64,000 nucleotides of DNA from a virus. Location of the stretch: IMG/VR virus record IMGVR_UViG_3300033571_002949, positions 21,913 to 85,912 of that record. One strand, 5' to 3'. This document shows, piece after piece, positions 1 to 64,000 of this stretch. The notes beneath the pieces were generated by a model. The model saw nothing but the letters and a program-made list of their open reading frames with translations. It was not told the DNA's origin and did not search any database. Positions within the stretch are counted from its first letter, which is position 1. Each line of letters begins with the position of its first letter. The translations under genes were made by a program, and so were the position numbers.

Positions 1-2
1 TT

Positions 3-2234
3 AACAATGCGTCTGCCGCAGAAACTTCTGCCAGCATTAAACAGAAAGCCCCACAGACTTATTACACACAAGGTCGAATGATCACAGGCGAGGACTATAA
101 CGTTCTGCCGTTGAGTATCAGCCAAGAAATTATTAAAGCCAAAGCAGTTAATCGTGTTAGCAGTGGTATTAGTCGTTATTTTGATTTAAAAGACACTAGT
201 GGAAAATACAGTAGCACTAATATATTTGGCACAGATGGTATCATTTATAAACAAGAGTTTGCTGAGACATTTAATTTTAGCGCCGCTACTAGATCAGAAA
301 TTGAAAGTGTTGTAGTTAATAAATTAAGTCCTGTGCTAAAGAAAAAGTCAGTGTATGATTTTTACCTAGATAATTTTCCACGTGTTGGATTATCGATTAC
401 TTTTGCAGATTGGAGACAAATTTCTAAGGCCACAAATGTGTCTACAGGTTATGTTAAAAATGTCGATACAGATGAACCTAAAACTGTAGGAAGTTTTACC
501 AGCAGTAATCTTTTTTATCTAATACCGAACAGTTTAGTAAAGTTTACAGCATATGTCGAAGGTACTCCTATCAAACATTTTGATAAAAATAATCTTATCG
601 TCGACGGTCCAGCATCTTTACCAGGTGACAAAGAATATATCTGGGCAAAAGTTATCAACGTAGTTGGTGACGGCACATACGGAGAAGATCAAATATTGCC
701 TAACGGTGAAGGTCCAGTTAAATTTAACGAAATAATTCCTAATAATGCAGTATTAGATAGTATTGTACCAAGATTTACTAAAGCATTAGATTCTGCTACG
801 CAATCTCGAATTATAGATTTAATTTTTGCTAATAAAGAATTTGGACTAAGATACGACACAACAGTAACAGCATGGAAAATTGTAACAGAAAGTAATCTTG
901 ATAAACTTTCTAATTTTAATTTAGGTAAAGCAGGAGATATTAGCAATCAACAATTAGATTCTAGTTGGTTAGTAATGTTTGAAACTGATGGAGAAACATA
1001 TACAGTAACTAACAGAGGTCTTCGCTATGTTTTTGAAAGCGAAACTGAAGTTAGATTTTTCTTCGACAGCAGTGACAAAGTGTATGATACTAAGACAGGA
1101 AAAGTAATTAGAGATAGAATAACAATTCTTAGCATTAATAAACAACCAGATGTTACTTCTGCATTTATGAACGACTTTGAATGGAATATTGTTGAAGAGT
1201 ATAAAGGTGCCGACGGATACATCGATTCTAAGAAAATTTCTATTAGTTTTTCAGACACAGATGAAGACGGCGTAGTAGATGATCCAGATTTGTTTACACG
1301 TATAGTAGCCCCTACAACTAATCCTAGAGAAAAATATATTTTTCAACAGCGTAGAGTTGGATTAGATGGTGTAATAGATTATTATTATCTAGACAATTCT
1401 AATAGTCTTATCAATGTCTACGAAACACAAGGACAAGCGGAACAAGATATTCCTACTTTTTCAAATGGAAAATTAGTCTATATAATTAACGAGGATCTTG
1501 TAAAAACTTTTAATTCTGCCACAACTAGTTTTACTATTAATACAGAATATCGATCATACCAAGGAAGAAATTCTATTAAATTTCAGTATATACATGCCGC
1601 AGACGAAAGCAGTCGTTTAGACCCAGCGGCTACAAACATCGTTGATGTTTATATGCTAACACGCAGTTATGACACAGAGTATCGACGTTGGCTCAAAGGA
1701 GAGATAGACAGTAAGCCCTTACCTTTAAGCAGTGATTCTTTGTTTGTTAATTTTGGTAGCAATCTTAACAAAATAAAATCGGTCAGCGATGAAATAATCT
1801 ATCATCCTGTAAAATATAAAAATATTTTTGGTAGTACAGCAGATACTAGTCTTCAAGCCACATTTAAAGTAGTAAAAAGCCAAGGCGTTTCAGTTAGCGA
1901 CAGTGATATAAAAACTGCGGTCATAAACGCCATTAATGAATTTTTTGCTATTGAAAATTGGGAGTTTGGAGATACATTTTATTTCGGCGAGTTAGCCACA
2001 TATGTGATGAATAAACTTTCCCCAAATTTGGCTAATATTGTTTTAGTACCTAAACAAGATGGTTTAAGTTTTGGTAGTCTCTACGAAATAAAATCTAACT
2101 CAGATGAAATTTTTGTAAGTTCGGCAACAGTTGATGATGTTGAAATTATTTCTGAAATAACAGCGTCACGTATACGAGCATCAGGTACTGTGTTAACCAG
2201 CACACAATCTACTAGTGGAATAACAAGCGCATAA
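3..2234 (+). CDS. Baseplate wedge protein, T4 gp6-like (5' end outside window)
   Basis: The reading frame is open from the first bases of the window, so the start codon lies upstream; the first internal ATG is at 78 but in-frame sequence before it (ending in a YYTQGRMITGEDY-type stretch) looks like genuine protein. That stretch, followed by a region on self-assembly-type beta structure and a C-terminal part with LQATFKVVKSQG and NEFFAIENWEFGDTFYFGEL, matches the pattern of the T4 gp6/phage Mu gpJ-type baseplate wedge family. In T4 this protein forms the ring that joins the six wedges around the hub. It is followed after 4 bases by the giant structural gene, consistent with a late structural operon. 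The call rests on motif resemblance and gene order, not on an alignment. Confidence 0.75.
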   Translation, partial: NNASAAETSASIKQKAPQTYYTQGRMITGEDYNVLPLSISQEIIKAKAVNRVSSGISRYFDLKDTSGKYSSTNIFGTDGIIYKQEFAETFNFSAATRSEIESVVVNKLSPVLKKKSVYDFYLDNFPRVGLSITFADWRQISKATNVSTGYVKNVDTDEPKTVGSFTSSNLFYLIPNSLVKFTAYVEGTPIKHFDKNNLIVDGPASLPGDKEYIWAKVINVVGDGTYGEDQILPNGEGPVKFNEIIPNNAVLDSIVPRFTKALDSATQSRIIDLIFANKEFGLRYDTTVTAWKIVTESNLDKLSNFNLGKAGDISNQQLDSSWLVMFETDGETYTVTNRGLRYVFESETEVRFFFDSSDKVYDTKTGKVIRDRITILSINKQPDVTSAFMNDFEWNIVEEYKGADGYIDSKKISISFSDTDEDGVVDDPDLFTRIVAPTTNPREKYIFQQRRVGLDGVIDYYYLDNSNSLINVYETQGQAEQDIPTFSNGKLVYIINEDLVKTFNSATTSFTINTEYRSYQGRNSIKFQYIHAADESSRLDPAATNIVDVYMLTRSYDTEYRRWLKGEIDSKPLPLSSDSLFVNFGSNLNKIKSVSDEIIYHPVKYKNIFGSTADTSLQATFKVVKSQGVSVSDSDIKTAVINAINEFFAIENWEFGDTFYFGELATYVMNKLSPNLANIVLVPKQDGLSFGSLYEIKSNSDEIFVSSATVDDVEIISEITASRIRASGTVLTSTQSTSGITSA

Positions 2235-2238
2235 GACT

Positions 2239-5200
2239 ATGGCATTTAATAACGATCAACAAGAATCAGCACTACCTATTGGAAATTCTGCTAACAGAAC
2301 TTCTGTGGATTTTTTACCAAGATATTTTAGAACAGCAACTAATCAAAAGTTCTTAAATGCTACTTTAGATCAGTTAATATCTGAAGGTGAAGTAGAAAAA
2401 ATAAACGCCTTTGTAGGAAGAAAAACTACAGAAGCATACAGCATCAGAGATAGATATTTAGATGATGTTAGCGATCAGCGTACAGCATATCAGTTAGAAC
2501 CTGCTATTACTATTAGAGATAGTCTTAACAATTATGTATTTTTTAAAGACTATAATGATTACATTAATCAGTTAAGTTTTTTTAATTCTAACAACAGCAA
2601 TCATGATTTAATCAACAGTCAAGAATTTTATGCGTGGAATCCGCATATTGACTGGGATAAGTTTATCAATTATAGAGAATATTATTGGTTGCCTAACGGA
2701 CCCCAAAGTATTCCAGTTGTTGGCCAAACACCTAACATAATCAGTACTTACAAGGTTGCACTTGTTGATGAAACAGATAATCAGGCTTATGTGTTTACTC
2801 CAGACGGACTAACTCGCAATCCTACACTAACATTGTATAGAGGTCAAACTTATCGTTTTGAAGTTGACTGTGCTGATCAGCCAATAGCATTTAAAACTGA
2901 TAGAATTTCAGGCGATAGTTTTTTCTATACACAAGGTGTTAGTACAGGTAACGCATACGTAGGCACCGGTATAATCGAATTCCAAGTGCCAGAAGATGCT
3001 CCAAATATTCTTTATTACGTTAGTAAGAACGATATAAACTCCAGCGGTATTTTAAAAATTTATGACATTGACGAGTTTACAAAAATAGATGTAGAAAACG
3101 AAATTATTGGTAAAAAGACTTATGTGTTAAATGACGGCACACCTCTAAGCAACGGTATGCGTGTTTTCTTTCAAGGGCGTGTAACACCAGAAAAATACTC
3201 AACGGGTAATTGGTATGTAGAAGGTGTAGGCAACAGCATTTATCTTGTTGCAGAAAACGATCTATTAACACCTGCCAGTTATGCCTCTAATGCAGATATT
3301 GAATTTGACAATGAACAATTTGACACACAAGGCTACGATGTTAATGCAAACTACCCATCGACTAAAGATTATCTAATAGTTAATAGGGGTAGTAAAGATA
3401 GAAATCCTTGGAGTCGTTATAATCGTTGGTTCCACAAGGACGTTATAGAAGTATCAGCCGCTGTTAATAATCAGCCACTGACACTTGATCAAAATGCTCG
3501 TGCTAAACGACCAATTATTGAATTTGAAGCAGGACTTACACTTTGGAATTTTGGTAGTCAAGCCAAAGACAACGTTACTCTAGTAGATACATTTACCACA
3601 GATGTATTTTCTAAAGTAGAAGGTAGTTTAGGTTATAATGTTGATGGTGTTAATTTATTAGAAGGGATGCGAGTGCTGTTTACAGCAGACACTGATATAC
3701 GTGTAAGTGGTCGTATATTCCGTGTTTCGTTTGTTACGCATCTTGGTACAAGAAGAATTACCTTAATAGCAGAATCAGATACTGATCCTATCGAAGGCGA
3801 AACAGTATTAGTTTTAGAAGGTGATGAAAACAGTGGAAAAATGTATTACTATTCTAATGGATTTTGGAAAGTATCTCAGCAAAAAACAACAATAAATCAG
3901 GCTCCTCTGTTTGATGTGTTTAACAGTGACGGCATTAGTTACGGAGACAAATCTGTATATGTAGGTTCTACATTTGCTGGTACAAAACTGTTTACTTACG
4001 CACCCGGTTCTGTGTTAGATTCGGAATTAAAATTTGGCATATCCTACAGAAATATTGGTAATATTGGTGATATAGTTTTTGATTTTAATTTACACACTGA
4101 TTCGTTTTTATATCAAGATCTAGCCGAGGTTAAAACAGTAACATTGGATAGAGGTTACTTAAAGCAAACTAATGGTCTACTGTCAGAATCTTTTGTAAAC
4201 GGGTGGAGCAAGGCTAGTGCAACTAGTCGACAATATGTTGTTAGACAATACGATGCAGTTGAACGTCAAAATTTCTTCCCCATTGATGTGTACGACAATG
4301 TTGGGTCGCTAACTGACTTAGAAGTGCGTGTATGGGTCAACGGCAAATTAAAATCTAATATATCAGATTACAGCATTTTTGTAGAAGGTGTTAACGCCTA
4401 TGTAGATTTTATTGCAGATTTAAACACTACGGATTCTGTAGTAGTTAAGACTCGCAGTTCAGCAGTTAAAAATCAAAATGGCTATTATGAATTTCCGCAT
4501 AATTTAGAAAATAATCCTCTTAACATTAGCATGGATGATTTCACTTTAGGCGAAATATCTAATCATTTAAAAACAATCGTTGAAAACAACTCAGAAGTTA
4601 TTGGCACAGTACCAGGTCCAACAAATTTAAGAGATATTTCAAATTTATCTGCATATGGTCGCAAAATAATACAGCACAGCGGTCCATTGTCATTGGCTGC
4701 TTATCATATTACAGATAAAGAGCATAATATAGTAAAGTCATTAAGATTCGCTAAAAACGAGTACAGTAAATTCAAAAGAAATTTTCTGCGTATTGCGGAA
4801 TCTTACGGCTTCGATGGTGACACAAGAGTACACTTAGATCTTTTATTAAGAGAAGCAGTTAAAGATAATGTAGATACTATGCCGTTTTACTTTAGCGACA
4901 TGATCCCATTTTCTGCAAACTTTATCTACGAACAAACAGTTATAGACGACAGCATAACTCAATACCCTATAACTTTTAATTTTGATTTAACACAACCTAG
5001 TCAACGTGCAGTTTTAGTTTACTTGAACGATCAACAACTACTGCACGGAAAAGAATACGAGTTTGTAAATGATAGTTTTGTCAGTATTCTCGTACCAATT
5101 GTAGAAGGCGACAATGTTAAAATTATTCAGTATGAAAGTACCGATGGCTGCTACGTACCACCAACGCCAACAAAGTTAGGTTTATATCCATTGTATGAGC

Positions 5201-8200
5201 CAAAGATATTTGTTGATGACACATATCAAACTCCTACAAGAGTAATACAAGGTCACGACGGTAGCATTACTGTAGCATTCAACGACTACAGAGATGATTT
5301 AATTTTAGAATTAGAAAAACGAATTTTTAATAATATTAAAGTTCTGTATGATCCAACAGTATCAAACATTGACGAATATATTACCGGTTATTATAGAAAA
5401 ACAGATGTTGCTATAAAGGATCTCAATGATACATTAAGGCAAGAGTTTTTATACTGGAGTCGTTTTATAGCCGACGATTACACTAAACATACATTCTATG
5501 ATAGTAATAATTCGTTCACATTTAATTATAAACAATTTGCCGCACCAGACGGAACACAAGTTCCGGGATTCTGGAGAGCAATCTACAAGTATTTTTACGA
5601 TACAGATCGCCCACACAGTCATCCTTGGGAAATTCTTGGCTTTAGAATAGAACCAACATGGTGGCAAGATGTCTACGGACCTGCACCATACACCAGTGAC
5701 AATTTAATTTTATGGAACGACATTGCCGAAGGGATCATTAGAGAGCCTGGAAAATTATTAGTAAGAACGCCAGAGTATGCTAGACCAACAATAAGTTCTC
5801 ATTTACCTGTTAATCAAAACGGCGAATTACTGTCACCATTAGAAGCAAACGCAATTAATGATTATGTTGCATTGTTTACAGAAGGCGAATTTACATTTGG
5901 CGATCAAGCACCGATTGAAAGTGCTTGGAGAAAAAATTCAGAGTATCCGTTTGCTTTGATTACAGCATTAACATTGTTACGCCCAGCAAAACTGTTTGCC
6001 ACTGCCTACGACAGAATAAGACAAGTTAGAGATAAAGATGGCCAACTAGTCTACAAAGTAGCCGATGGAAATCTAAGAATATCTCCAAAGATTATAGAGT
6101 TTCCTAATACTATTAAAGACACTAGTAGAATATTCACTTCTGGTCTAGTAAATTATGTCTGTGAATATGCTACAAGTCGCAGTGAAGAAATTTGCGAAAA
6201 TTATAAATTTAATTTAAAAAATTTAGATCTTAAATTATCTGCTAAACTTGGCGGGTTTACTAGCAAAGAAAAATTTAAACTTATTCTTGACAGCCGTAGT
6301 CCTTTAAATCAAGGTAATGTTTTTGTACCAGAAGAAAATTATGAAATTGTTCTCAATACTAGCAGTCCTGTTTTAAGTATTGACTATAGCGGTGTTATTG
6401 TTGAAAAACAACCTAGTGGATTTATAATCAAAGGCTACAATCAATCTGTACCGGAATTTAAATATTACAAACCACTGTCTACAGTTTCAGATCCACAAAT
6501 TAATATTGGTGGTATATCAGAAAGTTATCTCGACTGGGACACTGATAAGTTTTATAATAAAACTCAAATAGTACGCTACGATAATAATTTTTACAGAGTA
6601 ACTACTAGTCACACTAGCAGTGGAACATTTGAGCTCAAATATTTTGCCAAGTTACCTCAGTTACCTGTAACCGGTGGCAGAGATGTTACTATTCGTAGAA
6701 GATTTGAAACAGAGTTGAGTACACTACATTACGGAGCAGAGTTAGAAACAGTGCAGGATGTAGTTGACTTTATGCTGGGATACAATCAATATCTTTTACA
6801 ACAGGGATTTAATTTTGAATACTTCAATCCTAGTTTAGAAACAGTCACTGATTGGGAAACTTCTGTTAAAGAGTTTATATTCTGGACTACACAAAATTGG
6901 GCCGCAGGTTCGGTAATCGCTTTAAGCCCAGGTGCAGATGAAATAATTTTTGCTCAAGAATTTTCAGTTGTAGATAACATCTATGATAGTTTTTACGAGT
7001 ATAGCATTTATAAACAGGATGGATTAAGTTTAGAACCTTTATTTACAAACAGCATCCGTAAGGGAAATAACTTTACATTACGTCCACGTAATACTGCTGA
7101 TGGCATCTATCATGCTACGTTAAATCTTGTACAGAAAGAACATGTGTTAATTTTAGATAATAAAACAGTATTCAATGATATAATATACGATCAAACACAA
7201 GGTTATCGCCAAGAAAGAATTAAAGTTACAGGCTATAGAACTGGCGGATGGCAAGGCGACTTTAGTATACCAGGATTTATCTACGACAGAGCAGTGGTAA
7301 AAGAGTGGTCATCGTGGAAAGATTATGCACTTGGTGAAACAATCAAATATAAAGAATTTTATTATAGTGCTAAGAAAAATACTCCAGGTAGCGAAACATT
7401 TAATGACGAATCTTGGTATAGATTACCTGCTCGCCCAGAAAGCAAGTTAATACCTAACTGGGACTATCGAGCAAATCAGTTCCCTGACTTTTACGATTTA
7501 GATACCGATAGTTTTGATACCGATCAACAAAAATTTGCACAACATTTAATTGGTTATCAAAACAGACAATATCTTGAAAATATTATTAATGATGACGTAG
7601 CACAATATAAATTTTATCAAGGTATGATTCGAGAAAAAGGAACTCAGAACGTTCTTTCGAAACTATTTGATACTCTTAGTGCTACAGATAAAGAAAGCAT
7701 TGAATTTTTTGAAGAGTGGGCAATTCGTATTGGACAATACGGTGCTGTTGATGCCTTCAAAGAATTAGAATATAAGGTTGACGAAGAAAAAATATTAATT
7801 AATCCTCAACCATTTGAACTAGTCAATAGAATTGATAGAGAGTTAAATGATTTCGTTTATAGATTTACGCCAGATCAAGTCTATGTAAAACCTGAAGGTT
7901 ATAATCATAATCCTTTTCCAACATTTAATCCTTCTAACTATTTTGTAGAAACAGCAGGATTTGTAAGAACAGAAGATGTTAATTATGTAATTTCTACTAA
8001 AGCAGACCTAGCCAACTATAGTTTAGAAGATTTAGAAGAAGGCAGTCGTTTCTGGGTAGGATATGATAAAAATACTTGGAACGTTTTAAGATTTGGCCAA
8101 TTTGCTAAAGAAATTTCTAGTGTTGAATTTTTAGATCCAGCATTAAAAATTAATTTAGTATCCAATCGAGACAGCGATATTCAAGTAGGCGACTACATTG

Positions 8201-11200
8201 GCGTTAATGTTGGTAATAATAGATTGGATGGTATCTTTCCAGTAATAGAAGTTGGATTTAATTATATTACAATTACTCCTGCTTCTTCGTTCACAGACGA
8301 TGATGCAACGTTGATTAACTTTGATGGTGTTACTACACTTTATAAATTTAGCAGTGTTAGAACATCAACAATGGATCAAATCAATTCACTATATCTACCA
8401 CGTAAGAAAGATGGTGATTTAGTTTGGGTTGACGGTATTAGCAATCAATGGAGTGTGTGGCAGTATAATAGCGTTTATTCTGTAGATACAGTTGCAGACG
8501 ATGCAGATAAATTTGGCTCAGTGTTGTCTATTGATGATGCAAACAGAATTATGGTAATCACGGCCGATGATAGAGTTTTATATCTTTCAAGACCAGTTAG
8601 CCAACAAAACTGGGTATTTAGAGATCAAATAACACCTAGTTCAGCGCAGGCGTTGACTGACACTAACGGCAGTTTCGGTGCGAGTCTTGCAATTAGCAAA
8701 GACGGAGCATATTTGTTAGTTGGTGCTCCGGACGCAGATAAAGTTAGTGGCGACAGTAGTAACACAGCAAAAGAAGGATATGTTGCTGTTTACAAGAAAA
8801 ATGCCGCAGATATTTTTACGCTACACGAAGTTAAAGATGCAAATGAAAATATAATTTTTGATGGTGTGTTTAAATCACCAAACAGAAATCAGTTTGAGTA
8901 CTTTGGTTTTAAAACAGCAATAGTCAATCAATTAGTAATTATAGCAGGCAAAGGAGGCCAACTCGGTCCAACAACACTTAACTTGTTTACATTAGATGGA
9001 ATGTTTATAGATCGGTATGAGTTTACAGGCGATGCCGAAATAACAGACATGAGTGTAGCAGATACTGGCCTAATTGCAGTAACTAGAAACGACGAAACTG
9101 TACACATGTTTACTTCTAATAATAGTGGTCTAACATTGTCTGAAACTATTTTGTTTAATGATGTAATTGACAGCGGAATTGAAATATCTAGCGGTTCAAA
9201 TTTTGCTAGTTCAGTGGCTTTAGCCAGAGATGGCAACACTATGGCAGTAGGTGCAGCCAGTTATTCAAACACCAACATTGAAGAAGGATGTGTGATATTA
9301 TTTGCTAAGAACACAATCTTTGAACCTGTTGATATTATTACTAGTCCAACTCGCCAGGAAAGCGGTCGCTTTGGTGACAAAGTTAAATTTAATCGAACAG
9401 GCGATCAATTAGTTGTTCGTTCTAGAACAGGTGATCAAACATTTGCTACAAGTTTTGACAACAGTGCAACAACGTTTGATTTAGGGTCAACAGCATTTAA
9501 AGAAATTGACAAGTTTACTGGTGCAGTATTTGTATTTGACAAGTACAATACTAAGTATGTTTTTGCTGAAGATTTAGAAAATAAAAATTTAGGTTCAGAG
9601 TACGGTAAAGATATTGTTGTTACAGATAGAATTTATGTAGGCGATGCAACTGCCACGCAAGGTGCAGTGTATGAATTTAAGTCTAGCAAAAAATCTTGGA
9701 GTGTCTATAGACAACCCGAACCAGCAGTAGATGTAAAGAAAATTAGATCTGTATTTTTATACGACACAGAAAAAAATAATATCATAAGTTATCTAGATTT
9801 TATTGATCCTTTGCAAGGAAAAATTTTAGGACTGGCCGAACAAGAATTAAGTTACAAAACATATTATGATCCAGCCACTTATACTCTAGGTACTGCTGAT
9901 GTAGTAGTTGATACTTTTGATAGTTGGACCAGAGCCGCAGTTGGTAGACTATGGTGGGATTTAGGCGCAGTAAAGTTCTTTAACACTTATCAAGGCACAG
10001 CGGCATATAAAGCCAATACATGGAATGCTAGATTTGGTGATGCTGAAGTTGCAGTATACGAATGGGTTGAATCTATTTACAGACCAAGTGACTGGGATCA
10101 ATTAGCAGATACAGAAGAAGGTCTAACAATGGGCATAAGCGGCCAAAGTAAATATGGCGATTTGGCTTATAGTGTAGAACAAAGTTACGATTCTCTTACA
10201 CAAAATTATTCTAACAAATATTATTTCTGGGTAAAGAATAAGGTCACTGTTCCTAATGTTGAATTCCGCAAATACAGTGCTAAAGATGTTGCTGAATTTA
10301 TACAAGACCCTAAGAGTAAGGGAGTTAGATATGCGGCATTATTAGGATCAAATCAATGGGCGTTAATAAACTGTAAAGAATTGATTGCTGACAGAAAAGT
10401 TGCTGTAAACTTCCGTTATTGGAATGTAGAAAATACTGAAATTAATATACATAGTCATTATCAATTACTAACAGACGGCGATATAAGCCGTAAGTTAAAC
10501 ACATATGTTGAGCAAAAATGGATCGACAGTTTAGTTGGGTCAGATGTGTTTAACAATCCTGTGCCTGATCCAGACTTGCCACCTAAATTAAAATATGGTA
10601 TCTTAAACAAGCCTCGTCAGAGTATGTTTGTAAACAGAGTTGAAGCAGTTAAACAATTCGTAGAACGTGTCAACTCTGTACTAGCAAAGAAAAATTTAAT
10701 AGATGATTTTAATCTCAGCGGCCTTGATGTTAAAGAACAGCCACCTACTTTATACAGCCGTAGTTATGATATAGTTAAACCCACTTATAGCGAAATAAGA
10801 TTTGTAGGTACGGCGGCAGTAGAAGCACCAGTATTATTACCAATAATTTCTTTAGGTAAGATTGTTGGTGTAGATATTATTAACCCAGGTAAAGGTTATA
10901 TAGATGTTGTCTACGATCCAGCACAAGAAATAGCTCGTCGAGGGCCTGCCATTGAAGTTGTGGGCACTGGAGAAGGTGCTCAACTTTCTTGCGAAATCGA
11001 TTCTGCAGGTCAAATTGTCAGAGTTAAAGTTGAAAAACAAGGCAAGAATTATTCTAATTCTACCGCGTTAACTGTTCGTCCGTTTACTGTATTAGTAGAA
11101 GCAGACGAAACAGCAAATTTTGGGTGGAGTTTATACACTTGGAATGTTGAATCTAAGTCATGGGAACGCTCAAGAACACAATCCTATGATGTGACTAAGT

Positions 11201-14200
11201 ATTGGCAATACGCCGACTGGTATGCCAGCGGATACAATAATTTTACTAACATAAATCATTTATTAGATTTTGCCTACGAAATTCCTGGAGCAAATATCGA
11301 AATAGGTGAAATAGTTAAAATTAAAAATCAAGGTTCTGCCGGCTGGTTACTATTAAAGAAAATAGATAATCAAGAAACTACAGATAACACTGTAAACTTT
11401 CAAACTATTGGTCGTCAAAACGGTACAATACAATTGAACGATAATATCTATCGCTTCTCTAATAACAATGTAGGCTACGACGGCCCTACCTATGATGATG
11501 ATATCTTTGATGATCAACCTACCGAAGAACTTCGTATAATGCTAAATGTTTTGAAAAATGATATTTTCATTGATGATTTAGAAATAGAATACAATCAGTT
11601 GTTCTTTGCAAGTTTACGTTATGTGTTCCAAGAACAAGTATTTGTTGATTGGGCATTTAAGACTAGTTTTGTAAGAGGTAAACACAACCTAGGTGAATTA
11701 AAACAAAAAGTAACCTATCAAAGTGATAACCTCGATAGTTTTGAGGATTACATCAGCGAAGTTAAACCTTATAGAACTAAAATACGTGAATTTGTTAGTG
11801 CATATGATAGATTAGAGCAAACTAGGTCTGTAGTTACAGATTTTGACTTACCTCCTTTCTATAATTTTGAAAGTAACAAAATTACCACTGTTTCCACTTT
11901 TGTTGAAGACGGTATTTTAAAATACAACAATGACATTGTATTATCAGAACCCTACGACAACTGGTATTATAACGTAGGTCACAATGTTGCTGAAATCACG
12001 GTTGTTGATGGGGGATCAGGTTATACAAGTCCTCCGATAGTAATTATTAACGGAATAAGTTCAATATCTGCTGAAGCCACAGCATATATCAGTCAAGGAC
12101 GTGTTAACAAGATAATAGTAGATAATCCAGGCGAAGGATACTTAGTTATTCCTGAAATTATTTTAGATGGCGGCCAACCGTTAGGAGGCACTCCTGCTAG
12201 AGTTGCAGTACAATTAGGCGCAGGTCCTGTGCGCAGTAATAAAATTGGAATTAAATTTGATAGATTAAACCCAAGATATACAATAACTAATCAGGTTAAA
12301 ACAGAAACTTTTGCAAATGTTTCCGGTAGTCAAACTAGATTCAATTTAATTTGGCCTATTGATTTGCGGTTAACAAAAATTACTGTGTCGGTTGGCGGAA
12401 TAGAATTGTTAGACAGTGACTATACTGTGGCCAACATCAAAGATACAACTTCTACATATACACGCTATTATGGTCGCGTAACATTTGATGTAGCGCCATC
12501 TGTTGGTCAAACTGTGGCAATAACTTATTATAAAGACATTAATCTAATGGATGCCGCAGACCGCATTCAGTTCTACTATACCGATCCAACACCGGGTCAG
12601 TTAGGACAAGATTTAGGTCAATTGATGCAAGGTGTTGACTACGGCGGTGTTCAGATAACAGGTATTGATTTTAATATTGGTTCAGGTTGGGACAGCCTAC
12701 CTTGGGGTATCACTGGTTGGGATAGTTTTGATTCTCAATATACTGATCAATTATTTAGAAGCGATGGCACTAGTCGAGAATTTACACTAGGATTCGTGCC
12801 GGGTGTTGGAGAAGAAATTAACGTCTACGTTAATAATATTCGCGTAGATGATCCAAACTATGACACTGTAACTACAACACAGGCAGTATTAACTGCTGAA
12901 CAACAAGTGTTAGAAACCCTGCAGACAGAACTATCTGCACTTCAGTTAATAGCCAACGGCACACAACTTGCGTTGAATAGTGCGTTAAGCACACAACTTC
13001 AAGCACAGCAGGACACACAAGCGGCAGCCGCGGCCTATAATCAGGCTATACTTGACTTTGGAGCAGGCAGTCCTGAAGCACAGGCAGCAGAAGCAGTTTA
13101 CATTTCTGCTCAAAGTGACGAAGTTACAGCAAATAACAATGCCATTGCAGCCACGGCCGCTAATAACATAGCTCAGGACAACGTTTCAGATAAGCAGGAC
13201 GAAGTAAATGCTCAAACTATAATAGTTACATCGGCGCAAACAGCATTAGACGATTTAGATCCTATAACTAATGAAAATGCAGAGATGAATACTATCTACG
13301 GCGATGGCGTTACTAACGAATTTACACTACCTTCTACAGTGACATTATCCGGTGATCAAACTAATAATAATGTGTTTGATAATATTATTTTCCGCAAAGC
13401 CACCAGTGATGGCAGTTTTGTGCCAGAAGAAAACACATACGACATTAATTTAAGTGGCGGAAATCTAGCCTATACTAGTGCTAGAGGATTGAACGCAGAA
13501 GAAATTAATGTCGACGGCGACGGGTTTGTTACGCCAACTTCTAGTCATGCTCCAGAGGAGATGGTAACTGGTCAAGTATTAGACACTGTCGACATTCAAG
13601 TATTTCACAAAGTTAGCGACGGTGCGCCAACTATTGTTACCAAGCATTACATAGCAAACGGTCAAACCGCATTTGATATTGGTCAACGTCCAGGCACAGA
13701 CAATTCCGTTATTGTAAAAATAAATGGTCTAGTAAAGAGATTAAATGTTGATTATGTTGTTGATTTTATTAATCAGCAAATTTTATTAACTACAGTTCCT
13801 ACAACAACAGATGAAGTTACTCTAACAAGTCTAAGTCAAAATGGTTTAGGTATTTTAGATTTAGATTTCTTTGTTGGCGATGGTAGTACTACAGAGTTTA
13901 TTACTGCGGCACGTTGGGACGGAGATTTTTCAGCCTTTGTTACTGTGAATGGATTAGTTACAGGTGTAACAGCATTTGTAGCAGACGACACTTATATTCG
14001 TCCAGGTAACATTGGTATAAGATTTGGTCAAGCCCCAGCAGTAGACTCAATTATCAATTACACCATACTTAACAGTTTTGTAAACACTGTGAGTAAAATT
14101 GACCAAGAATTAATTGTACACGACGGAACTACTACAACATATGAACTAACTAATGTTCCTGCATTTGTAGCACCATTAGAAAATCATTTGATAGTAGAGG

Positions 14201-15657
14201 CAGACGGTCACGTCCTGCGTTCAGTAGATACATATTATTTTAATGTATCTGGTACAAGTAGAACTTACACAGTTGACTCTGCAGATTATGCGTTTAATAC
14301 AATCGATCCAACAGAACTTAAAGTTTATAAGAACGGTGTAGAATTACAGCAGGCTCGAGATTGGACATGGACTTCAAGCAGTAACCAACTAAAAATTAAA
14401 CAAGGAGTTGCGGTTACCGGTGATATTATTGCGTTGGCTATTTTAGAAAATGCTGAATATTTTGTTGAAACAGTTAGTAACTCCACAGTAATTCGATTTG
14501 TTAACGCTTATACCAGTGGTACAGTAATAGCAGTAACATCTTTTACTAATCACGATTTGTTAGAAGTTGAACGTAACAACGATGTTGTTGTTTCCACAGC
14601 AACTTTAACTCCTGGATCAGTTTCATATCAAAAGTTTAGTCAACTATCTTTAGGTAAAATTAAATTAGAAAACACTGTAGTAAGTCCAGCATATGTTTGG
14701 ATTATGATTAATAGCGAACTGCTAACACCTAGTGTGGACTATATTTTAGATTCTGATTTACAAACTATTATAATTGGAAAAACTTTAGCATTAGGTGACC
14801 TTGTCGAAATCATGACATTTAACAGTAATACAACACGTACTGCATTTGGATACAGAATATTTAAAGACATGCTGAATTCTGTAGTTTACAAACGTTATGA
14901 TGATAGTACAACTACAACTTTAGTTGAACCTTTACGCTATTATGATCCAAGAATTACTGTTGCCGATGCGTCCGGATTAACAGAACCAAACGCTAGTTTA
15001 AATCAACCGGGTATTGTATTCATTGATAGTGAGCGTATTGAATATCTTAAGAAAACAGGTAACGTTCTTAGCCAACTAAGAAGAGGTACATTAGGAACAG
15101 GTATATTAGAAAGTTATCCTGTAGGAACTAAAGTTCGAGATCAAAGTCAGGGACACACTGTGCCTTACAATGATGTCACAGCGTCTAGTAAAGTAATTGC
15201 TGACGGTAGTAGTCAAATTATTCCTATAGATTTTGTACCAATGCAACATCACATACAAAACAACGGAACTTATAAGACTGCGGCTGATTGGATAGCAGAA
15301 GGATTTACAACACAGTTTGCACCAACATCCGTTCAAGCAGACGATATTGAAGTATTTGTAGGCGGAAGAAGACTTCGCAAGCAACCAATTAAAATTTGGA
15401 ACGAAGCAATTGGTCCAGATAGCCCAAGCGGAGATGTTAGTTTAGATGCAGAATTTGTAGTTGACGGAGTAACAGCCACAGTACAGTTAGCAGATGGTGT
15501 GATTCCTCTAGCAGACGACGGCTCACAACTACCTGTAACTATTGTAGTACAAAAACGTACAGGTAAACTTTGGACAGGTATAGGACAGAGTCTGGCAGAC
15601 AGTACTCAAAGTCCTGCAAAATTCATACGTGCAAAGAGCATAGATTTGTCAGAATAA
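2239..15657 (+). CDS. Giant virion structural protein (4472 aa), probable baseplate/fibre component
   Basis: This single frame takes up 21% of the window. It sits where T4 has gp7, between a gp6-like and a gp8-like gene, but is over four times as long as T4 gp7 (about 1030 aa). Visible modules include: a cupredoxin-like segment at about residues 190-275 (LYRGQTYRFEVDCADQP, then VPEDAPNILYYVSKND); FG-GAP/beta-propeller-like repeats at about 2150-2400 (AISKDGAYLLVGAPDAD, ALARDGNTMAVGAASYS); glycine-rich GxGY repeats near 2870 and 3257; an Ala/Gln-rich predicted coiled coil at about 3544-3675; and tandem beta modules opening with a GDG-T-F signature from about 3400 to 4200. No protease or lysozyme motif was seen. 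It is probably a baseplate-attached fibre or wedge extension. The exact role is not known. Confidence 0.7.
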   Translation: MAFNNDQQESALPIGNSANRTSVDFLPRYFRTATNQKFLNATLDQLISEGEVEKINAFVGRKTTEAYSIRDRYLDDVSDQRTAYQLEPAITIRDSLNNYVFFKDYNDYINQLSFFNSNNSNHDLINSQEFYAWNPHIDWDKFINYREYYWLPNGPQSIPVVGQTPNIISTYKVALVDETDNQAYVFTPDGLTRNPTLTLYRGQTYRFEVDCADQPIAFKTDRISGDSFFYTQGVSTGNAYVGTGIIEFQVPEDAPNILYYVSKNDINSSGILKIYDIDEFTKIDVENEIIGKKTYVLNDGTPLSNGMRVFFQGRVTPEKYSTGNWYVEGVGNSIYLVAENDLLTPASYASNADIEFDNEQFDTQGYDVNANYPSTKDYLIVNRGSKDRNPWSRYNRWFHKDVIEVSAAVNNQPLTLDQNARAKRPIIEFEAGLTLWNFGSQAKDNVTLVDTFTTDVFSKVEGSLGYNVDGVNLLEGMRVLFTADTDIRVSGRIFRVSFVTHLGTRRITLIAESDTDPIEGETVLVLEGDENSGKMYYYSNGFWKVSQQKTTINQAPLFDVFNSDGISYGDKSVYVGSTFAGTKLFTYAPGSVLDSELKFGISYRNIGNIGDIVFDFNLHTDSFLYQDLAEVKTVTLDRGYLKQTNGLLSESFVNGWSKASATSRQYVVRQYDAVERQNFFPIDVYDNVGSLTDLEVRVWVNGKLKSNISDYSIFVEGVNAYVDFIADLNTTDSVVVKTRSSAVKNQNGYYEFPHNLENNPLNISMDDFTLGEISNHLKTIVENNSEVIGTVPGPTNLRDISNLSAYGRKIIQHSGPLSLAAYHITDKEHNIVKSLRFAKNEYSKFKRNFLRIAESYGFDGDTRVHLDLLLREAVKDNVDTMPFYFSDMIPFSANFIYEQTVIDDSITQYPITFNFDLTQPSQRAVLVYLNDQQLLHGKEYEFVNDSFVSILVPIVEGDNVKIIQYESTDGCYVPPTPTKLGLYPLYEPKIFVDDTYQTPTRVIQGHDGSITVAFNDYRDDLILELEKRIFNNIKVLYDPTVSNIDEYITGYYRKTDVAIKDLNDTLRQEFLYWSRFIADDYTKHTFYDSNNSFTFNYKQFAAPDGTQVPGFWRAIYKYFYDTDRPHSHPWEILGFRIEPTWWQDVYGPAPYTSDNLILWNDIAEGIIREPGKLLVRTPEYARPTISSHLPVNQNGELLSPLEANAINDYVALFTEGEFTFGDQAPIESAWRKNSEYPFALITALTLLRPAKLFATAYDRIRQVRDKDGQLVYKVADGNLRISPKIIEFPNTIKDTSRIFTSGLVNYVCEYATSRSEEICENYKFNLKNLDLKLSAKLGGFTSKEKFKLILDSRSPLNQGNVFVPEENYEIVLNTSSPVLSIDYSGVIVEKQPSGFIIKGYNQSVPEFKYYKPLSTVSDPQINIGGISESYLDWDTDKFYNKTQIVRYDNNFYRVTTSHTSSGTFELKYFAKLPQLPVTGGRDVTIRRRFETELSTLHYGAELETVQDVVDFMLGYNQYLLQQGFNFEYFNPSLETVTDWETSVKEFIFWTTQNWAAGSVIALSPGADEIIFAQEFSVVDNIYDSFYEYSIYKQDGLSLEPLFTNSIRKGNNFTLRPRNTADGIYHATLNLVQKEHVLILDNKTVFNDIIYDQTQGYRQERIKVTGYRTGGWQGDFSIPGFIYDRAVVKEWSSWKDYALGETIKYKEFYYSAKKNTPGSETFNDESWYRLPARPESKLIPNWDYRANQFPDFYDLDTDSFDTDQQKFAQHLIGYQNRQYLENIINDDVAQYKFYQGMIREKGTQNVLSKLFDTLSATDKESIEFFEEWAIRIGQYGAVDAFKELEYKVDEEKILINPQPFELVNRIDRELNDFVYRFTPDQVYVKPEGYNHNPFPTFNPSNYFVETAGFVRTEDVNYVISTKADLANYSLEDLEEGSRFWVGYDKNTWNVLRFGQFAKEISSVEFLDPALKINLVSNRDSDIQVGDYIGVNVGNNRLDGIFPVIEVGFNYITITPASSFTDDDATLINFDGVTTLYKFSSVRTSTMDQINSLYLPRKKDGDLVWVDGISNQWSVWQYNSVYSVDTVADDADKFGSVLSIDDANRIMVITADDRVLYLSRPVSQQNWVFRDQITPSSAQALTDTNGSFGASLAISKDGAYLLVGAPDADKVSGDSSNTAKEGYVAVYKKNAADIFTLHEVKDANENIIFDGVFKSPNRNQFEYFGFKTAIVNQLVIIAGKGGQLGPTTLNLFTLDGMFIDRYEFTGDAEITDMSVADTGLIAVTRNDETVHMFTSNNSGLTLSETILFNDVIDSGIEISSGSNFASSVALARDGNTMAVGAASYSNTNIEEGCVILFAKNTIFEPVDIITSPTRQESGRFGDKVKFNRTGDQLVVRSRTGDQTFATSFDNSATTFDLGSTAFKEIDKFTGAVFVFDKYNTKYVFAEDLENKNLGSEYGKDIVVTDRIYVGDATATQGAVYEFKSSKKSWSVYRQPEPAVDVKKIRSVFLYDTEKNNIISYLDFIDPLQGKILGLAEQELSYKTYYDPATYTLGTADVVVDTFDSWTRAAVGRLWWDLGAVKFFNTYQGTAAYKANTWNARFGDAEVAVYEWVESIYRPSDWDQLADTEEGLTMGISGQSKYGDLAYSVEQSYDSLTQNYSNKYYFWVKNKVTVPNVEFRKYSAKDVAEFIQDPKSKGVRYAALLGSNQWALINCKELIADRKVAVNFRYWNVENTEINIHSHYQLLTDGDISRKLNTYVEQKWIDSLVGSDVFNNPVPDPDLPPKLKYGILNKPRQSMFVNRVEAVKQFVERVNSVLAKKNLIDDFNLSGLDVKEQPPTLYSRSYDIVKPTYSEIRFVGTAAVEAPVLLPIISLGKIVGVDIINPGKGYIDVVYDPAQEIARRGPAIEVVGTGEGAQLSCEIDSAGQIVRVKVEKQGKNYSNSTALTVRPFTVLVEADETANFGWSLYTWNVESKSWERSRTQSYDVTKYWQYADWYASGYNNFTNINHLLDFAYEIPGANIEIGEIVKIKNQGSAGWLLLKKIDNQETTDNTVNFQTIGRQNGTIQLNDNIYRFSNNNVGYDGPTYDDDIFDDQPTEELRIMLNVLKNDIFIDDLEIEYNQLFFASLRYVFQEQVFVDWAFKTSFVRGKHNLGELKQKVTYQSDNLDSFEDYISEVKPYRTKIREFVSAYDRLEQTRSVVTDFDLPPFYNFESNKITTVSTFVEDGILKYNNDIVLSEPYDNWYYNVGHNVAEITVVDGGSGYTSPPIVIINGISSISAEATAYISQGRVNKIIVDNPGEGYLVIPEIILDGGQPLGGTPARVAVQLGAGPVRSNKIGIKFDRLNPRYTITNQVKTETFANVSGSQTRFNLIWPIDLRLTKITVSVGGIELLDSDYTVANIKDTTSTYTRYYGRVTFDVAPSVGQTVAITYYKDINLMDAADRIQFYYTDPTPGQLGQDLGQLMQGVDYGGVQITGIDFNIGSGWDSLPWGITGWDSFDSQYTDQLFRSDGTSREFTLGFVPGVGEEINVYVNNIRVDDPNYDTVTTTQAVLTAEQQVLETLQTELSALQLIANGTQLALNSALSTQLQAQQDTQAAAAAYNQAILDFGAGSPEAQAAEAVYISAQSDEVTANNNAIAATAANNIAQDNVSDKQDEVNAQTIIVTSAQTALDDLDPITNENAEMNTIYGDGVTNEFTLPSTVTLSGDQTNNNVFDNIIFRKATSDGSFVPEENTYDINLSGGNLAYTSARGLNAEEINVDGDGFVTPTSSHAPEEMVTGQVLDTVDIQVFHKVSDGAPTIVTKHYIANGQTAFDIGQRPGTDNSVIVKINGLVKRLNVDYVVDFINQQILLTTVPTTTDEVTLTSLSQNGLGILDLDFFVGDGSTTEFITAARWDGDFSAFVTVNGLVTGVTAFVADDTYIRPGNIGIRFGQAPAVDSIINYTILNSFVNTVSKIDQELIVHDGTTTTYELTNVPAFVAPLENHLIVEADGHVLRSVDTYYFNVSGTSRTYTVDSADYAFNTIDPTELKVYKNGVELQQARDWTWTSSSNQLKIKQGVAVTGDIIALAILENAEYFVETVSNSTVIRFVNAYTSGTVIAVTSFTNHDLLEVERNNDVVVSTATLTPGSVSYQKFSQLSLGKIKLENTVVSPAYVWIMINSELLTPSVDYILDSDLQTIIIGKTLALGDLVEIMTFNSNTTRTAFGYRIFKDMLNSVVYKRYDDSTTTTLVEPLRYYDPRITVADASGLTEPNASLNQPGIVFIDSERIEYLKKTGNVLSQLRRGTLGTGILESYPVGTKVRDQSQGHTVPYNDVTASSKVIADGSSQIIPIDFVPMQHHIQNNGTYKTAADWIAEGFTTQFAPTSVQADDIEVFVGGRRLRKQPIKIWNEAIGPDSPSGDVSLDAEFVVDGVTATVQLADGVIPLADDGSQLPVTIVVQKRTGKLWTGIGQSLADSTQSPAKFIRAKSIDLSE

Positions 15658-15660
15658 ATA
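15654..15660 (+). promoter_or_regulatory. Late promoter-like motif ATAAATA
   Basis: The core ATAAATA lies 20 bases before the ATG at 15681 and overlaps the stop codon of the giant gene. T4-like phages use NATAAATA or TATAAATA as the late promoter recognised by the phage sigma factor gp55. The full AATAAATATAG string recurs upstream of the gene at 63712. The motif is AT-rich and short, so a single copy alone would be weak evidence. Confidence 0.5.
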
Positions 15661-15680
15661 TAGAGAACAGGTAAAAAAAT

Positions 15681-16295
15681 ATGGATAAAAAACCCAACGA
15701 AAATACAGGAATACTAGTTCAAGGTCATATCAAGATCTTTGATCCTAGCACTCAAGAAGTGTTCATAGATAAACGTAATGCTATCCATTACGAAAATATG
15801 AGTATAGCATTAGCAGAAAGTCTTGCCAACGCAGGACAAGGATTTATATATGAAATGGTGTTCGGCAATGGAGGAACTAGTGTAGATCCTACAGGAATCA
15901 TAACATATTTGACACCTAATACTACCGGCACAAACAGTAGTTTATACAACGAAACCTATGCTAAAATAGTAGATGATCGCTCAGCCAACAATGTGGATCC
16001 TGTGCGTAATAAAATTGAAACTCGCCACGTAACTGGCGCAAATTATACAGACATTCTAGTTACCTGTTTATTAGACTATGGTGAGCCTGCAGATCAAGAA
16101 GCGTTTGATGTGGCCACTATTCCGGATAGTCAATACGTATTTGACGAATTAGGTTTGCGTAGTTATAGCCCCAATGGTACAGGAAGATTATTAACTCACG
16201 TTATTTTCCATCCTGTACAAAAGTCACTTAACAGATTAATTCAAATTGATTATACTGTGCGTGTTCAGAGTTTAACTGGTTTTAACGAGGCTTAA
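15681..16295 (+). CDS. Baseplate wedge protein, gp8-like (tentative)
   Basis: A 204-residue protein that follows the gp6-like and giant genes, as gp8 does in T4. It has an N-terminal segment ILVQGHIKIFDPSTQEVF, a central region with MVFGNGGTSVDPTG, and a C-terminal strand-rich part with HVIFHPVQKSLNRLIQIDY, which resembles the end of gp8-type wedge proteins of aquatic T4-like phages. T4 gp8 is 334 aa, so this is a short version. It is followed after 2 bases by the first fibre gene. The role as wedge component is inferred from position and the C-terminal pattern; an alternative is a fibre-attachment adaptor. Confidence 0.5.
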   Translation: MDKKPNENTGILVQGHIKIFDPSTQEVFIDKRNAIHYENMSIALAESLANAGQGFIYEMVFGNGGTSVDPTGIITYLTPNTTGTNSSLYNETYAKIVDDRSANNVDPVRNKIETRHVTGANYTDILVTCLLDYGEPADQEAFDVATIPDSQYVFDELGLRSYSPNGTGRLLTHVIFHPVQKSLNRLIQIDYTVRVQSLTGFNEA

Positions 16296-16297
16296 TC

Positions 16298-18655
16298 ATG
16301 GCATATCAAATCAATTATTCAGACCCATTAAACAATGAACCGTTAATTGTAGAAGACGGCGCAGAAAATAATTCTACAAGCCTTGTTTTTGTAGGTAGAA
16401 ACAAAACAGGATATGCTCAAGCCATATCAGAAAATTTTCTTCATTTGTTAGAAAATTTTGCCAGCGGTACCGCACCAGTTAATCCTACACAAGGACAGTT
16501 ATGGTATGATACTAGTATAGGTGTTAATCAACTTAAAATTTGGGACGGCAGTAACTGGGGTGCCGCAGGTGGTCTTAAAAAAGGATCAAATGAACCTGAT
16601 GTAAGTTCTAGTGTTGTCGGTGACTTATGGGTTAATACTGATACACAACAATTATATTTGTTCACTGGCTCAGGCTGGATTCTAGTTGGACCAAGATTTA
16701 GTTCTGGGTCTAGAACAGGAGCAGAACCAGAAGTTATCATAGACACGTTAAATACTCCGCAAAACGTTGTAAGCCAATATGTAGAAGGCGAACGTGTGAT
16801 GATTATTAGCAAAACTGATTTTATACCTAAATCAGTTATACCTGGGTTTACAGAAATTAAAGCAGGTACTAATCTTAATAATCTATACAGCACTTATTAC
16901 GGAACAGCAGATAAAACTACTAAGTTAGTGGTTTCGGGATACCCAAATGGATTAGATGCTAATAGTTTTGTAAGAAAAGACATAGAACAAAACACACAAG
17001 GTGCATTAAATGTTCGTAATGCAGGTGGTGTTAGCGTAGGCACTGATGCACAATTTACAATGAATCTGGACGGAGCAACTGGTGTAATTCGCCATAAGAC
17101 TTCCGGAGCCAGTATTGATATTCGTGTTAACAATAACAACAGTGTATCTACAGTTATTCGAGTTGATGCTAACGAACGTGTTGGTATTAGAAAATTAAAT
17201 CCTCAAGAAGCATTAGATGTTACTGGTAATATTTTAGCCAGCGGTACAATTAAAACAACTGATACAACAGAATCTACAACTAGCGGCACTGGTAGTGCTG
17301 TGTTTGCCGGCGGAGTAGGCATTGCAAAAAATTTAAATGTTGGCGGTAATTTAATTGTAAGCAGTAACTTGCTTCCTGATGAACAAAATGGTGCAGATAT
17401 AGGCACTGTAGATTTGCGATTTGAAAACATTTATGCTTCGACAATAGATGTAGCAAATGAATTTGTTGGTGATTTACGAGGAAACGTTATTGGTAATATT
17501 ACCGGTAATGCACAAGGATCCGCTAGTAAATTGGCAAGTTCTACAATCTTTGAATTAACCGGTGACGTTACTAGTAGTGCTGTTGAGTTTGACGGACAAG
17601 TTGGTACACCTACAGTAGCCACATTAACAGCATCTGGCGACGGTACAACAGCCACACTTACTTTTGCAACACAGACTATTCCTCCTTATCCGGTTGGATC
17701 TACTATTGTTGTTTCTAGTATTGTGCCAACAGGATATCGCGGAACATTTATTGTTACAGGTGCTACAGCAAATAGCGTTAGTTACGCAAACACTACTACA
17801 GGTGCGCAAACTACAGCAGGACAAGTGGCACCATTGGCTCCTGTAGGAAATAGAAAAACATTCTTTACTAGACTTAGTGAAACTTTTATTTCAAGTAAAC
17901 CCGCTGTAACTGAAATAGCAGAAAACGATCAATTATTGCTAAGTCGCGGCGCAGAAGGTTTAAAAAGAATTTCAAAATCAGATTTCTTTAATGCTATTCC
18001 AGGTATGCCAGTTGGCGCAGTTATGCCTTACGCTGGACCAGTTGCTCCGGGTGGTTGGTTAGTGTGTGACGGTAGCGAAGTTAAAACTGCTGACTATGAA
18101 ACATTGTTTAGTGTTATAGGCTATACCTACGGTGATCCAGCAACATTATTAGGTCTAGGAACATTTAAATTACCTGACTTACGTGGTCGATTTGCTCTAG
18201 GTCTTGATAACATGACTAGTGGAATCACAGTACCGCAAGGTCCGGGAAGCGGACCGGGCTGGGATCCAAATAACCAAATTACTACGGGCGGTGGACCTGC
18301 TAATCGAGTAACAGATGTACAAGCCGACATTGATTATGCTAATCCGTTCTCAGCAAGAATTGGTGGCGGAGATGAGGACAGAACATTGGCTGTTAATAAT
18401 CTTCCAGATCACGAACACGATTTAAGAGGCAATGCAGGCAATCCTTATTATGCTTATAGAAATAATTCCGGAACGCCTCCAGATACAGATGCTATTTCGG
18501 GTACGGGTAATCCACCAGAAGATTCGGGTCTAGGACAATATCTAGGAACCAGTGGCGGCATTTTAACAAGCCCACCGGGCACATTCAGTCAAGCAGCCTT
18601 GAATGTTATGAACCCGTATTTGGCTATGAATTATATTATCTATACCGGAGCATAA
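16298..18655 (+). CDS. Tail fibre protein with tail-collar domain (fibre paralog 1)
   Basis: 785 residues. The first ~115 residues form a module shared with the next two genes (NENFLHLLENFA-type segment, then GQLWYD and GDLWVNTDTQQLY). The middle carries fibre-shaft sequence (ALDVTGNILASGTI, FAGGVGIAKNLNVGGN). Residues ~570-640 are a phage tail-collar domain: PVGAVMPYAG, GGWLVCDGS, YGDP and LPDLRGRFALG. The end has NNLPDHEHDL and a small-residue-rich tip. Tail-collar proteins such as T4 gp12 form trimeric short fibres at the baseplate that bind the host surface. The shared N-terminal module is probably the baseplate-docking part and the distal end the receptor-binding part (inference). Confidence 0.85.
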   Translation: MAYQINYSDPLNNEPLIVEDGAENNSTSLVFVGRNKTGYAQAISENFLHLLENFASGTAPVNPTQGQLWYDTSIGVNQLKIWDGSNWGAAGGLKKGSNEPDVSSSVVGDLWVNTDTQQLYLFTGSGWILVGPRFSSGSRTGAEPEVIIDTLNTPQNVVSQYVEGERVMIISKTDFIPKSVIPGFTEIKAGTNLNNLYSTYYGTADKTTKLVVSGYPNGLDANSFVRKDIEQNTQGALNVRNAGGVSVGTDAQFTMNLDGATGVIRHKTSGASIDIRVNNNNSVSTVIRVDANERVGIRKLNPQEALDVTGNILASGTIKTTDTTESTTSGTGSAVFAGGVGIAKNLNVGGNLIVSSNLLPDEQNGADIGTVDLRFENIYASTIDVANEFVGDLRGNVIGNITGNAQGSASKLASSTIFELTGDVTSSAVEFDGQVGTPTVATLTASGDGTTATLTFATQTIPPYPVGSTIVVSSIVPTGYRGTFIVTGATANSVSYANTTTGAQTTAGQVAPLAPVGNRKTFFTRLSETFISSKPAVTEIAENDQLLLSRGAEGLKRISKSDFFNAIPGMPVGAVMPYAGPVAPGGWLVCDGSEVKTADYETLFSVIGYTYGDPATLLGLGTFKLPDLRGRFALGLDNMTSGITVPQGPGSGPGWDPNNQITTGGGPANRVTDVQADIDYANPFSARIGGGDEDRTLAVNNLPDHEHDLRGNAGNPYYAYRNNSGTPPDTDAISGTGNPPEDSGLGQYLGTSGGILTSPPGTFSQAALNVMNPYLAMNYIIYTGA

Positions 18656-18661
18656 ACAGTC

Positions 18662-20515
18662 ATGACGTACACTATTAATAAAACAGATGGTAATGAATTA
18701 ACTAAAATACCTGACGGTACGTTTGACACTAACAGCACTAGTATTACGCTGATAGGTAAAAACGTAACCAGTTTTGGTGAAGCACTTAACGAAAATTTTG
18801 TTAAGTTACTGGAAAATTTTTCCAGTGCTACGGCGCCAGAAAATCCAATTAGGGGTCAAATTTGGTTTGACACTACTAACAATAGACTAAACGTATATGA
18901 CGGCACATCATTTCGAGCCAGTGGTGGACCACAAGTTGGTCCACGTGCTCCGACAAATTTAGTTACTGGTGACTTGTGGATTAACAACGATACAAATCAA
19001 CTTTATTTTTATGACGGTACTGATTTAGTATTAGCCGGACCGATATGGGCCAACGCTCAAGGCGAAACTGGGTTTAAAGTAGTTACCGTAATAGATACCT
19101 TTGGTGTTAGTCATACTATTGCACAACTACGTGTTAAGAGTGTAATAATTGGTATCTTTAGTAAAGATGCGTTTGTACCTCGATCAGATTTTTTAAATGA
19201 TGTAGCAGGTATAAATCCTGTAGGCATAGGATTTTCTGCAGCCAATATTGCAGGAATTAAATTTGATGTTACTGTTACACGCAGTGAAAATATTTTATTA
19301 GACGACGGAACACCAAAGTCGGGTAGTGAGTTAGTGTTTACTAACGAAGAAGCAGTATTCACAGAAAAAGTAACAATACAAAATGACATTGGTTTAGTAA
19401 TTGGCGGTGCAGAACAAGTACAACAAAAAGTCGTCGATGATGAATTTATAATTGAAAATCAAATTACTAACAAACCAATTAAACTTAAAGTAAAGTCGTT
19501 GGCTACTACATTTACCGGACTTAGTGTTTTACCTATTGCACCAAATCAAGCATATATAGGTATTTCTAAAGATGTACCTACAGCCGCGTTAGATGTCAAC
19601 GGTGATGTTAAAGTTTCCGGTAATTTAATTATTGAGGGATCCACTACAACAATAAATTCGACAACATTAACAGTTGATGATAAAAATATTGTTTTAGGTG
19701 ATACCGCAAGTCCTACAGATGTTGGTGCAGACGGTGGCGGCATTACCTTAAGAGGTACAGTAAATAAGACTATAACCTATAGCAATGCTAGTCAAAGTTG
19801 GGACTTGTCTGAAAATCTTAAATTAGCATCTACAAAAACAATTAGTATTGGTTCTAGCGAAGTGCTATCGGATAATGCATTAGGTACTTCTATAACATCA
19901 TCAAGCCTTGAAATTGTTGGTGTACTTGAAAGTTTACAAATAAAAGGTACAGCAACTTCAGGATTAAATTTTTTAGACGGAACTATTAGTTTAGCATCCG
20001 GCGACATAGGTATTAATCCAGCAGGAAGTTTAAATCTAAATAGCAAGAAAATTATTAATCTTTCTAACCCACGCTCAGGTGTTGCAGGCCTACAAGATGC
20101 CGCAACTAGAACGTATGTGGATGATGCTGTGTTTGCCCGCCCACTATCTATGAGTATGGATATTACAGGATTGGCTAATAATGCTGCCATTGCCGCAATA
20201 TTAGATCAAGTGGCTCCGTTTTACGATCCGACTTCGTCACCGGATGGTTCAGCAATCGACGGAACAATCCTATATTTGCACACTACTACTGTTTCTGTAT
20301 CAAACGGTACTACAACAATTACTGGTGCAAATATAACTAAAACTTACGATAACGCACTAAGTATAGACGGATCTAGCACTGTTCCTGTTTTAACAGATGT
20401 CAATTTTAGCCCAATAGCGGGCCCTACAGCAACAGTTACAGTAGCACGTCAAAATAAAAGATTTATCATGGGCAGAAACGTGCCCGGACAGTGGGGTTTT
20501 GACGGTGATATCTAA
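18662..20515 (+). CDS. Tail fibre protein (fibre paralog 2)
   Basis: 617 residues. The N-terminal ~115 residues repeat the module of its neighbours (LIGKNVTSFGEALNENFV, LLENFSSATAPENPIRGQ, IWFDTT, then GDLWINNDTNQLYFYDG). The centre has the common fibre-shaft motifs AALDVNGDVKVSGNLIIEG and TVDDKNIVLGD, typical of trimeric beta-helical shafts. There is no collar domain; the C-terminus has an unrecognised sequence ending in GRNVPGQWGFDGDI. It starts 6 bases after paralog 1, so both are probably made from one message. Its probable role is a second receptor-binding or structural fibre with the same docking site. Confidence 0.8.
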   Translation: MTYTINKTDGNELTKIPDGTFDTNSTSITLIGKNVTSFGEALNENFVKLLENFSSATAPENPIRGQIWFDTTNNRLNVYDGTSFRASGGPQVGPRAPTNLVTGDLWINNDTNQLYFYDGTDLVLAGPIWANAQGETGFKVVTVIDTFGVSHTIAQLRVKSVIIGIFSKDAFVPRSDFLNDVAGINPVGIGFSAANIAGIKFDVTVTRSENILLDDGTPKSGSELVFTNEEAVFTEKVTIQNDIGLVIGGAEQVQQKVVDDEFIIENQITNKPIKLKVKSLATTFTGLSVLPIAPNQAYIGISKDVPTAALDVNGDVKVSGNLIIEGSTTTINSTTLTVDDKNIVLGDTASPTDVGADGGGITLRGTVNKTITYSNASQSWDLSENLKLASTKTISIGSSEVLSDNALGTSITSSSLEIVGVLESLQIKGTATSGLNFLDGTISLASGDIGINPAGSLNLNSKKIINLSNPRSGVAGLQDAATRTYVDDAVFARPLSMSMDITGLANNAAIAAILDQVAPFYDPTSSPDGSAIDGTILYLHTTTVSVSNGTTTITGANITKTYDNALSIDGSSTVPVLTDVNFSPIAGPTATVTVARQNKRFIMGRNVPGQWGFDGDI

Positions 20516-20529
20516 AATACAGCAGAGCG

Positions 20530-20536
20530 ATAAATA
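20530..20536 (+). promoter_or_regulatory. Late promoter-like motif ATAAATA
   Basis: Lies in the 42-base gap before the third fibre gene, 21 bases from its ATG, followed by CAGCATAC. The downstream CTAGGGGTG could act as the ribosome binding site. Same motif class as at 15654 and 63677. Confidence 0.5.
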
Positions 20537-20557
20537 CAGCATACTAGGGGTGAACTT

Positions 20558-22069
20558 ATGTCATACGTAATTAATAAATTTAATGGAACAGCGATTACAA
20601 CCATAGAAGATGGTACAGTAGATCAAACGCTAGACATTAAACTTATCGGTAAAAACTATGCTGGATACGGTGAAATCCAGAACGAAAATTTCTTGCATAT
20701 GTTGGAAAATTTTGCCAACAATGCTCCTCCCCCTAATGCTATTGCAGGGCAGATTTGGTTTGATTCAACCACTAAAAAATTAAAGTTTTTTACAGGTGAT
20801 ACCCCAGGTGGTGTTAAATTATTTAAAACAGCAGGCGGTGTTGAATATAGCGCCAACGAACCCTCTAGTGCTACAGAAGGCGATTTATGGTTAGATACTT
20901 CTGTAAACCAACTTAAAGTTAGAATTGCCGGAAGTCAGTGGTTATCAGTTGGTCCACAAAGTGCAGGAACAGGTACAACACAGTTAGTATCTCGTCAAGT
21001 TAAAGCCACTGACGATAGTTTAAAATCTATTATTGCTGCCACAGTTAACAATGAAGTTGTTTATGTAATCTCTAAAGATTTTGACTTTACTTTAAAAACA
21101 GGTGACTTAGCCAACAATGGCTTAGATGGTTCGGGATTTACTTTAATTAAGAAAGGTATTACATTAGCCTACAGCGACTCTAATGGTAAATCTACACAGA
21201 GTCACAGATTCTGGGGTACAGCATCTGCGGCTACAGGACTTGTTGATAGTTTAGGAAACTTTGTACCGGCCAGTGCCTTTGTGCAAAGCGGTAGTTCAAC
21301 ATTTACAGCCATAGTTCGTTTTGCAGATGTAGGTTATACAGTAGGCGACAGCAACGACCTAGCAGTGTTTATTGAATCAGGTGTTGAACCAATAATTCAA
21401 AATACATCAGGACCTAAAATTATATTCCGAGTACAAGACGGCGCTACTACTCAAAACGTAGTTTCTATTAATGCTAATCGACTTGAGCCAGGATCAGATA
21501 ACACGTATAGTCTGGGTACTTCTAGTAAAAAATGGAGTAACGTCTACGCTACAACTTTTACAGGTACTGCTACTCAAGCAGATACATTGTTAGTAGGAAG
21601 CTCATACAGAGTAGCATCAACAGCAGCCACAGCAGACACTATTGCGTGTCGTGATGCCGCAGGTAATATGACAGCCGCGGTATTTAACGGTACTGCAACA
21701 TCAGCACGTTACGCTGACCTAGCAGAAAAATATTTGGCAGATGCTGAATATGAGCCAGGTACAGTTGTTGCTGTTGGCGGCGAAGCAGAAGTTACAGCAG
21801 TAAAATTTGGTGACCGCGCTATCGGTGTTGTTTCTACTGCACCTGCTTATATGATGAACAGCGAATTAGAAGGTGGCACTTATGTAGCTCTAAAAGGTCG
21901 TGTACCATGTAAAGTAGTTGGTACAGTTCGTAAAGGTGATCGGTTAGTAGCATCAAACAACGGATGTGCAATAGCAGCCAGTTTCCATCAGCATCCTGAT
22001 GTTTTTGGAATTGCTTTAGAAAATAACAGCGAAACTGGTGTCAAAACAGTAGAAGTTTTAGTGTTATAA
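20558..22069 (+). CDS. Tail fibre protein (fibre paralog 3)
   Basis: 503 residues. The N-terminal module matches paralogs 1 and 2 (LIGKNYAGYGEIQNENFLH, MLENFANNAPPPNAIAGQ, IWFDSTTKKLKFF). The C-terminal half includes EPGSDNTYSLGTSSKKWSN and then a domain with YADLAEKYLADAEYEPGTV, VVAVGGEAEVT and KGRVPCKVVGTVRKGDRL, a compact beta domain found at the ends of many fibres of aquatic T4-like phages. It could be a tip or a trimerisation domain; no peptidase S74 catalytic dyad was identified. It is preceded by its own late promoter-like motif, which allows separate expression. Confidence 0.8.
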   Translation: MSYVINKFNGTAITTIEDGTVDQTLDIKLIGKNYAGYGEIQNENFLHMLENFANNAPPPNAIAGQIWFDSTTKKLKFFTGDTPGGVKLFKTAGGVEYSANEPSSATEGDLWLDTSVNQLKVRIAGSQWLSVGPQSAGTGTTQLVSRQVKATDDSLKSIIAATVNNEVVYVISKDFDFTLKTGDLANNGLDGSGFTLIKKGITLAYSDSNGKSTQSHRFWGTASAATGLVDSLGNFVPASAFVQSGSSTFTAIVRFADVGYTVGDSNDLAVFIESGVEPIIQNTSGPKIIFRVQDGATTQNVVSINANRLEPGSDNTYSLGTSSKKWSNVYATTFTGTATQADTLLVGSSYRVASTAATADTIACRDAAGNMTAAVFNGTATSARYADLAEKYLADAEYEPGTVVAVGGEAEVTAVKFGDRAIGVVSTAPAYMMNSELEGGTYVALKGRVPCKVVGTVRKGDRLVASNNGCAIAASFHQHPDVFGIALENNSETGVKTVEVLVL

Positions 22070-22071
22070 AG

Positions 22072-22078
22072 ATAAGTA
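22072..22078 (+). promoter_or_regulatory. Late promoter-like motif, variant ATAAGTA
   Basis: Lies just after the third fibre gene and 24 bases before the ATG at 22103. The same ATAAGTA variant is found upstream of all three divergent minus-strand gene starts at 52044, 53841 and 59344, which supports it as a real form of the promoter. A ribosome binding site (AAAGGAAAG) follows. Confidence 0.45.
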
Positions 22079-22102
22079 ACATACACGGATAAAGGAAAGA
22101 TT

Positions 22103-23011
22103 ATGGCAGTCGGTGATTTAATTACAGCAACGAGATATAATAATTTACAAAGTCGTATTAACGTTATTATGGGCGTGGGCTCGGGTAATAGCGGATACGG
22201 ACAAACTTTAGTTAGCGGACAAGTTATTGCAGGTAGTAACGTAGACTTAACTCGCGTATTGAACTTGCGTACAGACATGCTGAAAGCACGCCAACATCAA
22301 ACCGGCGGTAACGAAGGACCTAGCCCAGGCACTGGAGCATTTCCGTTGGTTACAACTGCTGATCAAATTACAGATGCTTTTGCCGCAAACCTTGAAAGCC
22401 AAATGACTACTATTGAAAACAATAAATTAGCATTAGGACTAGTAGCAGGTAACTTTACCGATGTAACAGATGCATTAACTAGCCAACGTACTGCTAGTTG
22501 GAATGGTCTATTAACACACAATCTTACAGTGGCATTTGGCAGCGATAATAATGCTCGTTATTTCTTTAACAGCGGCGGTGATATTCGTTTCCGTGTTACA
22601 CTAACAGGCGGTACTAGCGACACAGGTGCTAACCAAATTTATACAGATTGGTTAAACATGTTTAACACCATGGGTACTATCATTATGAATCATAATACTA
22701 CTAGTAGAACTGGTACAGCAGGAACAACACAAAATATTGGTTTTTATGGTTTGACTGGTACTAACCAAGAAATTTTCCGTCGTGTAGGTTCGGGCAACTA
22801 CGCTTCAAACACATACATTATTAATGCACGTAAGGATACTTCAGGTAACGTATTTTTTAACATCCAATTCAACGATAACAAAGGCGGTAATCCAAACTTT
22901 GACGAAGCCGTAACAGGTACGTTGACAAGCCGTGTGGATCATCGTCGTGCTACGGGCTCAAACGTATCAGTAGCCGCACCAACTTTGACAACAACTACAG
23001 CAATTACCTAA
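22103..23011 (+). CDS. Putative virion structural protein
   Basis: 302 residues, beginning with MAVGDLITATRYNNLQSRIN, then small-residue-rich sequence (GVGSGNSGYGQTLVSGQVI) and a C-terminal beta-rich part (NIGFYGLTGTNQEIFRR, YIINARKDTSGNVFFNIQF). I recognise it only as the kind of protein that follows the fibre genes in aquatic T4-like phages. The start is supported by AAAGGAAAG 6-13 bases upstream. It closes the virion module; a hairpin with a T-tract begins 19 bases after its stop. No enzymatic motif is visible. Confidence 0.6.
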   Translation: MAVGDLITATRYNNLQSRINVIMGVGSGNSGYGQTLVSGQVIAGSNVDLTRVLNLRTDMLKARQHQTGGNEGPSPGTGAFPLVTTADQITDAFAANLESQMTTIENNKLALGLVAGNFTDVTDALTSQRTASWNGLLTHNLTVAFGSDNNARYFFNSGGDIRFRVTLTGGTSDTGANQIYTDWLNMFNTMGTIIMNHNTTSRTGTAGTTQNIGFYGLTGTNQEIFRRVGSGNYASNTYIINARKDTSGNVFFNIQFNDNKGGNPNFDEAVTGTLTSRVDHRRATGSNVSVAAPTLTTTTAIT

Positions 23012-23019
23012 TAAATTTC

Positions 23020-23048
23020 TTGACACTAGTCTCCTAGTACTATATAAT
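23020..23048 (+). promoter_or_regulatory. Sigma70-type promoter, TTGACA-17-TATAAT
   Basis: A consensus -35 (TTGACA, 23020-23025) and a consensus -10 (TATAAT, 23043-23048) with the ideal 17-base spacing stand in the gap between virion and accessory modules. Transcription would begin near 23055, inside the hairpin described at 23030-23070, so the message would contain only the 3' arm. This suggests that host RNA polymerase can transcribe the following gene run early in infection, unlike the late structural genes. Confidence 0.75.
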
Positions 23049-23076
23049 ATACTAATATAGTCCTAGGAGATTTTTT
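23030..23076 (+). terminator. Intrinsic terminator-like hairpin overlapping promoter and ribosome binding site
   Basis: The arms are TCTCCTAG-T-ACTATAT (23030-23045) and ATATAGT-C-CTAGGAGA (23055-23070): 15 base pairs with one mismatch and a 9-base loop. Six T residues (23071-23076) follow, and the ATG at 23077 comes directly after. The 3' arm contains the AGGAGA ribosome binding site. A read-through transcript from the structural genes would therefore tend to terminate or hide the binding site, while a transcript started at the internal promoter would leave it free. Confidence 0.75.
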
Positions 23077-23424
23077 ATGGATGAACGATTATCCAAAGCA
23101 TTAGAATTTGCCAATTATTCGGTGACGCTGGCCAATCAACGTCGAGCTCTAAAAGAAAAATATCTAGCAGATGTTATCCACTATCATAACGGAGGATGCT
23201 TTGCTATTACAAAAGAATTAATTAATTTTGTCAAATTACAAATCGATACAGGTAATGACACTGGTGTTGTTCTCATTGACGACAACGATATTCCAGTAGA
23301 AATTGCCAATATGGACGAATTTTTTGATACGATTCTTAACAAATATTTTACAGCCAGTAATGAATATTATACTGAGTATCAAAAACTGCGTAAAAATCGC
23401 ACAGTGGAAGGTTTAACACAATGA
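23077..23424 (+). CDS. Small protein of unknown function
   Basis: 115 residues, charged and probably soluble, with no motif that I recognise (segments FANYSVTLANQRRALKEKYL and FFDTILNKYFTASNEYYTE suggest mostly helical structure). It is the first gene after the promoter/hairpin element, with AGGAGA placed 6 bases before the ATG, and its stop overlaps the next gene's start (ATGA). Its position as leader gene of a run of about 23 carbohydrate-related genes makes an early or regulatory role possible, but nothing in the protein shows this. Confidence 0.6.
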   Translation: MDERLSKALEFANYSVTLANQRRALKEKYLADVIHYHNGGCFAITKELINFVKLQIDTGNDTGVVLIDDNDIPVEIANMDEFFDTILNKYFTASNEYYTEYQKLRKNRTVEGLTQ

Positions 23425-24302
23425 CCCGTGGCTGTTTAATCTATGCCTTTAACAACGAAGAAATAGATTATATCACTATTGCTCGAGAAGCCGCACGTCG
23501 AGTTAAACTTTACTTAGAGGTGCCCGTTTGCTTGATTACAGATTCTGTGGAACAAGCACAAAAGGTAGATCCCGACAACAAATATTTTGATACAATTATT
23601 GATGTTTGGAAAGACACCCAACTAAAACCTACAGCAGAATTATTAAACACTAGAAATGTTCGTCAATATTCAGACGGCAGTGTTACACAAAAGAAAGCCA
23701 ATTTTAAAAATAGTCTCCGAACAAAAACTTATGAATTAACACCTTATGATGAAACATTAGTAATAGACAGTGATTACTTTTTAGCCAATGGTTTGTTAAA
23801 AAATTGTTGGGATCAAGAGAAAGATTTTTTAATTTATAAAGAAGGGTATGACATATCTGGATATAGAATCCACCCGGAGTTTGATCGTGTTAGCGACTAT
23901 ACAGTAGATTTTTATTGGGCTACAGCGTTCTGGTTTAGAAAATCATCAATGACTAAAACTTTTTTTAATCTAGTAGATCACATCCGTGACAACTGGGATT
24001 ACTATAAGTTAGTTTATCAATTTGCCAGTCATATGTACCGTAATGATCACGCCTTTAGTATTGCAATTCATATTATGAACGGTTATACAGGCTTGCCTTG
24101 GGAAGGAAAAATGCCAGGTCGTATGCTTTATACACTAGACAAAGATGTACTAGTAGATATGGATGATCGAGGATTTAGAGTATTATTAGAAAAACAAAAC
24201 AGACATGGTGAGTATACTTTAACAAAAACTCAGGATGTTAGTATACATCTTATGAATAAGTTTAGCATACACAGAGTTCTCAAGGAGATTGCTGATGTCT
24301 AA
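23421..24302 (+). CDS. Glycosyltransferase-like protein, GT-A/GT8-like (paralog A)
   Basis: 293 residues. The N-terminus GCLIYAFNNEEIDYITIA followed by VCLITDS and the segment DETLVIDSDYFLANG, which contains a D-S-D metal-binding-type motif, are characteristic of GT-A nucleotide-sugar transferases of the GT8-like kind. A W-x-T-A-F-W-F-R-K segment follows. The next gene is a shorter paralog with the same layout. Such enzymes move a sugar from a nucleotide-sugar to an acceptor; donor and acceptor cannot be predicted here. Confidence 0.65.
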   Translation: MTRGCLIYAFNNEEIDYITIAREAARRVKLYLEVPVCLITDSVEQAQKVDPDNKYFDTIIDVWKDTQLKPTAELLNTRNVRQYSDGSVTQKKANFKNSLRTKTYELTPYDETLVIDSDYFLANGLLKNCWDQEKDFLIYKEGYDISGYRIHPEFDRVSDYTVDFYWATAFWFRKSSMTKTFFNLVDHIRDNWDYYKLVYQFASHMYRNDHAFSIAIHIMNGYTGLPWEGKMPGRMLYTLDKDVLVDMDDRGFRVLLEKQNRHGEYTLTKTQDVSIHLMNKFSIHRVLKEIADV

Positions 24303-25143
24303 AGGTTTTATTGTATTAGCACAAAATACAGACACAATAGACTATGTTCGACAGGCTTATGCTCTTGCGTTAAGCATTAAACATAGTCAGCAGACAATAA
24401 ACAATATATCTATCATTACTAATGATATTATACCCGAACAATATAAATTTGTGTTTGATCAAATTATTAAAATCCCATGGGGCGATTCTAGCGCCAACAG
24501 TAGATTTAAAGTAGAAAATCGTTGGAAAATATATCATGCTAGTCCATATGATCAGACCATTGTGCTTGATACTGATATGTTAGTGTTGGATGATATTTCT
24601 AGTTACTGGTCTACCTTTGAAAATTATGAAGTTTATTATACAAGTAAAGTCTTAGATTATCGAAACAAAATTATTTCCAGTAATTATTATAGAAAAGCGT
24701 TTACTGCTAATAACCTACCAAATTTTTACTCTGGGTTACACTATTTTAAAAAATCTGAGTTTGCCAAAGAATTCTATAGTTGGGTAGAGTTAATTACAAA
24801 CAACTGGGAATTATTTTATGGCAAATATGTCAGCGAACATTATCCAGAAAGGCCCAGTATGGATATTAGTGCGGCCTTAGCAGGAAAAATTATGCAAGTG
24901 ACAGAAAAGATTACTAATTCTAAATACGACCCTGTAACCTTTACACACATGAAAAGTCGAATACAAGGTTGGGCTGACCCAGGGGATAGTTGGATGAATA
25001 GTGTTGCTGTATATTTTGATCACGAGTGCCAGTTAAAAATTGGTAATTTTCAACAGCAGGGAGTGTTCCATTACACTGAAAAAGAGTTTCTTACTGATGT
25101 AATAATTAACAAATTGGAGTCAGCATGCCTGGCAATGAATTAA
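24295..25143 (+). CDS. Glycosyltransferase-like protein, GT-A/GT8-like (paralog B)
   Basis: 282 residues from the ATG at 24295, chosen because AAGGAGA lies 6 bases upstream; a TTG two codons earlier is also in frame. GFIVLAQNTDTIDYVRQAY, IIKIPWGDS and DQTIVLDTDMLVLDDI (a D-T-D metal-binding-type motif) parallel the preceding gene, so the two are probably an old tandem duplication. It overlaps both neighbours by a few bases, implying translational coupling. Confidence 0.65.
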   Translation: MSKGFIVLAQNTDTIDYVRQAYALALSIKHSQQTINNISIITNDIIPEQYKFVFDQIIKIPWGDSSANSRFKVENRWKIYHASPYDQTIVLDTDMLVLDDISSYWSTFENYEVYYTSKVLDYRNKIISSNYYRKAFTANNLPNFYSGLHYFKKSEFAKEFYSWVELITNNWELFYGKYVSEHYPERPSMDISAALAGKIMQVTEKITNSKYDPVTFTHMKSRIQGWADPGDSWMNSVAVYFDHECQLKIGNFQQQGVFHYTEKEFLTDVIINKLESACLAMN

Positions 25144-25736
25144 CTCAAGAAGAATTAGATGCTATACTAGCACAGTCGGCATGGAAACCAGCAGACCCGC
25201 TAGTGTATTTTAATCCGGATACCGGAGAACTTCGTATGATTACTGGAGAGCAACAGGGCGATGATCCGTATTTTATACGTGTTAATCCTGCTGAGATTGA
25301 CGATCTTGTAAAAAACAAAACATCCCCTGCAGACTATCGTGTAGTTATGGATTTTAAAACTAATGAATATATTCTACAAAATATTTTAGATGGAGACATT
25401 CGTAGTTTTAATTGGAATGAAGAAGTATATCAACTACCTAAACACGGAGAGGGTAGTATTACATTAGTTCAAAATATTAAAGATAAAACTTGGACTCTTA
25501 AAATAACAGACAACGTTAGAGACTCGCTGTCTAAACAGGCAGTACACGCTAAAAGCAGTCTTGCTTTTTACGCTACTAAGCGGGATGATGTTAACGTGTT
25601 ATATGGGATATTAAAGTTTAGGATGATAGATATTACTACTACAGGTGAATTTACTATAAAAGATAGTTCTGCAGAACAGGAATGCAGTGTATTTTGCCGT
25701 AGAGTATTTGATAGTTATAGGCATGTAGAACAATGA
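25125..25736 (+). CDS. Protein of unknown function
   Basis: 203 residues. Sequence such as LTQEELDAILAQSAWKPADP and VYFNPDTGELRMITGE, and an end with ECSVFCRRVFDSYRHVEQ, match no family that I can name. It is probably soluble, since no signal peptide or membrane segment is seen. It overlaps the glycosyltransferase before it by 19 bases and the one after it by 4 bases (ATGA), so it is likely co-translated with the glycan genes. Confidence 0.55.
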   Translation: MPGNELTQEELDAILAQSAWKPADPLVYFNPDTGELRMITGEQQGDDPYFIRVNPAEIDDLVKNKTSPADYRVVMDFKTNEYILQNILDGDIRSFNWNEEVYQLPKHGEGSITLVQNIKDKTWTLKITDNVRDSLSKQAVHAKSSLAFYATKRDDVNVLYGILKFRMIDITTTGEFTIKDSSAEQECSVFCRRVFDSYRHVEQ

Positions 25737-26629
25737 AAATAAGAATAGCAGAACAAGATATCATTTATCTCAGTTACGATGAACCCAATGCTGAGAAGAA
25801 TTATGCAGATTTATTACACAAAGTACCTTGGGCTAAACGTGTACATGGAGTTAAAGGCAGCGATGCCGCACACAAAGCCTGTGCCGCATTAAGCGACACA
25901 GAATATTTTGTCACAGTTGACGGTGACAATGTTATTGATTCTGAATTTATTAACGTAGAAATCGATTTAGATGAATTAGGGCTTGATGAAAGTTATGTAT
26001 TCAGTTGGTGCGGTAAAGTTAACGTTAACGGATTAATGTATGGCAACGGCGGCCTTAAGTTATGGACTCGTAAATTTGTTAACAACATGCGTACACATGA
26101 AAATTCTGACCCTGCTGATACTAAAGGTCTAGTAGAATTTTGTTTTGATGACAAATATTATCAATTCAATACTAATTATTCTACTAGCGTTATTAATGGC
26201 AGTGCTTTCCAAGCCTTCCGTGCAGGATTTCGAGAAGGCGTAAAGATGAGTTTAAATCAAGGAGCCAAAGTTAGTAACATTAAAGACGTGTGGTGGCAAA
26301 ATTATCAACGTCTTTTAATCTGGTCTACGGTTGGCAGTGATGTGGAATATGGAGATTGGGCTATATATGGTGCTCGAGAAGGTTGCTACTTGACTAATTG
26401 TACAGACTGGGACTATGCCAATGTTCGTGATTTTGAATACCTTACAGAACAGTGGAAAGAAAAATACAGTAAAATTACTGAGGAAATGTTACCATATGAA
26501 ATTACAGGACTTGGTGTAACACTAAAAGAAGAATTAGGTTTAGAAATAGCAGACCTAGATAAACATGGCAGTAAATTTTTTAGAACAGTATATCAAAATA
26601 CTCCAAGAATAATTGGAAGAAAACTATGA
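25733..26629 (+). CDS. GT-A glycosyltransferase-like protein (paralog of the gene at 37204)
   Basis: 298 residues. Near the N-terminus, IIYLSYDEPNAEKNYADLL and PWAKRVHGVKGSDAAHKAC lead to EYFVTVDGDNVID, a D-x-D-type motif as in GT-A nucleotide-diphospho-sugar transferases. The centre has KVNVNGLMYGNGGLKLWTR and the end has the general feature of a Trp/Tyr-rich acceptor region. The gene at 37204 has the same YGEPNAE, AKRV and VDGDAEV layout. It overlaps the following radical SAM gene by ATGA. Substrates are unknown. Confidence 0.65.
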   Translation: MKIRIAEQDIIYLSYDEPNAEKNYADLLHKVPWAKRVHGVKGSDAAHKACAALSDTEYFVTVDGDNVIDSEFINVEIDLDELGLDESYVFSWCGKVNVNGLMYGNGGLKLWTRKFVNNMRTHENSDPADTKGLVEFCFDDKYYQFNTNYSTSVINGSAFQAFRAGFREGVKMSLNQGAKVSNIKDVWWQNYQRLLIWSTVGSDVEYGDWAIYGAREGCYLTNCTDWDYANVRDFEYLTEQWKEKYSKITEEMLPYEITGLGVTLKEELGLEIADLDKHGSKFFRTVYQNTPRIIGRKL

Positions 26630-28041
26630 TCACTAGCAAGTTAGAATATTGGCCTAAGATTAAAGATCAACTAGATCAAGTAGGACCTGGATTTTGTTTG
26701 GCAAAATGGAATCAAGTAACAATTCATCTAGCCACAGGTCATACACATAGTTGTCATCATCCTAACACACATAAGATTCCTCTGCAAGAAATTGCCGCGG
26801 ACCCTAGTGCATTACATAATACTCTATTCAAGAAACAACAACGCCAACGTATGTTAGACGGTGAACGTCCAGAAGAATGTAGTTATTGCTGGAATGTTGA
26901 GGATAATGTTAAAGAAGCACATATATTCAGTGACCGTGTACAAAAAAGTGCAGAATCTTGGAGTCAGAATTTTGAAGAAGTGCTGGCTGCTGGCGCAGAA
27001 AATTTTAATCCTACCTATGTTGAAGTTAGTTTTAGTAATGTTTGCAATTTTAAATGTTCGTATTGTTCACCAGAAGTATCTAGCAAATGGATGGAGGAGA
27101 TAGAACAATATGGGGCTTATCCAACTAGCAACAAATTTAATAATATCGAATGGTTAAAAAGCATTGACAAAATGCCTATACCTAACAAAGACTATAATCC
27201 TTATGTTAATGCGTTTTGGCACTGGTGGCCCGAGTTATATAAGACTCTAAAAGTGTTCCGTATTACTGGCGGCGAACCTTTATTAAGCAAAGATACGTTT
27301 AAAGTTTTAGATCATATCATAGAAAACCCTCGTCCTGAACTTGAACTAATGATTAACAGTAATCTCTGCATACCGGATGAATTGTTTAATAAGTTTGTAG
27401 AAAAGATGAAACGTATTCAAGGCGAAGGCATGATCAAAGACTTTACCTTGTTTACTAGTTGCGAAGCACACGGCGAGCGAGCAGAATATATTCGCAACGG
27501 TTTAAATTATAACAAATGGTTAGATAATTGTTATACGTACTTGGACAAAGTACCAAATGGTCGTTTAGGTATAATGAGCACCTATAATATTTTAAGTGTT
27601 ACAAGTTACATGCCATTTATGAAAGACTTGTTAACACTAAACAAAACCTTTAATCATTATAAGGATAGAGTACATCCATTAATTTTTGATATTCCATACT
27701 TACGTTATCCAGAACATCTTAGTATGACTATCCTTACACCTGATTATCTTAAACAAGTCGAAGAACAAGTAACGTTTATGTATCAGAACCGTCAAACAGC
27801 AGATTGGCAACCTCTTGCTGGCAACGGTTTTTATGATTGGGAATGTAAAAAGTTAGAACGTGTTTATCATTTGCTAGAAAGCACTTTCAAAGTTGGCGAG
27901 CATCTACAACCAAGCACTGTAAATAAACGCAAAGATTTTGTACGTTTTGTTGACGAGCATGACCGTCGTCGTGGTACAAATTTCTTACAAACCTTTCCAG
28001 AAATGGAAGAGTTCTACAACCTATGCAAGTCTTTAACATGA
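26626..28041 (+). CDS. Radical SAM protein (1 of 8) with extra N-terminal cysteines
   Basis: 471 residues. The CxxxCxxC cluster motif for the SAM-bound 4Fe-4S centre is at C140, C144 and C147 (VCNFKCSYCSPE). ITGGEPLL, the SAM-binding GGEP motif, lies about 85 residues later. N-terminal SCHHPN and CSYCWNVED resemble the auxiliary-cluster (twitch/SPASM-type) segments that precede the radical SAM core in the phage proteins at 57959 and 60257. Such enzymes perform radical chemistry on sugars, cofactors or peptides; the substrate is not evident. It is embedded between a glycosyltransferase and a phosphodiesterase-like gene. Confidence 0.8.
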   Translation: MITSKLEYWPKIKDQLDQVGPGFCLAKWNQVTIHLATGHTHSCHHPNTHKIPLQEIAADPSALHNTLFKKQQRQRMLDGERPEECSYCWNVEDNVKEAHIFSDRVQKSAESWSQNFEEVLAAGAENFNPTYVEVSFSNVCNFKCSYCSPEVSSKWMEEIEQYGAYPTSNKFNNIEWLKSIDKMPIPNKDYNPYVNAFWHWWPELYKTLKVFRITGGEPLLSKDTFKVLDHIIENPRPELELMINSNLCIPDELFNKFVEKMKRIQGEGMIKDFTLFTSCEAHGERAEYIRNGLNYNKWLDNCYTYLDKVPNGRLGIMSTYNILSVTSYMPFMKDLLTLNKTFNHYKDRVHPLIFDIPYLRYPEHLSMTILTPDYLKQVEEQVTFMYQNRQTADWQPLAGNGFYDWECKKLERVYHLLESTFKVGEHLQPSTVNKRKDFVRFVDEHDRRRGTNFLQTFPEMEEFYNLCKSLT

Positions 28042-28469
28042 AATATATTAGTCATAGAGGAAATTTAAAAGGTCCTGAACCTGAATTAGAAAATGAGCCA
28101 GGGTACATTCAGGACGCTTTAGATGCTGGATTTGATGTAGAAGTTGATGTTTGGTATGTAGATGAAAAATTTATGCTAGGGCATGACGCACCTATATATG
28201 ATGTAACCAAAAACTTTTTATTAGATAGTAGACTTTGGTGTCATGCTAAAACTCCCGAAGCATTAACAGCCATGTTAACAGCCGGAATTCATTGCTTTTG
28301 GCATGAAAATGATGAAAGAACTTTAACTAGTCAGGGATTTATATGGACATATCCACACAAAAAATTAGTTGATCGTTCAGTAGTTGTAATTTTAGACAAG
28401 GAATTAAATCATGAGTATGTCTCACGAGCAGTTGCAGTCTGCGGTGACTACGTTCAATCCTGGCGCTAA
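28038..28469 (+). CDS. Glycerophosphodiester phosphodiesterase-like protein (short)
   Basis: 143 residues from the ATG at 28038, which overlaps the preceding stop as ATGA. KYISHRGNLKG is the HRG motif at the start of GDPD-type TIM barrels, followed by GFDVEVDVWYVDEKFMLGHD, where the E/D pair and GHD motif carry the metal- and phosphate-binding residues, and then by WCHAKTPEAL. The protein has only about 60% of the usual GDPD length, so it may be a minimal form. The product would cleave glycerophosphodiesters or a related sugar phosphodiester. Its 3' end overlaps the next gene by 59 bases. Confidence 0.6.
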   Translation: MKYISHRGNLKGPEPELENEPGYIQDALDAGFDVEVDVWYVDEKFMLGHDAPIYDVTKNFLLDSRLWCHAKTPEALTAMLTAGIHCFWHENDERTLTSQGFIWTYPHKKLVDRSVVVILDKELNHEYVSRAVAVCGDYVQSWR

Positions 28470-29220
28470 TAAAATTGCTATCTGTTTTAGTGGACAAATT
28501 CGCACATGGCGTCGATGCATAGACACATGGATTCATCTTTTAGAACATAATGGTTCTAGAGATAACATAGATGTTTTTTGTCATTTTTGGGATTTTAATA
28601 CGGTACCAAACTCTGTGCCAGATCATCCTAAAGTATCTGCCAAGGTGGATACTGAAGAAATAAAAGAACTAATAGACATTTTAAAACCTAAAAAATATAT
28701 AATTGATTTTGCGCGAGAGTTCCCACTGTTTGATAAAAATCAAGCAATTACACACGGACCGTTTGTTAGTCAATTTTACGGAATCATGAAAGCGGCAAAT
28801 TTAAAACGTCAGTATGAGATTGAAAATCGCATGATGTATAAAGGTGTAGTACGTGCAAGGTATGACGCATACTATACTCACAATGTAACTGAGTTTTATA
28901 AAAATATTGCTCCTAATACTATGCACGGGTTTCATATGGGATGGAATCCTGATAACTTTAGAGGGCGTATGGGAGATATTTTTTGGATTGCAGACAGTGA
29001 CACTTATGATCTTATAGCAGACTACTATATCAATCTAGGCTACATGAATAAGAAATGGTTCACTGCTGATCAAACAGATGCCACTCCGGAATGGGTATTT
29101 TTTCATTACATTAAAAAGAATAATATCGATATACAAAATAATCATTGGGATATTAAACTAATGAGAGAAAACGCAGAACTTAGTTTTGCCAAGAAGGAGG
29201 GCGGCTTTGAAGTCTGGTAA
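28411..29220 (+). CDS. Glycosyltransferase-like protein (paralog of the next gene)
   Basis: 269 residues. NKIAICFSGQIRTWRRCID and NIDVFCHFWDFN at the start, then FVSQFYGIMKAANLKRQYE and GVVRARYDAYY, are seen in a family of putative glycosyltransferases of phages and giant viruses (KIAICxSGxxRT signature). The next gene has the same layout (KIAICISGMLRT, YDIFYHTW). The start is supported by AAGGAA 7 bases upstream, in spite of the 59-base overlap with the GDPD-like gene. Function as a transferase is inferred from the family resemblance. Confidence 0.6.
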   Translation: MSMSHEQLQSAVTTFNPGANKIAICFSGQIRTWRRCIDTWIHLLEHNGSRDNIDVFCHFWDFNTVPNSVPDHPKVSAKVDTEEIKELIDILKPKKYIIDFAREFPLFDKNQAITHGPFVSQFYGIMKAANLKRQYEIENRMMYKGVVRARYDAYYTHNVTEFYKNIAPNTMHGFHMGWNPDNFRGRMGDIFWIADSDTYDLIADYYINLGYMNKKWFTADQTDATPEWVFFHYIKKNNIDIQNNHWDIKLMRENAELSFAKKEGGFEVW

Positions 29221-29941
29221 GATTGCTATCTGTATTAGCGGAATGCTACGAACAGGAATTCAAGCGTATCCTGTGTTTCGTAATTTTTTTGATTCTCTTG
29301 GCGAGTATGATATTTTTTATCATACCTGGAAGTTAGACTCATCAATATCTAATTTGTTAAAAACAACTTACAAACCTACAAGATTTTTAGAAGAAGATCC
29401 GCTTAATAATACTAAAGAAAGTTCGTTTGGTAGTATGTTATACAGTATAATGATGGCCAATGAACTTAAAAAACAATATGAGATTGAAAATAATTTCAGA
29501 TATGATCTTGTAATTAAAACAAGGTTTGATCTTGTTTTTCCTAAGACTATTAAATTTCCTGTTGATGAAAATATATGGCCTAGAACAATTTATAGTGTAA
29601 ACGGAAATTGTGGTATAAATCATACTGATTATGAAAATCACGGTATTAGTGATGTAATATTTTGGGGAGATAGCCAAAGTATGGACCTGGCAACTAATAT
29701 TTACAGGCATTATAAGTACACTACCTTAGTTAAAGACATGTATTTGAGGGACGGCTGGAAAATGGATGTAAAAGATTACTATCTAAGTCCAGGTACTATG
29801 ATTTATCAACGCACAGTTAAACAAAATATAGCACATGTTAGATTGCCGTCTATTGGAGAAGTTCCGTGGAGGGACGATGTTGCTGAGTTAGATCCAGTTA
29901 AAGATTACGATAAAATAAGAGAGAGATATGCAAAAGGTTAA
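29207..29941 (+). CDS. Glycosyltransferase-like protein, TTG start (paralog of the preceding gene)
   Basis: 244 residues if it starts at the TTG at 29207. AAGGAGG at 29194-29200 is 6 bases upstream, and KIAICISGMLRTG then lines up with the N-terminus of its paralog. The earlier in-frame TTG at 29186 lacks such a site. MANELKKQYEIENNFRYDL and VIKTRFDLVFP match the corresponding region of the paralog. The two genes probably arose by tandem duplication. It overlaps the following SGNH hydrolase by 14 bases. Confidence 0.6.
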   Translation: MKSGKIAICISGMLRTGIQAYPVFRNFFDSLGEYDIFYHTWKLDSSISNLLKTTYKPTRFLEEDPLNNTKESSFGSMLYSIMMANELKKQYEIENNFRYDLVIKTRFDLVFPKTIKFPVDENIWPRTIYSVNGNCGINHTDYENHGISDVIFWGDSQSMDLATNIYRHYKYTTLVKDMYLRDGWKMDVKDYYLSPGTMIYQRTVKQNIAHVRLPSIGEVPWRDDVAELDPVKDYDKIRERYAKG

Positions 29942-30746
29942 GACATTATTAGTAGATGGCGATAGTTGGACATACGGCAGTGAAATACGCGATCCCAAGT
30001 TGCCAGAAGAAGTAAAAGATTGGGACCCACCGAATGATGAATATCGATTACCGCGTATTTGGCCAACAAAGTTGGGAGAAATGTTAGGTGCTGACGAAGT
30101 GTTTAACATCAGTTATCCTGCATCTAGCAATGATGGAATAGTGCGAAGAACAGTAGGATGGATTACTCAAGAATATCTAAGCAAAGGTCGCGATACTAGC
30201 GATCTATTTGTAGTCATAGGATTTACTAGTCCAGAACGAAAAGATTTTTATTATCGTGACATTGACGACAAATATAAACACTTTTGGTACACACTTTGGC
30301 CAATGTGGAAACATCGTTATCCACAAGAGGAATTAAACAGATTTGCCGACATTTATGCTTCTTATATGTGGAACCCTGAAGAGTATACACATAGATATCT
30401 AAATCAAGTATTCTATTTGCAAACATTGTTTAATCATTACGGCATAAAACATTTATTTTTCCAAGCCTTTTATCAGCGTAATGATATGCATATACGTCAG
30501 TGGACAGATGATCCATATAACAAACACTACAACGGACAACCAGATCAAATGGTTTGGGACATGATTGATCCTACACGATTTATGCATAAGGATGACAAGA
30601 TTCATAGTTTTCATAACTATATTTTAGATAAAGATACCAGCGAAGGAAAACGAAATAGTATTCTTAACATGCATCCTAGTGAATTAGGACATACATGGTG
30701 GGCCGAACACATTTATGAATACGGCAAAGGAAAAAAATTATGGTAA
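29928..30746 (+). CDS. SGNH/GDSL hydrolase-like protein (1 of 4)
   Basis: 272 residues. LLVDGDSWTYGSEI is the GDS block with the catalytic serine; NISYPASSNDGI is the Gly/Asn block and NMHPSELGHTWWAEHI supplies the C-terminal His. These enzymes are esterases or acyl-transferring hydrolases that commonly add or remove acetyl groups on glycans. It is the first of three consecutive SGNH genes and overlaps its neighbours by 14 and 7 bases. No signal peptide is seen, so it acts in the cytoplasm or the virion. Confidence 0.7.
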   Translation: MQKVKTLLVDGDSWTYGSEIRDPKLPEEVKDWDPPNDEYRLPRIWPTKLGEMLGADEVFNISYPASSNDGIVRRTVGWITQEYLSKGRDTSDLFVVIGFTSPERKDFYYRDIDDKYKHFWYTLWPMWKHRYPQEELNRFADIYASYMWNPEEYTHRYLNQVFYLQTLFNHYGIKHLFFQAFYQRNDMHIRQWTDDPYNKHYNGQPDQMVWDMIDPTRFMHKDDKIHSFHNYILDKDTSEGKRNSILNMHPSELGHTWWAEHIYEYGKGKKLW

Positions 30747-31513
30747 AAGAAATTGTAGTTTGCGGGGATAGTTTTGGCTGCGGTTCGGGCATCCCCTTAG
30801 AATCTTGTTTTGAAGCATCTTTTGGTGGACAAGTCGCAGATCATTTTAATGTTCCTTTGAATGTGTATGCTAGATCGGGGTGTTGTAATTATGTGATATA
30901 TCTGCAAGTTAAACAAGTAATTGAGGATTATCGTGCTAAAGAAAAACCATTTGTGTTAATATCAACAACTAATCACAGTCGATTTACATTTCCTGTTGAT
31001 ACAACTTTAGGATATGTTAACTATACATTGGCTGATGTTGACTACGATAGTTATACTCCTTATTCTGAACATACAGGCCCAGGTCGTAGACCCAAGCCTA
31101 TAGAAAATTTTAATAAACCTAAATTAATTAGTGAAACTGTTAGTAACATTTTATATTTTTTAGAACAAAATCCTGGAAATTTAGCACCGTTGTTTTACAG
31201 TATTAAAAGAAAAATAAAAACTGTTGAGCTTTATTTTAGAGATTTGTACGATGACGAAATTAAACAAGTTAATGATACTGGTTTAATATTATTAATGCAC
31301 AACGAATTAAAAGAGGCCGGAATTCCGCATTTAATAATGACACCTAGTGAACACAGAGATCGTTTTATAGATAAAGAAAATTTCTTTTATAATAATTGGG
31401 GATACTATAGTCAAAAATATCCAGACTTGTACGGTAGCGGACATTGCACTGAAGTCGGTCACATGGAAGTAGCCAAAAAAATAATTAAACGAATAGAAGG
31501 AACGAGTTTGTGA
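30740..31513 (+). CDS. SGNH/GDSL hydrolase-like protein (2 of 4)
   Basis: 257 residues. EIVVCGDSFGCGSGIP holds the GDS block, YARSGCCNYVIYLQ is at the position of block II/III, and SGHCTEVGHMEVAKKI carries the C-terminal His. It differs strongly from its two neighbours, so the trio is not a recent duplication. The final codons overlap the next start (GTGA). The likely role is deacylation or acylation of a glycan or small molecule (family knowledge). Confidence 0.6.
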   Translation: MVKEIVVCGDSFGCGSGIPLESCFEASFGGQVADHFNVPLNVYARSGCCNYVIYLQVKQVIEDYRAKEKPFVLISTTNHSRFTFPVDTTLGYVNYTLADVDYDSYTPYSEHTGPGRRPKPIENFNKPKLISETVSNILYFLEQNPGNLAPLFYSIKRKIKTVELYFRDLYDDEIKQVNDTGLILLMHNELKEAGIPHLIMTPSEHRDRFIDKENFFYNNWGYYSQKYPDLYGSGHCTEVGHMEVAKKIIKRIEGTSL

Positions 31514-32196
31514 AATTAGTGTATGCTAACGGTGATAGTTGGACGCATGGTGACGAATTATCTGCGTTCGATGACATAGATCAAACTTCTGTTCGATATT
31601 ATAATTCTTGGCCGTGGAAATTATCTCAAATTTTAGACATTCCGGTATGTGTTAATGATGCACAAGGTGGCACAGGTAATTTACGTATTTTTCGTAGAAC
31701 TAACGAATTTATATATAGATGGATTGGTTCAGGAAAATCTGTCAGTGATTTATTAGTAGTAGTAGGATGGTCTACGCCCGAGCGTACAGAAATTGGTGAA
31801 GGAAAAGGAATATATCCAATACAGATTCAGGGTCCTTTGTATTTTACAGATTTACCACGTGATGATGTTTCTTTAGAAAACTATCATAAAGCATATTACG
31901 AAATATATTCAGACAGTTACGGAGAAAACTTAACAGCACTATATATGATGAATTTAAGAATGTTGTGCCAGGGATTAGGAATAAAATATTTTGATTTTGT
32001 TGCTATAGGTAATCAACCTCAGCATTGGCAAGACTATATGAAATCAAAGTGGAATATAGAATTAACAAATATGTATATGAAAAGTACCTGGAGTGCTGAA
32101 GTTTATAATAATAAATGGAGTAAACATAAGCACGGACATCCTACTAAAGAAACTCATGAACTATGGGCTAACATTTTAGCCAAGGAAATACAATGA
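31510..32196 (+). CDS. SGNH/GDSL hydrolase-like protein (3 of 4), GTG start
   Basis: 228 residues, starting with GTG that overlaps the previous stop. LVYANGDSWTHGDEL is the GDS block, QGGTGNLRIFRRT the Gly/Asn region, and KHGHPTKETHELWANIL the C-terminal His region. It is closest in layout to the gene at 29928 (GDSW, then LVVVGWSTPERTE versus FVVIGFTSPERKD). The ATG of the NTP-transferase overlaps its stop. Confidence 0.65.
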   Translation: MKLVYANGDSWTHGDELSAFDDIDQTSVRYYNSWPWKLSQILDIPVCVNDAQGGTGNLRIFRRTNEFIYRWIGSGKSVSDLLVVVGWSTPERTEIGEGKGIYPIQIQGPLYFTDLPRDDVSLENYHKAYYEIYSDSYGENLTALYMMNLRMLCQGLGIKYFDFVAIGNQPQHWQDYMKSKWNIELTNMYMKSTWSAEVYNNKWSKHKHGHPTKETHELWANILAKEIQ

Positions 32197-32915
32197 ACAT
32201 AATAATTGGACTATGCGGCCAAGGAAACCGATTTAAACAAGTAGGTTACGAATTGCCTAAATATCTTATTACGTATCATGGAGCACCAATGATTTATCAT
32301 AGTGTAGAAACTATAGGTATTAGAGGTAGAATACATTTTGTAGTAAGGAAAGAACATTTAGAACAATTTAATTTTTTAGAAAAAATGTTGTTAGGGTTAG
32401 GAGACGAAATCATAACCATAAATGGTAACACACAAGGTGCCGCAGAAAGTTTATTATATACTAAGCCTTATATCAAAGATTTAAATGCTCCTATGCTTAG
32501 TGTAAATGGTGACCAATTTATGGATTGGAAATCTTATCAATTTCAAGATGAAATACAACGGAATCCTGAAACAAGTTATATTGTAACTTACAACGAAACT
32601 AGCCCTAAATGCAGTTATGTTCGAGAGGATCAAGATCGTGTTGTTGAAGTAAGAGAGAAACAAGTTATTAGTAACGACGCAACTACGGGGTATTATCATT
32701 GGGCTCACACACATGATTTTTTTCAAGATGCTGAACAAATGATTAAAGAAGGACACAAAGAAAACGGAGAGTTTTATGTTGCTCCAGTTTATAATTATAC
32801 TATTGCTAGAGGAAAAACAGTAAAAAAGTTTTCTATAAGTAATAAAGAGTTTTATCCAGTAGGCACTCCCGACGATTTAACAAAATTTCAAAGACTAAGC
32901 ACAAGGTTTGATTAA
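32193..32915 (+). CDS. Nucleotidyltransferase (NDP-sugar pyrophosphorylase-like)
   Basis: 240 residues. IIIGLCGQGNRFKQVGYELP followed by KYLI is the G-x-G-x-R-F plus P-K signature of NTP-transferases that condense NTP with a sugar 1-phosphate. GNTQGAAESLLYTKPYI is the base-binding region and MLSVNGDQFMDW holds the D expected to bind Mg2+. YPVGTPDDL near the end is the usual closing motif. It begins a block of six genes (to 37204) that could make and activate a sugar or cyclitol phosphate. The nucleotide and the sugar are not predictable. Confidence 0.75.
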   Translation: MNIIIGLCGQGNRFKQVGYELPKYLITYHGAPMIYHSVETIGIRGRIHFVVRKEHLEQFNFLEKMLLGLGDEIITINGNTQGAAESLLYTKPYIKDLNAPMLSVNGDQFMDWKSYQFQDEIQRNPETSYIVTYNETSPKCSYVREDQDRVVEVREKQVISNDATTGYYHWAHTHDFFQDAEQMIKEGHKENGEFYVAPVYNYTIARGKTVKKFSISNKEFYPVGTPDDLTKFQRLSTRFD

Positions 32916-33250
32916 TGAAAAAAGCACACATTGATAACTTTATTAAAGGATGGTTCGTTGGAAATTTTGAACCTAGCCTACTTAAAGAAAATTTTGAAGT
33001 TGGTTTCCATCAGCACAAAGCAGGCGATTTTCATCAAGATCATTTTCATAAACACAGTACTGAAATTAACTTAGTAGTAGAGGGCAAAGTCAAAATAAAC
33101 GGAGAAGTATTTAGGGCAGGTGACATCTTTGTTTTGGAGCCTTACGAAATTAGCCAATGCGAATATCTTACAGATGTTAAATTAGTTGTAGTACGGAATC
33201 TAAGCGACCCTAATGATAAGTTTGAAGTCCAAATAGTTGACAAAAAATAA
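32915..33250 (+). CDS. Small cupin-domain protein
   Basis: 111 residues forming one cupin barrel. FHQDHFHKHSTEINLVVEGK contains the histidine- and glutamate-rich metal-binding cupin motif 1, and GDIFVLEPYEISQCEYLTD is motif 2. Cupins of this size are often sugar isomerases/epimerases or metal-dependent lyases in nucleotide-sugar pathways. It overlaps the NTP-transferase stop as TAATG and precedes the RuBisCO-like gene, which supports a part in the same small-molecule pathway. The reaction is unknown. Confidence 0.65.
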   Translation: MKKAHIDNFIKGWFVGNFEPSLLKENFEVGFHQHKAGDFHQDHFHKHSTEINLVVEGKVKINGEVFRAGDIFVLEPYEISQCEYLTDVKLVVVRNLSDPNDKFEVQIVDKK

Positions 33251-33281
33251 AAAATACTTTACAATAACAGAAAGGAAAAGT

Positions 33282-34514
33282 ATGAAATTTTTTCGAGAAC
33301 TAACTCAAACAGAAAAAGATCGTTGTGTTATTGCAACATATTATATTGAAACGTATTCTGACATAGGAGATTTACGCGATGCCGCTTGGAATCTTGCTAT
33401 AGGTCAAAGTGTTGGAAATCCAAAAATACGAAATCAGTGGGAAACTGATGAATTGTTTGAAAGGTCATCCTGTGTGATTTATCACAATGAATCAGAATTA
33501 ACAGGCAAGCATAGTGGCACAATTAAGATTGGATTTCCTAAAATAAACTCCGATTGGCAAGGGGATGGCATCAGTCATCTTATGTGTCAATTAATGGGCG
33601 GCCAGATGGATATTAATGTGTTTAAAGCCTGCAGATTAAAACACATTGAGTTTCCTAAAGATGTCGAACAGCAATTTTTAGGACCTCGACAAGGTATTAC
33701 GGGTATTAGAAAATTTGTTAATCGCTATGACAAACCTCTGTCAGGAGCCATTGTAAAACCTAAAACTGGCATTAGTCCTGCTACTCTAGCAGACATGGTT
33801 AAAGAATTAATAGACGGCGGTGTAGATTTTATCAAGGAAGACGAGATATTGTCTAACCCTAGTTTTTGTCGTTTAGAGGATCGTGTTGAATTAATTTCTA
33901 ACATTGTTAATAATTGCGGTCGTGGAGTTATCTATTGCTTCTGTATTAATGGCGATCATCATACTATTCTTGACCGTGCTAAGTTTGTAGCCAACAATGG
34001 CGGTAACGGTATTCACATTAATTTCTGGAGCGGTCTAGGAGTTTATAATTCAATACGCAGATTAGATTTTCCATTGTTTATTCATTACCAGAAGAGTGGT
34101 GATAAGATTCTTACAGACAAACGCAACCCGTTTGGTATTGATTGGTCAGTACTGTGTGACCTTGCTGGACTATGCGGTGTAGATACTATTCATGCGGGCA
34201 TGTGGGGAGGCTATTTAAGTGACAACGAAGATGAACTTAAATACACCATGGAAACTCTGCATAAACGAAATGTTCTTCCTGCACTAAGTTGTGGCATGCA
34301 TCCTGGGATTGTTAATCCAACAGCAGAAAAATTTGGTACTGATTTTCTTGCTAACTGCGGCGGCGCTATACACGGGCACCCAGACGGTACTCTAGCCGGA
34401 GCATTAGCCATGCGTCAGGCCATTGACAAAACTCCTGGAAAAGAGTTTTTGACAGCAATAGAAAAATGGGGCTATGTAGGCGGTTCCTTACCCGAGTGGG
34501 TATTAGATTTTTAA
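33282..34514 (+). CDS. RuBisCO-like protein (form IV, RLP)
   Basis: 410 residues from the ATG at 33282, chosen because AAGGAAA lies 5-6 bases before it. The metal-binding set of RuBisCO is intact: FIKEDE gives the carbamylatable Lys185 plus Asp187 and Glu188. VKPKTGIS keeps the Lys159/Lys161 pair; His268 and His304 (DTIHAG) align with His294 and His327 of plant RuBisCO; SCGMH and CGGAIHGHPDG are the phosphate-binding parts. The loop-6 lysine (Lys334 in plants) is missing: AGMWGGYL stands in place of the usual SGTVVGKLEG. This excludes a normal carboxylase. Known RLPs act as enolases, isomerases or decarboxylases on phosphorylated keto-sugars or keto-acids. Its neighbours suggest a sugar or cyclitol phosphate substrate (inference). 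Confidence 0.85.
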   Translation: MKFFRELTQTEKDRCVIATYYIETYSDIGDLRDAAWNLAIGQSVGNPKIRNQWETDELFERSSCVIYHNESELTGKHSGTIKIGFPKINSDWQGDGISHLMCQLMGGQMDINVFKACRLKHIEFPKDVEQQFLGPRQGITGIRKFVNRYDKPLSGAIVKPKTGISPATLADMVKELIDGGVDFIKEDEILSNPSFCRLEDRVELISNIVNNCGRGVIYCFCINGDHHTILDRAKFVANNGGNGIHINFWSGLGVYNSIRRLDFPLFIHYQKSGDKILTDKRNPFGIDWSVLCDLAGLCGVDTIHAGMWGGYLSDNEDELKYTMETLHKRNVLPALSCGMHPGIVNPTAEKFGTDFLANCGGAIHGHPDGTLAGALAMRQAIDKTPGKEFLTAIEKWGYVGGSLPEWVLDF

Positions 34515-34515
34515 T

Positions 34516-35475
34516 ATGGATATAATTGAACTAAAAGGCGGTAGTTTAAATTCAACTTGTTTATATGTTGACGGTGATCGCAAATTTGTAAGAAAAACTA
34601 TTTCGACTACTGCCGATAGAGAATACGGCTATGTACGTTGGTACAGTCAATTAAAAAAATTACAAAGATTTAATCAGATAATTCCCCAGCACGTTCCTCG
34701 AGTTCTGGATGCTGGTGTGTGTGATAAAGGTGCATATTTTGACATTGAATATATTGATGCTAAAGATATTAAAACACTGTTTAAAGAAAATTTACTAGAT
34801 GCCCACCAGACTGAAAAAATGCATCAACAGTTGTGGCAAGCGTTTGATACTTTACATCAACACACTTATCAACCAAACATTAGTAGTTTAAAACTTTATT
34901 TTCAGGAAGAAGTTTTACAAAAAATTAATGATGCTAGACAGTTTTCAGAGTTTGAAAACTTTTATCAAATGGATGTCTATGTACATTGGGGAGAAACATT
35001 TAGTGGTATTAAACATAAATTAGAACAATTATCTAAGTTGTTTGATCAAGTTATAACTACAGAAAGTTACGTACACGGAAATCCAACGCTAGAAAATATT
35101 CTTTACAGCGAAGAAACAGGTATAGTGTTTATTGACTTATATGAAGAAGGTATTGTAGACAGCAAGTTTATGGACTATAGTCAGATACTACAATGTAGTA
35201 GCAGTTACTACGGTATTCTTAATGACAGTGTGATACGTGTAAAAGGAAACGTTACAGGATTCGACACTAAGTTTCCAAAAAATTTATTGTACTTCGATAA
35301 ACTGTTTAATGAAGAATTAGAGCGTAGATTTACAAATCAGGAATATTTGTTGATAAGATTATTTGAAGCCACACAGTTTTTTCGTATGTTGCCGTTTAAA
35401 TGTCACGCTGGAAACATAGAAGCGGCAAAGTTTTTTTATGCTCATGCTTGCGCTCTCGTAAATAAACTATTATGA
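34516..35475 (+). CDS. Aminoglycoside phosphotransferase-fold protein with altered catalytic residue
   Basis: 319 residues. The N-terminal half carries FVRKTIS (nucleotide-binding Lys) and YFDIEYIDAKDIKTLF (hinge), and the C-terminal half YVHGNPTLENILY then VFIDLYEE. This is the Brenner-type HGDxxxxN and ID layout of APH/choline kinases, but the catalytic Asp is Asn189 (codon AAT). Asn194 and the metal Asp207 are kept. The change could mean a weak or non-kinase function, or a different base. It lies 1 base after the RuBisCO-like gene and overlaps the cyclase, so a part in the same pathway is likely. Confidence 0.7.
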   Translation: MDIIELKGGSLNSTCLYVDGDRKFVRKTISTTADREYGYVRWYSQLKKLQRFNQIIPQHVPRVLDAGVCDKGAYFDIEYIDAKDIKTLFKENLLDAHQTEKMHQQLWQAFDTLHQHTYQPNISSLKLYFQEEVLQKINDARQFSEFENFYQMDVYVHWGETFSGIKHKLEQLSKLFDQVITTESYVHGNPTLENILYSEETGIVFIDLYEEGIVDSKFMDYSQILQCSSSYYGILNDSVIRVKGNVTGFDTKFPKNLLYFDKLFNEELERRFTNQEYLLIRLFEATQFFRMLPFKCHAGNIEAAKFFYAHACALVNKLL

Positions 35476-36533
35476 CATGGCGTGTAAAGACTACCCTTCC
35501 TGTAGAGTTTGATATAGTCAAAGTACCTAATGCATTGGATTGGGACATAATTCCCGGTCAGCGTAGAATAGCCGTGGTTGATGAAACAGTCTATGCTTTG
35601 TACAAAGACAAAATTCCCGCTGGCACAGAGATTTTTACAGTACGCAGTACAGAATCTGAAAAAGATTGGAAAAACGCCGAACGTGTTTTACAGTTTTTTC
35701 AAGATATAAAATTACTACGGAGAGAAACGGTTATTGCTGTAGGCGGTGGAGTTCTTTTAGACTTAGTAGGATTTTGTTGCAGTATATATCGTAGAGGTGT
35801 TCCTTATGTTAGAATACCAACTACACTATTGGCTATTGTTGATGCTAGTGTAGGTGCAAAAACAAGCATTAATCATTTTGGGTTTAGAAATAGAATTGGT
35901 AGTTTTTATCCACCGACATTGACATTAATTGATAAGTCTTTTATTAAAACACAAGATCACAGAGAAATATCAAACGGCATGGCAGAAATTTTAAAGTTAG
36001 CCATAGTTCTTGATTATCAATTATTTGAATTAATTGAACTTAATCCGCAGGAATTACTAAGACTTAAATTTCAAAATTATGTGTTAGCAGATAAAATAAT
36101 TGATCGTGCAATTTCGGGTATGACTGAAGAACTGAATGATAATCTTTGGGAACGAGACTTACAGCGTCCTGTAGATTTTGGACATACATTTAGTCCTATG
36201 GTTGAAATGAAAAATGTTCCTAATTTGTTACATGGTGAAGCAGTAATGTTAGATTGTCTTTTAAGTGCTTGTATTAGTAATTTAAGAGGATATATCAGCA
36301 ACGATCATTTACACCGTATTTTTAAAACTGTTCGCAGTTGTGACTTGCCTACAGAACACAAAGATTTTTATAATGTTGACCTGCTGTGGGCAGGTTTACA
36401 AGATGTAATGAACCATCGCAATGGTAATCAATATATACCTGTTCCTATAAGTATTGGCCGTTGCGAAATTATCAATGACGTAACACGCAGTGAAATAGAA
36501 CAGGCCTGCGACCGAATGAGAAGTATGCAATGA
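35472..36533 (+). CDS. Sugar phosphate cyclase (DHQS/EEVS superfamily)
   Basis: 353 residues, the normal size. IAVGGGVLLDLVGF is the NAD-binding GGG motif; PYVRIPTTLLAIVDASVGAK follows; the Zn ligands are Glu172 (NGMAEILKLA), His238 (DFGHTF) and His254 (LLHGEAV). This is the 3-dehydroquinate synthase superfamily. PYVRIPTTL and FRNRIGSF are more like the 2-epi-5-epi-valiolone synthase branch than the KNMIG pattern of true DHQS, so the substrate is more likely a sugar phosphate that is cyclised to a cyclitol. There is no other shikimate gene in the window, which also argues against an aromatic amino acid role. The exact branch needs a tree. Confidence 0.85.
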   Translation: MTWRVKTTLPVEFDIVKVPNALDWDIIPGQRRIAVVDETVYALYKDKIPAGTEIFTVRSTESEKDWKNAERVLQFFQDIKLLRRETVIAVGGGVLLDLVGFCCSIYRRGVPYVRIPTTLLAIVDASVGAKTSINHFGFRNRIGSFYPPTLTLIDKSFIKTQDHREISNGMAEILKLAIVLDYQLFELIELNPQELLRLKFQNYVLADKIIDRAISGMTEELNDNLWERDLQRPVDFGHTFSPMVEMKNVPNLLHGEAVMLDCLLSACISNLRGYISNDHLHRIFKTVRSCDLPTEHKDFYNVDLLWAGLQDVMNHRNGNQYIPVPISIGRCEIINDVTRSEIEQACDRMRSMQ

Positions 36534-37204
36534 AAACAGTATTAATTACAGGTTCTAGTCGAGGGCTAGGTAAAGCACTGACAGAAACATTTTTACAAAA
36601 TGGATGGAAAGTTGTTGGAGTTAGTAGAACAGATTTAAAGAGTTATGACAACTATACACACATAGTTGCTGATGTGGCTAATATTGGCCAAGTCCATACT
36701 GCATTTGATCTACTTAAAAAAACTAAAACTAAAATTGATGTGTTAATAAACAATACGGCTGCTTTTCATATGGGCGACTTTGCAGATTCAAAATATTTTG
36801 ATATTGCGAATGTTATTGATACTAATGTAAAAGGCACAATGTATGTGACTAATCAAGCGTTAACAATAATGGAGCCAGGTTCAAAAGTTGTTTTTGTTAA
36901 CAGTGTAGCAGGACTAAGAGAAATTCAACATCAGAGCATTTACTGTGCCAGCAAGGCTGCTTTAAAAAGTTTTGCCGGAGTGTTAGGCCAAGAACTTAGA
37001 CAGAGGGGTATAAAAGTATCTAGTATACATCCAGGCGGCATTAACACAACCTTATGGAATGAAAATAATCCATATCCTTGCGGTGATGTTACTAACGCTT
37101 TAGATCCACACCATCTTTCAGAAATGATCTATCGCATCTCGTCTGATACTAGTAATACTGAATACAAAACTATAACAATGTTTCCTGAAGTGGAGTGGCA
37201 CTAA
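36530..37204 (+). CDS. Short-chain dehydrogenase/reductase (SDR)
   Basis: 224 residues. TGSSRGLG at residues 7-14 is the classical TGxxxGxG cofactor motif, LINNTA is the NNAG-like motif, and Ser125, Tyr138 and Lys142 (YCASK) form the catalytic set. It is a little shorter than the usual 250. It overlaps the cyclase by ATGA and the next gene by TAATG. Beside a cyclase it could oxidise or reduce a ring hydroxyl of the cyclitol, for example to the ketone required by an aminotransferase (inference). Confidence 0.85.
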   Translation: MKTVLITGSSRGLGKALTETFLQNGWKVVGVSRTDLKSYDNYTHIVADVANIGQVHTAFDLLKKTKTKIDVLINNTAAFHMGDFADSKYFDIANVIDTNVKGTMYVTNQALTIMEPGSKVVFVNSVAGLREIQHQSIYCASKAALKSFAGVLGQELRQRGIKVSSIHPGGINTTLWNENNPYPCGDVTNALDPHHLSEMIYRISSDTSNTEYKTITMFPEVEWH

Positions 37205-37899
37205 TGTACGACATAGTGTTTATCAGTTACGGTGAGCCTAATGCAGAAGCCAATTGGGAACGATTAAAAAATAGATATCCCTTGGCTAAACGTGTTACCA
37301 ATGTGGCAGGAATTCATCAAGCACATATTGCCGCGGCTAAAAAAGCCTTTACTAAAATGGTTTGGGTAGTGGATGGCGATGCAGAGGTATTACCTACATT
37401 TAATTTTGACTACGAAGTTAGCGAATGGGATTTAGATGTAGTACATGTATGGCGCAGTCGTAATCCTATAAATGATTTAGAATACGGGTACGGCGGAGTA
37501 AAACTATTGCCACGTAAGTTAACGCTGGATATGGATATTTCTAAACCAGACATGACTACCAGTATTAGTACAAAATTTAAAGCAATGGCTGAAGTTAGTA
37601 ATATTACTGCTTTTAACACTGATCCGTTTAATACTTGGAAGAGTGCGTTTCGCGAGTGCGTTAAGTTAGCCAGTAAAGTTATAGATGGACAAGTTGACAC
37701 TGAAACTGAGCATAGGTTATTAGAGTGGTGTACCCCACACGTAGATAGATTGCACGGTAACTGGGCGTTTCTTGGCGCAGAGGATGGCAAAATGTACGGC
37801 ATGCAAAAGGCCGGAGATTTAAAAGCACTAGGTAAAATAAATGATTTTGAATGGCTACGACAATTCTTTTCAAGATATCCCGTTCCACCAAATAGTTAA
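37204..37899 (+). CDS. GT-A glycosyltransferase-like protein (paralog of the gene at 25733)
   Basis: 231 residues from the ATG at 37204 that overlaps the previous TAA. YDIVFISYGEPNAEANWERL, PLAKRVTNVAGIHQAH and MVWVVDGDAEVL repeat the organisation of the gene at 25733, including the D-x-D-type motif; YGYGGVKLLPRKL matches its YGNGGLKLWTR. It is shorter at the C-terminus. It may transfer the product of the preceding cyclase block onto an acceptor, but this is inferred only from position. Confidence 0.6.
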   Translation: MYDIVFISYGEPNAEANWERLKNRYPLAKRVTNVAGIHQAHIAAAKKAFTKMVWVVDGDAEVLPTFNFDYEVSEWDLDVVHVWRSRNPINDLEYGYGGVKLLPRKLTLDMDISKPDMTTSISTKFKAMAEVSNITAFNTDPFNTWKSAFRECVKLASKVIDGQVDTETEHRLLEWCTPHVDRLHGNWAFLGAEDGKMYGMQKAGDLKALGKINDFEWLRQFFSRYPVPPNS

Positions 37900-38839
37900 A
37901 TTTGGTCAACGCACTATGCTTGAACGACCTTTGTTCAACGTAAGTTGGATACTAGGTCGTTTTTGTAATTATAATTGTAGTTACTGCTGGCCCTATGCTA
38001 GAAGTGATAAATTGGATCATCTAGATTATGAAACTTATACAAACACCGTTGACGAAATAAAACGTCAGGCACGTGAACAAGGCTTCACTGATTTTCATTG
38101 GAGTTTTAGTGGCGGCGAACCTACAGCATATAAACGATTATTAGATTTAGTTAAACATTTAGACGATGGAGTAAAATCTCCTTATCAAAGTATCCACATG
38201 ACTACTAATCTTAGTCCAGGAAGTAAGTGGTGGGGCACCTGGTGTAAAAATACTGAGATGCTACAACGCAGAAGTTTAACAGCCAGTTTCCATACAGAAT
38301 TTGCACGTGAACAAGAATTTGGAGACAAATGTCTACAATTAAATTACGAAGGTGTTCATGTAACAGTAAATCAGGTAATGGTTCCAGAATTGTTCTGGGA
38401 CACCTATGCACGATGCGAACGTCTATACAAACGAGGTATAAATGTAACACTAAAACCTCAAAGCGATCCTACGGCTAGTTTTGTAGTCAGTGGTTACGAT
38501 GACAAAATGTTAGAGGTTATGCAAACAGGATTTCCGCAATTATCGAGTGGCGAGCAGTTGTATCAGGTAGCATTATTTGACGAGTTAGGGCACGAATATT
38601 TGTTTGATCAAGCCGAAAGATTTAACGCATTTGGTTTTAACAAATTTCAAAATTGGACTTGCAATGCTGGCTATCAAAGTGTTATAATAAGAAGCAACGA
38701 AGTTAAACGTAGTTATAGTTGTCACGATGAATCATTAGGAACTTTGATAAGCGGATTTAAATTATTTGACAGTCCTAAAAAATGTATAACTCCAACTTGT
38801 GTTAGTTCGGCAGATAGTAAAATACCAAAAATAAAATGA
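37841..38839 (+). CDS. Radical SAM protein (2 of 8)
   Basis: 332 residues from 37841, where it overlaps the preceding gene by 59 bases; an ATG at 37916 would avoid the overlap and is an alternative start. The cluster motif RFCNYNCSYCWPY gives C42, C46 and C49, and WSFSGGEPTAYKRL is the SAM-binding GGEP. Later TCNAGYQSVI and YSCHDESLG with CITPTC near the end could bind a second cluster. It resembles the proteins at 57018 and 61509 in size and layout. Substrate unknown. Confidence 0.8.
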   Translation: MILNGYDNSFQDIPFHQIVKFGQRTMLERPLFNVSWILGRFCNYNCSYCWPYARSDKLDHLDYETYTNTVDEIKRQAREQGFTDFHWSFSGGEPTAYKRLLDLVKHLDDGVKSPYQSIHMTTNLSPGSKWWGTWCKNTEMLQRRSLTASFHTEFAREQEFGDKCLQLNYEGVHVTVNQVMVPELFWDTYARCERLYKRGINVTLKPQSDPTASFVVSGYDDKMLEVMQTGFPQLSSGEQLYQVALFDELGHEYLFDQAERFNAFGFNKFQNWTCNAGYQSVIIRSNEVKRSYSCHDESLGTLISGFKLFDSPKKCITPTCVSSADSKIPKIK

Positions 38840-39507
38840 AAAGATTAATAGCGTTCGGAGATTCCATGACCTATGGTGTAGGATTAGAAGATTGCTGGCC
38901 GGATACCGAGAAACCTAGTAAGCACTGTTGGCCCGAAATAATTGCGTCGACACTTGGAAGAAAATGCATTAACAAATCAGTGCCAGGGTCTAGTAACAAA
39001 CGAATATGGTATTCTATATCTAAGTTTAAATTCCGTTCAGACGATTTGGTATTAATTTTATGGACATATCCTGATAGAACTGCGGTTATTCGAACTCCCT
39101 TTAATATAACAAATTTATTGCCTAGTCAAGTAGGCAATAGTTATGGAGAAGTAGAAATAATGGCACGTAGTTATTATGAAAATCTTCATGCTTTCTATGA
39201 TTCTGATGTCGCAAGCAAACTTTATATAAGAGATGCTACTAGAAAAATAAAAGATCTGGGACTAGAGTTTTATCAGATGATTGCTGAGCCTCGAGATAAG
39301 TTTTTATTTGAAAATATAGAACATATTTCGCTATTCATGAGTAACTATGAAAGAAATTATAATAAAGCCCTAGACGACAATCATGCCGGACCCGACGGTC
39401 ACAAAGCATTTGCTCGAGATTTTTTAAAATATATAAATGTTGATACAGATTTAGTTGCTCCTAAACCTTTAAGTTTTTTTGAAAAGATTAAAAAAAGATG
39501 CAGATAG
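38836..39507 (+). CDS. SGNH/GDSL hydrolase-like protein (4 of 4)
   Basis: 223 residues. RLIAFGDSMTYGVGLED is the GDS block, INKSVPGSSNKRIWY is the Gly/Asn block, and DDNHAGPDGHKAFARDFL carries the C-terminal Asp/His region. It overlaps the preceding radical SAM gene (ATGA) and the following methyltransferase-like gene (10 bases). Like the trio at 29928-32196 it lacks a signal peptide. It is probably an acylesterase or acyltransferase of the carbohydrate pathway. Confidence 0.65.
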   Translation: MKRLIAFGDSMTYGVGLEDCWPDTEKPSKHCWPEIIASTLGRKCINKSVPGSSNKRIWYSISKFKFRSDDLVLILWTYPDRTAVIRTPFNITNLLPSQVGNSYGEVEIMARSYYENLHAFYDSDVASKLYIRDATRKIKDLGLEFYQMIAEPRDKFLFENIEHISLFMSNYERNYNKALDDNHAGPDGHKAFARDFLKYINVDTDLVAPKPLSFFEKIKKRCR

Positions 39508-40088
39508 ATACAGAACATTTACACCACTGGATGAGAGCAATTCGATCTAGCAAAGATCCTATACGTACCATGGATGCTTTTTGGAGAGGCCAAATTCTTA
39601 GTAAAGAATGGTTAATAGACAATATTAAACCGTTTGTCAATCAAGAAGTGTCTATAGACATACATGGCGGGTGGGTAGGAGTGTTATCTAGTATGTTGTT
39701 TCAATCTGGCTTATCTATTAAACATATTCGTAGTATCGACATAGATCCAGACTGCAAGGATATAGCATCTAATATGAATCAGATAGAACTAGAACAAGGA
39801 AGATTTAGAGCTGTCACAGCAGATATGTGTACTATTCGCAGTGATGCAGATATTATAATTAATACTAGTTGTGAACACATTACACAAGATCAATACGACA
39901 CTTGGTCAATAGGACATCCTAACAACAGTCTATTGGTATTACAGAGCAACAACTACAGCATTCCTGAACACGTTAGGCCTGCTCAAGATTTAGAAGAATT
40001 TAAATCTCAATGTGATGTAAATGTATTATGGGCAGGAGAATTAGAACTACCCCTGTACAAGCGATTTATGATTATAGGAACTAGATGA
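39498..40088 (+). CDS. SAM-dependent methyltransferase-like protein
   Basis: 196 residues. VSIDIHGGWVGVLSSMLF fits motif I of a class I methyltransferase fold, IRSIDIDPDCKDIASNMN is the acidic motif II region, AVTADM follows, and DIIINTSCEHI stands at the position of motif IV. The N-terminal ~45 residues are helical. No substrate-specific signature was seen. It lies between an SGNH gene and a radical SAM gene with overlaps at both ends. Confidence 0.6.
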   Translation: MQIDTEHLHHWMRAIRSSKDPIRTMDAFWRGQILSKEWLIDNIKPFVNQEVSIDIHGGWVGVLSSMLFQSGLSIKHIRSIDIDPDCKDIASNMNQIELEQGRFRAVTADMCTIRSDADIIINTSCEHITQDQYDTWSIGHPNNSLLVLQSNNYSIPEHVRPAQDLEEFKSQCDVNVLWAGELELPLYKRFMIIGTR

Positions 40089-40954
40089 TGAACAAACATT
40101 TTATTGAAATAGCACAATTTTACATGACTAATGTTTGTAATCTTACCTGTAATAATTGCTGTACTTTCAATAATAGAAGATTTTCGGGACACTATAAATT
40201 TAACGATTATCGAGATCATTATATTGAGTGGTCAAAAAAAGTTGATTTAGATTTTATGAGTATCCTAGGTGGAGAACCGTATGCTAATCCAGATTTACCA
40301 AATTGGATAGATGGTCTCAGATCCTGCTGGCCAGATAACAAAAATTTTAGTATTTGTACAAACGGATCTTATCTCTCTACCTTCAAAGAATTGTCAAGAG
40401 ATGCAATAAAAAAGGGATTATGGTTAGAAATAAATGTTCACGATCCTAATCAATATGATGATATTAAAAACAATTTGTTAGAAATTATCAGTGTCTTTAA
40501 TTATGAAGAAAAAGTTATACCTGATAAATTTCATGTAGATCATCTTGAATACTATGCTGACGGTATAAAAATAGCTCAAATAGTCAAATATTATAATTTT
40601 TTTAATTCAGCAACTACAGAGATTAAAAATAGAGTAACGTATTTTCATAATAGTAATCCAGAAATTGCTCACAGTGCTTGTTCAGCATTTGATTGTCATT
40701 ATTTTGTAAGAGGCGAACTTTATAAATGTTTTTTAACAGCAGTGGGAAGAGATTTAAATCAGCAATTTTTGATAGAGGATCGTGCTAAAACTCTTCTAGA
40801 AAACTATCAGGCCTGCTCACCGTGGTCTTCGGACGAACAAATTAAACAATTTATGAACAATATTAAAACCCCAATATCTCAATGTAGTCTTTGTCCAGAA
40901 AAATTAAATTTACAGCCTATATGGCCTTTAGAAAAGACCAAAATTAAATTGTAG
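40085..40954 (+). CDS. Radical SAM protein (3 of 8)
   Basis: 289 residues; two adjacent ATG codons are possible starts (40085 overlaps the previous stop). NVCNLTCNNCCTFNN gives the cluster cysteines C18, C22 and C25, and SILGGEPYANPDL is the GGEP motif. Additional cysteines occur in AHSACSAFDCHYF and CSLCPEKL near the end, consistent with an auxiliary iron-sulfur cluster. It is the last gene of this plus-strand run; a weak terminator-like hairpin follows at once. Confidence 0.8.
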   Translation: MMNKHFIEIAQFYMTNVCNLTCNNCCTFNNRRFSGHYKFNDYRDHYIEWSKKVDLDFMSILGGEPYANPDLPNWIDGLRSCWPDNKNFSICTNGSYLSTFKELSRDAIKKGLWLEINVHDPNQYDDIKNNLLEIISVFNYEEKVIPDKFHVDHLEYYADGIKIAQIVKYYNFFNSATTEIKNRVTYFHNSNPEIAHSACSAFDCHYFVRGELYKCFLTAVGRDLNQQFLIEDRAKTLLENYQACSPWSSDEQIKQFMNNIKTPISQCSLCPEKLNLQPIWPLEKTKIKL

Positions 40955-40961
40955 TCAAAAC

Positions 40962-40986
40962 AACCTATGTAGAATGATAGGTTTGT
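40962..40986 (+). terminator. Possible intrinsic terminator
   Basis: AACCTAT (40962-40968) pairs with ATAGGTT (40977-40983) around an 8-base loop, with further A/T pairing if one bulge is allowed, and GTTT follows. The stem is AT-rich and the T-tract is interrupted, so termination would be partial. Confidence 0.4.
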
Positions 40987-40993
40987 TTAAATA
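40987..40993 (+). promoter_or_regulatory. Late promoter-like motif TTAAATA
   Basis: Stands directly behind the hairpin at 40962-40983 and 21 bases before the ATG at 41015, which has its own AAGGAA ribosome binding site. The first base differs from the ATAAATA copies. It is plausible as the start of the 41015-43558 unit. Confidence 0.35.
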
Positions 40994-41014
40994 TCATGAA
41001 CCAAGGAATATTCT

Positions 41015-41938
41015 ATGAAAATTTTAATGACCGGAACCAGTGGATTTATCGGATCACATCTTAAACCACTGATTGAAAAAAATCATACTTTTTACTCTCT
41101 TAAAAGCGATTTGTTAGATTTTGAAGCAGTAACCAAAGAAGTATTAGATTTTAAACCAGATGTCATAGTACACCTTGGTGCTCGTACAGAAGTTGAAAAA
41201 AGTTTTTATGAGCAAATAACATTTAGTCAAATTAATTATGTTGGTAGCGTCAACTTAATCGAAGCGGCTAGCAAAGTAGAGAATTTTAAAAATTTTGTTT
41301 TTGCCAGTACCATGGAAGTGTATGGCTGGCAACCTATTAGCGACGAAATTAAAGATAACGGTCAACCTTTAAATCATGTTGCGTTTGATGAAAATACCGA
41401 ACCTCACCCTAATGCTCCCTATGCTGTAGCCAAATACGGTGTAGAAAAATATCTTGAATATATGCATCGTAGTTGCGGCTTTCCTTTTAGTGCCATTCGT
41501 CAGACTAATAGTTATGGTCGTAAAGATAATGATTTCTTTGTTGTAGAACAAATTATTACACAGATGTTAAAAAATCCTAATGAGGTAAATTTTGGTTATG
41601 CCGAGCCTTTTCGCAATTTTATTTTTATTGATGATTTACTTGCCGCTTGGATGACATTAATAGAAGATCCTAACATCGGTAAAACAGGAAAAATTTTTAC
41701 AGTAGGACCAGACAATCCTATCAAGATAAAAGATCTAGCCAGCATTATTGCTAAGAAACTAAACTGGAACGGTGCAATTAACTGGAATAAAAAACCTAAG
41801 CGTCAGGGAGAAATTTACTGGTTAAACAGCAACCATAATCTTTTAACTAAACACACTGGGTGGACTCCTAAGGTTAGTTTAAATGACGGCATTGATCGAA
41901 CTATAGAAATTTGGAGAAACATTTTACATGTTAAATGA
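41015..41938 (+). CDS. NAD-dependent sugar epimerase/dehydratase (extended SDR)
   Basis: 307 residues, standard size. MKILMTGTSGFIGSHL is the TGxxGFIG cofactor motif, VIVHLGARTEV is the HLAA-like motif, and Tyr136/Lys140 (YAVAK) are the catalytic pair, with FASTMEVYG supplying the Ser/Thr. RNFIFIDDLLAAWM and the NPIKIKDLASIIAKKL end are typical of GDP- or dTDP-/UDP-sugar epimerases and dehydratases. AAGGAA lies 8 bases before the ATG. It would act on a nucleotide-sugar in the cytoplasm; which one cannot be read. Confidence 0.85.
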   Translation: MKILMTGTSGFIGSHLKPLIEKNHTFYSLKSDLLDFEAVTKEVLDFKPDVIVHLGARTEVEKSFYEQITFSQINYVGSVNLIEAASKVENFKNFVFASTMEVYGWQPISDEIKDNGQPLNHVAFDENTEPHPNAPYAVAKYGVEKYLEYMHRSCGFPFSAIRQTNSYGRKDNDFFVVEQIITQMLKNPNEVNFGYAEPFRNFIFIDDLLAAWMTLIEDPNIGKTGKIFTVGPDNPIKIKDLASIIAKKLNWNGAINWNKKPKRQGEIYWLNSNHNLLTKHTGWTPKVSLNDGIDRTIEIWRNILHVK

Positions 41939-43052
41939 ACTGCAAACTCATTGGGACAACAAAGTTGTTAATTACAATTTAGAAAAGTATAACTGGCCTG
42001 CGTGGGCGTTAAGTGTCATACAAGAAGTTGCACCACAAGTAAAAGAACTTGAAACAATGCATGAAGTTCTTACTCCCGTTGAGATTGTGCGGGTAAGTCA
42101 GCATGTGCAAAATTCATGCAGTCGTAAAGATTTTATGGAACGATTTGATGAATTTGCCGCAGGCATAGTTCCACAACGAATTGCTGGTAAACGTTACATG
42201 ATTCAACGTCAAGGCACTCTTCGTGTGGTAATTCCCAATCAAGAAAGCGTAGGACGTAGACTGGCGTTTCATCAAGGTATTTTTGTAGGAAATGGTCGCG
42301 GTTGTCGTACTATCTGGACCCCATTTACAGAAGCCAAAGGTACTAATACTATGTGGATGTTAGACTTAGATATTAGTCGAGAAATTACAAAACGTGTGCT
42401 TGCTGAAAAGTGGAGTCTTGAAAAGTTTGAAGAAGAAAGTCTAAAACATGCCTGGCCTGTTACACTGGAACCCGGCCAAAGCCACTTGTTCTTTCAAGAA
42501 CATATACATGGCAATAAAAATAACACAGAGGGATATACTCGTGTTAGTATGGACATGCGTATTCTTATTGAAGGCGAAGAGTGGGGTCGTAGACTTCCTG
42601 GCGGATTTATGCGACTGCCAGGCGACTATGAAGTTGCAGACACAATGGACTATACTGGTAAAAGTTTTATTACCTATGCTGGTTGGAATAGTAAGTTTAG
42701 TAAAGATATTCCATTACCGATGCAACGTGCAATTATAGAGCCATACTGTCAAAAGAATAAGATTGCTTATACAAGTTACGAGTTTGAAAATGAACACATG
42801 GACTGGCAACCTGGACTAGAATACTACATTAAAGAACGTCCAGACGGTATTGTACTGTGCAGTATGTACTGTCTAACAGACGACGTGCAACGACGTAGCG
42901 AATTACTGCAACTGGCATTAGATCTAGGTGTAGAACTACACTTTGCCAACGAACTAGTAAGTTTAAAGTCAAAGAAAGATTTAGAAAAAATCGAAACCTA
43001 TCTAAACTTTGCTGTACCTAAAAAAGGTCCGCATGTGTGGGAAGAACAATAA
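41928..43052 (+). CDS. 2OG-Fe(II) oxygenase (StrG/carbohydrate-cluster type) fused to LIC12192-like domain
   Basis: 374 residues with two parts. Residues ~40-220 look like the 2OG-Fe(II) oxygenase of sporadic carbohydrate clusters and StrG of streptomycin biosynthesis: AFHQGIFVGNGRG (His115), IWTPFTEAKGTNTMW, then HIHGNKNN (His194) and RVSMDMRI (Arg211). The residue expected to be Asp/Glu two after His115 is Gly117. Residues ~252-362 (IPLPMQRAIIEPYCQKNKIA, DGIVLCSMYCLT, GVELHFANELVSL) resemble a separate protein family, LIC12192, which often accompanies such oxygenases. Here both are in one chain. The epimerase overlaps it by 11 bases. The oxygenase may hydroxylate a sugar or cyclitol. Confidence 0.65.
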   Translation: MLNELQTHWDNKVVNYNLEKYNWPAWALSVIQEVAPQVKELETMHEVLTPVEIVRVSQHVQNSCSRKDFMERFDEFAAGIVPQRIAGKRYMIQRQGTLRVVIPNQESVGRRLAFHQGIFVGNGRGCRTIWTPFTEAKGTNTMWMLDLDISREITKRVLAEKWSLEKFEEESLKHAWPVTLEPGQSHLFFQEHIHGNKNNTEGYTRVSMDMRILIEGEEWGRRLPGGFMRLPGDYEVADTMDYTGKSFITYAGWNSKFSKDIPLPMQRAIIEPYCQKNKIAYTSYEFENEHMDWQPGLEYYIKERPDGIVLCSMYCLTDDVQRRSELLQLALDLGVELHFANELVSLKSKKDLEKIETYLNFAVPKKGPHVWEEQ

Positions 43053-43558
43053 TGAATAGAGGGCATATTACGCCATTTTGGAGTATGAGTGATATTAAAG
43101 CAGTGTTATTCACTCCACCTGCAAACGTTTACAACGGTTTTAAATTGATGGATTATCAAGAGGATGTTTATAAAAATATTGATATTTCTATCAACATACA
43201 CAAAACTCTTCCAGATTTTATTAGCAAGGAAATTCTTGAACAAGAGTTTAGTTGGCTAAAAGAAAAAATGTATGCTGTACATCGAATGACTCCGGGTACC
43301 GGACTGCCCGAACACTCTGATAGGTATGAATATTATTCTAAAACTAATAACATTGATGACATTAATCAAATAGAGCGGATAATTGTATTTTTAGAAGATA
43401 AAAAAATAGGTCACGAGTTTGTTTTAGAAAATTACAAATTTGAGGATTGGAAAGCCGGGGACTGGGTAAGTTGGGTCGGTGGAGCGAATCATGCCGCATA
43501 CAACGAAGGTGCGGAAGATCGATATACTATGCAGATTACCGGTATTAAAAAAAGTTAG
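43052..43558 (+). CDS. 2OG-Fe(II) oxygenase-like protein
   Basis: 168 residues from the ATG at 43052, which overlaps the previous TAA. LPEHSDRYEYY gives His88-x-Asp90, NHAAYNEGAEDRYTMQITG gives His147 and Arg157: the H-x-D...H...R set for Fe(II) and 2-oxoglutarate. This is the small prolyl-hydroxylase-like type seen in phages. It is the last gene of its unit and overlaps the convergent gene by 14 bases without a terminator between them. Confidence 0.7.
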   Translation: MNRGHITPFWSMSDIKAVLFTPPANVYNGFKLMDYQEDVYKNIDISINIHKTLPDFISKEILEQEFSWLKEKMYAVHRMTPGTGLPEHSDRYEYYSKTNNIDDINQIERIIVFLEDKKIGHEFVLENYKFEDWKAGDWVSWVGGANHAAYNEGAEDRYTMQITGIKKS

Positions 43559-44855
43559 AGTTTTTCTTAAGAGATTCTAAATTTTTAAAATTGTGTTCTA
43601 TAATTGGTGTCATTTCACTATAGAGTACTTTTAAATCTTCTATTGATTTTGAACTTAGATAGTCAATAACTTTAAATATTTTTATTAATCGCTGTTCGTG
43701 ATTTTCTTCTTGGTCATAACTTTCGTCCCAAAAATCACTAAAAGTTTTAAATCCTAGTTTTTTAGCATATTCTAAAGAATAAGGCGGAGCCATTAGTATA
43801 AAAGGTCTAAATGATTTAACTGCATTTAGAGTTTTTTCACTTAACATTCCTGTGGGCTGTGCAAATTTAGTTTCACTGACAACTGCACAAAAACAACTTT
43901 GATATACTGATATAGGTAATTCGTTTATGCTAGGACACTCTTGTCTATGAAATACATAATCCATTACTATTGGTCCTTGATTTTGTAACTCCTCGACGCC
44001 ATTTTTTATTTTTTTATAAAGTTCTGGGTAGATATTTTGCCAGCGATCGATATCAAACCACAGATTGCTGTTTATTTCTTCAAATGAAACATTGTGTTGC
44101 CAAGAATATTTTGTTTCTAAATTTTTTATATAACTGATTAATAAATGGCGGTATCCTGTGTATCTCCAGGCACCTGACCAAAATTTGTATTTTATTTTTG
44201 AGCAATCTGGTATATTAGAATCGGGATTATATGTATAAGTGGTAGTAGAATCAGTACTGTGTTTTAATAATGAGGTTTTAAAAATATCTCGATTTTTAAT
44301 TTCAAACGAATATTTTTCTTTAAAATATTTCTCAACGTTATAGTCAAAGGTATTGACTCTTACCTTTGTTAATCCATTTTTTAACACAAATTTTTTAACA
44401 CTATCTAGCTCAAAACAATGTAAATTTTCAATATTTTTTATAGTAGATTCGAAACCATTTATGATATAAACTGAATTTATTATTGGGTTATTATAAGCAT
44501 CGGTGTCTTTTAAACTAAACGTATTTTTTTCGCCGATATCAAAAAACAAATTTTCGTAGAAGAAGATGTCCAATCCGTGTTCATTTATATAAGTTACAAC
44601 ATCGTTAGGTAAAATTAAATTTTCTATTTGAGAAATTTGACCAATGCCTGTATAAACCATAAAAGGCGTTGGATAGTTGTATAGGTAAGTATCTTTGTAG
44701 TAGTCATCAAAATAATCAAAAAACGAATAATCATTACAAATTTCTTCTTGATTTACAATCTCTCCCGTTTTTAAAATAATAGAAGGCGACTGTATTTTTA
44801 AGTCTTGATATACAACACAAAAATAATAAGGACTTTCAACATCAAAATTTTTCAT
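43545..44855 (-). CDS. Glycosyltransferase-like protein (paralog of the gene at 44852)
   Basis: 436 residues. The C-terminal part has VVSETKFAQPTGMLSEKTLN, FRPFILMAPPYSLEYAKKLG and FKTFSDFWDESYD, a pattern at the C-terminal nucleotide-sugar site of many phage fucosyltransferase- or exostosin-like glycosyltransferases. The N-terminal half (MVYTGIGQISQIENLILPND) is less conserved. The adjacent gene shares the whole plan including the DESYD and SIEDLK segments. It is the last gene of the long minus-strand run. Confidence 0.6.
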   Translation of the reverse strand: MKNFDVESPYYFCVVYQDLKIQSPSIILKTGEIVNQEEICNDYSFFDYFDDYYKDTYLYNYPTPFMVYTGIGQISQIENLILPNDVVTYINEHGLDIFFYENLFFDIGEKNTFSLKDTDAYNNPIINSVYIINGFESTIKNIENLHCFELDSVKKFVLKNGLTKVRVNTFDYNVEKYFKEKYSFEIKNRDIFKTSLLKHSTDSTTTYTYNPDSNIPDCSKIKYKFWSGAWRYTGYRHLLISYIKNLETKYSWQHNVSFEEINSNLWFDIDRWQNIYPELYKKIKNGVEELQNQGPIVMDYVFHRQECPSINELPISVYQSCFCAVVSETKFAQPTGMLSEKTLNAVKSFRPFILMAPPYSLEYAKKLGFKTFSDFWDESYDQEENHEQRLIKIFKVIDYLSSKSIEDLKVLYSEMTPIIEHNFKNLESLKKNSNFF

Positions 44856-46156
44856 AATATAACTGCATTGTTTTTAAACGTAGAAAGATTTTTTAAATTA
44901 TGTTCTAAAACTGGTTTAATTTTATCATATAATTCTTTGAGATCCTCGATGCTATAACTATCGATATGGTCAATGAGTTTTAAAATTTTTTCCATGCGGC
45001 GTGAGTGATTAATCTCTGTATCATAACTTTCGTCCCAGACCTCGCCAAAAGTTTTAAAACCCATTAGTTTTAAATATTCTAAAGTGCGTGGAGGAGCAAC
45101 TAACACAAAAGGTCGCATAGCTCTAATTGCGTTTATTGTTTTTTCACTGAACAATCCAGTATCCTGAGTAAACCGAGATTCTGTAACTACTGCACAAAAA
45201 CATTGAGCATAAAATTCAATAGGTAATGGATGGGTCCAGTCGGGACTTTTAACACTCGGTTTACTGATTTGTTCAGATGATAAATTTACAATCTCGCCGG
45301 GTATATCAATGCTAAACGGACCTTTTTGATTTAAATATTTGTTGCCGTTTACTAGTTCATTTTTTTTAAAATCTAACTCAAACCACAATGCTGATAAAAA
45401 CTCCTCGGTAGACACGTTATAATTCCAACTAATTAAAGAAGATCGCTGACAAAGATATGCGGCAATTATATTTCTAAATGACGTGTACCTCCAATTTGCA
45501 GACCAAAATTTATACTTGATTTCATCACTGCTAAAATTGGTTCGTATAGGATCAGTATTTTCATTAAACAACGATTGGATAAAAATATCTTTACAAAAAA
45601 TTTTAAATTCTTTATATTGATTTGAAAATTTTTCTCTACAATAATAATCGCATGTAAAGACAGAAACATTTGTTAATTTATTTTTAATAACAAACTCTTT
45701 AATCGATTCAAATTCATAACAGAATAATATTTCACTGTTATCTTTTTCTGAAAAAACTTCTTTAGCAGATTTATTACCTCGATGATAATTGACCGGATCA
45801 ATGTAAAATCGGTCATCGGAGTTATTAGTAAATGATAATATTTCGTACAGATATATTTCTAAACCTGTTTGATTAAGTTTTTCAATAACTTTGCTATCTA
45901 GTTCTAACGATTCTAACTGCGGTATATTGCCTATACCTGTGTATATCATGTGTGGCTTTGATATTTTTTCTATAAAGGTACCAGTATATAAATCTTGATA
46001 ATAATCAAAAAAAGTATATTTTTCTGATTGTTGATCGGATCTAAATATCTCTCCGTTTTGAAGAATTAAAATAGGGTCAGAGAACAACTTTTGATACAAA
46101 ACACAAAAGTAATGATCGTTTCGAGTATCAAAAGTTTTTCCCGACAATGGTCTCAT
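44852..46156 (-). CDS. Glycosyltransferase-like protein (paralog of the gene at 43545)
   Basis: 434 residues. KYKFWSANWRYTSFRNIIAA, VVTESRFTQDTGLFSEKTIN, MRPFVLVAPPRTLEYLKLMG and FKTFGEVWDESYD match its downstream neighbour segment by segment, with the two genes overlapping as ATGA. Divergence is substantial in the first half, so the duplication is old and the two may use different donors or acceptors. Upstream it overlaps the amidinotransferase gene by 4 bases, tying transfer to synthesis. Confidence 0.6.
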   Translation of the reverse strand: MRPLSGKTFDTRNDHYFCVLYQKLFSDPILILQNGEIFRSDQQSEKYTFFDYYQDLYTGTFIEKISKPHMIYTGIGNIPQLESLELDSKVIEKLNQTGLEIYLYEILSFTNNSDDRFYIDPVNYHRGNKSAKEVFSEKDNSEILFCYEFESIKEFVIKNKLTNVSVFTCDYYCREKFSNQYKEFKIFCKDIFIQSLFNENTDPIRTNFSSDEIKYKFWSANWRYTSFRNIIAAYLCQRSSLISWNYNVSTEEFLSALWFELDFKKNELVNGNKYLNQKGPFSIDIPGEIVNLSSEQISKPSVKSPDWTHPLPIEFYAQCFCAVVTESRFTQDTGLFSEKTINAIRAMRPFVLVAPPRTLEYLKLMGFKTFGEVWDESYDTEINHSRRMEKILKLIDHIDSYSIEDLKELYDKIKPVLEHNLKNLSTFKNNAVIL

Positions 46157-47145
46157 TTATGATCCCTAGCAATGTCGAGGGTTACGCAATGAAATCCGCC
46201 ACCTAAGGTCCTTTGTTGTCGTCCAGGTAGCATAGCACACTCTATTTTATATTTGGCCAATTCTTTTCTTAGAGGTTCTTGTACATTGGGCAGTGCTACT
46301 AGATTAGGATTAATACTAAACAAATTTACATTCATCCACTTACTAGCATTACAATAACCGGGATAATGACCTACATCGACAGCATCATCGACAAAAATGG
46401 CATCCCAACTTTGTAAAGGTTTAGGCAATTGATCTTTGCTCTTAATTCGACTCCCGTTTAACAGCATTAGTCCTTCTCTTAACAATGCTATAGTACTGTC
46501 TATGTGCATATAACTGTAAACACCTTCAACTAGCCATACTTTTTTTGACGGTCCTACTAATTCTTGTAGATACTCTGCACCTTTCTTATTAGCACTGTTA
46601 CTGACTAGATAATATAAGTTATCGTTATCTTTTAAAACATTTGCCGCATCAAAGCAAGGTTCTATTTCTGTTAGTGCTAAAATGTCTTTGTCTCCTAGAC
46701 ACTTTTCATTATATAACGCATCGGATTTTTCCGCCGCTGCCTGTATGTAACGTACTCCGTTTTTAGCAAATCTTTGAAAATGTGCGTCCATACTACGCCA
46801 CTCTCCTTCTCTCGCTCTTAGGGGTTGTGGAGTTGCTAATATTAAATCGTCGTAGACTATGACATTATCGCGAGGACAATAGTTATAATAGTTTGGTTCA
46901 AAATTAGAATCGGGTCTAAGAACCTCAACACCTTCCCCTTTTAAAAATTTACAAAATTCTTCTAAATCTTCGTTGGCTTCGTCTATAACTTGTTGCGGAT
47001 ATCTACCCTGAGGAATTTTACTTTCGTCTGTGTAGTCAGCATAGTTTACGCATCTTAGACTTTTATCTAGAGATGGTATTTTAGCATCGTCGGCAATGCC
47101 AACGATTACAGTTTTTAAAGGATCCCATTCGTTTTTACTTAACAT
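46153..47145 (-). CDS. Amidinotransferase (StrB1/AGAT family), complete triad
   Basis: 330 residues, near the size of StrB1 and AGAT core domains. The catalytic triad is visible: Asp166 (CFDAANVLK), His214 (SYMHIDSTIALL) and Cys320 (GGGFHCVTLDI). Spacings of 48 and 106 residues agree with StrB1, arginine:scyllo-inosamine-4-phosphate amidinotransferase of streptomycin biosynthesis. These enzymes transfer the amidino group of arginine to an amine, making a guanidino group. A DegT-type aminotransferase is 1.8 kb upstream in the same run, which could supply the amine. A glycine acceptor cannot be excluded. Confidence 0.8.
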   Translation of the reverse strand: MLSKNEWDPLKTVIVGIADDAKIPSLDKSLRCVNYADYTDESKIPQGRYPQQVIDEANEDLEEFCKFLKGEGVEVLRPDSNFEPNYYNYCPRDNVIVYDDLILATPQPLRAREGEWRSMDAHFQRFAKNGVRYIQAAAEKSDALYNEKCLGDKDILALTEIEPCFDAANVLKDNDNLYYLVSNSANKKGAEYLQELVGPSKKVWLVEGVYSYMHIDSTIALLREGLMLLNGSRIKSKDQLPKPLQSWDAIFVDDAVDVGHYPGYCNASKWMNVNLFSINPNLVALPNVQEPLRKELAKYKIECAMLPGRQQRTLGGGFHCVTLDIARDHK

Positions 47146-47148
47146 AAT

Positions 47149-47862
47149 TTACTCACTGTGTTTATAAAGTTCAAAATCTTTTTCGTATAATTTAAAAAAT
47201 TCTTTTGAATTTTTTACATAATTATCAAATAAAGTTTTACAGAATACACTATAATTTGGTAATTTTTTTTCACTACTATTATAGTGTGGAAGTCTTACAT
47301 CTATTCCTAAAAAATTTTGTATTTTTTGTTCAAGGGTATTATCCATTTTAAAAGTTTGAATATTTTTATCTTTACAAGGAATTAAAAAAAGATACTGCGG
47401 GGCAGTGTGTTCTTCAAAAATAAACTTTTTTTGTTTTACTTCTTCTGCTATCTGCTCCAGCGATAATACCATATCTCTAGGTACAGGAATTCCGAACATA
47501 GGATTTTCTTCTGTACATTCAGGACCAATGAATCTATACATATACTCGTTTAAGCCCGCTGACCAGCGAGATAGTGGATCTCTGACTACTGCAAAAATTT
47601 TATAATCATCCTGTAATTCAAAATTTAAATCGTCTGATATTAATGTAAATCCAGCAGATTTTAAAGCGGCAGTGAGACTTCGACTTGCACACTTATCTAT
47701 GTGCATGAATATAGTCTTTATCTGATGATTTACCATACATCCAGTAAACCCTGGTGCATGAATAAGATCTCGATATTTTTGAAATGTCATGGCAGATGAT
47801 GCACAATAGTTATTGTACAAATCTATAGAATAATCAATGACTGCAGGGGATTGTGTTAACAT
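47149..47862 (-). CDS. Sulfotransferase-family protein
   Basis: 237 residues. TIFMHIDKCASRSLTAAL is the 5'-phosphosulfate-binding loop (Lys57 to Ser62) and FAVVRDPLSRWSAGLNEYM is the 3'-phosphate-binding motif (Arg94, Ser98, Arg99) of PAPS-dependent carbohydrate sulfotransferases. The remainder is helical with many Lys. Its donor would be PAPS. An APS-kinase-like fusion gene lies 225 bases further upstream in the same operon, which makes a local sulfation branch plausible. Confidence 0.75.
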   Translation of the reverse strand: MLTQSPAVIDYSIDLYNNYCASSAMTFQKYRDLIHAPGFTGCMVNHQIKTIFMHIDKCASRSLTAALKSAGFTLISDDLNFELQDDYKIFAVVRDPLSRWSAGLNEYMYRFIGPECTEENPMFGIPVPRDMVLSLEQIAEEVKQKKFIFEEHTAPQYLFLIPCKDKNIQTFKMDNTLEQKIQNFLGIDVRLPHYNSSEKKLPNYSVFCKTLFDNYVKNSKEFFKLYEKDFELYKHSE

Positions 47863-48090
47863 TTAATCTTTTTCGGTTACTATAATTGCTACTCGATCGG
47901 CGGCCCATACTAGCCGACCGTAGCAGGCGATGTTCCATTTAGTTTCACCGTGTTCTTGCGTACATTCTGTAAACGTTTCTCCAAAGATTCTAACATCCGA
48001 CGCAAAATGCTCTTGGCCGTTTTCAAACACTCGCCACACTAATTTAGAACCGTTGTGTTTGGTATTGAATCGGACGTGATACTTGTTCAT
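47863..48090 (-). CDS. Small protein of unknown function
   Basis: 75 residues, beta-rich by appearance (YHVRFNTKHNGSKLVWRVFE, then GETKWNIACYGRLVWAADRV). No known motif is seen. It is fitted exactly between the sulfotransferase (next base) and the APS-kinase fusion (4-base overlap), so it is surely translated as part of the operon. Small proteins of this type recur in T4-like phages without assigned function. Confidence 0.6.
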   Translation of the reverse strand: MNKYHVRFNTKHNGSKLVWRVFENGQEHFASDVRIFGETFTECTQEHGETKWNIACYGRLVWAADRVAIIVTEKD

Positions 48091-48923
48091 TTAAGTCCCA
48101 TCTCTTTTCTTATCTTAGTGGCACTTATTGAATGTATAGCATCATCAAAAGTTTCTTGTTCAATTCGATAGCCTACATCTCTACCATAGGTAATGTTTAC
48201 AATGTTAGGCACAACTTGTATTTCGTATTGTCCCTGATACAGAGGATCTAGATCTCTGCGTATGTAACTTTTGACTTGTTCTATAGCAAACGGGTTTGAC
48301 CCTTGCCAACCTTGACAATCACGTATTTGTATCACAACTTGCCCTGTTTTGGCAATGGCACGTTCAAATAACGCACGATGTCCAGCATGCCACGGCTGCC
48401 ATCGTCCTAACATTTGTACTGTTTCTTTTTGCCAGTCGAACGTAGGTCTACGACGATTGCTAAGGATATGTTCTCCGATAAATTCAGACCACTTCTCTGC
48501 ATTCTGTTCTGTAATGCGGAAGTCGTAGACATCTGGTGCTACAAACATTTTATTTGTATCTTCATATCGACCAGCATCTATAGTGTCTACCCAGATAGTC
48601 CAGTCTGCTTTAAAATTATGTCGCATTTCGGGCAAAGGTGCTACAAAATCAACAATGACAAAATCTGCAGAACTTCGATCTGCTAATTCCCTCATTCTAT
48701 GACTTTGACGTATACGTCCTTCTTGACTAAAGTCCCAGTCATTATACTTCTTGCGGACATCATCGGCATTAAACCATTCTACAGTAGCGTAACTCTGGTG
48801 AGCCATTTCTCGATCACTGTGAAACATACCGCTATGGTTTTCTAACCATTTTTTTAATTCTTGAGCAAGCATGGTTTTGCCTGCGCCGGGTAACCCCATT
48901 ATTAATATACGCTTTGCTGTCAT
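48087..48923 (-). CDS. APS-kinase-like domain fused to HxGH nucleotidyltransferase
   Basis: 278 residues in two domains. Residues 1-~155: P-loop GLPGAGKT (10-17), FNADDVRKKYNDWDFSQEGR and IVDFVAPLPEMRHN, matching the adenylylsulfate kinase pattern. Residues ~165-278: MLGRWQPWHAGHRALFERAI (His179-x-Gly-His182) and SISATKIRKEM, matching cytidylyl/NMN adenylyltransferases and related to ATP sulfurylase. If the second domain is a sulfurylase the protein would make PAPS alone; the GRWQPWHAGH form is closer to NadM-type adenylyltransferases, so this is open. The sulfotransferase nearby favours a sulfate-activation role. Confidence 0.7.
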   Translation of the reverse strand: MTAKRILIMGLPGAGKTMLAQELKKWLENHSGMFHSDREMAHQSYATVEWFNADDVRKKYNDWDFSQEGRIRQSHRMRELADRSSADFVIVDFVAPLPEMRHNFKADWTIWVDTIDAGRYEDTNKMFVAPDVYDFRITEQNAEKWSEFIGEHILSNRRRPTFDWQKETVQMLGRWQPWHAGHRALFERAIAKTGQVVIQIRDCQGWQGSNPFAIEQVKSYIRRDLDPLYQGQYEIQVVPNIVNITYGRDVGYRIEQETFDDAIHSISATKIRKEMGLK

Positions 48924-49513
48924 TGAAACACCTTTTGTAAACTTATGTCTGGATAATCTTTATAACTCCATTTCTGCGGAGGCATATCCTTTACTTCTTT
49001 AAACTTTTTAAGACCTAGTTCTGCAGTTTCAGGAGTCATATAATAATGATAACCTAACTGTTCTATAATTTGTTCTGGCCACGGTCTTTCTCCAAATCTT
49101 CCATCGTAACTCATTTCTTTTAATTTTTTAAAGTCAGATAAATTGTCTAACAGAATCATTCCGCCTCTGCCAAGTTTAAGATGTTTTTTAAATTGAAAAC
49201 TTAAACACATTAAAGTACCTGGAATGTAACTGCCTTGCTTCCATAGCACTGCGGCGTCAATTATATTACTGTTGCCGATGTAATAATAATCTTGCCAGTC
49301 TTCGTTTCTAAATTTCCACTCTAAACCTAATTTCATAAAAGTCATTGGTATAGAAAGATACGTTTGCCTTGGGCAACTAACCTGATTTGTTTCAGTTAAT
49401 CTTAAACTTAGTTCTACTGCATGTGTACAGCAGTCAACACTGACAGCATATTTGCTGCCAAAAAAGTCAGCAATAGTATTTTCAAATTCTGATATAGTAT
49501 TCCAGTCAGCCAT
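48920..49513 (-). CDS. Minimal DegT/DnrJ/EryC1/StrS-type aminotransferase
   Basis: 197 residues from the ATG at 49513, which overlaps the upstream stop (TAATG). FFGSKYAVSVDCCTHAVELS is the start of the PLP-binding large domain, IIDAAVLW gives Asp86 that binds the pyridine nitrogen, and LSFQFKKHLKLGRGGM gives the Schiff-base Lys110. Normal DegT enzymes have ~370 residues; here the C-terminal small domain is almost gone. The enzymes aminate keto-sugars or keto-cyclitols (StrS acts on scyllo-inosose). It may be a compact active form or a degenerated one. Confidence 0.75.
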   Translation of the reverse strand: MADWNTISEFENTIADFFGSKYAVSVDCCTHAVELSLRLTETNQVSCPRQTYLSIPMTFMKLGLEWKFRNEDWQDYYYIGNSNIIDAAVLWKQGSYIPGTLMCLSFQFKKHLKLGRGGMILLDNLSDFKKLKEMSYDGRFGERPWPEQIIEQLGYHYYMTPETAELGLKKFKEVKDMPPQKWSYKDYPDISLQKVFQ

Positions 49514-50103
49514 TATAATCTCGGATCCCAAGTAGGAAATTCGCACTCCCATTTAGGGAATTTTTTCAGTTGTTCAAAGTATATATCTAAATTTAGGCCC
49601 CACACTGACTGATTCCATCCCCTGTAAAATACATCTTTGGCTTTGTAAAATGTGCCTTGCTCTACATGTTTAGGAAACCAGATATTATGACTAATTCTAC
49701 TAGTACCTACACTGTTAGCATTACTAGTGCCGTAGAATTTTTTATCTGTTCCGGCCCAGGCAATAGCCGCAGGCATAAAGAATTGACTGGCTACACACTG
49801 ATGTTTAAACACAAATCCTCGAACATTGTGCATAGGCTTATGACTGCGATCAGTAAAGCACACAGTCCTTGCTAGTAATCGATAACTGCCGGGACCCATA
49901 ACATCATCAAAACTATGGCAACAAACTCCTCCGATAATTTCTCCGTTGTATTCTAATAACCAGCCGGCCCACTCTCGTTCGTTTTTAAAACAATCAAACA
50001 TAGTTTTTTGACTGATATTATTTTCAAAACCTCTGCGAGCACACTCGGCATAAAATTCTGTTAAATCTAAATCTTCAGTAAATGGTATTAATCGATATGT
50101 CAT
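49513..50103 (-). CDS. GNAT-like acetyltransferase
   Basis: 196 residues from the ATG at 50103 (ATGA overlap with the upstream gene). GWLLEYNGEIIGGVCCHSFD is beta4-beta5 of a GNAT fold, and YRLLARTVCFTDRSHKPMHN with a later YGTSNANS-containing segment could form the acetyl-CoA region, though the classical RxxGxG loop is not clear. Beside an aminotransferase, it would suit N-acylation of an amino-sugar, but this is inference. An alternative is a phage-specific GNAT of other use. Confidence 0.5.
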   Translation of the reverse strand: MTYRLIPFTEDLDLTEFYAECARRGFENNISQKTMFDCFKNEREWAGWLLEYNGEIIGGVCCHSFDDVMGPGSYRLLARTVCFTDRSHKPMHNVRGFVFKHQCVASQFFMPAAIAWAGTDKKFYGTSNANSVGTSRISHNIWFPKHVEQGTFYKAKDVFYRGWNQSVWGLNLDIYFEQLKKFPKWECEFPTWDPRL

Positions 50104-51404
50104 GTGCTTTCCTGCCAGTGTGAATTGCGTGACAAACAACGATTTGTAATTTTATTTCTAGCATCTGATATTTCAGTTTTACTATGTAAAAAATTGCTAA
50201 TCATAAAATAATTTAAAATAGTGCTAGTGTGTATAAATGCATTATCTAACTTTGAAACTATTAAATCAATTTTTGATAAAAGATCAATATTATGAAACTC
50301 TACTTCTAAATTTTTAAAATGGTCCCAGTTGTTTAATATTTTTTCATTTAATCCTTGATACTTTTGAGACTCGCACTGAGCACTATCTAAGTGCGGTTCA
50401 ATACCGATATTTCTTTCTTTTGCCCAGGAGTTAGCGAACTCTTGATAATTTTTTCCGTCCCATGTTTGATATAAAGATTTTTTAAATTCTATATTATTAG
50501 GATTTAAATCATAAAAAATTATTTTCTTAGCATTACTGGTAAGTGCCATGCTTTCACCTAAAAGTCCGTTAGCCGGACTGATTACTACATCTGCTTGTAT
50601 GTGCGGAGCATGACAGTCCCAGTGCCACACATTTAAATAATTAAATTCTAAAGCCTTTTTAATAATAGCAATAATCATTATTTGACTTTCATCAAGATCA
50701 TCTGTAATTGTTAAAGATTTAAGTGCTGGTTCAAATAATTCTGGACGTATTTTAGGATAAAAATGGCCACGTGCCGGCAAGCGATATCTATCTTTATCAA
50801 ACCCTAAGTCGTCAACTAAATCTTCTATAGAAATAAATTTTAAATTATTTTCTGGATATCTCCAGTCTTCGTCAAAGTTAACAACTGTATAGCCTTGGTT
50901 TAGTGCCTCCTCCATAACGGCTGCTCCAAAGTCCATGACTCTTTCTGTTTTTTCTTCTGCCAAATACACACTAAGTGGAGCATGTCCGCAGTTCATGTCG
51001 CCGTGCCCTCGAACAAATCTGGATCCATAATCTTCGTAAGAAGAAAAATTTAATCCTTTAGGAAATGCGCGAGTATTAATAATAAAACATTGATCGTGTA
51101 AGTGGGGAGTGGTGTCCTCGGGGTACCAAATAATATGCCCCATAACTCCGATATTATCAGTTAAACTATGTATTTTATTCCACAAGTGATCTCTGTTAAT
51201 AATCACATCGCCTGCAGTTTCCACAAACAGCCAGTCGGCCTGATCTAAATAATCATTAATTTGTTCATAACTATTCACTGTAACTACTGGATAGTTGCCT
51301 TCGCTAAGTTGATACTGTCCTGCCTCTGTAATCTGTAACATCTTAGCATCTAGCCAAGGATGATTAGTAGAGATCTGTACTGTAATAAAAATAACCCGAT
51401 TCAT
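50100..51404 (-). CDS. Large protein of unknown function, possible glycan or methyltransferase role
   Basis: 434 residues. The N-terminal half (VIFITVQISTNHPWLDAKML, DWLFVETAGDVIINRDHLWN, GVMGHIIWYPEDTTPHLHDQ) could be a Rossmann-like or GT-A-like domain. The C-terminal half (VVISPANGLLGESMALTSNA, then KIIFYDLNPNNIEFKKSLYQ) resembles the nucleotide-binding start of a class I methyltransferase. Neither assignment is firm. It overlaps the upstream oxygenase by 41 bases and the GNAT gene by 4. Confidence 0.5.
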   Translation of the reverse strand: MNRVIFITVQISTNHPWLDAKMLQITEAGQYQLSEGNYPVVTVNSYEQINDYLDQADWLFVETAGDVIINRDHLWNKIHSLTDNIGVMGHIIWYPEDTTPHLHDQCFIINTRAFPKGLNFSSYEDYGSRFVRGHGDMNCGHAPLSVYLAEEKTERVMDFGAAVMEEALNQGYTVVNFDEDWRYPENNLKFISIEDLVDDLGFDKDRYRLPARGHFYPKIRPELFEPALKSLTITDDLDESQIMIIAIIKKALEFNYLNVWHWDCHAPHIQADVVISPANGLLGESMALTSNAKKIIFYDLNPNNIEFKKSLYQTWDGKNYQEFANSWAKERNIGIEPHLDSAQCESQKYQGLNEKILNNWDHFKNLEVEFHNIDLLSKIDLIVSKLDNAFIHTSTILNYFMISNFLHSKTEISDARNKITNRCLSRNSHWQEST

Positions 51405-52044
51405 CTTGTTTTTCCAATGCTTGTTTCATCATGTCTTTCCATTCTGGCGTACTGTCATGATGATGTACTATTAAATGATAACGATCTTCCGTGCTACGAT
51501 TTTCTATACTATGTTCATAACTGAGATTCATAGCATAGGCATCTCCAGGTTTAAAATCAACCTTAGATCCGTCTGTCCACTGCCAAACACAATTAGGATG
51601 ATTAGTGAGGGCAATATTTACAGCATCCGGTATAGAGTAAGGACTGTCCCGATGTTGACTAATAAACCCACCTGCTTTTAACAACATAAATCTTACTCTG
51701 CCTAATTGTTGACTAGGAAAGACATTTTTTAACCAATTTACTGTTACTGGGCATTGCTCTGCAATTTCAGTCCATGTAAAATCTTTAGCAGCCTCGCGTG
51801 GACTAGCGTATCCGTAGGCATCCCAACTCATAGGACGATCTAACCCTAATCCGTATATAGGTAAACTAAACCAATCGTGGTGGTCGTATCCGTCATCTTT
51901 TCTATATCTAATAAATTGATCTTTTAACGACTGTGCTTCGGCAGCCATGGCTTCGTGTGGGATTTCCAAATCTAATTTTAAACATTTGGCAGAAGTGTAT
52001 AGATATTCTCTTGCACCTTCTGTATATTCTTTACTAAAATTCAT
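51364..52044 (-). CDS. 2OG-Fe(II)/Asp-Asn beta-hydroxylase-like oxygenase
   Basis: 226 residues. FISQHRDSPYS gives His131-x-Asp133, NLSYEHSIENRSTEDRYHLI gives His178 and Arg188, and CVWQWTDGSKVDFKPGDAYA is the strand between. This fits the aspartyl/asparaginyl beta-hydroxylase fold. It is the first gene of the 8.5-kb minus-strand run; the ATAAGTA motif lies only 4 bases before its ATG and no ribosome binding site is visible. Confidence 0.75.
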   Translation of the reverse strand: MNFSKEYTEGAREYLYTSAKCLKLDLEIPHEAMAAEAQSLKDQFIRYRKDDGYDHHDWFSLPIYGLGLDRPMSWDAYGYASPREAAKDFTWTEIAEQCPVTVNWLKNVFPSQQLGRVRFMLLKAGGFISQHRDSPYSIPDAVNIALTNHPNCVWQWTDGSKVDFKPGDAYAMNLSYEHSIENRSTEDRYHLIVHHHDSTPEWKDMMKQALEKQDESGYFYYSTDLY

Positions 52045-52048
52045 AATG

Positions 52049-52055
52049 TACTTAT
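52049..52055 (-). promoter_or_regulatory. Late promoter-like ATAAGTA, 4 bases before ATG
   Basis: On the minus strand ATAAGTA is followed by CATT and the ATG at 52044. With T4 late promoter geometry the transcript would start at or within a base or two of the ATG, giving an essentially leaderless message. Confidence 0.5.
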
Positions 52056-52082
52056 TTTATTTTAGCACCATGGAAATAAAAA

Positions 52083-52089
52083 GTAAATA
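52083..52089 (+). promoter_or_regulatory. Late promoter-like GTAAATA, 6 bases before ATG
   Basis: GTAAATA is followed by CCCAGT and the ATG at 52096; no purine-rich ribosome binding site fits. It is the plus-strand partner of the ATAAGTA at 52049-52055 in the same 51-base divergent gap. Confidence 0.45.
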
Positions 52090-52095
52090 CCCAGT

Positions 52096-53181
52096 ATGTT
52101 TAAATTTGACGAACTTCAAACCATTCATTTAGAAATAACCAATAACTGTCAAGCCAGTTGCCCTATGTGTGCTAGAAACTATCACGGCGGTCAGCCCAAT
52201 CCATTGTTAAAAATTAATAATTGGACACTAAAAGATTTCCAAGATATTTTTACAGACGAAGTGATCGCACAAGTTAAAGGCATCTACTTTTGTGGAAACT
52301 TTGGAGATCCGTTATTAAACAACGATTTTTTAGACATGATAAAATGGATAGTACCAAAAAGTCCTAATCTTGTTATTAATGTACATACCAACGGTGGTGC
52401 TCGTAAAACTGAATGGTGGGAAGAATTAGCTCGTAGCCTACCACAGAATCACATGATAAATTTTGGCATCGATGGATTGGAGGATACACATCATTTATAT
52501 CGAGTCGGAACAACCTATGAAAATGTTATACGTAATGCTAAAGCATTTATAGATGCAGGCGGTCGTGCTGAGTGGGTTTTCTTAAAATTTAAACATAACG
52601 AACATCAGGAAGAAGAAGCGCGTCGACGTGCTAAAGATTTAGGCTTTGAAATTTTTACATTAAAAAATTCCAGTAGATTTTTAGGAGAACCTAGATATAG
52701 AGTTATTGACAAGGAAGGTAATATTACACATTATATTGAACCTCCTAATGATAACAAGATGCATTTTATTAGCAAAGAAATGATAGATAACTATCGAGAA
52801 ACTATCATGCCTCTTGAAATTAGTTGTAAGGTACAACGTGATAGAGAAATTTATATAGATGCTTTTAAGATGGTCATGCCCTGCTGTTGGTTAGCCAGCG
52901 CACCTTATACACAATATGATTATGATAATGTTAATGCGCATATACGATCTGAAATTAAACGACAGTATCACGACTTAGTTGATGCATTAGGCGGACCACA
53001 AGCATTAGATGCTGTTAACGTTGGTATAAAAGCAGTTATAGATTCTAAACCATGGCAGACAGTGTGGGAAGAATATTGGACAAATAAGAAAATGATCATG
53101 TGTGCTCGTATATGTGGTCAAACACCTACGATTTCAAAACCAACAGATCAATTTTTAGAAAGAAAGAAATTAAACTCTTAA
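52096..53181 (+). CDS. Radical SAM/SPASM-type protein (4 of 8)
   Basis: 361 residues. NNCQASCPMCARNYHG gives the cluster cysteines C18, C22 and C25. GNFGDPLLN stands in place of the usual GGEP. The C-terminal third has ISCKVQRDREIYID, MPCCWLAS and CARICG, which fit a SPASM-like auxiliary-cluster domain. SPASM enzymes modify peptides or carbohydrates such as aminoglycosides, so both protein and glycan targets are possible. It is a single-gene plus-strand island between two minus-strand units. Confidence 0.8.
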   Translation: MFKFDELQTIHLEITNNCQASCPMCARNYHGGQPNPLLKINNWTLKDFQDIFTDEVIAQVKGIYFCGNFGDPLLNNDFLDMIKWIVPKSPNLVINVHTNGGARKTEWWEELARSLPQNHMINFGIDGLEDTHHLYRVGTTYENVIRNAKAFIDAGGRAEWVFLKFKHNEHQEEEARRRAKDLGFEIFTLKNSSRFLGEPRYRVIDKEGNITHYIEPPNDNKMHFISKEMIDNYRETIMPLEISCKVQRDREIYIDAFKMVMPCCWLASAPYTQYDYDNVNAHIRSEIKRQYHDLVDALGGPQALDAVNVGIKAVIDSKPWQTVWEEYWTNKKMIMCARICGQTPTISKPTDQFLERKKLNS

Positions 53182-53841
53182 AATTTCGTAGTGCATTCCT
53201 GTTTGAGAAATTAAATTTTTAAAATTTTCTAAAACAGTTTCGTCTTTGTAAGAAATCATTATTTCTCTGTCGTTGATCCAACGAAAGCCAGTAATATCGC
53301 CTTGCTTTATAGCATAATTTATAAATGTACTCATGTTCACATTTATAATGTGTTTAAAATCAAAATCTCCACCTAACATTTTTATATGAACTGGGTTTTC
53401 TTTAATGTCTGGTAAAGGAACACGAATATTTAAATGAATTCTATCTCGACTACCAAAGTTAACTGCTACATGCCTAGGCCCGGTATCCATTAGCCAAACT
53501 TCACCGTTGACAGGAAGATGATACATTTTATTTTCATCTAAGTCGATGAGATAGCAATACGGATTAGTAGTAATCGCTAAGTGTAACCGATCATCCGGGT
53601 CGCTGTGCGCCATGTAACATTCTTCCGGACGAAGTCTCATTAATCTGGCTTCTCCTACGTTATCCAAATTGGCTAATAGATCTCCTAACGGAGTTCCAAC
53701 GAACTCGGGCTTTGTGACATACGGACCGTTAAACACAGTTCCTCTGGTTTCGTTAAGGGCTAATCTTTTATCAAATTCCAAAGACAGAACTTGATCAATA
53801 ATAGATTGGATAGGAAATTTTTTGTTAGTCTGGTGTAGCAT
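53170..53841 (-). CDS. Asp/Asn beta-hydroxylase-like 2OG oxygenase
   Basis: 223 residues. YMAHSDPDDRLHLAITT gives His79-x-Asp81, and MDTGPRHVAVNFGSRDRIHL gives His124 and Arg134, the Fe(II)/2OG set. The sequence RLRPEECYMAHSD and the HLNIRVPL end are typical of this fold. It overlaps the convergent radical SAM gene by 12 bases, and only 12 bases separate its ATG from the divergent gene's ATG. It has no visible ribosome binding site. Confidence 0.75.
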   Translation of the reverse strand: MLHQTNKKFPIQSIIDQVLSLEFDKRLALNETRGTVFNGPYVTKPEFVGTPLGDLLANLDNVGEARLMRLRPEECYMAHSDPDDRLHLAITTNPYCYLIDLDENKMYHLPVNGEVWLMDTGPRHVAVNFGSRDRIHLNIRVPLPDIKENPVHIKMLGGDFDFKHIINVNMSTFINYAIKQGDITGFRWINDREIMISYKDETVLENFKNLISQTGMHYEILRV

Positions 53842-53848
53842 TTAAATA
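53842..53848 (+). promoter_or_regulatory. Late promoter-like TTAAATA, 5 bases before ATG
   Basis: TTAAATA followed by CTTAT and the ATG at 53854. It shares bases with the opposite-strand ATAAGTA at 53847-53853, so the whole 12-base gap between two ATG codons consists of two overlapping promoter-like motifs. Confidence 0.45.
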
Positions 53849-53853
53849 CTTAT
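53847..53853 (-). promoter_or_regulatory. Late promoter-like ATAAGTA, 5 bases before ATG
   Basis: On the minus strand the eight bases TATAAGTA (T4 consensus TATAAATA with one change) are followed by TTTAA and the ATG at 53841. There is no room for a leader. Confidence 0.5.
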
Positions 53854-54654
53854 ATGATTAGAGACACTCTAAAGGCACTTTATGAAGCAACGCCTTACAC
53901 TAGCATATTACACGATATTAACGGAGTGGCCGTTCCTTTGGCACCCGATTGGCGTAATATTGGTATTAGCGTAAGTGGTGGTGCCGACAGTGCTCTATTA
54001 GCATTTTTAATTTCTAAATTAATTAGTGAAAATAACTTTGAATCTAAAGTACACATAATTAGTAATGTGCGTATGTGGAAGTTACGCCCGTGGCAAAAAT
54101 ACAATAGTTTAGATGTTTTTAGATGGCTACAACAACGCTTTCCAAGCATTGAATATATTAGACATGAAAACTTTATTCCACCAGACTTTGAGTGGGGATC
54201 TAAAGGTCCAACAATTATAGATGAATACGGTGAACTAAAAAGTGGCGACACTATCGAAATTCGAGCTCATGCAGAATATATAGCACACACAGAAAACCTT
54301 GATGCTTATTTTAATGCAGTAACTCACAATCCTCATGAGCCGTTAAATGGCGCAATGCCGACTAGAGACATTGCACCAGTACTAGAAAATTTAACTAAAA
54401 TGATAACAGTACACATGGGTCGAGTTAGTTGTCATCCTTTTCGATTTGTAGAAAAAGATTGGATATATCAACAATACAAACATTTTAATATATTAGATTT
54501 GTATTATATAACACGCAGTTGTGAAGGTGATACTAATGTGTATCCGGAAGTGTTTAATGGATTAAACTATGAAACTTATACACCAGGGCAATATGTTCCT
54601 ACTTGTGAACAATGTTTTTGGTGTCTAGAACGTAGTTGGGCGGAAAAGCAATAA
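53854..54654 (+). CDS. PP-loop ATPase, QueC-like
   Basis: 266 residues. ISVSGGADSALLAF (SGGADS at 41-46) is the PP-loop of N-type ATP pyrophosphatases. RSCEG (Cys223) and CEQCFWCLERSW (Cys251, Cys254, Cys257) reproduce the four-cysteine Zn site at the end of QueC. QueC makes 7-cyano-7-deazaguanine; phages use it in DNA modification. However, no QueD, QueE, FolE or transglycosylase was recognised, and PP-loop enzymes also amidate sugars and other acids, so the role is open. Its stop overlaps the next start (TAATG). Confidence 0.75.
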   Translation: MIRDTLKALYEATPYTSILHDINGVAVPLAPDWRNIGISVSGGADSALLAFLISKLISENNFESKVHIISNVRMWKLRPWQKYNSLDVFRWLQQRFPSIEYIRHENFIPPDFEWGSKGPTIIDEYGELKSGDTIEIRAHAEYIAHTENLDAYFNAVTHNPHEPLNGAMPTRDIAPVLENLTKMITVHMGRVSCHPFRFVEKDWIYQQYKHFNILDLYYITRSCEGDTNVYPEVFNGLNYETYTPGQYVPTCEQCFWCLERSWAEKQ

Positions 54655-54986
54655 TGGACATATACCACGTTTGGGCTGACAAAGCAGGGGACATTAGTGA
54701 CCTCGATTGGGTTAATAATATGCGTTCTTTTTTAGATCATCTTGTTAGCGAAGGCAAGATGGTAAGTTATAGAATTACTAGATGTAAGATGGGTTTCCGT
54801 AGCATGGATATTCCTGAGTGGCATATTATGATGGAATTTAATAATATGGCACAGTTAGAAACAGCATTTCAACGTGTGGCTCCCTTAGAAGGGGAGTTAG
54901 AAGATAAACATAAAAGTTTTAATCAATTTGTGGCAGGAAACATACAGCATGCCTATTACAGAGATTGGCCAGATGGACAAAATTAA
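54654..54986 (+). CDS. Small DUF6614-like protein
   Basis: 110 residues from the ATG at 54654. MDIYHVWADKAGDISDLDWV, MVSYRITRCKMGFRSMDIPE and WHIMMEFNNMAQLE, ending in YYRDWPDG, resemble a small conserved bacterial family (DUF6614) with a ferredoxin-like, dimeric alpha/beta-barrel appearance. The biochemical role of that family is not known to me. It overlaps the amidinotransferase by up to 38 bases. Confidence 0.55.
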   Translation: MDIYHVWADKAGDISDLDWVNNMRSFLDHLVSEGKMVSYRITRCKMGFRSMDIPEWHIMMEFNNMAQLETAFQRVAPLEGELEDKHKSFNQFVAGNIQHAYYRDWPDGQN

Positions 54987-56142
54987 ATTAAATAGTTGGG
55001 ACGAATTGCAACCACTTGAAGTAGTGGCTGTGGGCAGTGTGTATGATCCTAGTTTTTTTGACGGTGTAAAAAATTCACGCATATCTTCGGTGCTAAAGAA
55101 AATTATGCACGAAACTATAGAAGATATCGAATACTTCAAAACACAGATGAAAAGTCATGGTATACAAGTACTGCAAGCCACTCCTAAAGAGTTGGGTTAC
55201 AAAGACAGCATACTTGATTATGTTGATGTTAACGGTAAGATGGGATTTGCCAGTGCTCGTCCTAACCTAGTTAAGAAAAACATGATTCCAACTAGTCCTC
55301 TGCAGATTCGAGATGACAGTATAGTGATGGGCAATAAACTGTTGATTACTGATAGAACATTTGAAGTAGAAGGATATGTTAATAAGTTTATTGAATGGTT
55401 TGGCGAAGATCAAATAGATCTTAGCATATACAATGGTCGTATGGAGTTTCAACGCAGTGAATATAATTTACGTGCCGCCGCCAAGGATCGTGGTTTACCG
55501 GAAGATTATTTTTTAACAAATCCTGATCCTGATGTTTCTAGTCTTATGGGATTTTGTAGTCCTAATTTAACAAGAATTGGAACCACTTGCCTAGTAGATT
55601 TATGGCAGAGTGCAGACATATTAAAGTTCTTAAATGAAAAGTATCCGGCATTCAACTACAAAGATGTTTGTATAGGGGGACACCTTGACGGAATTTTTAC
55701 AGTAGTTAAGGAAGGTGTAGTTATAGCAGGACCTTGGTTTAAAGGTAATGAGCATTTATTTCCTGGCTGGGAAATCATTTATTTTAACGATCCAAATTGG
55801 AACCATGTTAAAGAGTGGTGGAAGTTACGTGATAAGAACAGAGGAAGTTGGTGGGTGCCAGGTGAGGAAAGTAATGACCAATTTACTGAATTTGTAGAAA
55901 GTTTTTTACCTAATTGGACAGGATACTGTGAAGAAACAATATTTGATCTAAACTGTTTAATAGTTGACGACCGACATGTAGTAGTAAACAGCGACAACCC
56001 CGAATTATTAAAACTGTTAGAATCAAAAGGTATTACTCCTATAGTATGTCCTTTACGTAATCGATTCTTTTGGGACGGTGGTTGGCATTGTCTAACATTA
56101 GACATTAAACGACAAGGAGGGCAACGTGACTACGGAGTATGA
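54949..56142 (+). CDS. Amidinotransferase-family protein, divergent second copy
   Basis: 397 residues from the ATG at 54949 (AGGA is 11 bases upstream); ATG codons at 54928 and 54973 are alternatives. WDELQPLEVVAVGSVYDPSF is the family's N-terminal WDPLxxVVVG segment; GGHLDGIF gives the His (237, numbering from the 54973 start) and FFWDGGWHCLTLDI gives the nucleophile Cys373. At the place of the triad Asp (FDAA) the sequence reads FCSPNL, so the Asp seems to be missing. The His-Cys distance of 136 is larger than the ~105 in StrB1, implying an insertion. It may use another substrate or have lost transfer activity. Confidence 0.7.
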   Translation: MPITEIGQMDKIKLNSWDELQPLEVVAVGSVYDPSFFDGVKNSRISSVLKKIMHETIEDIEYFKTQMKSHGIQVLQATPKELGYKDSILDYVDVNGKMGFASARPNLVKKNMIPTSPLQIRDDSIVMGNKLLITDRTFEVEGYVNKFIEWFGEDQIDLSIYNGRMEFQRSEYNLRAAAKDRGLPEDYFLTNPDPDVSSLMGFCSPNLTRIGTTCLVDLWQSADILKFLNEKYPAFNYKDVCIGGHLDGIFTVVKEGVVIAGPWFKGNEHLFPGWEIIYFNDPNWNHVKEWWKLRDKNRGSWWVPGEESNDQFTEFVESFLPNWTGYCEETIFDLNCLIVDDRHVVVNSDNPELLKLLESKGITPIVCPLRNRFFWDGGWHCLTLDIKRQGGQRDYGV

Positions 56143-56623
56143 ACAATATTTAAAAGACTGGGTAGAAACAACTTTATCTGTTCCACACGAATTATTAAAC
56201 AGTCTACCTATATGTCCGTTTGCACGTCAGGCTGTTTTAAATAATCAAGTTGAATTTATAAAAACTAACGATTATAAAACTGATATTGCTAAAAAATTTG
56301 AATCTTGGAATGATAACGTACACGCTGTAGTGTTTGTTTGTGATGACGATACAGATCCTCAAATATTTGTAGAGGATGTAAAAGTTTTAAATCAAAAATT
56401 TATGCTAGAAAATTTTGTATTACTAGAAGATCATACAAAAATTCCAGAACCATTTCACGGTATAAATTTTAACAATGGACGTTACAATATTATAATAGCC
56501 CAGAGATTAGAAAACATCAATGAAGCCAGCAGATATCTTTGTAGAGAAGGATATTATGTAAATTGGAACGATCAGCAATACAATGATGTTGTACGCTGGA
56601 GATTTGAATCAACCCGGGCCTAG
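56126..56623 (+). CDS. Protein of unknown function, GTG start
   Basis: 165 residues starting with GTG at 56126; AAGGAGGG at 56114-56120 is 5 bases upstream and supports this start. LPICPFARQAVLNNQ is a notable cysteine-containing segment; VHAVVFVCDDDTDPQIFV and NINEASRYLCREGYYVNWN follow. I do not recognise a family. It overlaps the amidinotransferase by 17 bases and the convergent GNAT-like gene by 15. Confidence 0.6.
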   Translation: MTTEYEQYLKDWVETTLSVPHELLNSLPICPFARQAVLNNQVEFIKTNDYKTDIAKKFESWNDNVHAVVFVCDDDTDPQIFVEDVKVLNQKFMLENFVLLEDHTKIPEPFHGINFNNGRYNIIIAQRLENINEASRYLCREGYYVNWNDQQYNDVVRWRFESTRA

Positions 56624-57031
56624 TTCTTCGTAGCCGTCGAACAAAGTTTTATATTCTGCAACTTGTCCAAGATAAAGATATTTATAGCCTAATTTTTTAT
56701 AGTAGGCGCATTCGTGTTCTAAACTACGTATACCCAATCTTAATTCTGGCTCGTGATAGTTCCAAGCAAACTGAATACTTTCGGCACTAATGCCATCTTT
56801 TAGTCCACGTGTAAGGCTCCATGCAGATGGAACATTGTTAGCATAAAATGTAAAAACTGTAGCACCTGGTTGTTCAAAGTCCTGCGGAAATAGCGGCATA
56901 ACACTTTCAAACTTTCTGTATCTACAATAATCGATATAAATTGTTTGAAAATAATCTCGATAGCCTATACTAATATCACAAGGATACTCTTTATAATTTG
57001 TTTGGTGTAAATTTATTCTACAGAATTTCAT
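56609..57031 (-). CDS. GNAT-like protein resembling arginyltransferase (ATE) C-terminal domain
   Basis: 140 residues from the ATG at 57031; a start at 57091 would add 20 residues that overlap the preceding gene. GISAESIQFAWNYHEPELRL, then ECAYYKKLGYKYLYLGQV, resembles the C-terminal GNAT domain of protein arginyltransferases (YDP...LG...YLYLGY). It is short, lacks the N-terminal cysteine domain of ATE, and so may aminoacylate or acylate some other acceptor. It overlaps the radical SAM gene by 14 bases. Confidence 0.5.
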   Translation of the reverse strand: MKFCRINLHQTNYKEYPCDISIGYRDYFQTIYIDYCRYRKFESVMPLFPQDFEQPGATVFTFYANNVPSAWSLTRGLKDGISAESIQFAWNYHEPELRLGIRSLEHECAYYKKLGYKYLYLGQVAEYKTLFDGYEELGPG

Positions 57032-57962
57032 CTTTAAATTTAGTGGCTTTAATATCAGTACCGCAATGACAAGTTTCTTTAGGACACACAACTGGATCTA
57101 AAATATCATCTATATTTACAGTACTCCAGTGCCCTAACTTAGCAACACCGCAAGTAGCCAACGATAAATTACCTTGGCTATCTAAAACCATAACTTCTCT
57201 ACCAGCATAACAGTTCCAGCCTTTAAATTTATTTAGGCTTTGTTTCATTATCATGTCGGCATCTAATGATTGTAAACTGTTATCGTCCCACGTTACAGTA
57301 GAACCTAAATCAGATAGCCAAGTATAACGTTGTTGTACTTCTTTTATTTTATTTTCTGTAAATGTGTATATTGGAGTTGTAGAGTTTAAGAATAAGTTTT
57401 CTTCTTCAGTAAATCGCCCTTGATAGTTAGCACCACTCCAGTTATCCACAGGTTTAAGTATAGTTAATTTAATATTTTCAACAGATCTAAGTTCCTTCCA
57501 CCAAGCCATGGCCTTAGGCCAATACTTAGGATCCATCATTACATATACTACAGTAAAACTTTTTTCAGCCAATATTTTAATTTTTTCTAAATCTAACTCA
57601 TGCTTATAAGGGTGTAAAGTTACACACCAATTATCGATCAAATCGGCAACTTCGGTATAAAATCGTGTAGATCTAGAAAGATTACTATCTACTACAGTTT
57701 TAATTCCCTTTGTTTTTAAAAGACGTGCAATTTCTACAAACTGAGGATGTACAGTAGGTTCTCCTCCAGTAATAGTCATTACTATTTTACGATCTTTAAA
57801 CAAATCTAAAAATTTTTCAAAATCTTTTAAATTTAAGGTTTCGTTAGATCCTGTATGTAGTTCCTTAGGGCAATACTCACACGCATAGGTACAGGCAGTA
57901 GTAATCTGCCAAATAATTTTTAAAGTTGACGGATTGTTGGCTTGTATTTTTATTGGTATCAT
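57018..57962 (-). CDS. Radical SAM protein (5 of 8)
   Basis: 314 residues. TTACTYACEYCPKELH gives C24, C28 and C31, and MTITGGEPTVHPQFVEIARL is the SAM-binding region. The C-terminal part has NCYAGREVMVLDSQGNLSLA with TCGVAKLGHW, then CPKETCHCGTDI, suggesting a second iron-sulfur site. The gene at 61509 on the other strand has the same plan (CNYDCAYCPAE, TGGEPTVHP, CDRNFCTCAADIPLTK), so the two are paralogs. It overlaps its upstream radical SAM neighbour by ATGA. Confidence 0.85.
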   Translation of the reverse strand: MIPIKIQANNPSTLKIIWQITTACTYACEYCPKELHTGSNETLNLKDFEKFLDLFKDRKIVMTITGGEPTVHPQFVEIARLLKTKGIKTVVDSNLSRSTRFYTEVADLIDNWCVTLHPYKHELDLEKIKILAEKSFTVVYVMMDPKYWPKAMAWWKELRSVENIKLTILKPVDNWSGANYQGRFTEEENLFLNSTTPIYTFTENKIKEVQQRYTWLSDLGSTVTWDDNSLQSLDADMIMKQSLNKFKGWNCYAGREVMVLDSQGNLSLATCGVAKLGHWSTVNIDDILDPVVCPKETCHCGTDIKATKFKDEIL

Positions 57963-59344
57963 AACAAGTGTGCTAGATCAGGAAACACAGATTTACTGTC
58001 TGTTCCTCGAATCTTGTCTAAGTTGCGAATATACTCTTGAAAGTCTGGTAGTAGATGTGTGTGATCCTGCGCTTCTACAAACTTCAAGATAGCCTCGTAG
58101 CGTTTCCAGCCATAGGGATTTACCTGCCAGAAATTGTCGTCTTGTCGATAGTTGTTCCATAACCAATCCTTAAACTCCATGAATTGTTCTCGCACCTGTT
58201 GTTTATCTTCTTGAGGCAATATCCTAGCACTTAAGAATGTAGGAATGTATAATAGGTGCATATTAATTATACCACCGCCTGATTCAAACTCGTCAAATTT
58301 AAATTTATTAATTTTTTTATAACCTTGCTCTAACTTCCAGCGAGCAAAATTAGTTACATTTTTAATGTTCAATGCCTGCACCGCACAGGCAATACTAGTA
58401 TGTATATGATCGGGCGTGTTGTCGAGCAATCTTAAACTTCTTTCAATATCGGACCATTCTGCTGGATATCGAATATAGTAGTTGCGTTGATTGTAATCGT
58501 CGATACTAAATGCATATCGAACCTGTTTAAACTCTGTCCAGATATCAATCATGTGTTGATCAATTAATACTCCATTACTATTGTATCTTAGACTAATTTG
58601 TTTGCTATAACCCCTACGTATGATTTCTTCTAAGAACCGTTTGTGTTCTTTGATCATTAAAGGCTCGCCGCCTGCAAAGTACAACTGACGTATGTTTGGA
58701 ATTTGTTCGTATACTTGTTCCCAAAACTCTGGTTTTTCGTACCAGTAGTTATTAAATTCGTTAACACCCCATTCGACTTGTTTTAAGATTATTGGGCTTT
58801 TTGTAATTTTAACTAATTGTTCATGATCTTGCACCCACCGACTGCTATCGTGTGGACTGCACATTACACATTTAAGATTACAAGTATGTCCTAATCGTAA
58901 ATCCCAATAAGGCACTACAGGAGGCACAGTTCCATCTTCGTTAGTTTCTTTTACAAGTTTTTCAAAGTCTAGACCTTCTTCCATCCATTCATAACTTTCC
59001 CACATACGCTTACTGAATACACCGTTTGATTCTTCTTCAAAACATTTAGTGCAACTAGCAGGCACATTACCGCTCAGCATAGTTTTTCTTACGTTTTGCA
59101 TGTACTCGTTATTAAATGCATCTAATGGCAAATCTCGACCAAAGTTTGCTGATTCGCCATCGACCTTCTTAACTAACCCTACAGTATGATCACCAGTTTG
59201 TGCTCCGCTGGCATTAGTAACACAACAGAGTCTGGCATCACCGTTTGGACGAGTAGCCAAGTGTATCCACGGTAACGGACAGAAAGTTTTTGATCCAGTT
59301 TTGGATTCAATTTTATTAACTATTTGAATTATTTTTTCATTCAT
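57959..59344 (-). CDS. Radical SAM protein with N-terminal twitch-like cysteines (6 of 8)
   Basis: 461 residues. The N-terminal region has FCPLPWIHLATRPNGDARLC (with a second Cys following) and ASCTKCFEEE, an auxiliary-cluster segment. The core motif HTCNLKCVMCSPHDSS gives C155, C159 and C162, and LYFAGGEPLMIKEH the GGEP. RYNSNGVLID follows. The layout equals the proteins at 60257 and 26626. The gene starts 68 bases from a divergent PLP enzyme gene; the ATAAGTA motif is 6 bases before its ATG. Confidence 0.85.
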   Translation of the reverse strand: MNEKIIQIVNKIESKTGSKTFCPLPWIHLATRPNGDARLCCVTNASGAQTGDHTVGLVKKVDGESANFGRDLPLDAFNNEYMQNVRKTMLSGNVPASCTKCFEEESNGVFSKRMWESYEWMEEGLDFEKLVKETNEDGTVPPVVPYWDLRLGHTCNLKCVMCSPHDSSRWVQDHEQLVKITKSPIILKQVEWGVNEFNNYWYEKPEFWEQVYEQIPNIRQLYFAGGEPLMIKEHKRFLEEIIRRGYSKQISLRYNSNGVLIDQHMIDIWTEFKQVRYAFSIDDYNQRNYYIRYPAEWSDIERSLRLLDNTPDHIHTSIACAVQALNIKNVTNFARWKLEQGYKKINKFKFDEFESGGGIINMHLLYIPTFLSARILPQEDKQQVREQFMEFKDWLWNNYRQDDNFWQVNPYGWKRYEAILKFVEAQDHTHLLPDFQEYIRNLDKIRGTDSKSVFPDLAHLL

Positions 59345-59345
59345 G

Positions 59346-59374
59346 TTGATTACTTATCAAGTACATGCTATAAT
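59346..59374 (+). promoter_or_regulatory. Sigma70-type promoter TTGATT-17-TATAAT
   Basis: -35 TTGATT (59346-59351) and consensus -10 TATAAT (59369-59374) are 17 bases apart, reading towards the gene at 59413. The -10 shares bases with the minus-strand -10, making the site symmetric (TATAATATA). Predicted start is near 59381, giving a leader of about 30 bases with a small TTGAC/GTCAA inverted repeat at 59386-59400. Confidence 0.55.
59351..59357 (-). promoter_or_regulatory. Late promoter-like ATAAGTA, 6 bases before ATG
   Basis: On the minus strand ATAAGTA is followed by ATCAAC and the ATG at 59344; no ribosome binding site fits in the 6 bases. It agrees with the arrangements at 52049 and 53847. 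Confidence 0.5.
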
Positions 59375-59400
59375 ATACACGAACCTTGACAAAAGGTCAA
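59372..59400 (-). promoter_or_regulatory. Sigma70-type promoter TTGACC-17-TATATT
   Basis: On the minus strand, -35 TTGACC (complement of 59395-59400) and -10 TATATT (complement of 59372-59377) are 17 bases apart, reading towards the radical SAM gene that starts at 59344. It overlaps the plus-strand promoter at the -10 element, so the two would compete for polymerase. Confidence 0.5.
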
Positions 59401-59406
59401 TAAATA
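59400..59406 (+). promoter_or_regulatory. Late promoter-like ATAAATA, 6 bases before ATG
   Basis: ATAAATA followed by TCCAAC and the ATG at 59413. There is no purine-rich ribosome binding site before this ATG, so a late transcript would be leaderless. Confidence 0.5.
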
Positions 59407-59412
59407 TCCAAC

Positions 59413-60267
59413 ATGATAGTTAAAATAGCACCTGAATATTCCGCCGAATACTTACAAGTAGAACGCCCTCGACCCCTTTCGGATAGACGTATAGAATCTT
59501 CTATACAAACTATTCTTCACGGCGGTTGGGACAAAGATATTACAGATCAAGTATATTTTGATTTTAAACAAGAATGTCAGTCTTGGATTTTTGGATCAAA
59601 ATTAAATAACCTGCAAGGTATAGATTCTTTTGCTAGAACAGATATTATTATGGGCTGTACACAATTTATTGATACAGTTTACATGAAAGGCCCAGTACAA
59701 ACTTTATGGGGTGATTACAGATATCATGAAAGGTTAGGATATTCTTTCTTTAGAGATGTAGGGGCTCTAATACCTGATATTCCTTTAATTATAGCCATGC
59801 CATTTCCTCAAATAGGTGCTCCACATTTAGACATGGAAGAAATATTGAATGAATGTGCTAGTAAAAATATTGACATACATATAGATGGTGCATGGGTAAC
59901 TTGTTGCAGAGACATTAATTTTAACTTTGATCATCCACAAATAAAATCTGTAGGTATTAGTTTAAGTAAAGGTTTAGGTCTAGGATGGAACAGAATTGGA
60001 TTACGTTGGAGCAAAAGTTTCAAATCAGATGCTATAAACATAATGAATGATTTCAATATGAACTGCAGAGCGTTGGCAAAAATAGGCCTACATTTCTTAA
60101 AAGAGTTTCCTAGCGACTACTTGTGGAATACCCACGGAGAAAGATATTATAAGGTGTGTAATGATTTTAATTTAACACCGACAAAGAGTATCTATCTTGC
60201 ACAGCGCAACGGAGAACCTGTAGGTGTAGCACCTTTAATAAGATATTTGGAAGAAAATGATCAGTAA
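59413..60267 (+). CDS. PLP-dependent (fold type I) aminotransferase-like protein, short
   Basis: 284 residues. IDIHIDGAWVTCCRDINF gives Asp158 for the pyridine nitrogen and VGISLSKGLGLGWNRIGLRW gives the Schiff-base Lys186, with the following Arg/Gly pattern of class I/II or V aminotransferases. IDTVYMKGPVQTLWGDYRYH could be the PLP-phosphate-binding part. Usual length is 350-400, so the C-terminal domain is reduced, as in the DegT-like gene at 48920. It overlaps the next radical SAM gene by 11 bases. The reaction may be transamination or decarboxylation. Confidence 0.65.
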   Translation: MIVKIAPEYSAEYLQVERPRPLSDRRIESSIQTILHGGWDKDITDQVYFDFKQECQSWIFGSKLNNLQGIDSFARTDIIMGCTQFIDTVYMKGPVQTLWGDYRYHERLGYSFFRDVGALIPDIPLIIAMPFPQIGAPHLDMEEILNECASKNIDIHIDGAWVTCCRDINFNFDHPQIKSVGISLSKGLGLGWNRIGLRWSKSFKSDAINIMNDFNMNCRALAKIGLHFLKEFPSDYLWNTHGERYYKVCNDFNLTPTKSIYLAQRNGEPVGVAPLIRYLEENDQ

Positions 60268-61516
60268 AACATTCTGCCTGCATCCTTTTACAGGACTTGC
60301 TACAAGAGAAGATGGTGCTATACAGGCCTGTTGTCGTAGTCATCCTATTGGGTGGATTCAAGAGCAGACTCTTGAAGAAATATGGAACGGCGATACTATG
60401 AGACGTATTCGTCAGCAAGTGCTAAACAATGAATGGCCTAAAGAGTGTCATGCTTGCCAACTAGCAGAATCTAATGGTGTGGAAAGTCTACGTTTACGTC
60501 ATATAGAACCACGCATACCGGAAAGTCGTGTAACATTATATCCTAATGCATTAAGTAAACTAGAAGAAAATTATACAATGCCTTTTGATATTCCTACCAT
60601 GGAAATTAAACTGAATAATCTTTGTAATCTTAAATGTCGTATGTGCCATCCTATGGATAGTACAAGTTGGAATGATTGGCAAGAAGTAGAGGAGTTTTAC
60701 GTTAAAGAAAATAATTTTATGGTCAAAGCCATTAAAGATCTTAACCTAGTTAACAAACCATACTTAGACAAGTTTGAAGATAACCCCAATTGGTGGGCTA
60801 GTTTTGAAAAATTATTACCTTATTTCCGTCGTGTAGAGTTTGCTGGGGGAGAACCTTTAATGGACCCACAGCATTATCGTATTTTAGATATGCTCAAACC
60901 ATACGGACATCAGATAGAAATCAAATATGCTACTAATGGAACTACGTTAGGTATTAAAGGTGGAAGGACTATTCATGATTATTGGCCTTATTTTAAATCT
61001 ATAGCAGTTAACGTCAGCATCGACGGTATTGGTGATGCATATAACTATATTCGAGGCAATGGTAATTATAGTGATGTAATTAGTAACATAAAAGAAATAC
61101 AAAAAATACCCAATGTAAGACGCATCGTAGGAGCCGTAGCCGTACAAGTTAGTAATGTTCTTATACTTGATAAAATGTTAGAAGAATTTTTAGATAGAGT
61201 GGGTATTATTTTTTACACTAACATGGTTAATTATCCTAACGTATTAAGTGCTCAAGTAATGCCACAGCCTTTAAAAGTTTTAGCCAGTCAGCGTTTAGAA
61301 GTAATTAAAGATTCTATAAAAGATTTTGCTATGATTAAACAAAATCCTATGCTGTTAGATCTAACTATGGGTCAGATACAAGGAGTACAGAATTATCTAC
61401 GTGCCAAAGATCAAACTAAAAAATGGCAGGACTGCATCGAATTTAATCGTCGACTTGATGCTACTAGAAGTCAGAGTTTTTTAGAAGTAACGCCGGAATT
61501 TAAAAATTATGTATAA
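60257..61516 (+). CDS. Radical SAM protein with N-terminal twitch-like cysteines (7 of 8)
   Basis: 419 residues. TFCLHPFTGLATREDGAIQA followed by CC, and ECHACQLAES, form the N-terminal auxiliary-cluster region. NNLCNLKCRMCHPMDSTSW gives C123, C127 and C130; VEFAGGEPLMDPQHYRIL is GGEP; VNVSIDGIGDAYNYIRG follows. It parallels the minus-strand protein at 57959, and each is paired with a QueE-like-sized radical SAM gene (61509 and 57018), so a two-gene cassette is present twice in opposite orientations. Confidence 0.85.
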   Translation: MISKTFCLHPFTGLATREDGAIQACCRSHPIGWIQEQTLEEIWNGDTMRRIRQQVLNNEWPKECHACQLAESNGVESLRLRHIEPRIPESRVTLYPNALSKLEENYTMPFDIPTMEIKLNNLCNLKCRMCHPMDSTSWNDWQEVEEFYVKENNFMVKAIKDLNLVNKPYLDKFEDNPNWWASFEKLLPYFRRVEFAGGEPLMDPQHYRILDMLKPYGHQIEIKYATNGTTLGIKGGRTIHDYWPYFKSIAVNVSIDGIGDAYNYIRGNGNYSDVISNIKEIQKIPNVRRIVGAVAVQVSNVLILDKMLEEFLDRVGIIFYTNMVNYPNVLSAQVMPQPLKVLASQRLEVIKDSIKDFAMIKQNPMLLDLTMGQIQGVQNYLRAKDQTKKWQDCIEFNRRLDATRSQSFLEVTPEFKNYV

Positions 61517-62399
61517 GATTACCAGTCGTTGGCCGCATCAAAATAAAATTAAAGTTGAGTGGAATCTTGGTAAGCGATGTAATTATGACTGTGCTTATTG
61601 TCCTGCTGAAATACATGATAACCGTAGCTCACACACCGACATAGAAATTTTAAAATCTACAGTAGATAGATTGATTAAACTAGGAGATGTACGTATTAGT
61701 TTTACAGGTGGCGAACCTACAGTACATCCGCATATAAGCGAACTAATTGACTATTGTAAACACGTTGGAGTCAGTTGGGTAAGCGTGACAACTAACGGTA
61801 CAAGAAAGCCCGAATGGTATATTAATCAAAAAACCGATCACTGGGTTTTTAGTTTACATTTCACAGAAGGTGACTGGCATAGAGTAGTACATACAGTTAA
61901 AAGTTTTCATATGTTAAAGCACCTTACCCCGGTGATGGTTAATGTTATGGCACACCACGACTACATGATACAGGCTAAAGCCGCTGTAACAATTTTTAAA
62001 GAAGCAAACGTACCATATGCTGTGCGTAGAATACGCTGGACTGAGGGTGATAGAGATTTGTTTGACGACATGCGTTACCATCCAGATGATTTACAATGGA
62101 TTAAAGACAATTCTGCTACAGTAGAATCAAATTGTGTAATTGATGATAAAACATTAATACATGCCAACGATGTTATTAAATTACATTTAAATCAATTTAA
62201 AGATTGGCAGTGCAGTGCAGGCATTGAAAGTTTAATGATTAATTGGGATGGTGAAGTACATCGTGCTACTTGTAGGGTAGGAGGAAGCCTTGGAAATATC
62301 TATCTAAATACTTTTACAGTACCAGCAGAGCCTGTTGTATGCGATCGAAATTTTTGTACCTGTGCCGCAGATATACCGTTAACTAAGGTAAAGATATGA
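61509..62399 (+). CDS. Radical SAM protein (8 of 8), paralog of the gene at 57018
   Basis: 296 residues. GKRCNYDCAYCPAEIHD gives C24, C28 and C31, and ISFTGGEPTVHPHISELIDY is the SAM-binding part. CSAGIESLMINWDGEVHRAT, CRVGGSLGN and CDRNFCTCAADIPLTK near the end contain the extra cysteines. It overlaps both neighbours (8 and 4 bases). The substrate is unknown; the close pairing with the larger radical SAM protein suggests they act in sequence or as a complex. Confidence 0.85.
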   Translation: MYKITSRWPHQNKIKVEWNLGKRCNYDCAYCPAEIHDNRSSHTDIEILKSTVDRLIKLGDVRISFTGGEPTVHPHISELIDYCKHVGVSWVSVTTNGTRKPEWYINQKTDHWVFSLHFTEGDWHRVVHTVKSFHMLKHLTPVMVNVMAHHDYMIQAKAAVTIFKEANVPYAVRRIRWTEGDRDLFDDMRYHPDDLQWIKDNSATVESNCVIDDKTLIHANDVIKLHLNQFKDWQCSAGIESLMINWDGEVHRATCRVGGSLGNIYLNTFTVPAEPVVCDRNFCTCAADIPLTKVKI

Positions 62400-62893
62400 T
62401 ATATGTCGGAAACTTTGCTAGTTGGATTGACCCTAGCATAATTGATAGAATATTAACAACTCCGGGCGAACGTCGACCTAAAACACAGGCAGGAGAGTAT
62501 GAATTAGCCACTGCAAAAAAATGGCAGGCTTCTGGTATTGATATGTCTAAGATAGGTTGGGAATTTTACTACAATGAACATATAGGAAGAGATCATATCG
62601 ATTTACCAATGAATATTAATGGTAAAAAATACAAGTGGTGGTTTAGTAAACTCAATCCGGGCGACATGTTGCCCATGCACGTGGATCATTTTGAATCTGC
62701 AGAGAATGTACAACGATACTGGATGGCTTGCCAGGATCATCAGCCAGGGCATGTGTTCGCATATGAAGGTCAATTTTTAGAAAATTACAAAGCAGGGGAC
62801 ATGTTTGAACTAGCACCTGCAAATGTAGAACACGGAGCAGCCAATCTAGGAACAGTTCCTAAAATTAGTTTACAAATTTTATTGTTTGATTAA
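62396..62893 (+). CDS. 2OG-Fe(II) oxygenase-like protein (small)
   Basis: 165 residues. MLPMHVDHFESAENV gives His95-x-Asp97, and ELAPANVEHGAANLG gives His146; the preceding LENYKAGDMFEL strand is typical of the double-stranded beta-helix. The distal Arg is not evident (KISLQILLFD at the end), so 2OG binding may use Lys or another residue. It overlaps the radical SAM gene (ATGA) and the convergent oxygenase gene by 4 bases. Confidence 0.65.
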   Translation: MIYVGNFASWIDPSIIDRILTTPGERRPKTQAGEYELATAKKWQASGIDMSKIGWEFYYNEHIGRDHIDLPMNINGKKYKWWFSKLNPGDMLPMHVDHFESAENVQRYWMACQDHQPGHVFAYEGQFLENYKAGDMFELAPANVEHGAANLGTVPKISLQILLFD

Positions 62894-63669
62894 TAGTTTT
62901 CTAGGTGTGCAACACCAATGCGTTCTCTAAATTCGTCGGTGAATGCGCCATCAATTCTTATACTATAACTTTGTACATCAGACCGCCCACCAGCATGCCA
63001 ATCTAAATCGTTAAAAAACACTGCACGACAGTCTACAGATATACGGTTATCTGCTTCAGGATCGTATATATAAAACGGTTTATCAGCATTTGGACGCAAA
63101 TGAATAAATTCATGTCTATGCGGATAGTAGTCGTGTTCGCCTTCTAGTAAATCTCGATGTATGGGCATTAAGCAGTCGTGTTCTGCTTTAAAAATTATAA
63201 TGCGACCTATGGTTTTGAAAACTTTGTTCTGTATTGACTGCTCAATCCATTCTTTAACTTTAGGAAAATGATTTACGGCATCGGCAGTCCATTCCTTTTC
63301 TTCAAATCTCGATTCCCAACCGCCCGCTTCTGTTTTAAGGAAAATAAATTGATAAGGGTCGTATGCACCCAACGCAAGTTTTAAAAACAACATAAACTTA
63401 TCGCGATTATTATATTCTCCTATTTCTATACCTAATCGTTTAATTTCGTGATCTGCAGGCAGTGCATGATATTCTTCTAATGCTTGATAAAGTGGCTTGA
63501 ACTCCCAACGATATTGTTCAGCAGCCGCAGGCTTAACCATATTACCTTCTTTTTTGTAATCAGCCATAACAATACCCTTACAGATTTCGTAATGCAGTTT
63601 GGTAAATCCTTCTATATCGATAAAAGAATCTAGGTTAATGTAAGGTTGAGAATTTATTCCGCGGATCAT
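62890..63669 (-). CDS. 2OG-Fe(II) oxygenase-like protein (larger)
   Basis: 259 residues. LMPIHRDLLEGEHDYYPHRH gives His171-x-Asp173, FFNDLDWHAGGRSDVQSYSI with RIDG gives His225 and Arg239. HEFIHLRPNADKPFYIYDPE is the intervening strand. It is the Asp/Asn-hydroxylase-like type. The gene makes up a single-gene minus-strand unit, 42 bases from the divergent gene that leaves the window. Confidence 0.7.
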   Translation of the reverse strand: MIRGINSQPYINLDSFIDIEGFTKLHYEICKGIVMADYKKEGNMVKPAAAEQYRWEFKPLYQALEEYHALPADHEIKRLGIEIGEYNNRDKFMLFLKLALGAYDPYQFIFLKTEAGGWESRFEEKEWTADAVNHFPKVKEWIEQSIQNKVFKTIGRIIIFKAEHDCLMPIHRDLLEGEHDYYPHRHEFIHLRPNADKPFYIYDPEADNRISVDCRAVFFNDLDWHAGGRSDVQSYSIRIDGAFTDEFRERIGVAHLENY

Positions 63670-63676
63670 AGGCTCA

Positions 63677-63683
63677 ATAAATA
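63677..63683 (+). promoter_or_regulatory. Late promoter-like ATAAATA
   Basis: The string AATAAATATAG is identical to that before the gp8-like gene at 15653. It lies 28 bases before the ATG at 63712 and probably drives the unit that leaves the window on the right. Confidence 0.5.
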
Positions 63684-63711
63684 TAGCATACTTTAATTTA
63701 TCAACAAAACA

Positions 63712-64000
63712 ATGACAGATATATCAAATTGGAACTTATATTGGAACTTAGAAGGAGACGAATTGGTACGAGCCAATTTAGTCTATAGTGCCTATGTTAG
63801 CCCTGACAAAAAACACTTTTGTCAGTGGTTTGCTAGAGATATAAGATATCATCGAGACCCCGACGAAAACGCTCTCTGGACAACTGAATTGTTAAAAGAC
63901 AGATTTGACAAAGAAATTGAATTTCATGCTAGGGCTCGTCGACATATGACCACCCTACCAATAGTTGATATTGACGAGCAAGAACTTAAAATCATTTATG
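63712..64000 (+). CDS. Protein of unknown function (3' end outside window)
   Basis: The frame starts at ATG 63712 and stays open to the window edge (96 complete codons). It begins MTDISNWNLYWNLEGDELVR and contains HFCQWFARDIRYHRDPDENA. Trp/Tyr-rich N-terminal sequence is all that can be said; no family is recognised. It has a strong late promoter-like motif upstream but no clear ribosome binding site. Confidence 0.6.
   Translation, partial: MTDISNWNLYWNLEGDELVRANLVYSAYVSPDKKHFCQWFARDIRYHRDPDENALWTTELLKDRFDKEIEFHARARRHMTTLPIVDIDEQELKIIY

Follow-up and report, generated by a model that had tools for sequence, protein, structure and literature searches.

A T4-like phage carries a block of six genes that we read, at a probability of about one half, as a sugar-activation cassette of two joined modules, in which a RuBisCO-like protein (RLP) would act as a ketose-phosphate isomerase or epimerase feeding the formation of a nucleotide sugar. 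The block lies in a 64,000-nucleotide stretch of phage DNA (the window), and gene content indicates that many uncultured phages have its core module, which in the window's phage group is joined to a cyclase module.

Results

The source record is a virus of 85,912 bases that encodes a portal, a head maturation protease, SbcC/SbcD-like subunits and a late sigma factor, which bears out the phage setting proposed in a sequence-only reading of this DNA. All six genes that this reading had placed in the block are present as open reading frames on the + strand (Table 1). Five of its family calls were recovered by Pfam (NTP_transferase, RuBisCO_large, Fructosamin_kin/APH, DHQ_synthase and adh_short), whereas the cupin match fell below the Pfam cut-off (0.0021). 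Neighbouring genes either share 1 or 4 bases or are spaced by 1 base, apart from the 31-base gap before the RLP, which is as described earlier when that gene is counted from the ATG at 33282; this ATG is preceded by gaaaggaaaagt, and the frame is open from the TTG at 33237 and ends at 34514. The same six-gene order was found again in other viral contigs, with all six proteins 44-97% identical to those of the window, and the expected co-occurrence of these genes in related phages was thus confirmed; several of these contigs end inside the block, and the SDR is absent from one contig (L340) in which the order otherwise recurs.

Table 1. Features of the cassette and neighbouring genes in the window.
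Feature	Position	Strand	Basis
GDPD-like protein, 143 aa, RLP-core partner	28038..28469	+	Loci counts and structure model
Paralog, same glycosyltransferase-like family	28411..29220	+	Clusters with 29186-29941; homolog Bellamy gp208
Probable GT-A-fold glycosyltransferase	29186..29941	+	Structure model, Foldseek
NTP-transferase, sugar-1-phosphate nucleotidylyltransferase type	32193..32915	+	PF00483 NTP_transferase 8.5e-08
Small cupin, core module	32915..33250	+	Pfam 0.0021, below cut-off
RuBisCO-like protein (RLP)	33282..34514 (TTG 33237)	+	PF00016 RuBisCO_large 2.5e-43
APH/fructosamine-kinase-like kinase, cyclase module	34516..35475	+	PF03881 Fructosamin_kin 7.8e-08; PF01636 APH 2e-06
Sedoheptulose-7-phosphate cyclase, EEVS-like	35472..36533	+	DHQ_synthase 5.2e-37, DHQS_C 7.7e-23
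SDR oxidoreductase, cyclase module	36530..37204	+	PF00106 adh_short 9.3e-40

Relatives of the RLP were found in 347 viral-contig stretches and 22 genome contigs, and in none of 50,697 named phage records. In a quick tree that included 22 viral rows together with 18 cellular loci out of the 22, all 36 references fell across one branch from the window's clade (support 99); a second tree was made without two long-branched loci (L102 and L087) and with references limited to four. On phylogeny, the window's RLP group is a separate RLP clade. The metal-site positions (K175/K177/K201/D203/E204) are retained in the alignment, and all 95 distinct viral RLPs combine this metal site with replacement of N123 by G and of K334 by Y. 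We take K334 (loop 6) and N123 to be carboxylase residues of RuBisCO. The substitutions at both, together with a tree position outside forms I-III, speak against a carboxylating RuBisCO of those forms, and CO2 fixation is probably absent from the phage RLP. As a RuBisCO homolog with the metal site present and the carboxylase residues gone, the protein belongs to form IV, and it shares with other form IV RLPs (OiaX, MtnW/YkrW, DeepYkr and Photo) the superfamily, the K201/D203/E204 metal site and the loss of carboxylase residues. However, the phage clade differs from these proteins in its position across the well-supported branch (99), in having K177, a Y in place of K334 and a G in place of N123, in its scores under the listed NCBIfam cut-offs (OiaX, 151.5 against 700 bits; MtnW, 123.5 against 513.6 bits), in its nucleotide-sugar gene partners and in its occurrence, in the scans made here, mostly in viral contigs.

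Among the 80 best viral RLP loci, which were picked by likeness to the window so that their proportions lean to window-like loci, a homolog of the NTP-transferase is present in 78, the cupin in 67 and the GDPD-like protein in 64, and the kinase, cyclase and SDR are each present in 8. The corresponding counts in the 22 cellular loci, some of which had been in the profiles used for counting, are 20 for the NTP-transferase (the other two loci being contigs of 3.1 and 3.7 kb), 15 for the GDPD-like protein, 6 for the cupin and 0 for the cyclase. The cupin is not essential to the core, as it was not found in 13 of these viral loci or in 16 of the cellular ones. Judged by these counts, the NTP-transferase and RLP, usually with a cupin or GDPD-like protein, constitute a module of their own, and the six-gene block as first delimited misses the GDPD-like gene.

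The NTP-transferase family profile gave PDB 4evw ('Nucleoside-diphosphate-sugar pyrophosphorylase') as its top match (5.4e-35), followed by GlmU and mannose-1-phosphate guanylyltransferase. The GDPD-like protein, modelled with a pLDDT of 97, matched GDPD structures across 134-139 residues with Z from 10.8 down to 8.5 (1o1z aligned at Z 10.8 with an rmsd of 3.1 across 138 residues), and the model has the GDPD fold; with Foldseek alone, no match had an E of 0.001 or lower. This protein is without a clear place in the scheme proposed below. The product of 29186-29941 (model pLDDT 81) is a probable GT-A-fold glycosyltransferase, its best Foldseek match being a bacterial histo-blood-group glycosyltransferase (4ayl, E 3.5e-07, TM 0.49); neither this protein nor that of 28411-29220 has a Pfam match. 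Eleven RLP loci carry a phosphomannomutase-family HAD, which in L349 directly follows the RLP.

Homologs of the cupin occur in Synechococcus phages Bellamy and SynMITS9220M01, and in Bellamy the cupin adjoins an NTP-transferase fused to RpiB, a sugar-phosphate isomerase (PF02502, 3.9e-32). The Bellamy module and the window have homologous cupin, NTP-transferase, GDPD-like and glycosyltransferase-like genes. Unlike the window, however, the Bellamy module has no RLP and contains RpiB, a HAD protein (1.5e-04) and a PfkB-like protein whose match (5.9e-05) lies below the cut-off. When 288 viral loci were reduced to 131 distinct ones by one 60-base match each, 95 had an RLP, 28 had RpiB, 8 had neither and none had both. 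With the Bellamy proteins as phmmer queries, neither its HAD nor its PfkB was found in RLP loci; this query missed a PfkB-family gene (1.9e-17) that Pfam detected, with a CTP_transf_like gene, in RLP locus L365. The RpiB loci form a single group in the NTP-transferase tree, where its support is only 3, and the cupin tree calls for two changes; the non-overlap of RLP and RpiB may thus represent one or two events only.

The cyclase had been called EEVS/DHQS-type, and the evidence places it on the sedoheptulose-7-phosphate (EEVS/DDGS) branch. It scored 262 bits against PDB 4p53, which we take to be the 2-epi-5-epi-valiolone synthase ValA, and 146 bits against the top-scoring 3-dehydroquinate synthase (6lk2), and is 40% identical to the sedoheptulose 7-phosphate cyclase of S. 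clavuligerus. In a quick tree it grouped with six sedoheptulose-7-phosphate cyclases (support 100), its grouping with ValA and the S. clavuligerus enzyme having a support of only 83, and all 30 AroB-like rows lay outside. These rows are only the best from one phylum, in which 203 of 249 genomes had a match, and one of them, a fragment of 47 residues, had a very long branch. Placement among true 3-dehydroquinate synthases, named beforehand as the outcome that would count against the sequence-only reading, did not occur. AroB was also rejected by the TIGR01357 score (215.2 against 305 bits) and by the motif, which is GHTFSP and not of the GHTFGHA type. Membership of the sedoheptulose-7-phosphate branch is thus supported by scores, motif and tree. 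The phage cyclase has the GH[ST]FSP and LHGEAV motifs in common with 2-epi-5-epi-valiolone synthases such as ValA (4p53), but is phage-borne, accompanied by an APH-like rather than a ROK kinase, and joined to an RLP module. The kinase matched nothing in named phages and nothing among solved structures (best E 0.34).

Among 197 genomes of the SAR11 order, only 2 had the RLP clade, both already among the known cellular loci, and the idea that it is a common SAR11 gene was rejected. Close to the RLP are a Wzy_C gene in SAR11 locus L084 and a Polysacc_synt gene in L087. In L082, labelled as a Crocinitomicaceae MAG, the RLP is identical to that of viral locus L044 and may be viral DNA inside a genome bin.

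Discussion

Families, clades, residues, gene order, RLP exchange and the non-overlap with RpiB can be read from these sequences, and from them we infer all reactions of the cassette, its substrates, and the nature and destination of the product. The RLP would enolise a ketose phosphate with the RuBisCO metal site and release an isomer or epimer, CO2 not being fixed, and the cupin would take the same small sugar phosphate as its substrate. Transfer of the phosphate to C1 would fall to a separate mutase or kinase/phosphatase, the NTP-transferase would then form the nucleotide sugar, and glycosyltransferases of the island would attach the sugar to a glycan. The kinase, cyclase and SDR would turn sedoheptulose 7-phosphate into a second, C7-cyclitol-type building block.

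The sequence-only reading had instead seen the six enzymes as a single pathway leading to a cyclised sugar. In its linear form, the cyclase would provide a C7 cyclitol that passes through RLP, kinase, SDR, cupin and NTP-transferase to an NDP-cyclitol. The near-gapless order, retained in relatives, favours such a pathway, as does the constancy with which the kinase/cyclase/SDR module lies beside the core: only 3 of the 52 cyclase loci examined have no RLP, and these are cut contigs starting past the RLP place. Bacterial cyclases of the same group likewise adjoin a kinase and dehydrogenases. However, the cyclase was not detected in 72 of the 80 best viral or in any of the 22 cellular RLP loci, some of them on short contigs. 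Furthermore, cyclase cassettes that otherwise match hold, at the same position, RLPs of two deep lineages, and window-type RLPs are closest to those of cyclase-free loci. By these comparisons RLPs have been exchanged in place within cyclase cassettes, which, with their closeness to cyclase-free RLPs, argues against the cyclase product as RLP substrate; the RLP probably does not use it. Thus, we consider a single linear pathway unlikely.

The choice of an isomerase is also open to dispute, as other RLPs can be enolases or decarboxylases (MtnW, OiaX), which counts against it. An OiaX-like enolase or decarboxylase could supply the glycan with a sugar that is branched or shortened, and would fit the common superfamily and the retained metal site, but we think it quite improbable, as the RLP scores far under the OiaX and MtnW cut-offs and retains K177, unlike six aligned OiaX-like and MtnW-like references. 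Salvage of methylthioadenosine or 5'-deoxyadenosine, for example to dispose of by-products from radical SAM enzymes of the island, appears very improbable: the clade stands apart from the MtnW-like L135 and the DeepYkr-like L129/L140, and its commonest partners are sugar-nucleotide genes. In its favour are the matches of two genes of the window (26626-28041 and 37841-38839) to the radical SAM family, with more by eye, and a relevant precedent in Rhodopseudomonas palustris, whose enzyme is presumably PDB 3qfw. PMC5893883 describes such salvage by an RLP with a cupin partner. There, R. palustris RLP1 works as a sugar-phosphate 1,3-isomerase upstream of the cupin enzyme in its pathway, a precedent that supports the isomerase reading of the phage RLP.

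RLP sequences from the GOS survey have a clade name that we take to be IV-GOS. In the sections consulted, Yooseph et al. (2007; PMC1821046) described novel marine RuBisCO homologs outside the known forms with N123 poorly conserved; by description only, these resemble the phage RLPs in both respects, but, unlike for the phage clade, hosts and neighbours are not given in those sections. The part of PMC12663927 consulted mentions neither phages nor viruses, and titles and abstracts of the open PubMed Central literature yielded no report of a phage RLP. Tentatively, and at somewhat less than an even chance, we suggest that the RLP clade of uncultured phages comprises sugar-phosphate isomerases for nucleotide sugars, replacing RpiB, a kinase and a phosphatase, and that part of the oceanic RuBisCO homologs left as orphans since 2007 would be phage genes belonging to it.

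If our reading is true, the RuBisCO fold would have a new role, and this would be the first RLP clade tied to phages within the searches made here. Orphan aquatic RLPs would be placed in a genetic context, with a short list of candidate substrates, and phages would be seen to join rare-sugar and cyclitol chemistry to their own glycan islands.

Setting of the gene block

The six open reading frames claimed in the sequence-only reading are present where it placed them, and its family assignments for the six proteins were borne out by family profile searches. The gene for the RuBisCO-like protein (RLP) most likely starts at the ATG listed in the table, which accounts for the 31-base gap before it. 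The window covers bases 21,913–85,912 of a virus record 85,912 bases long; a portal, a head maturation protease and a baseplate hub are encoded before it, as are a late sigma factor and SbcC/SbcD-like subunits. With these genes upstream and a tail collar-type fibre gene in the window, the phage setting of the block is sound.

Positions of features in the window and in compared loci (L-numbers, viral or cellular contig stretches)
Feature	Stretch	Position	Remark
Tail collar-type fibre gene	window	16298–18655	inside window
GDPD-like protein	window	28038–28469	
Glycosyltransferase-like genes	window	28411–29941	
Six-gene block	window	32193–37204	+ strand
RLP start (ATG)	window	33282	
Cyclase	window	35472–36533	
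Amidinotransferase-like ORF	window	46153–47145	by eye only
Amidinotransferase-like ORF	window	54928–56142	by eye only
Split remote-type RLP	L203	4947–6030	two ORFs
CTP_transf_like and PfkB-family genes	L365	191–1310	
GDPD-like + HAD ORF	L385	997–1983	single ORF

Gene partners of the RLP

Among the best 80 viral RLP loci, homologs of the NTP-transferase (78/80), the cupin (67/80) and the GDPD-like protein (64/80) recur, and those of the kinase, cyclase and SDR occur in 8/80 each. The block accordingly divides into two modules, an RLP core with NTP-transferase and cupin, often joined by the GDPD-like protein, and a set of kinase, cyclase and SDR. In 61 of 62 distinct loci the RLP has an NTP-transferase within four genes; the exception, L028, has none. 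In 22 cellular RLP loci, some of them rows of the profiles used, the counts were 20/22 for the NTP-transferase, 15/22 for the GDPD-like protein, 6/22 for the cupin and 0/22 for the cyclase; the two loci lacking the NTP-transferase (L088 and L103) sit on contigs 3.1 and 3.7 kb long. A LicD gene lies upstream in both Legionella RLP loci tested, and Wzy_C and Glycos_transf_4 genes lie near the RLP in the SAR11 locus L084. One viral contig of 518,643 bases (L056) carries RLP, cupin and NTP-transferase. The GDPD-like partner is predicted to form a GDPD-type barrel in just 143 residues (pLDDT 97), and is shorter than its matched GDPD chains (at least 218 residues) and the listed designed TIM barrels (181–184).

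A Pfam search with the glycosyltransferase-like genes gave no match, and the predicted structure of one is similar to alpha-1,3-Gal/GalNAc transferases from bacteria and mammals (TM about 0.5). The sugar could be destined for either the virion or a host surface glycan. The amidinotransferase-like ORFs share their island with radical SAM and SGNH-like genes.

A separate RLP clade

Relatives of the RLP in viral contigs numbered 237 in a scan with the window protein and 347 in a profile scan, and the 50,697 records of named phages contained none. Genome contigs, scanned once, added 22, among them sequences from Pelagibacteraceae, Patescibacteria, Azospirillum, Elusimicrobia, Legionella and archaea. 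In a quick tree, 40 clade rows (18 cellular and 22 viral) and 36 references, both RuBisCOs and RLPs, fall on opposite sides of one branch (support 99). The references include forms I, II and III and OiaX-like, MtnW-like and DeepYkr-like rows, some named via NCBIfam or PDB matches; profile scores in this set are at least 318 bits inside the clade and no higher than 207 outside it. A tree rooted on form III groups 34 mostly viral rows (98/93), a Patescibacteria row first, beside eleven cellular rows that form a weak group (81/46). This topology is compatible with, rather than proof of, descent of the viral RLPs from cellular ones and later spread among viruses.

All 95 distinct viral RLPs retain K175, K177, K201, D203, E204 and S379 (RuBisCO positions) and carry G for N123 and Y for K334; at H327, 85 have H and 10 have Q. 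In RuBisCO, K201, D203 and E204 belong to the metal site, and N123 and K334 are carboxylase residues.

The cyclase and exchange of the RLP

In a tree with 30 AroB-like rows for comparison, the viral cyclases join six sedoheptulose-7-phosphate cyclases (support 100), and the closest named proteins (40%) are the sedoheptulose 7-phosphate cyclases of Streptomyces clavuligerus and Rhizobium rhizogenes. The motif GH[ST]FSP is common to the viral cyclases, ValA, and Streptomyces, Rhizobium and Agrobacterium rows, with GHTWSP instead in two DDGS-type rows. Candidate products are 2-epi-5-epi-valiolone or a stereoisomer. The cyclase was present in 52 of 288 viral loci examined, repeats of the same contigs counted; the three cyclase loci without an RLP (L106, L108 and L198) are on contigs that start past its place.

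The same slot of the cyclase cassettes holds either a window-type RLP (85–100% identical) or a remote type (44–49%), and the other block genes of remote-type cassettes, of which L340 lacks the SDR, are 51–79% identical to those of the window. Cyclase-linked RLPs split into two deep groups in the RLP tree, where the window type adjoins the RLPs of L003 and L013, two loci without a cyclase. The tree of the cyclases disagrees: the window-type cassette L011 pairs with the remote-type L197 (95/98), and L008/L009 group with L201/L205 (86/98). Judged by this conflict, the RLP has been swapped in place inside cyclase cassettes, and its tree neighbours suggest a cyclase-free module as the donor. Mainly because of this replacement, the RLP is judged unlikely to act on the cyclase product. 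In L203 the remote-type RLP is split, by a real break or a sequencing error, with the other cassette genes present.

A proposed role for the RLP

The cupin scan found 446 relatives, and the best 80 loci contained an RLP (62), an RpiB domain (11) or neither (7). In the Synechococcus phage Bellamy, gp206 fuses an NTP-transferase to RpiB, and its neighbours are a HAD protein, a cupin homolog and a PfkB-like protein that stays below its Pfam cut-off; loci found with gp206 contained no RLP (0/30). Across 131 distinct loci, 95 had RLP, 28 RpiB, eight neither and none both. As queries, the Bellamy HAD and PfkB proteins matched no RLP locus in this set, although L365, an RLP locus with a PfkB-family gene by Pfam, counts against non-overlap of RLP and PfkB. 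There, a CTP_transf_like gene and the PfkB-family gene, a pair resembling one for heptose activation, precede the HAD, NTP-transferase, cupin and RLP genes. In L385, the ORF that combines GDPD-like and HAD domains precedes an NTP-RpiB fusion.

In the NTP-transferase tree the RpiB loci cluster together (support 3), and the cupin tree requires two changes to account for them, so the non-overlap of RLP and RpiB is not a repeated experiment, and is suggestive. A phosphomannomutase-family HAD, which would shift phosphate to C1, occurs in eleven RLP loci, directly after the RLP in L349; HAD and RLP make a further cassette type (L345, L348–L354, L359, L361 and L362). One known RLP isomerises a sugar phosphate and hands the product on to a cupin enzyme (PMC5893883). 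Together with the RLP/RpiB non-overlap and the phosphomannomutase-family HAD, this precedent points, with a probability of about one half, to the viral RLP being an isomerase or epimerase.
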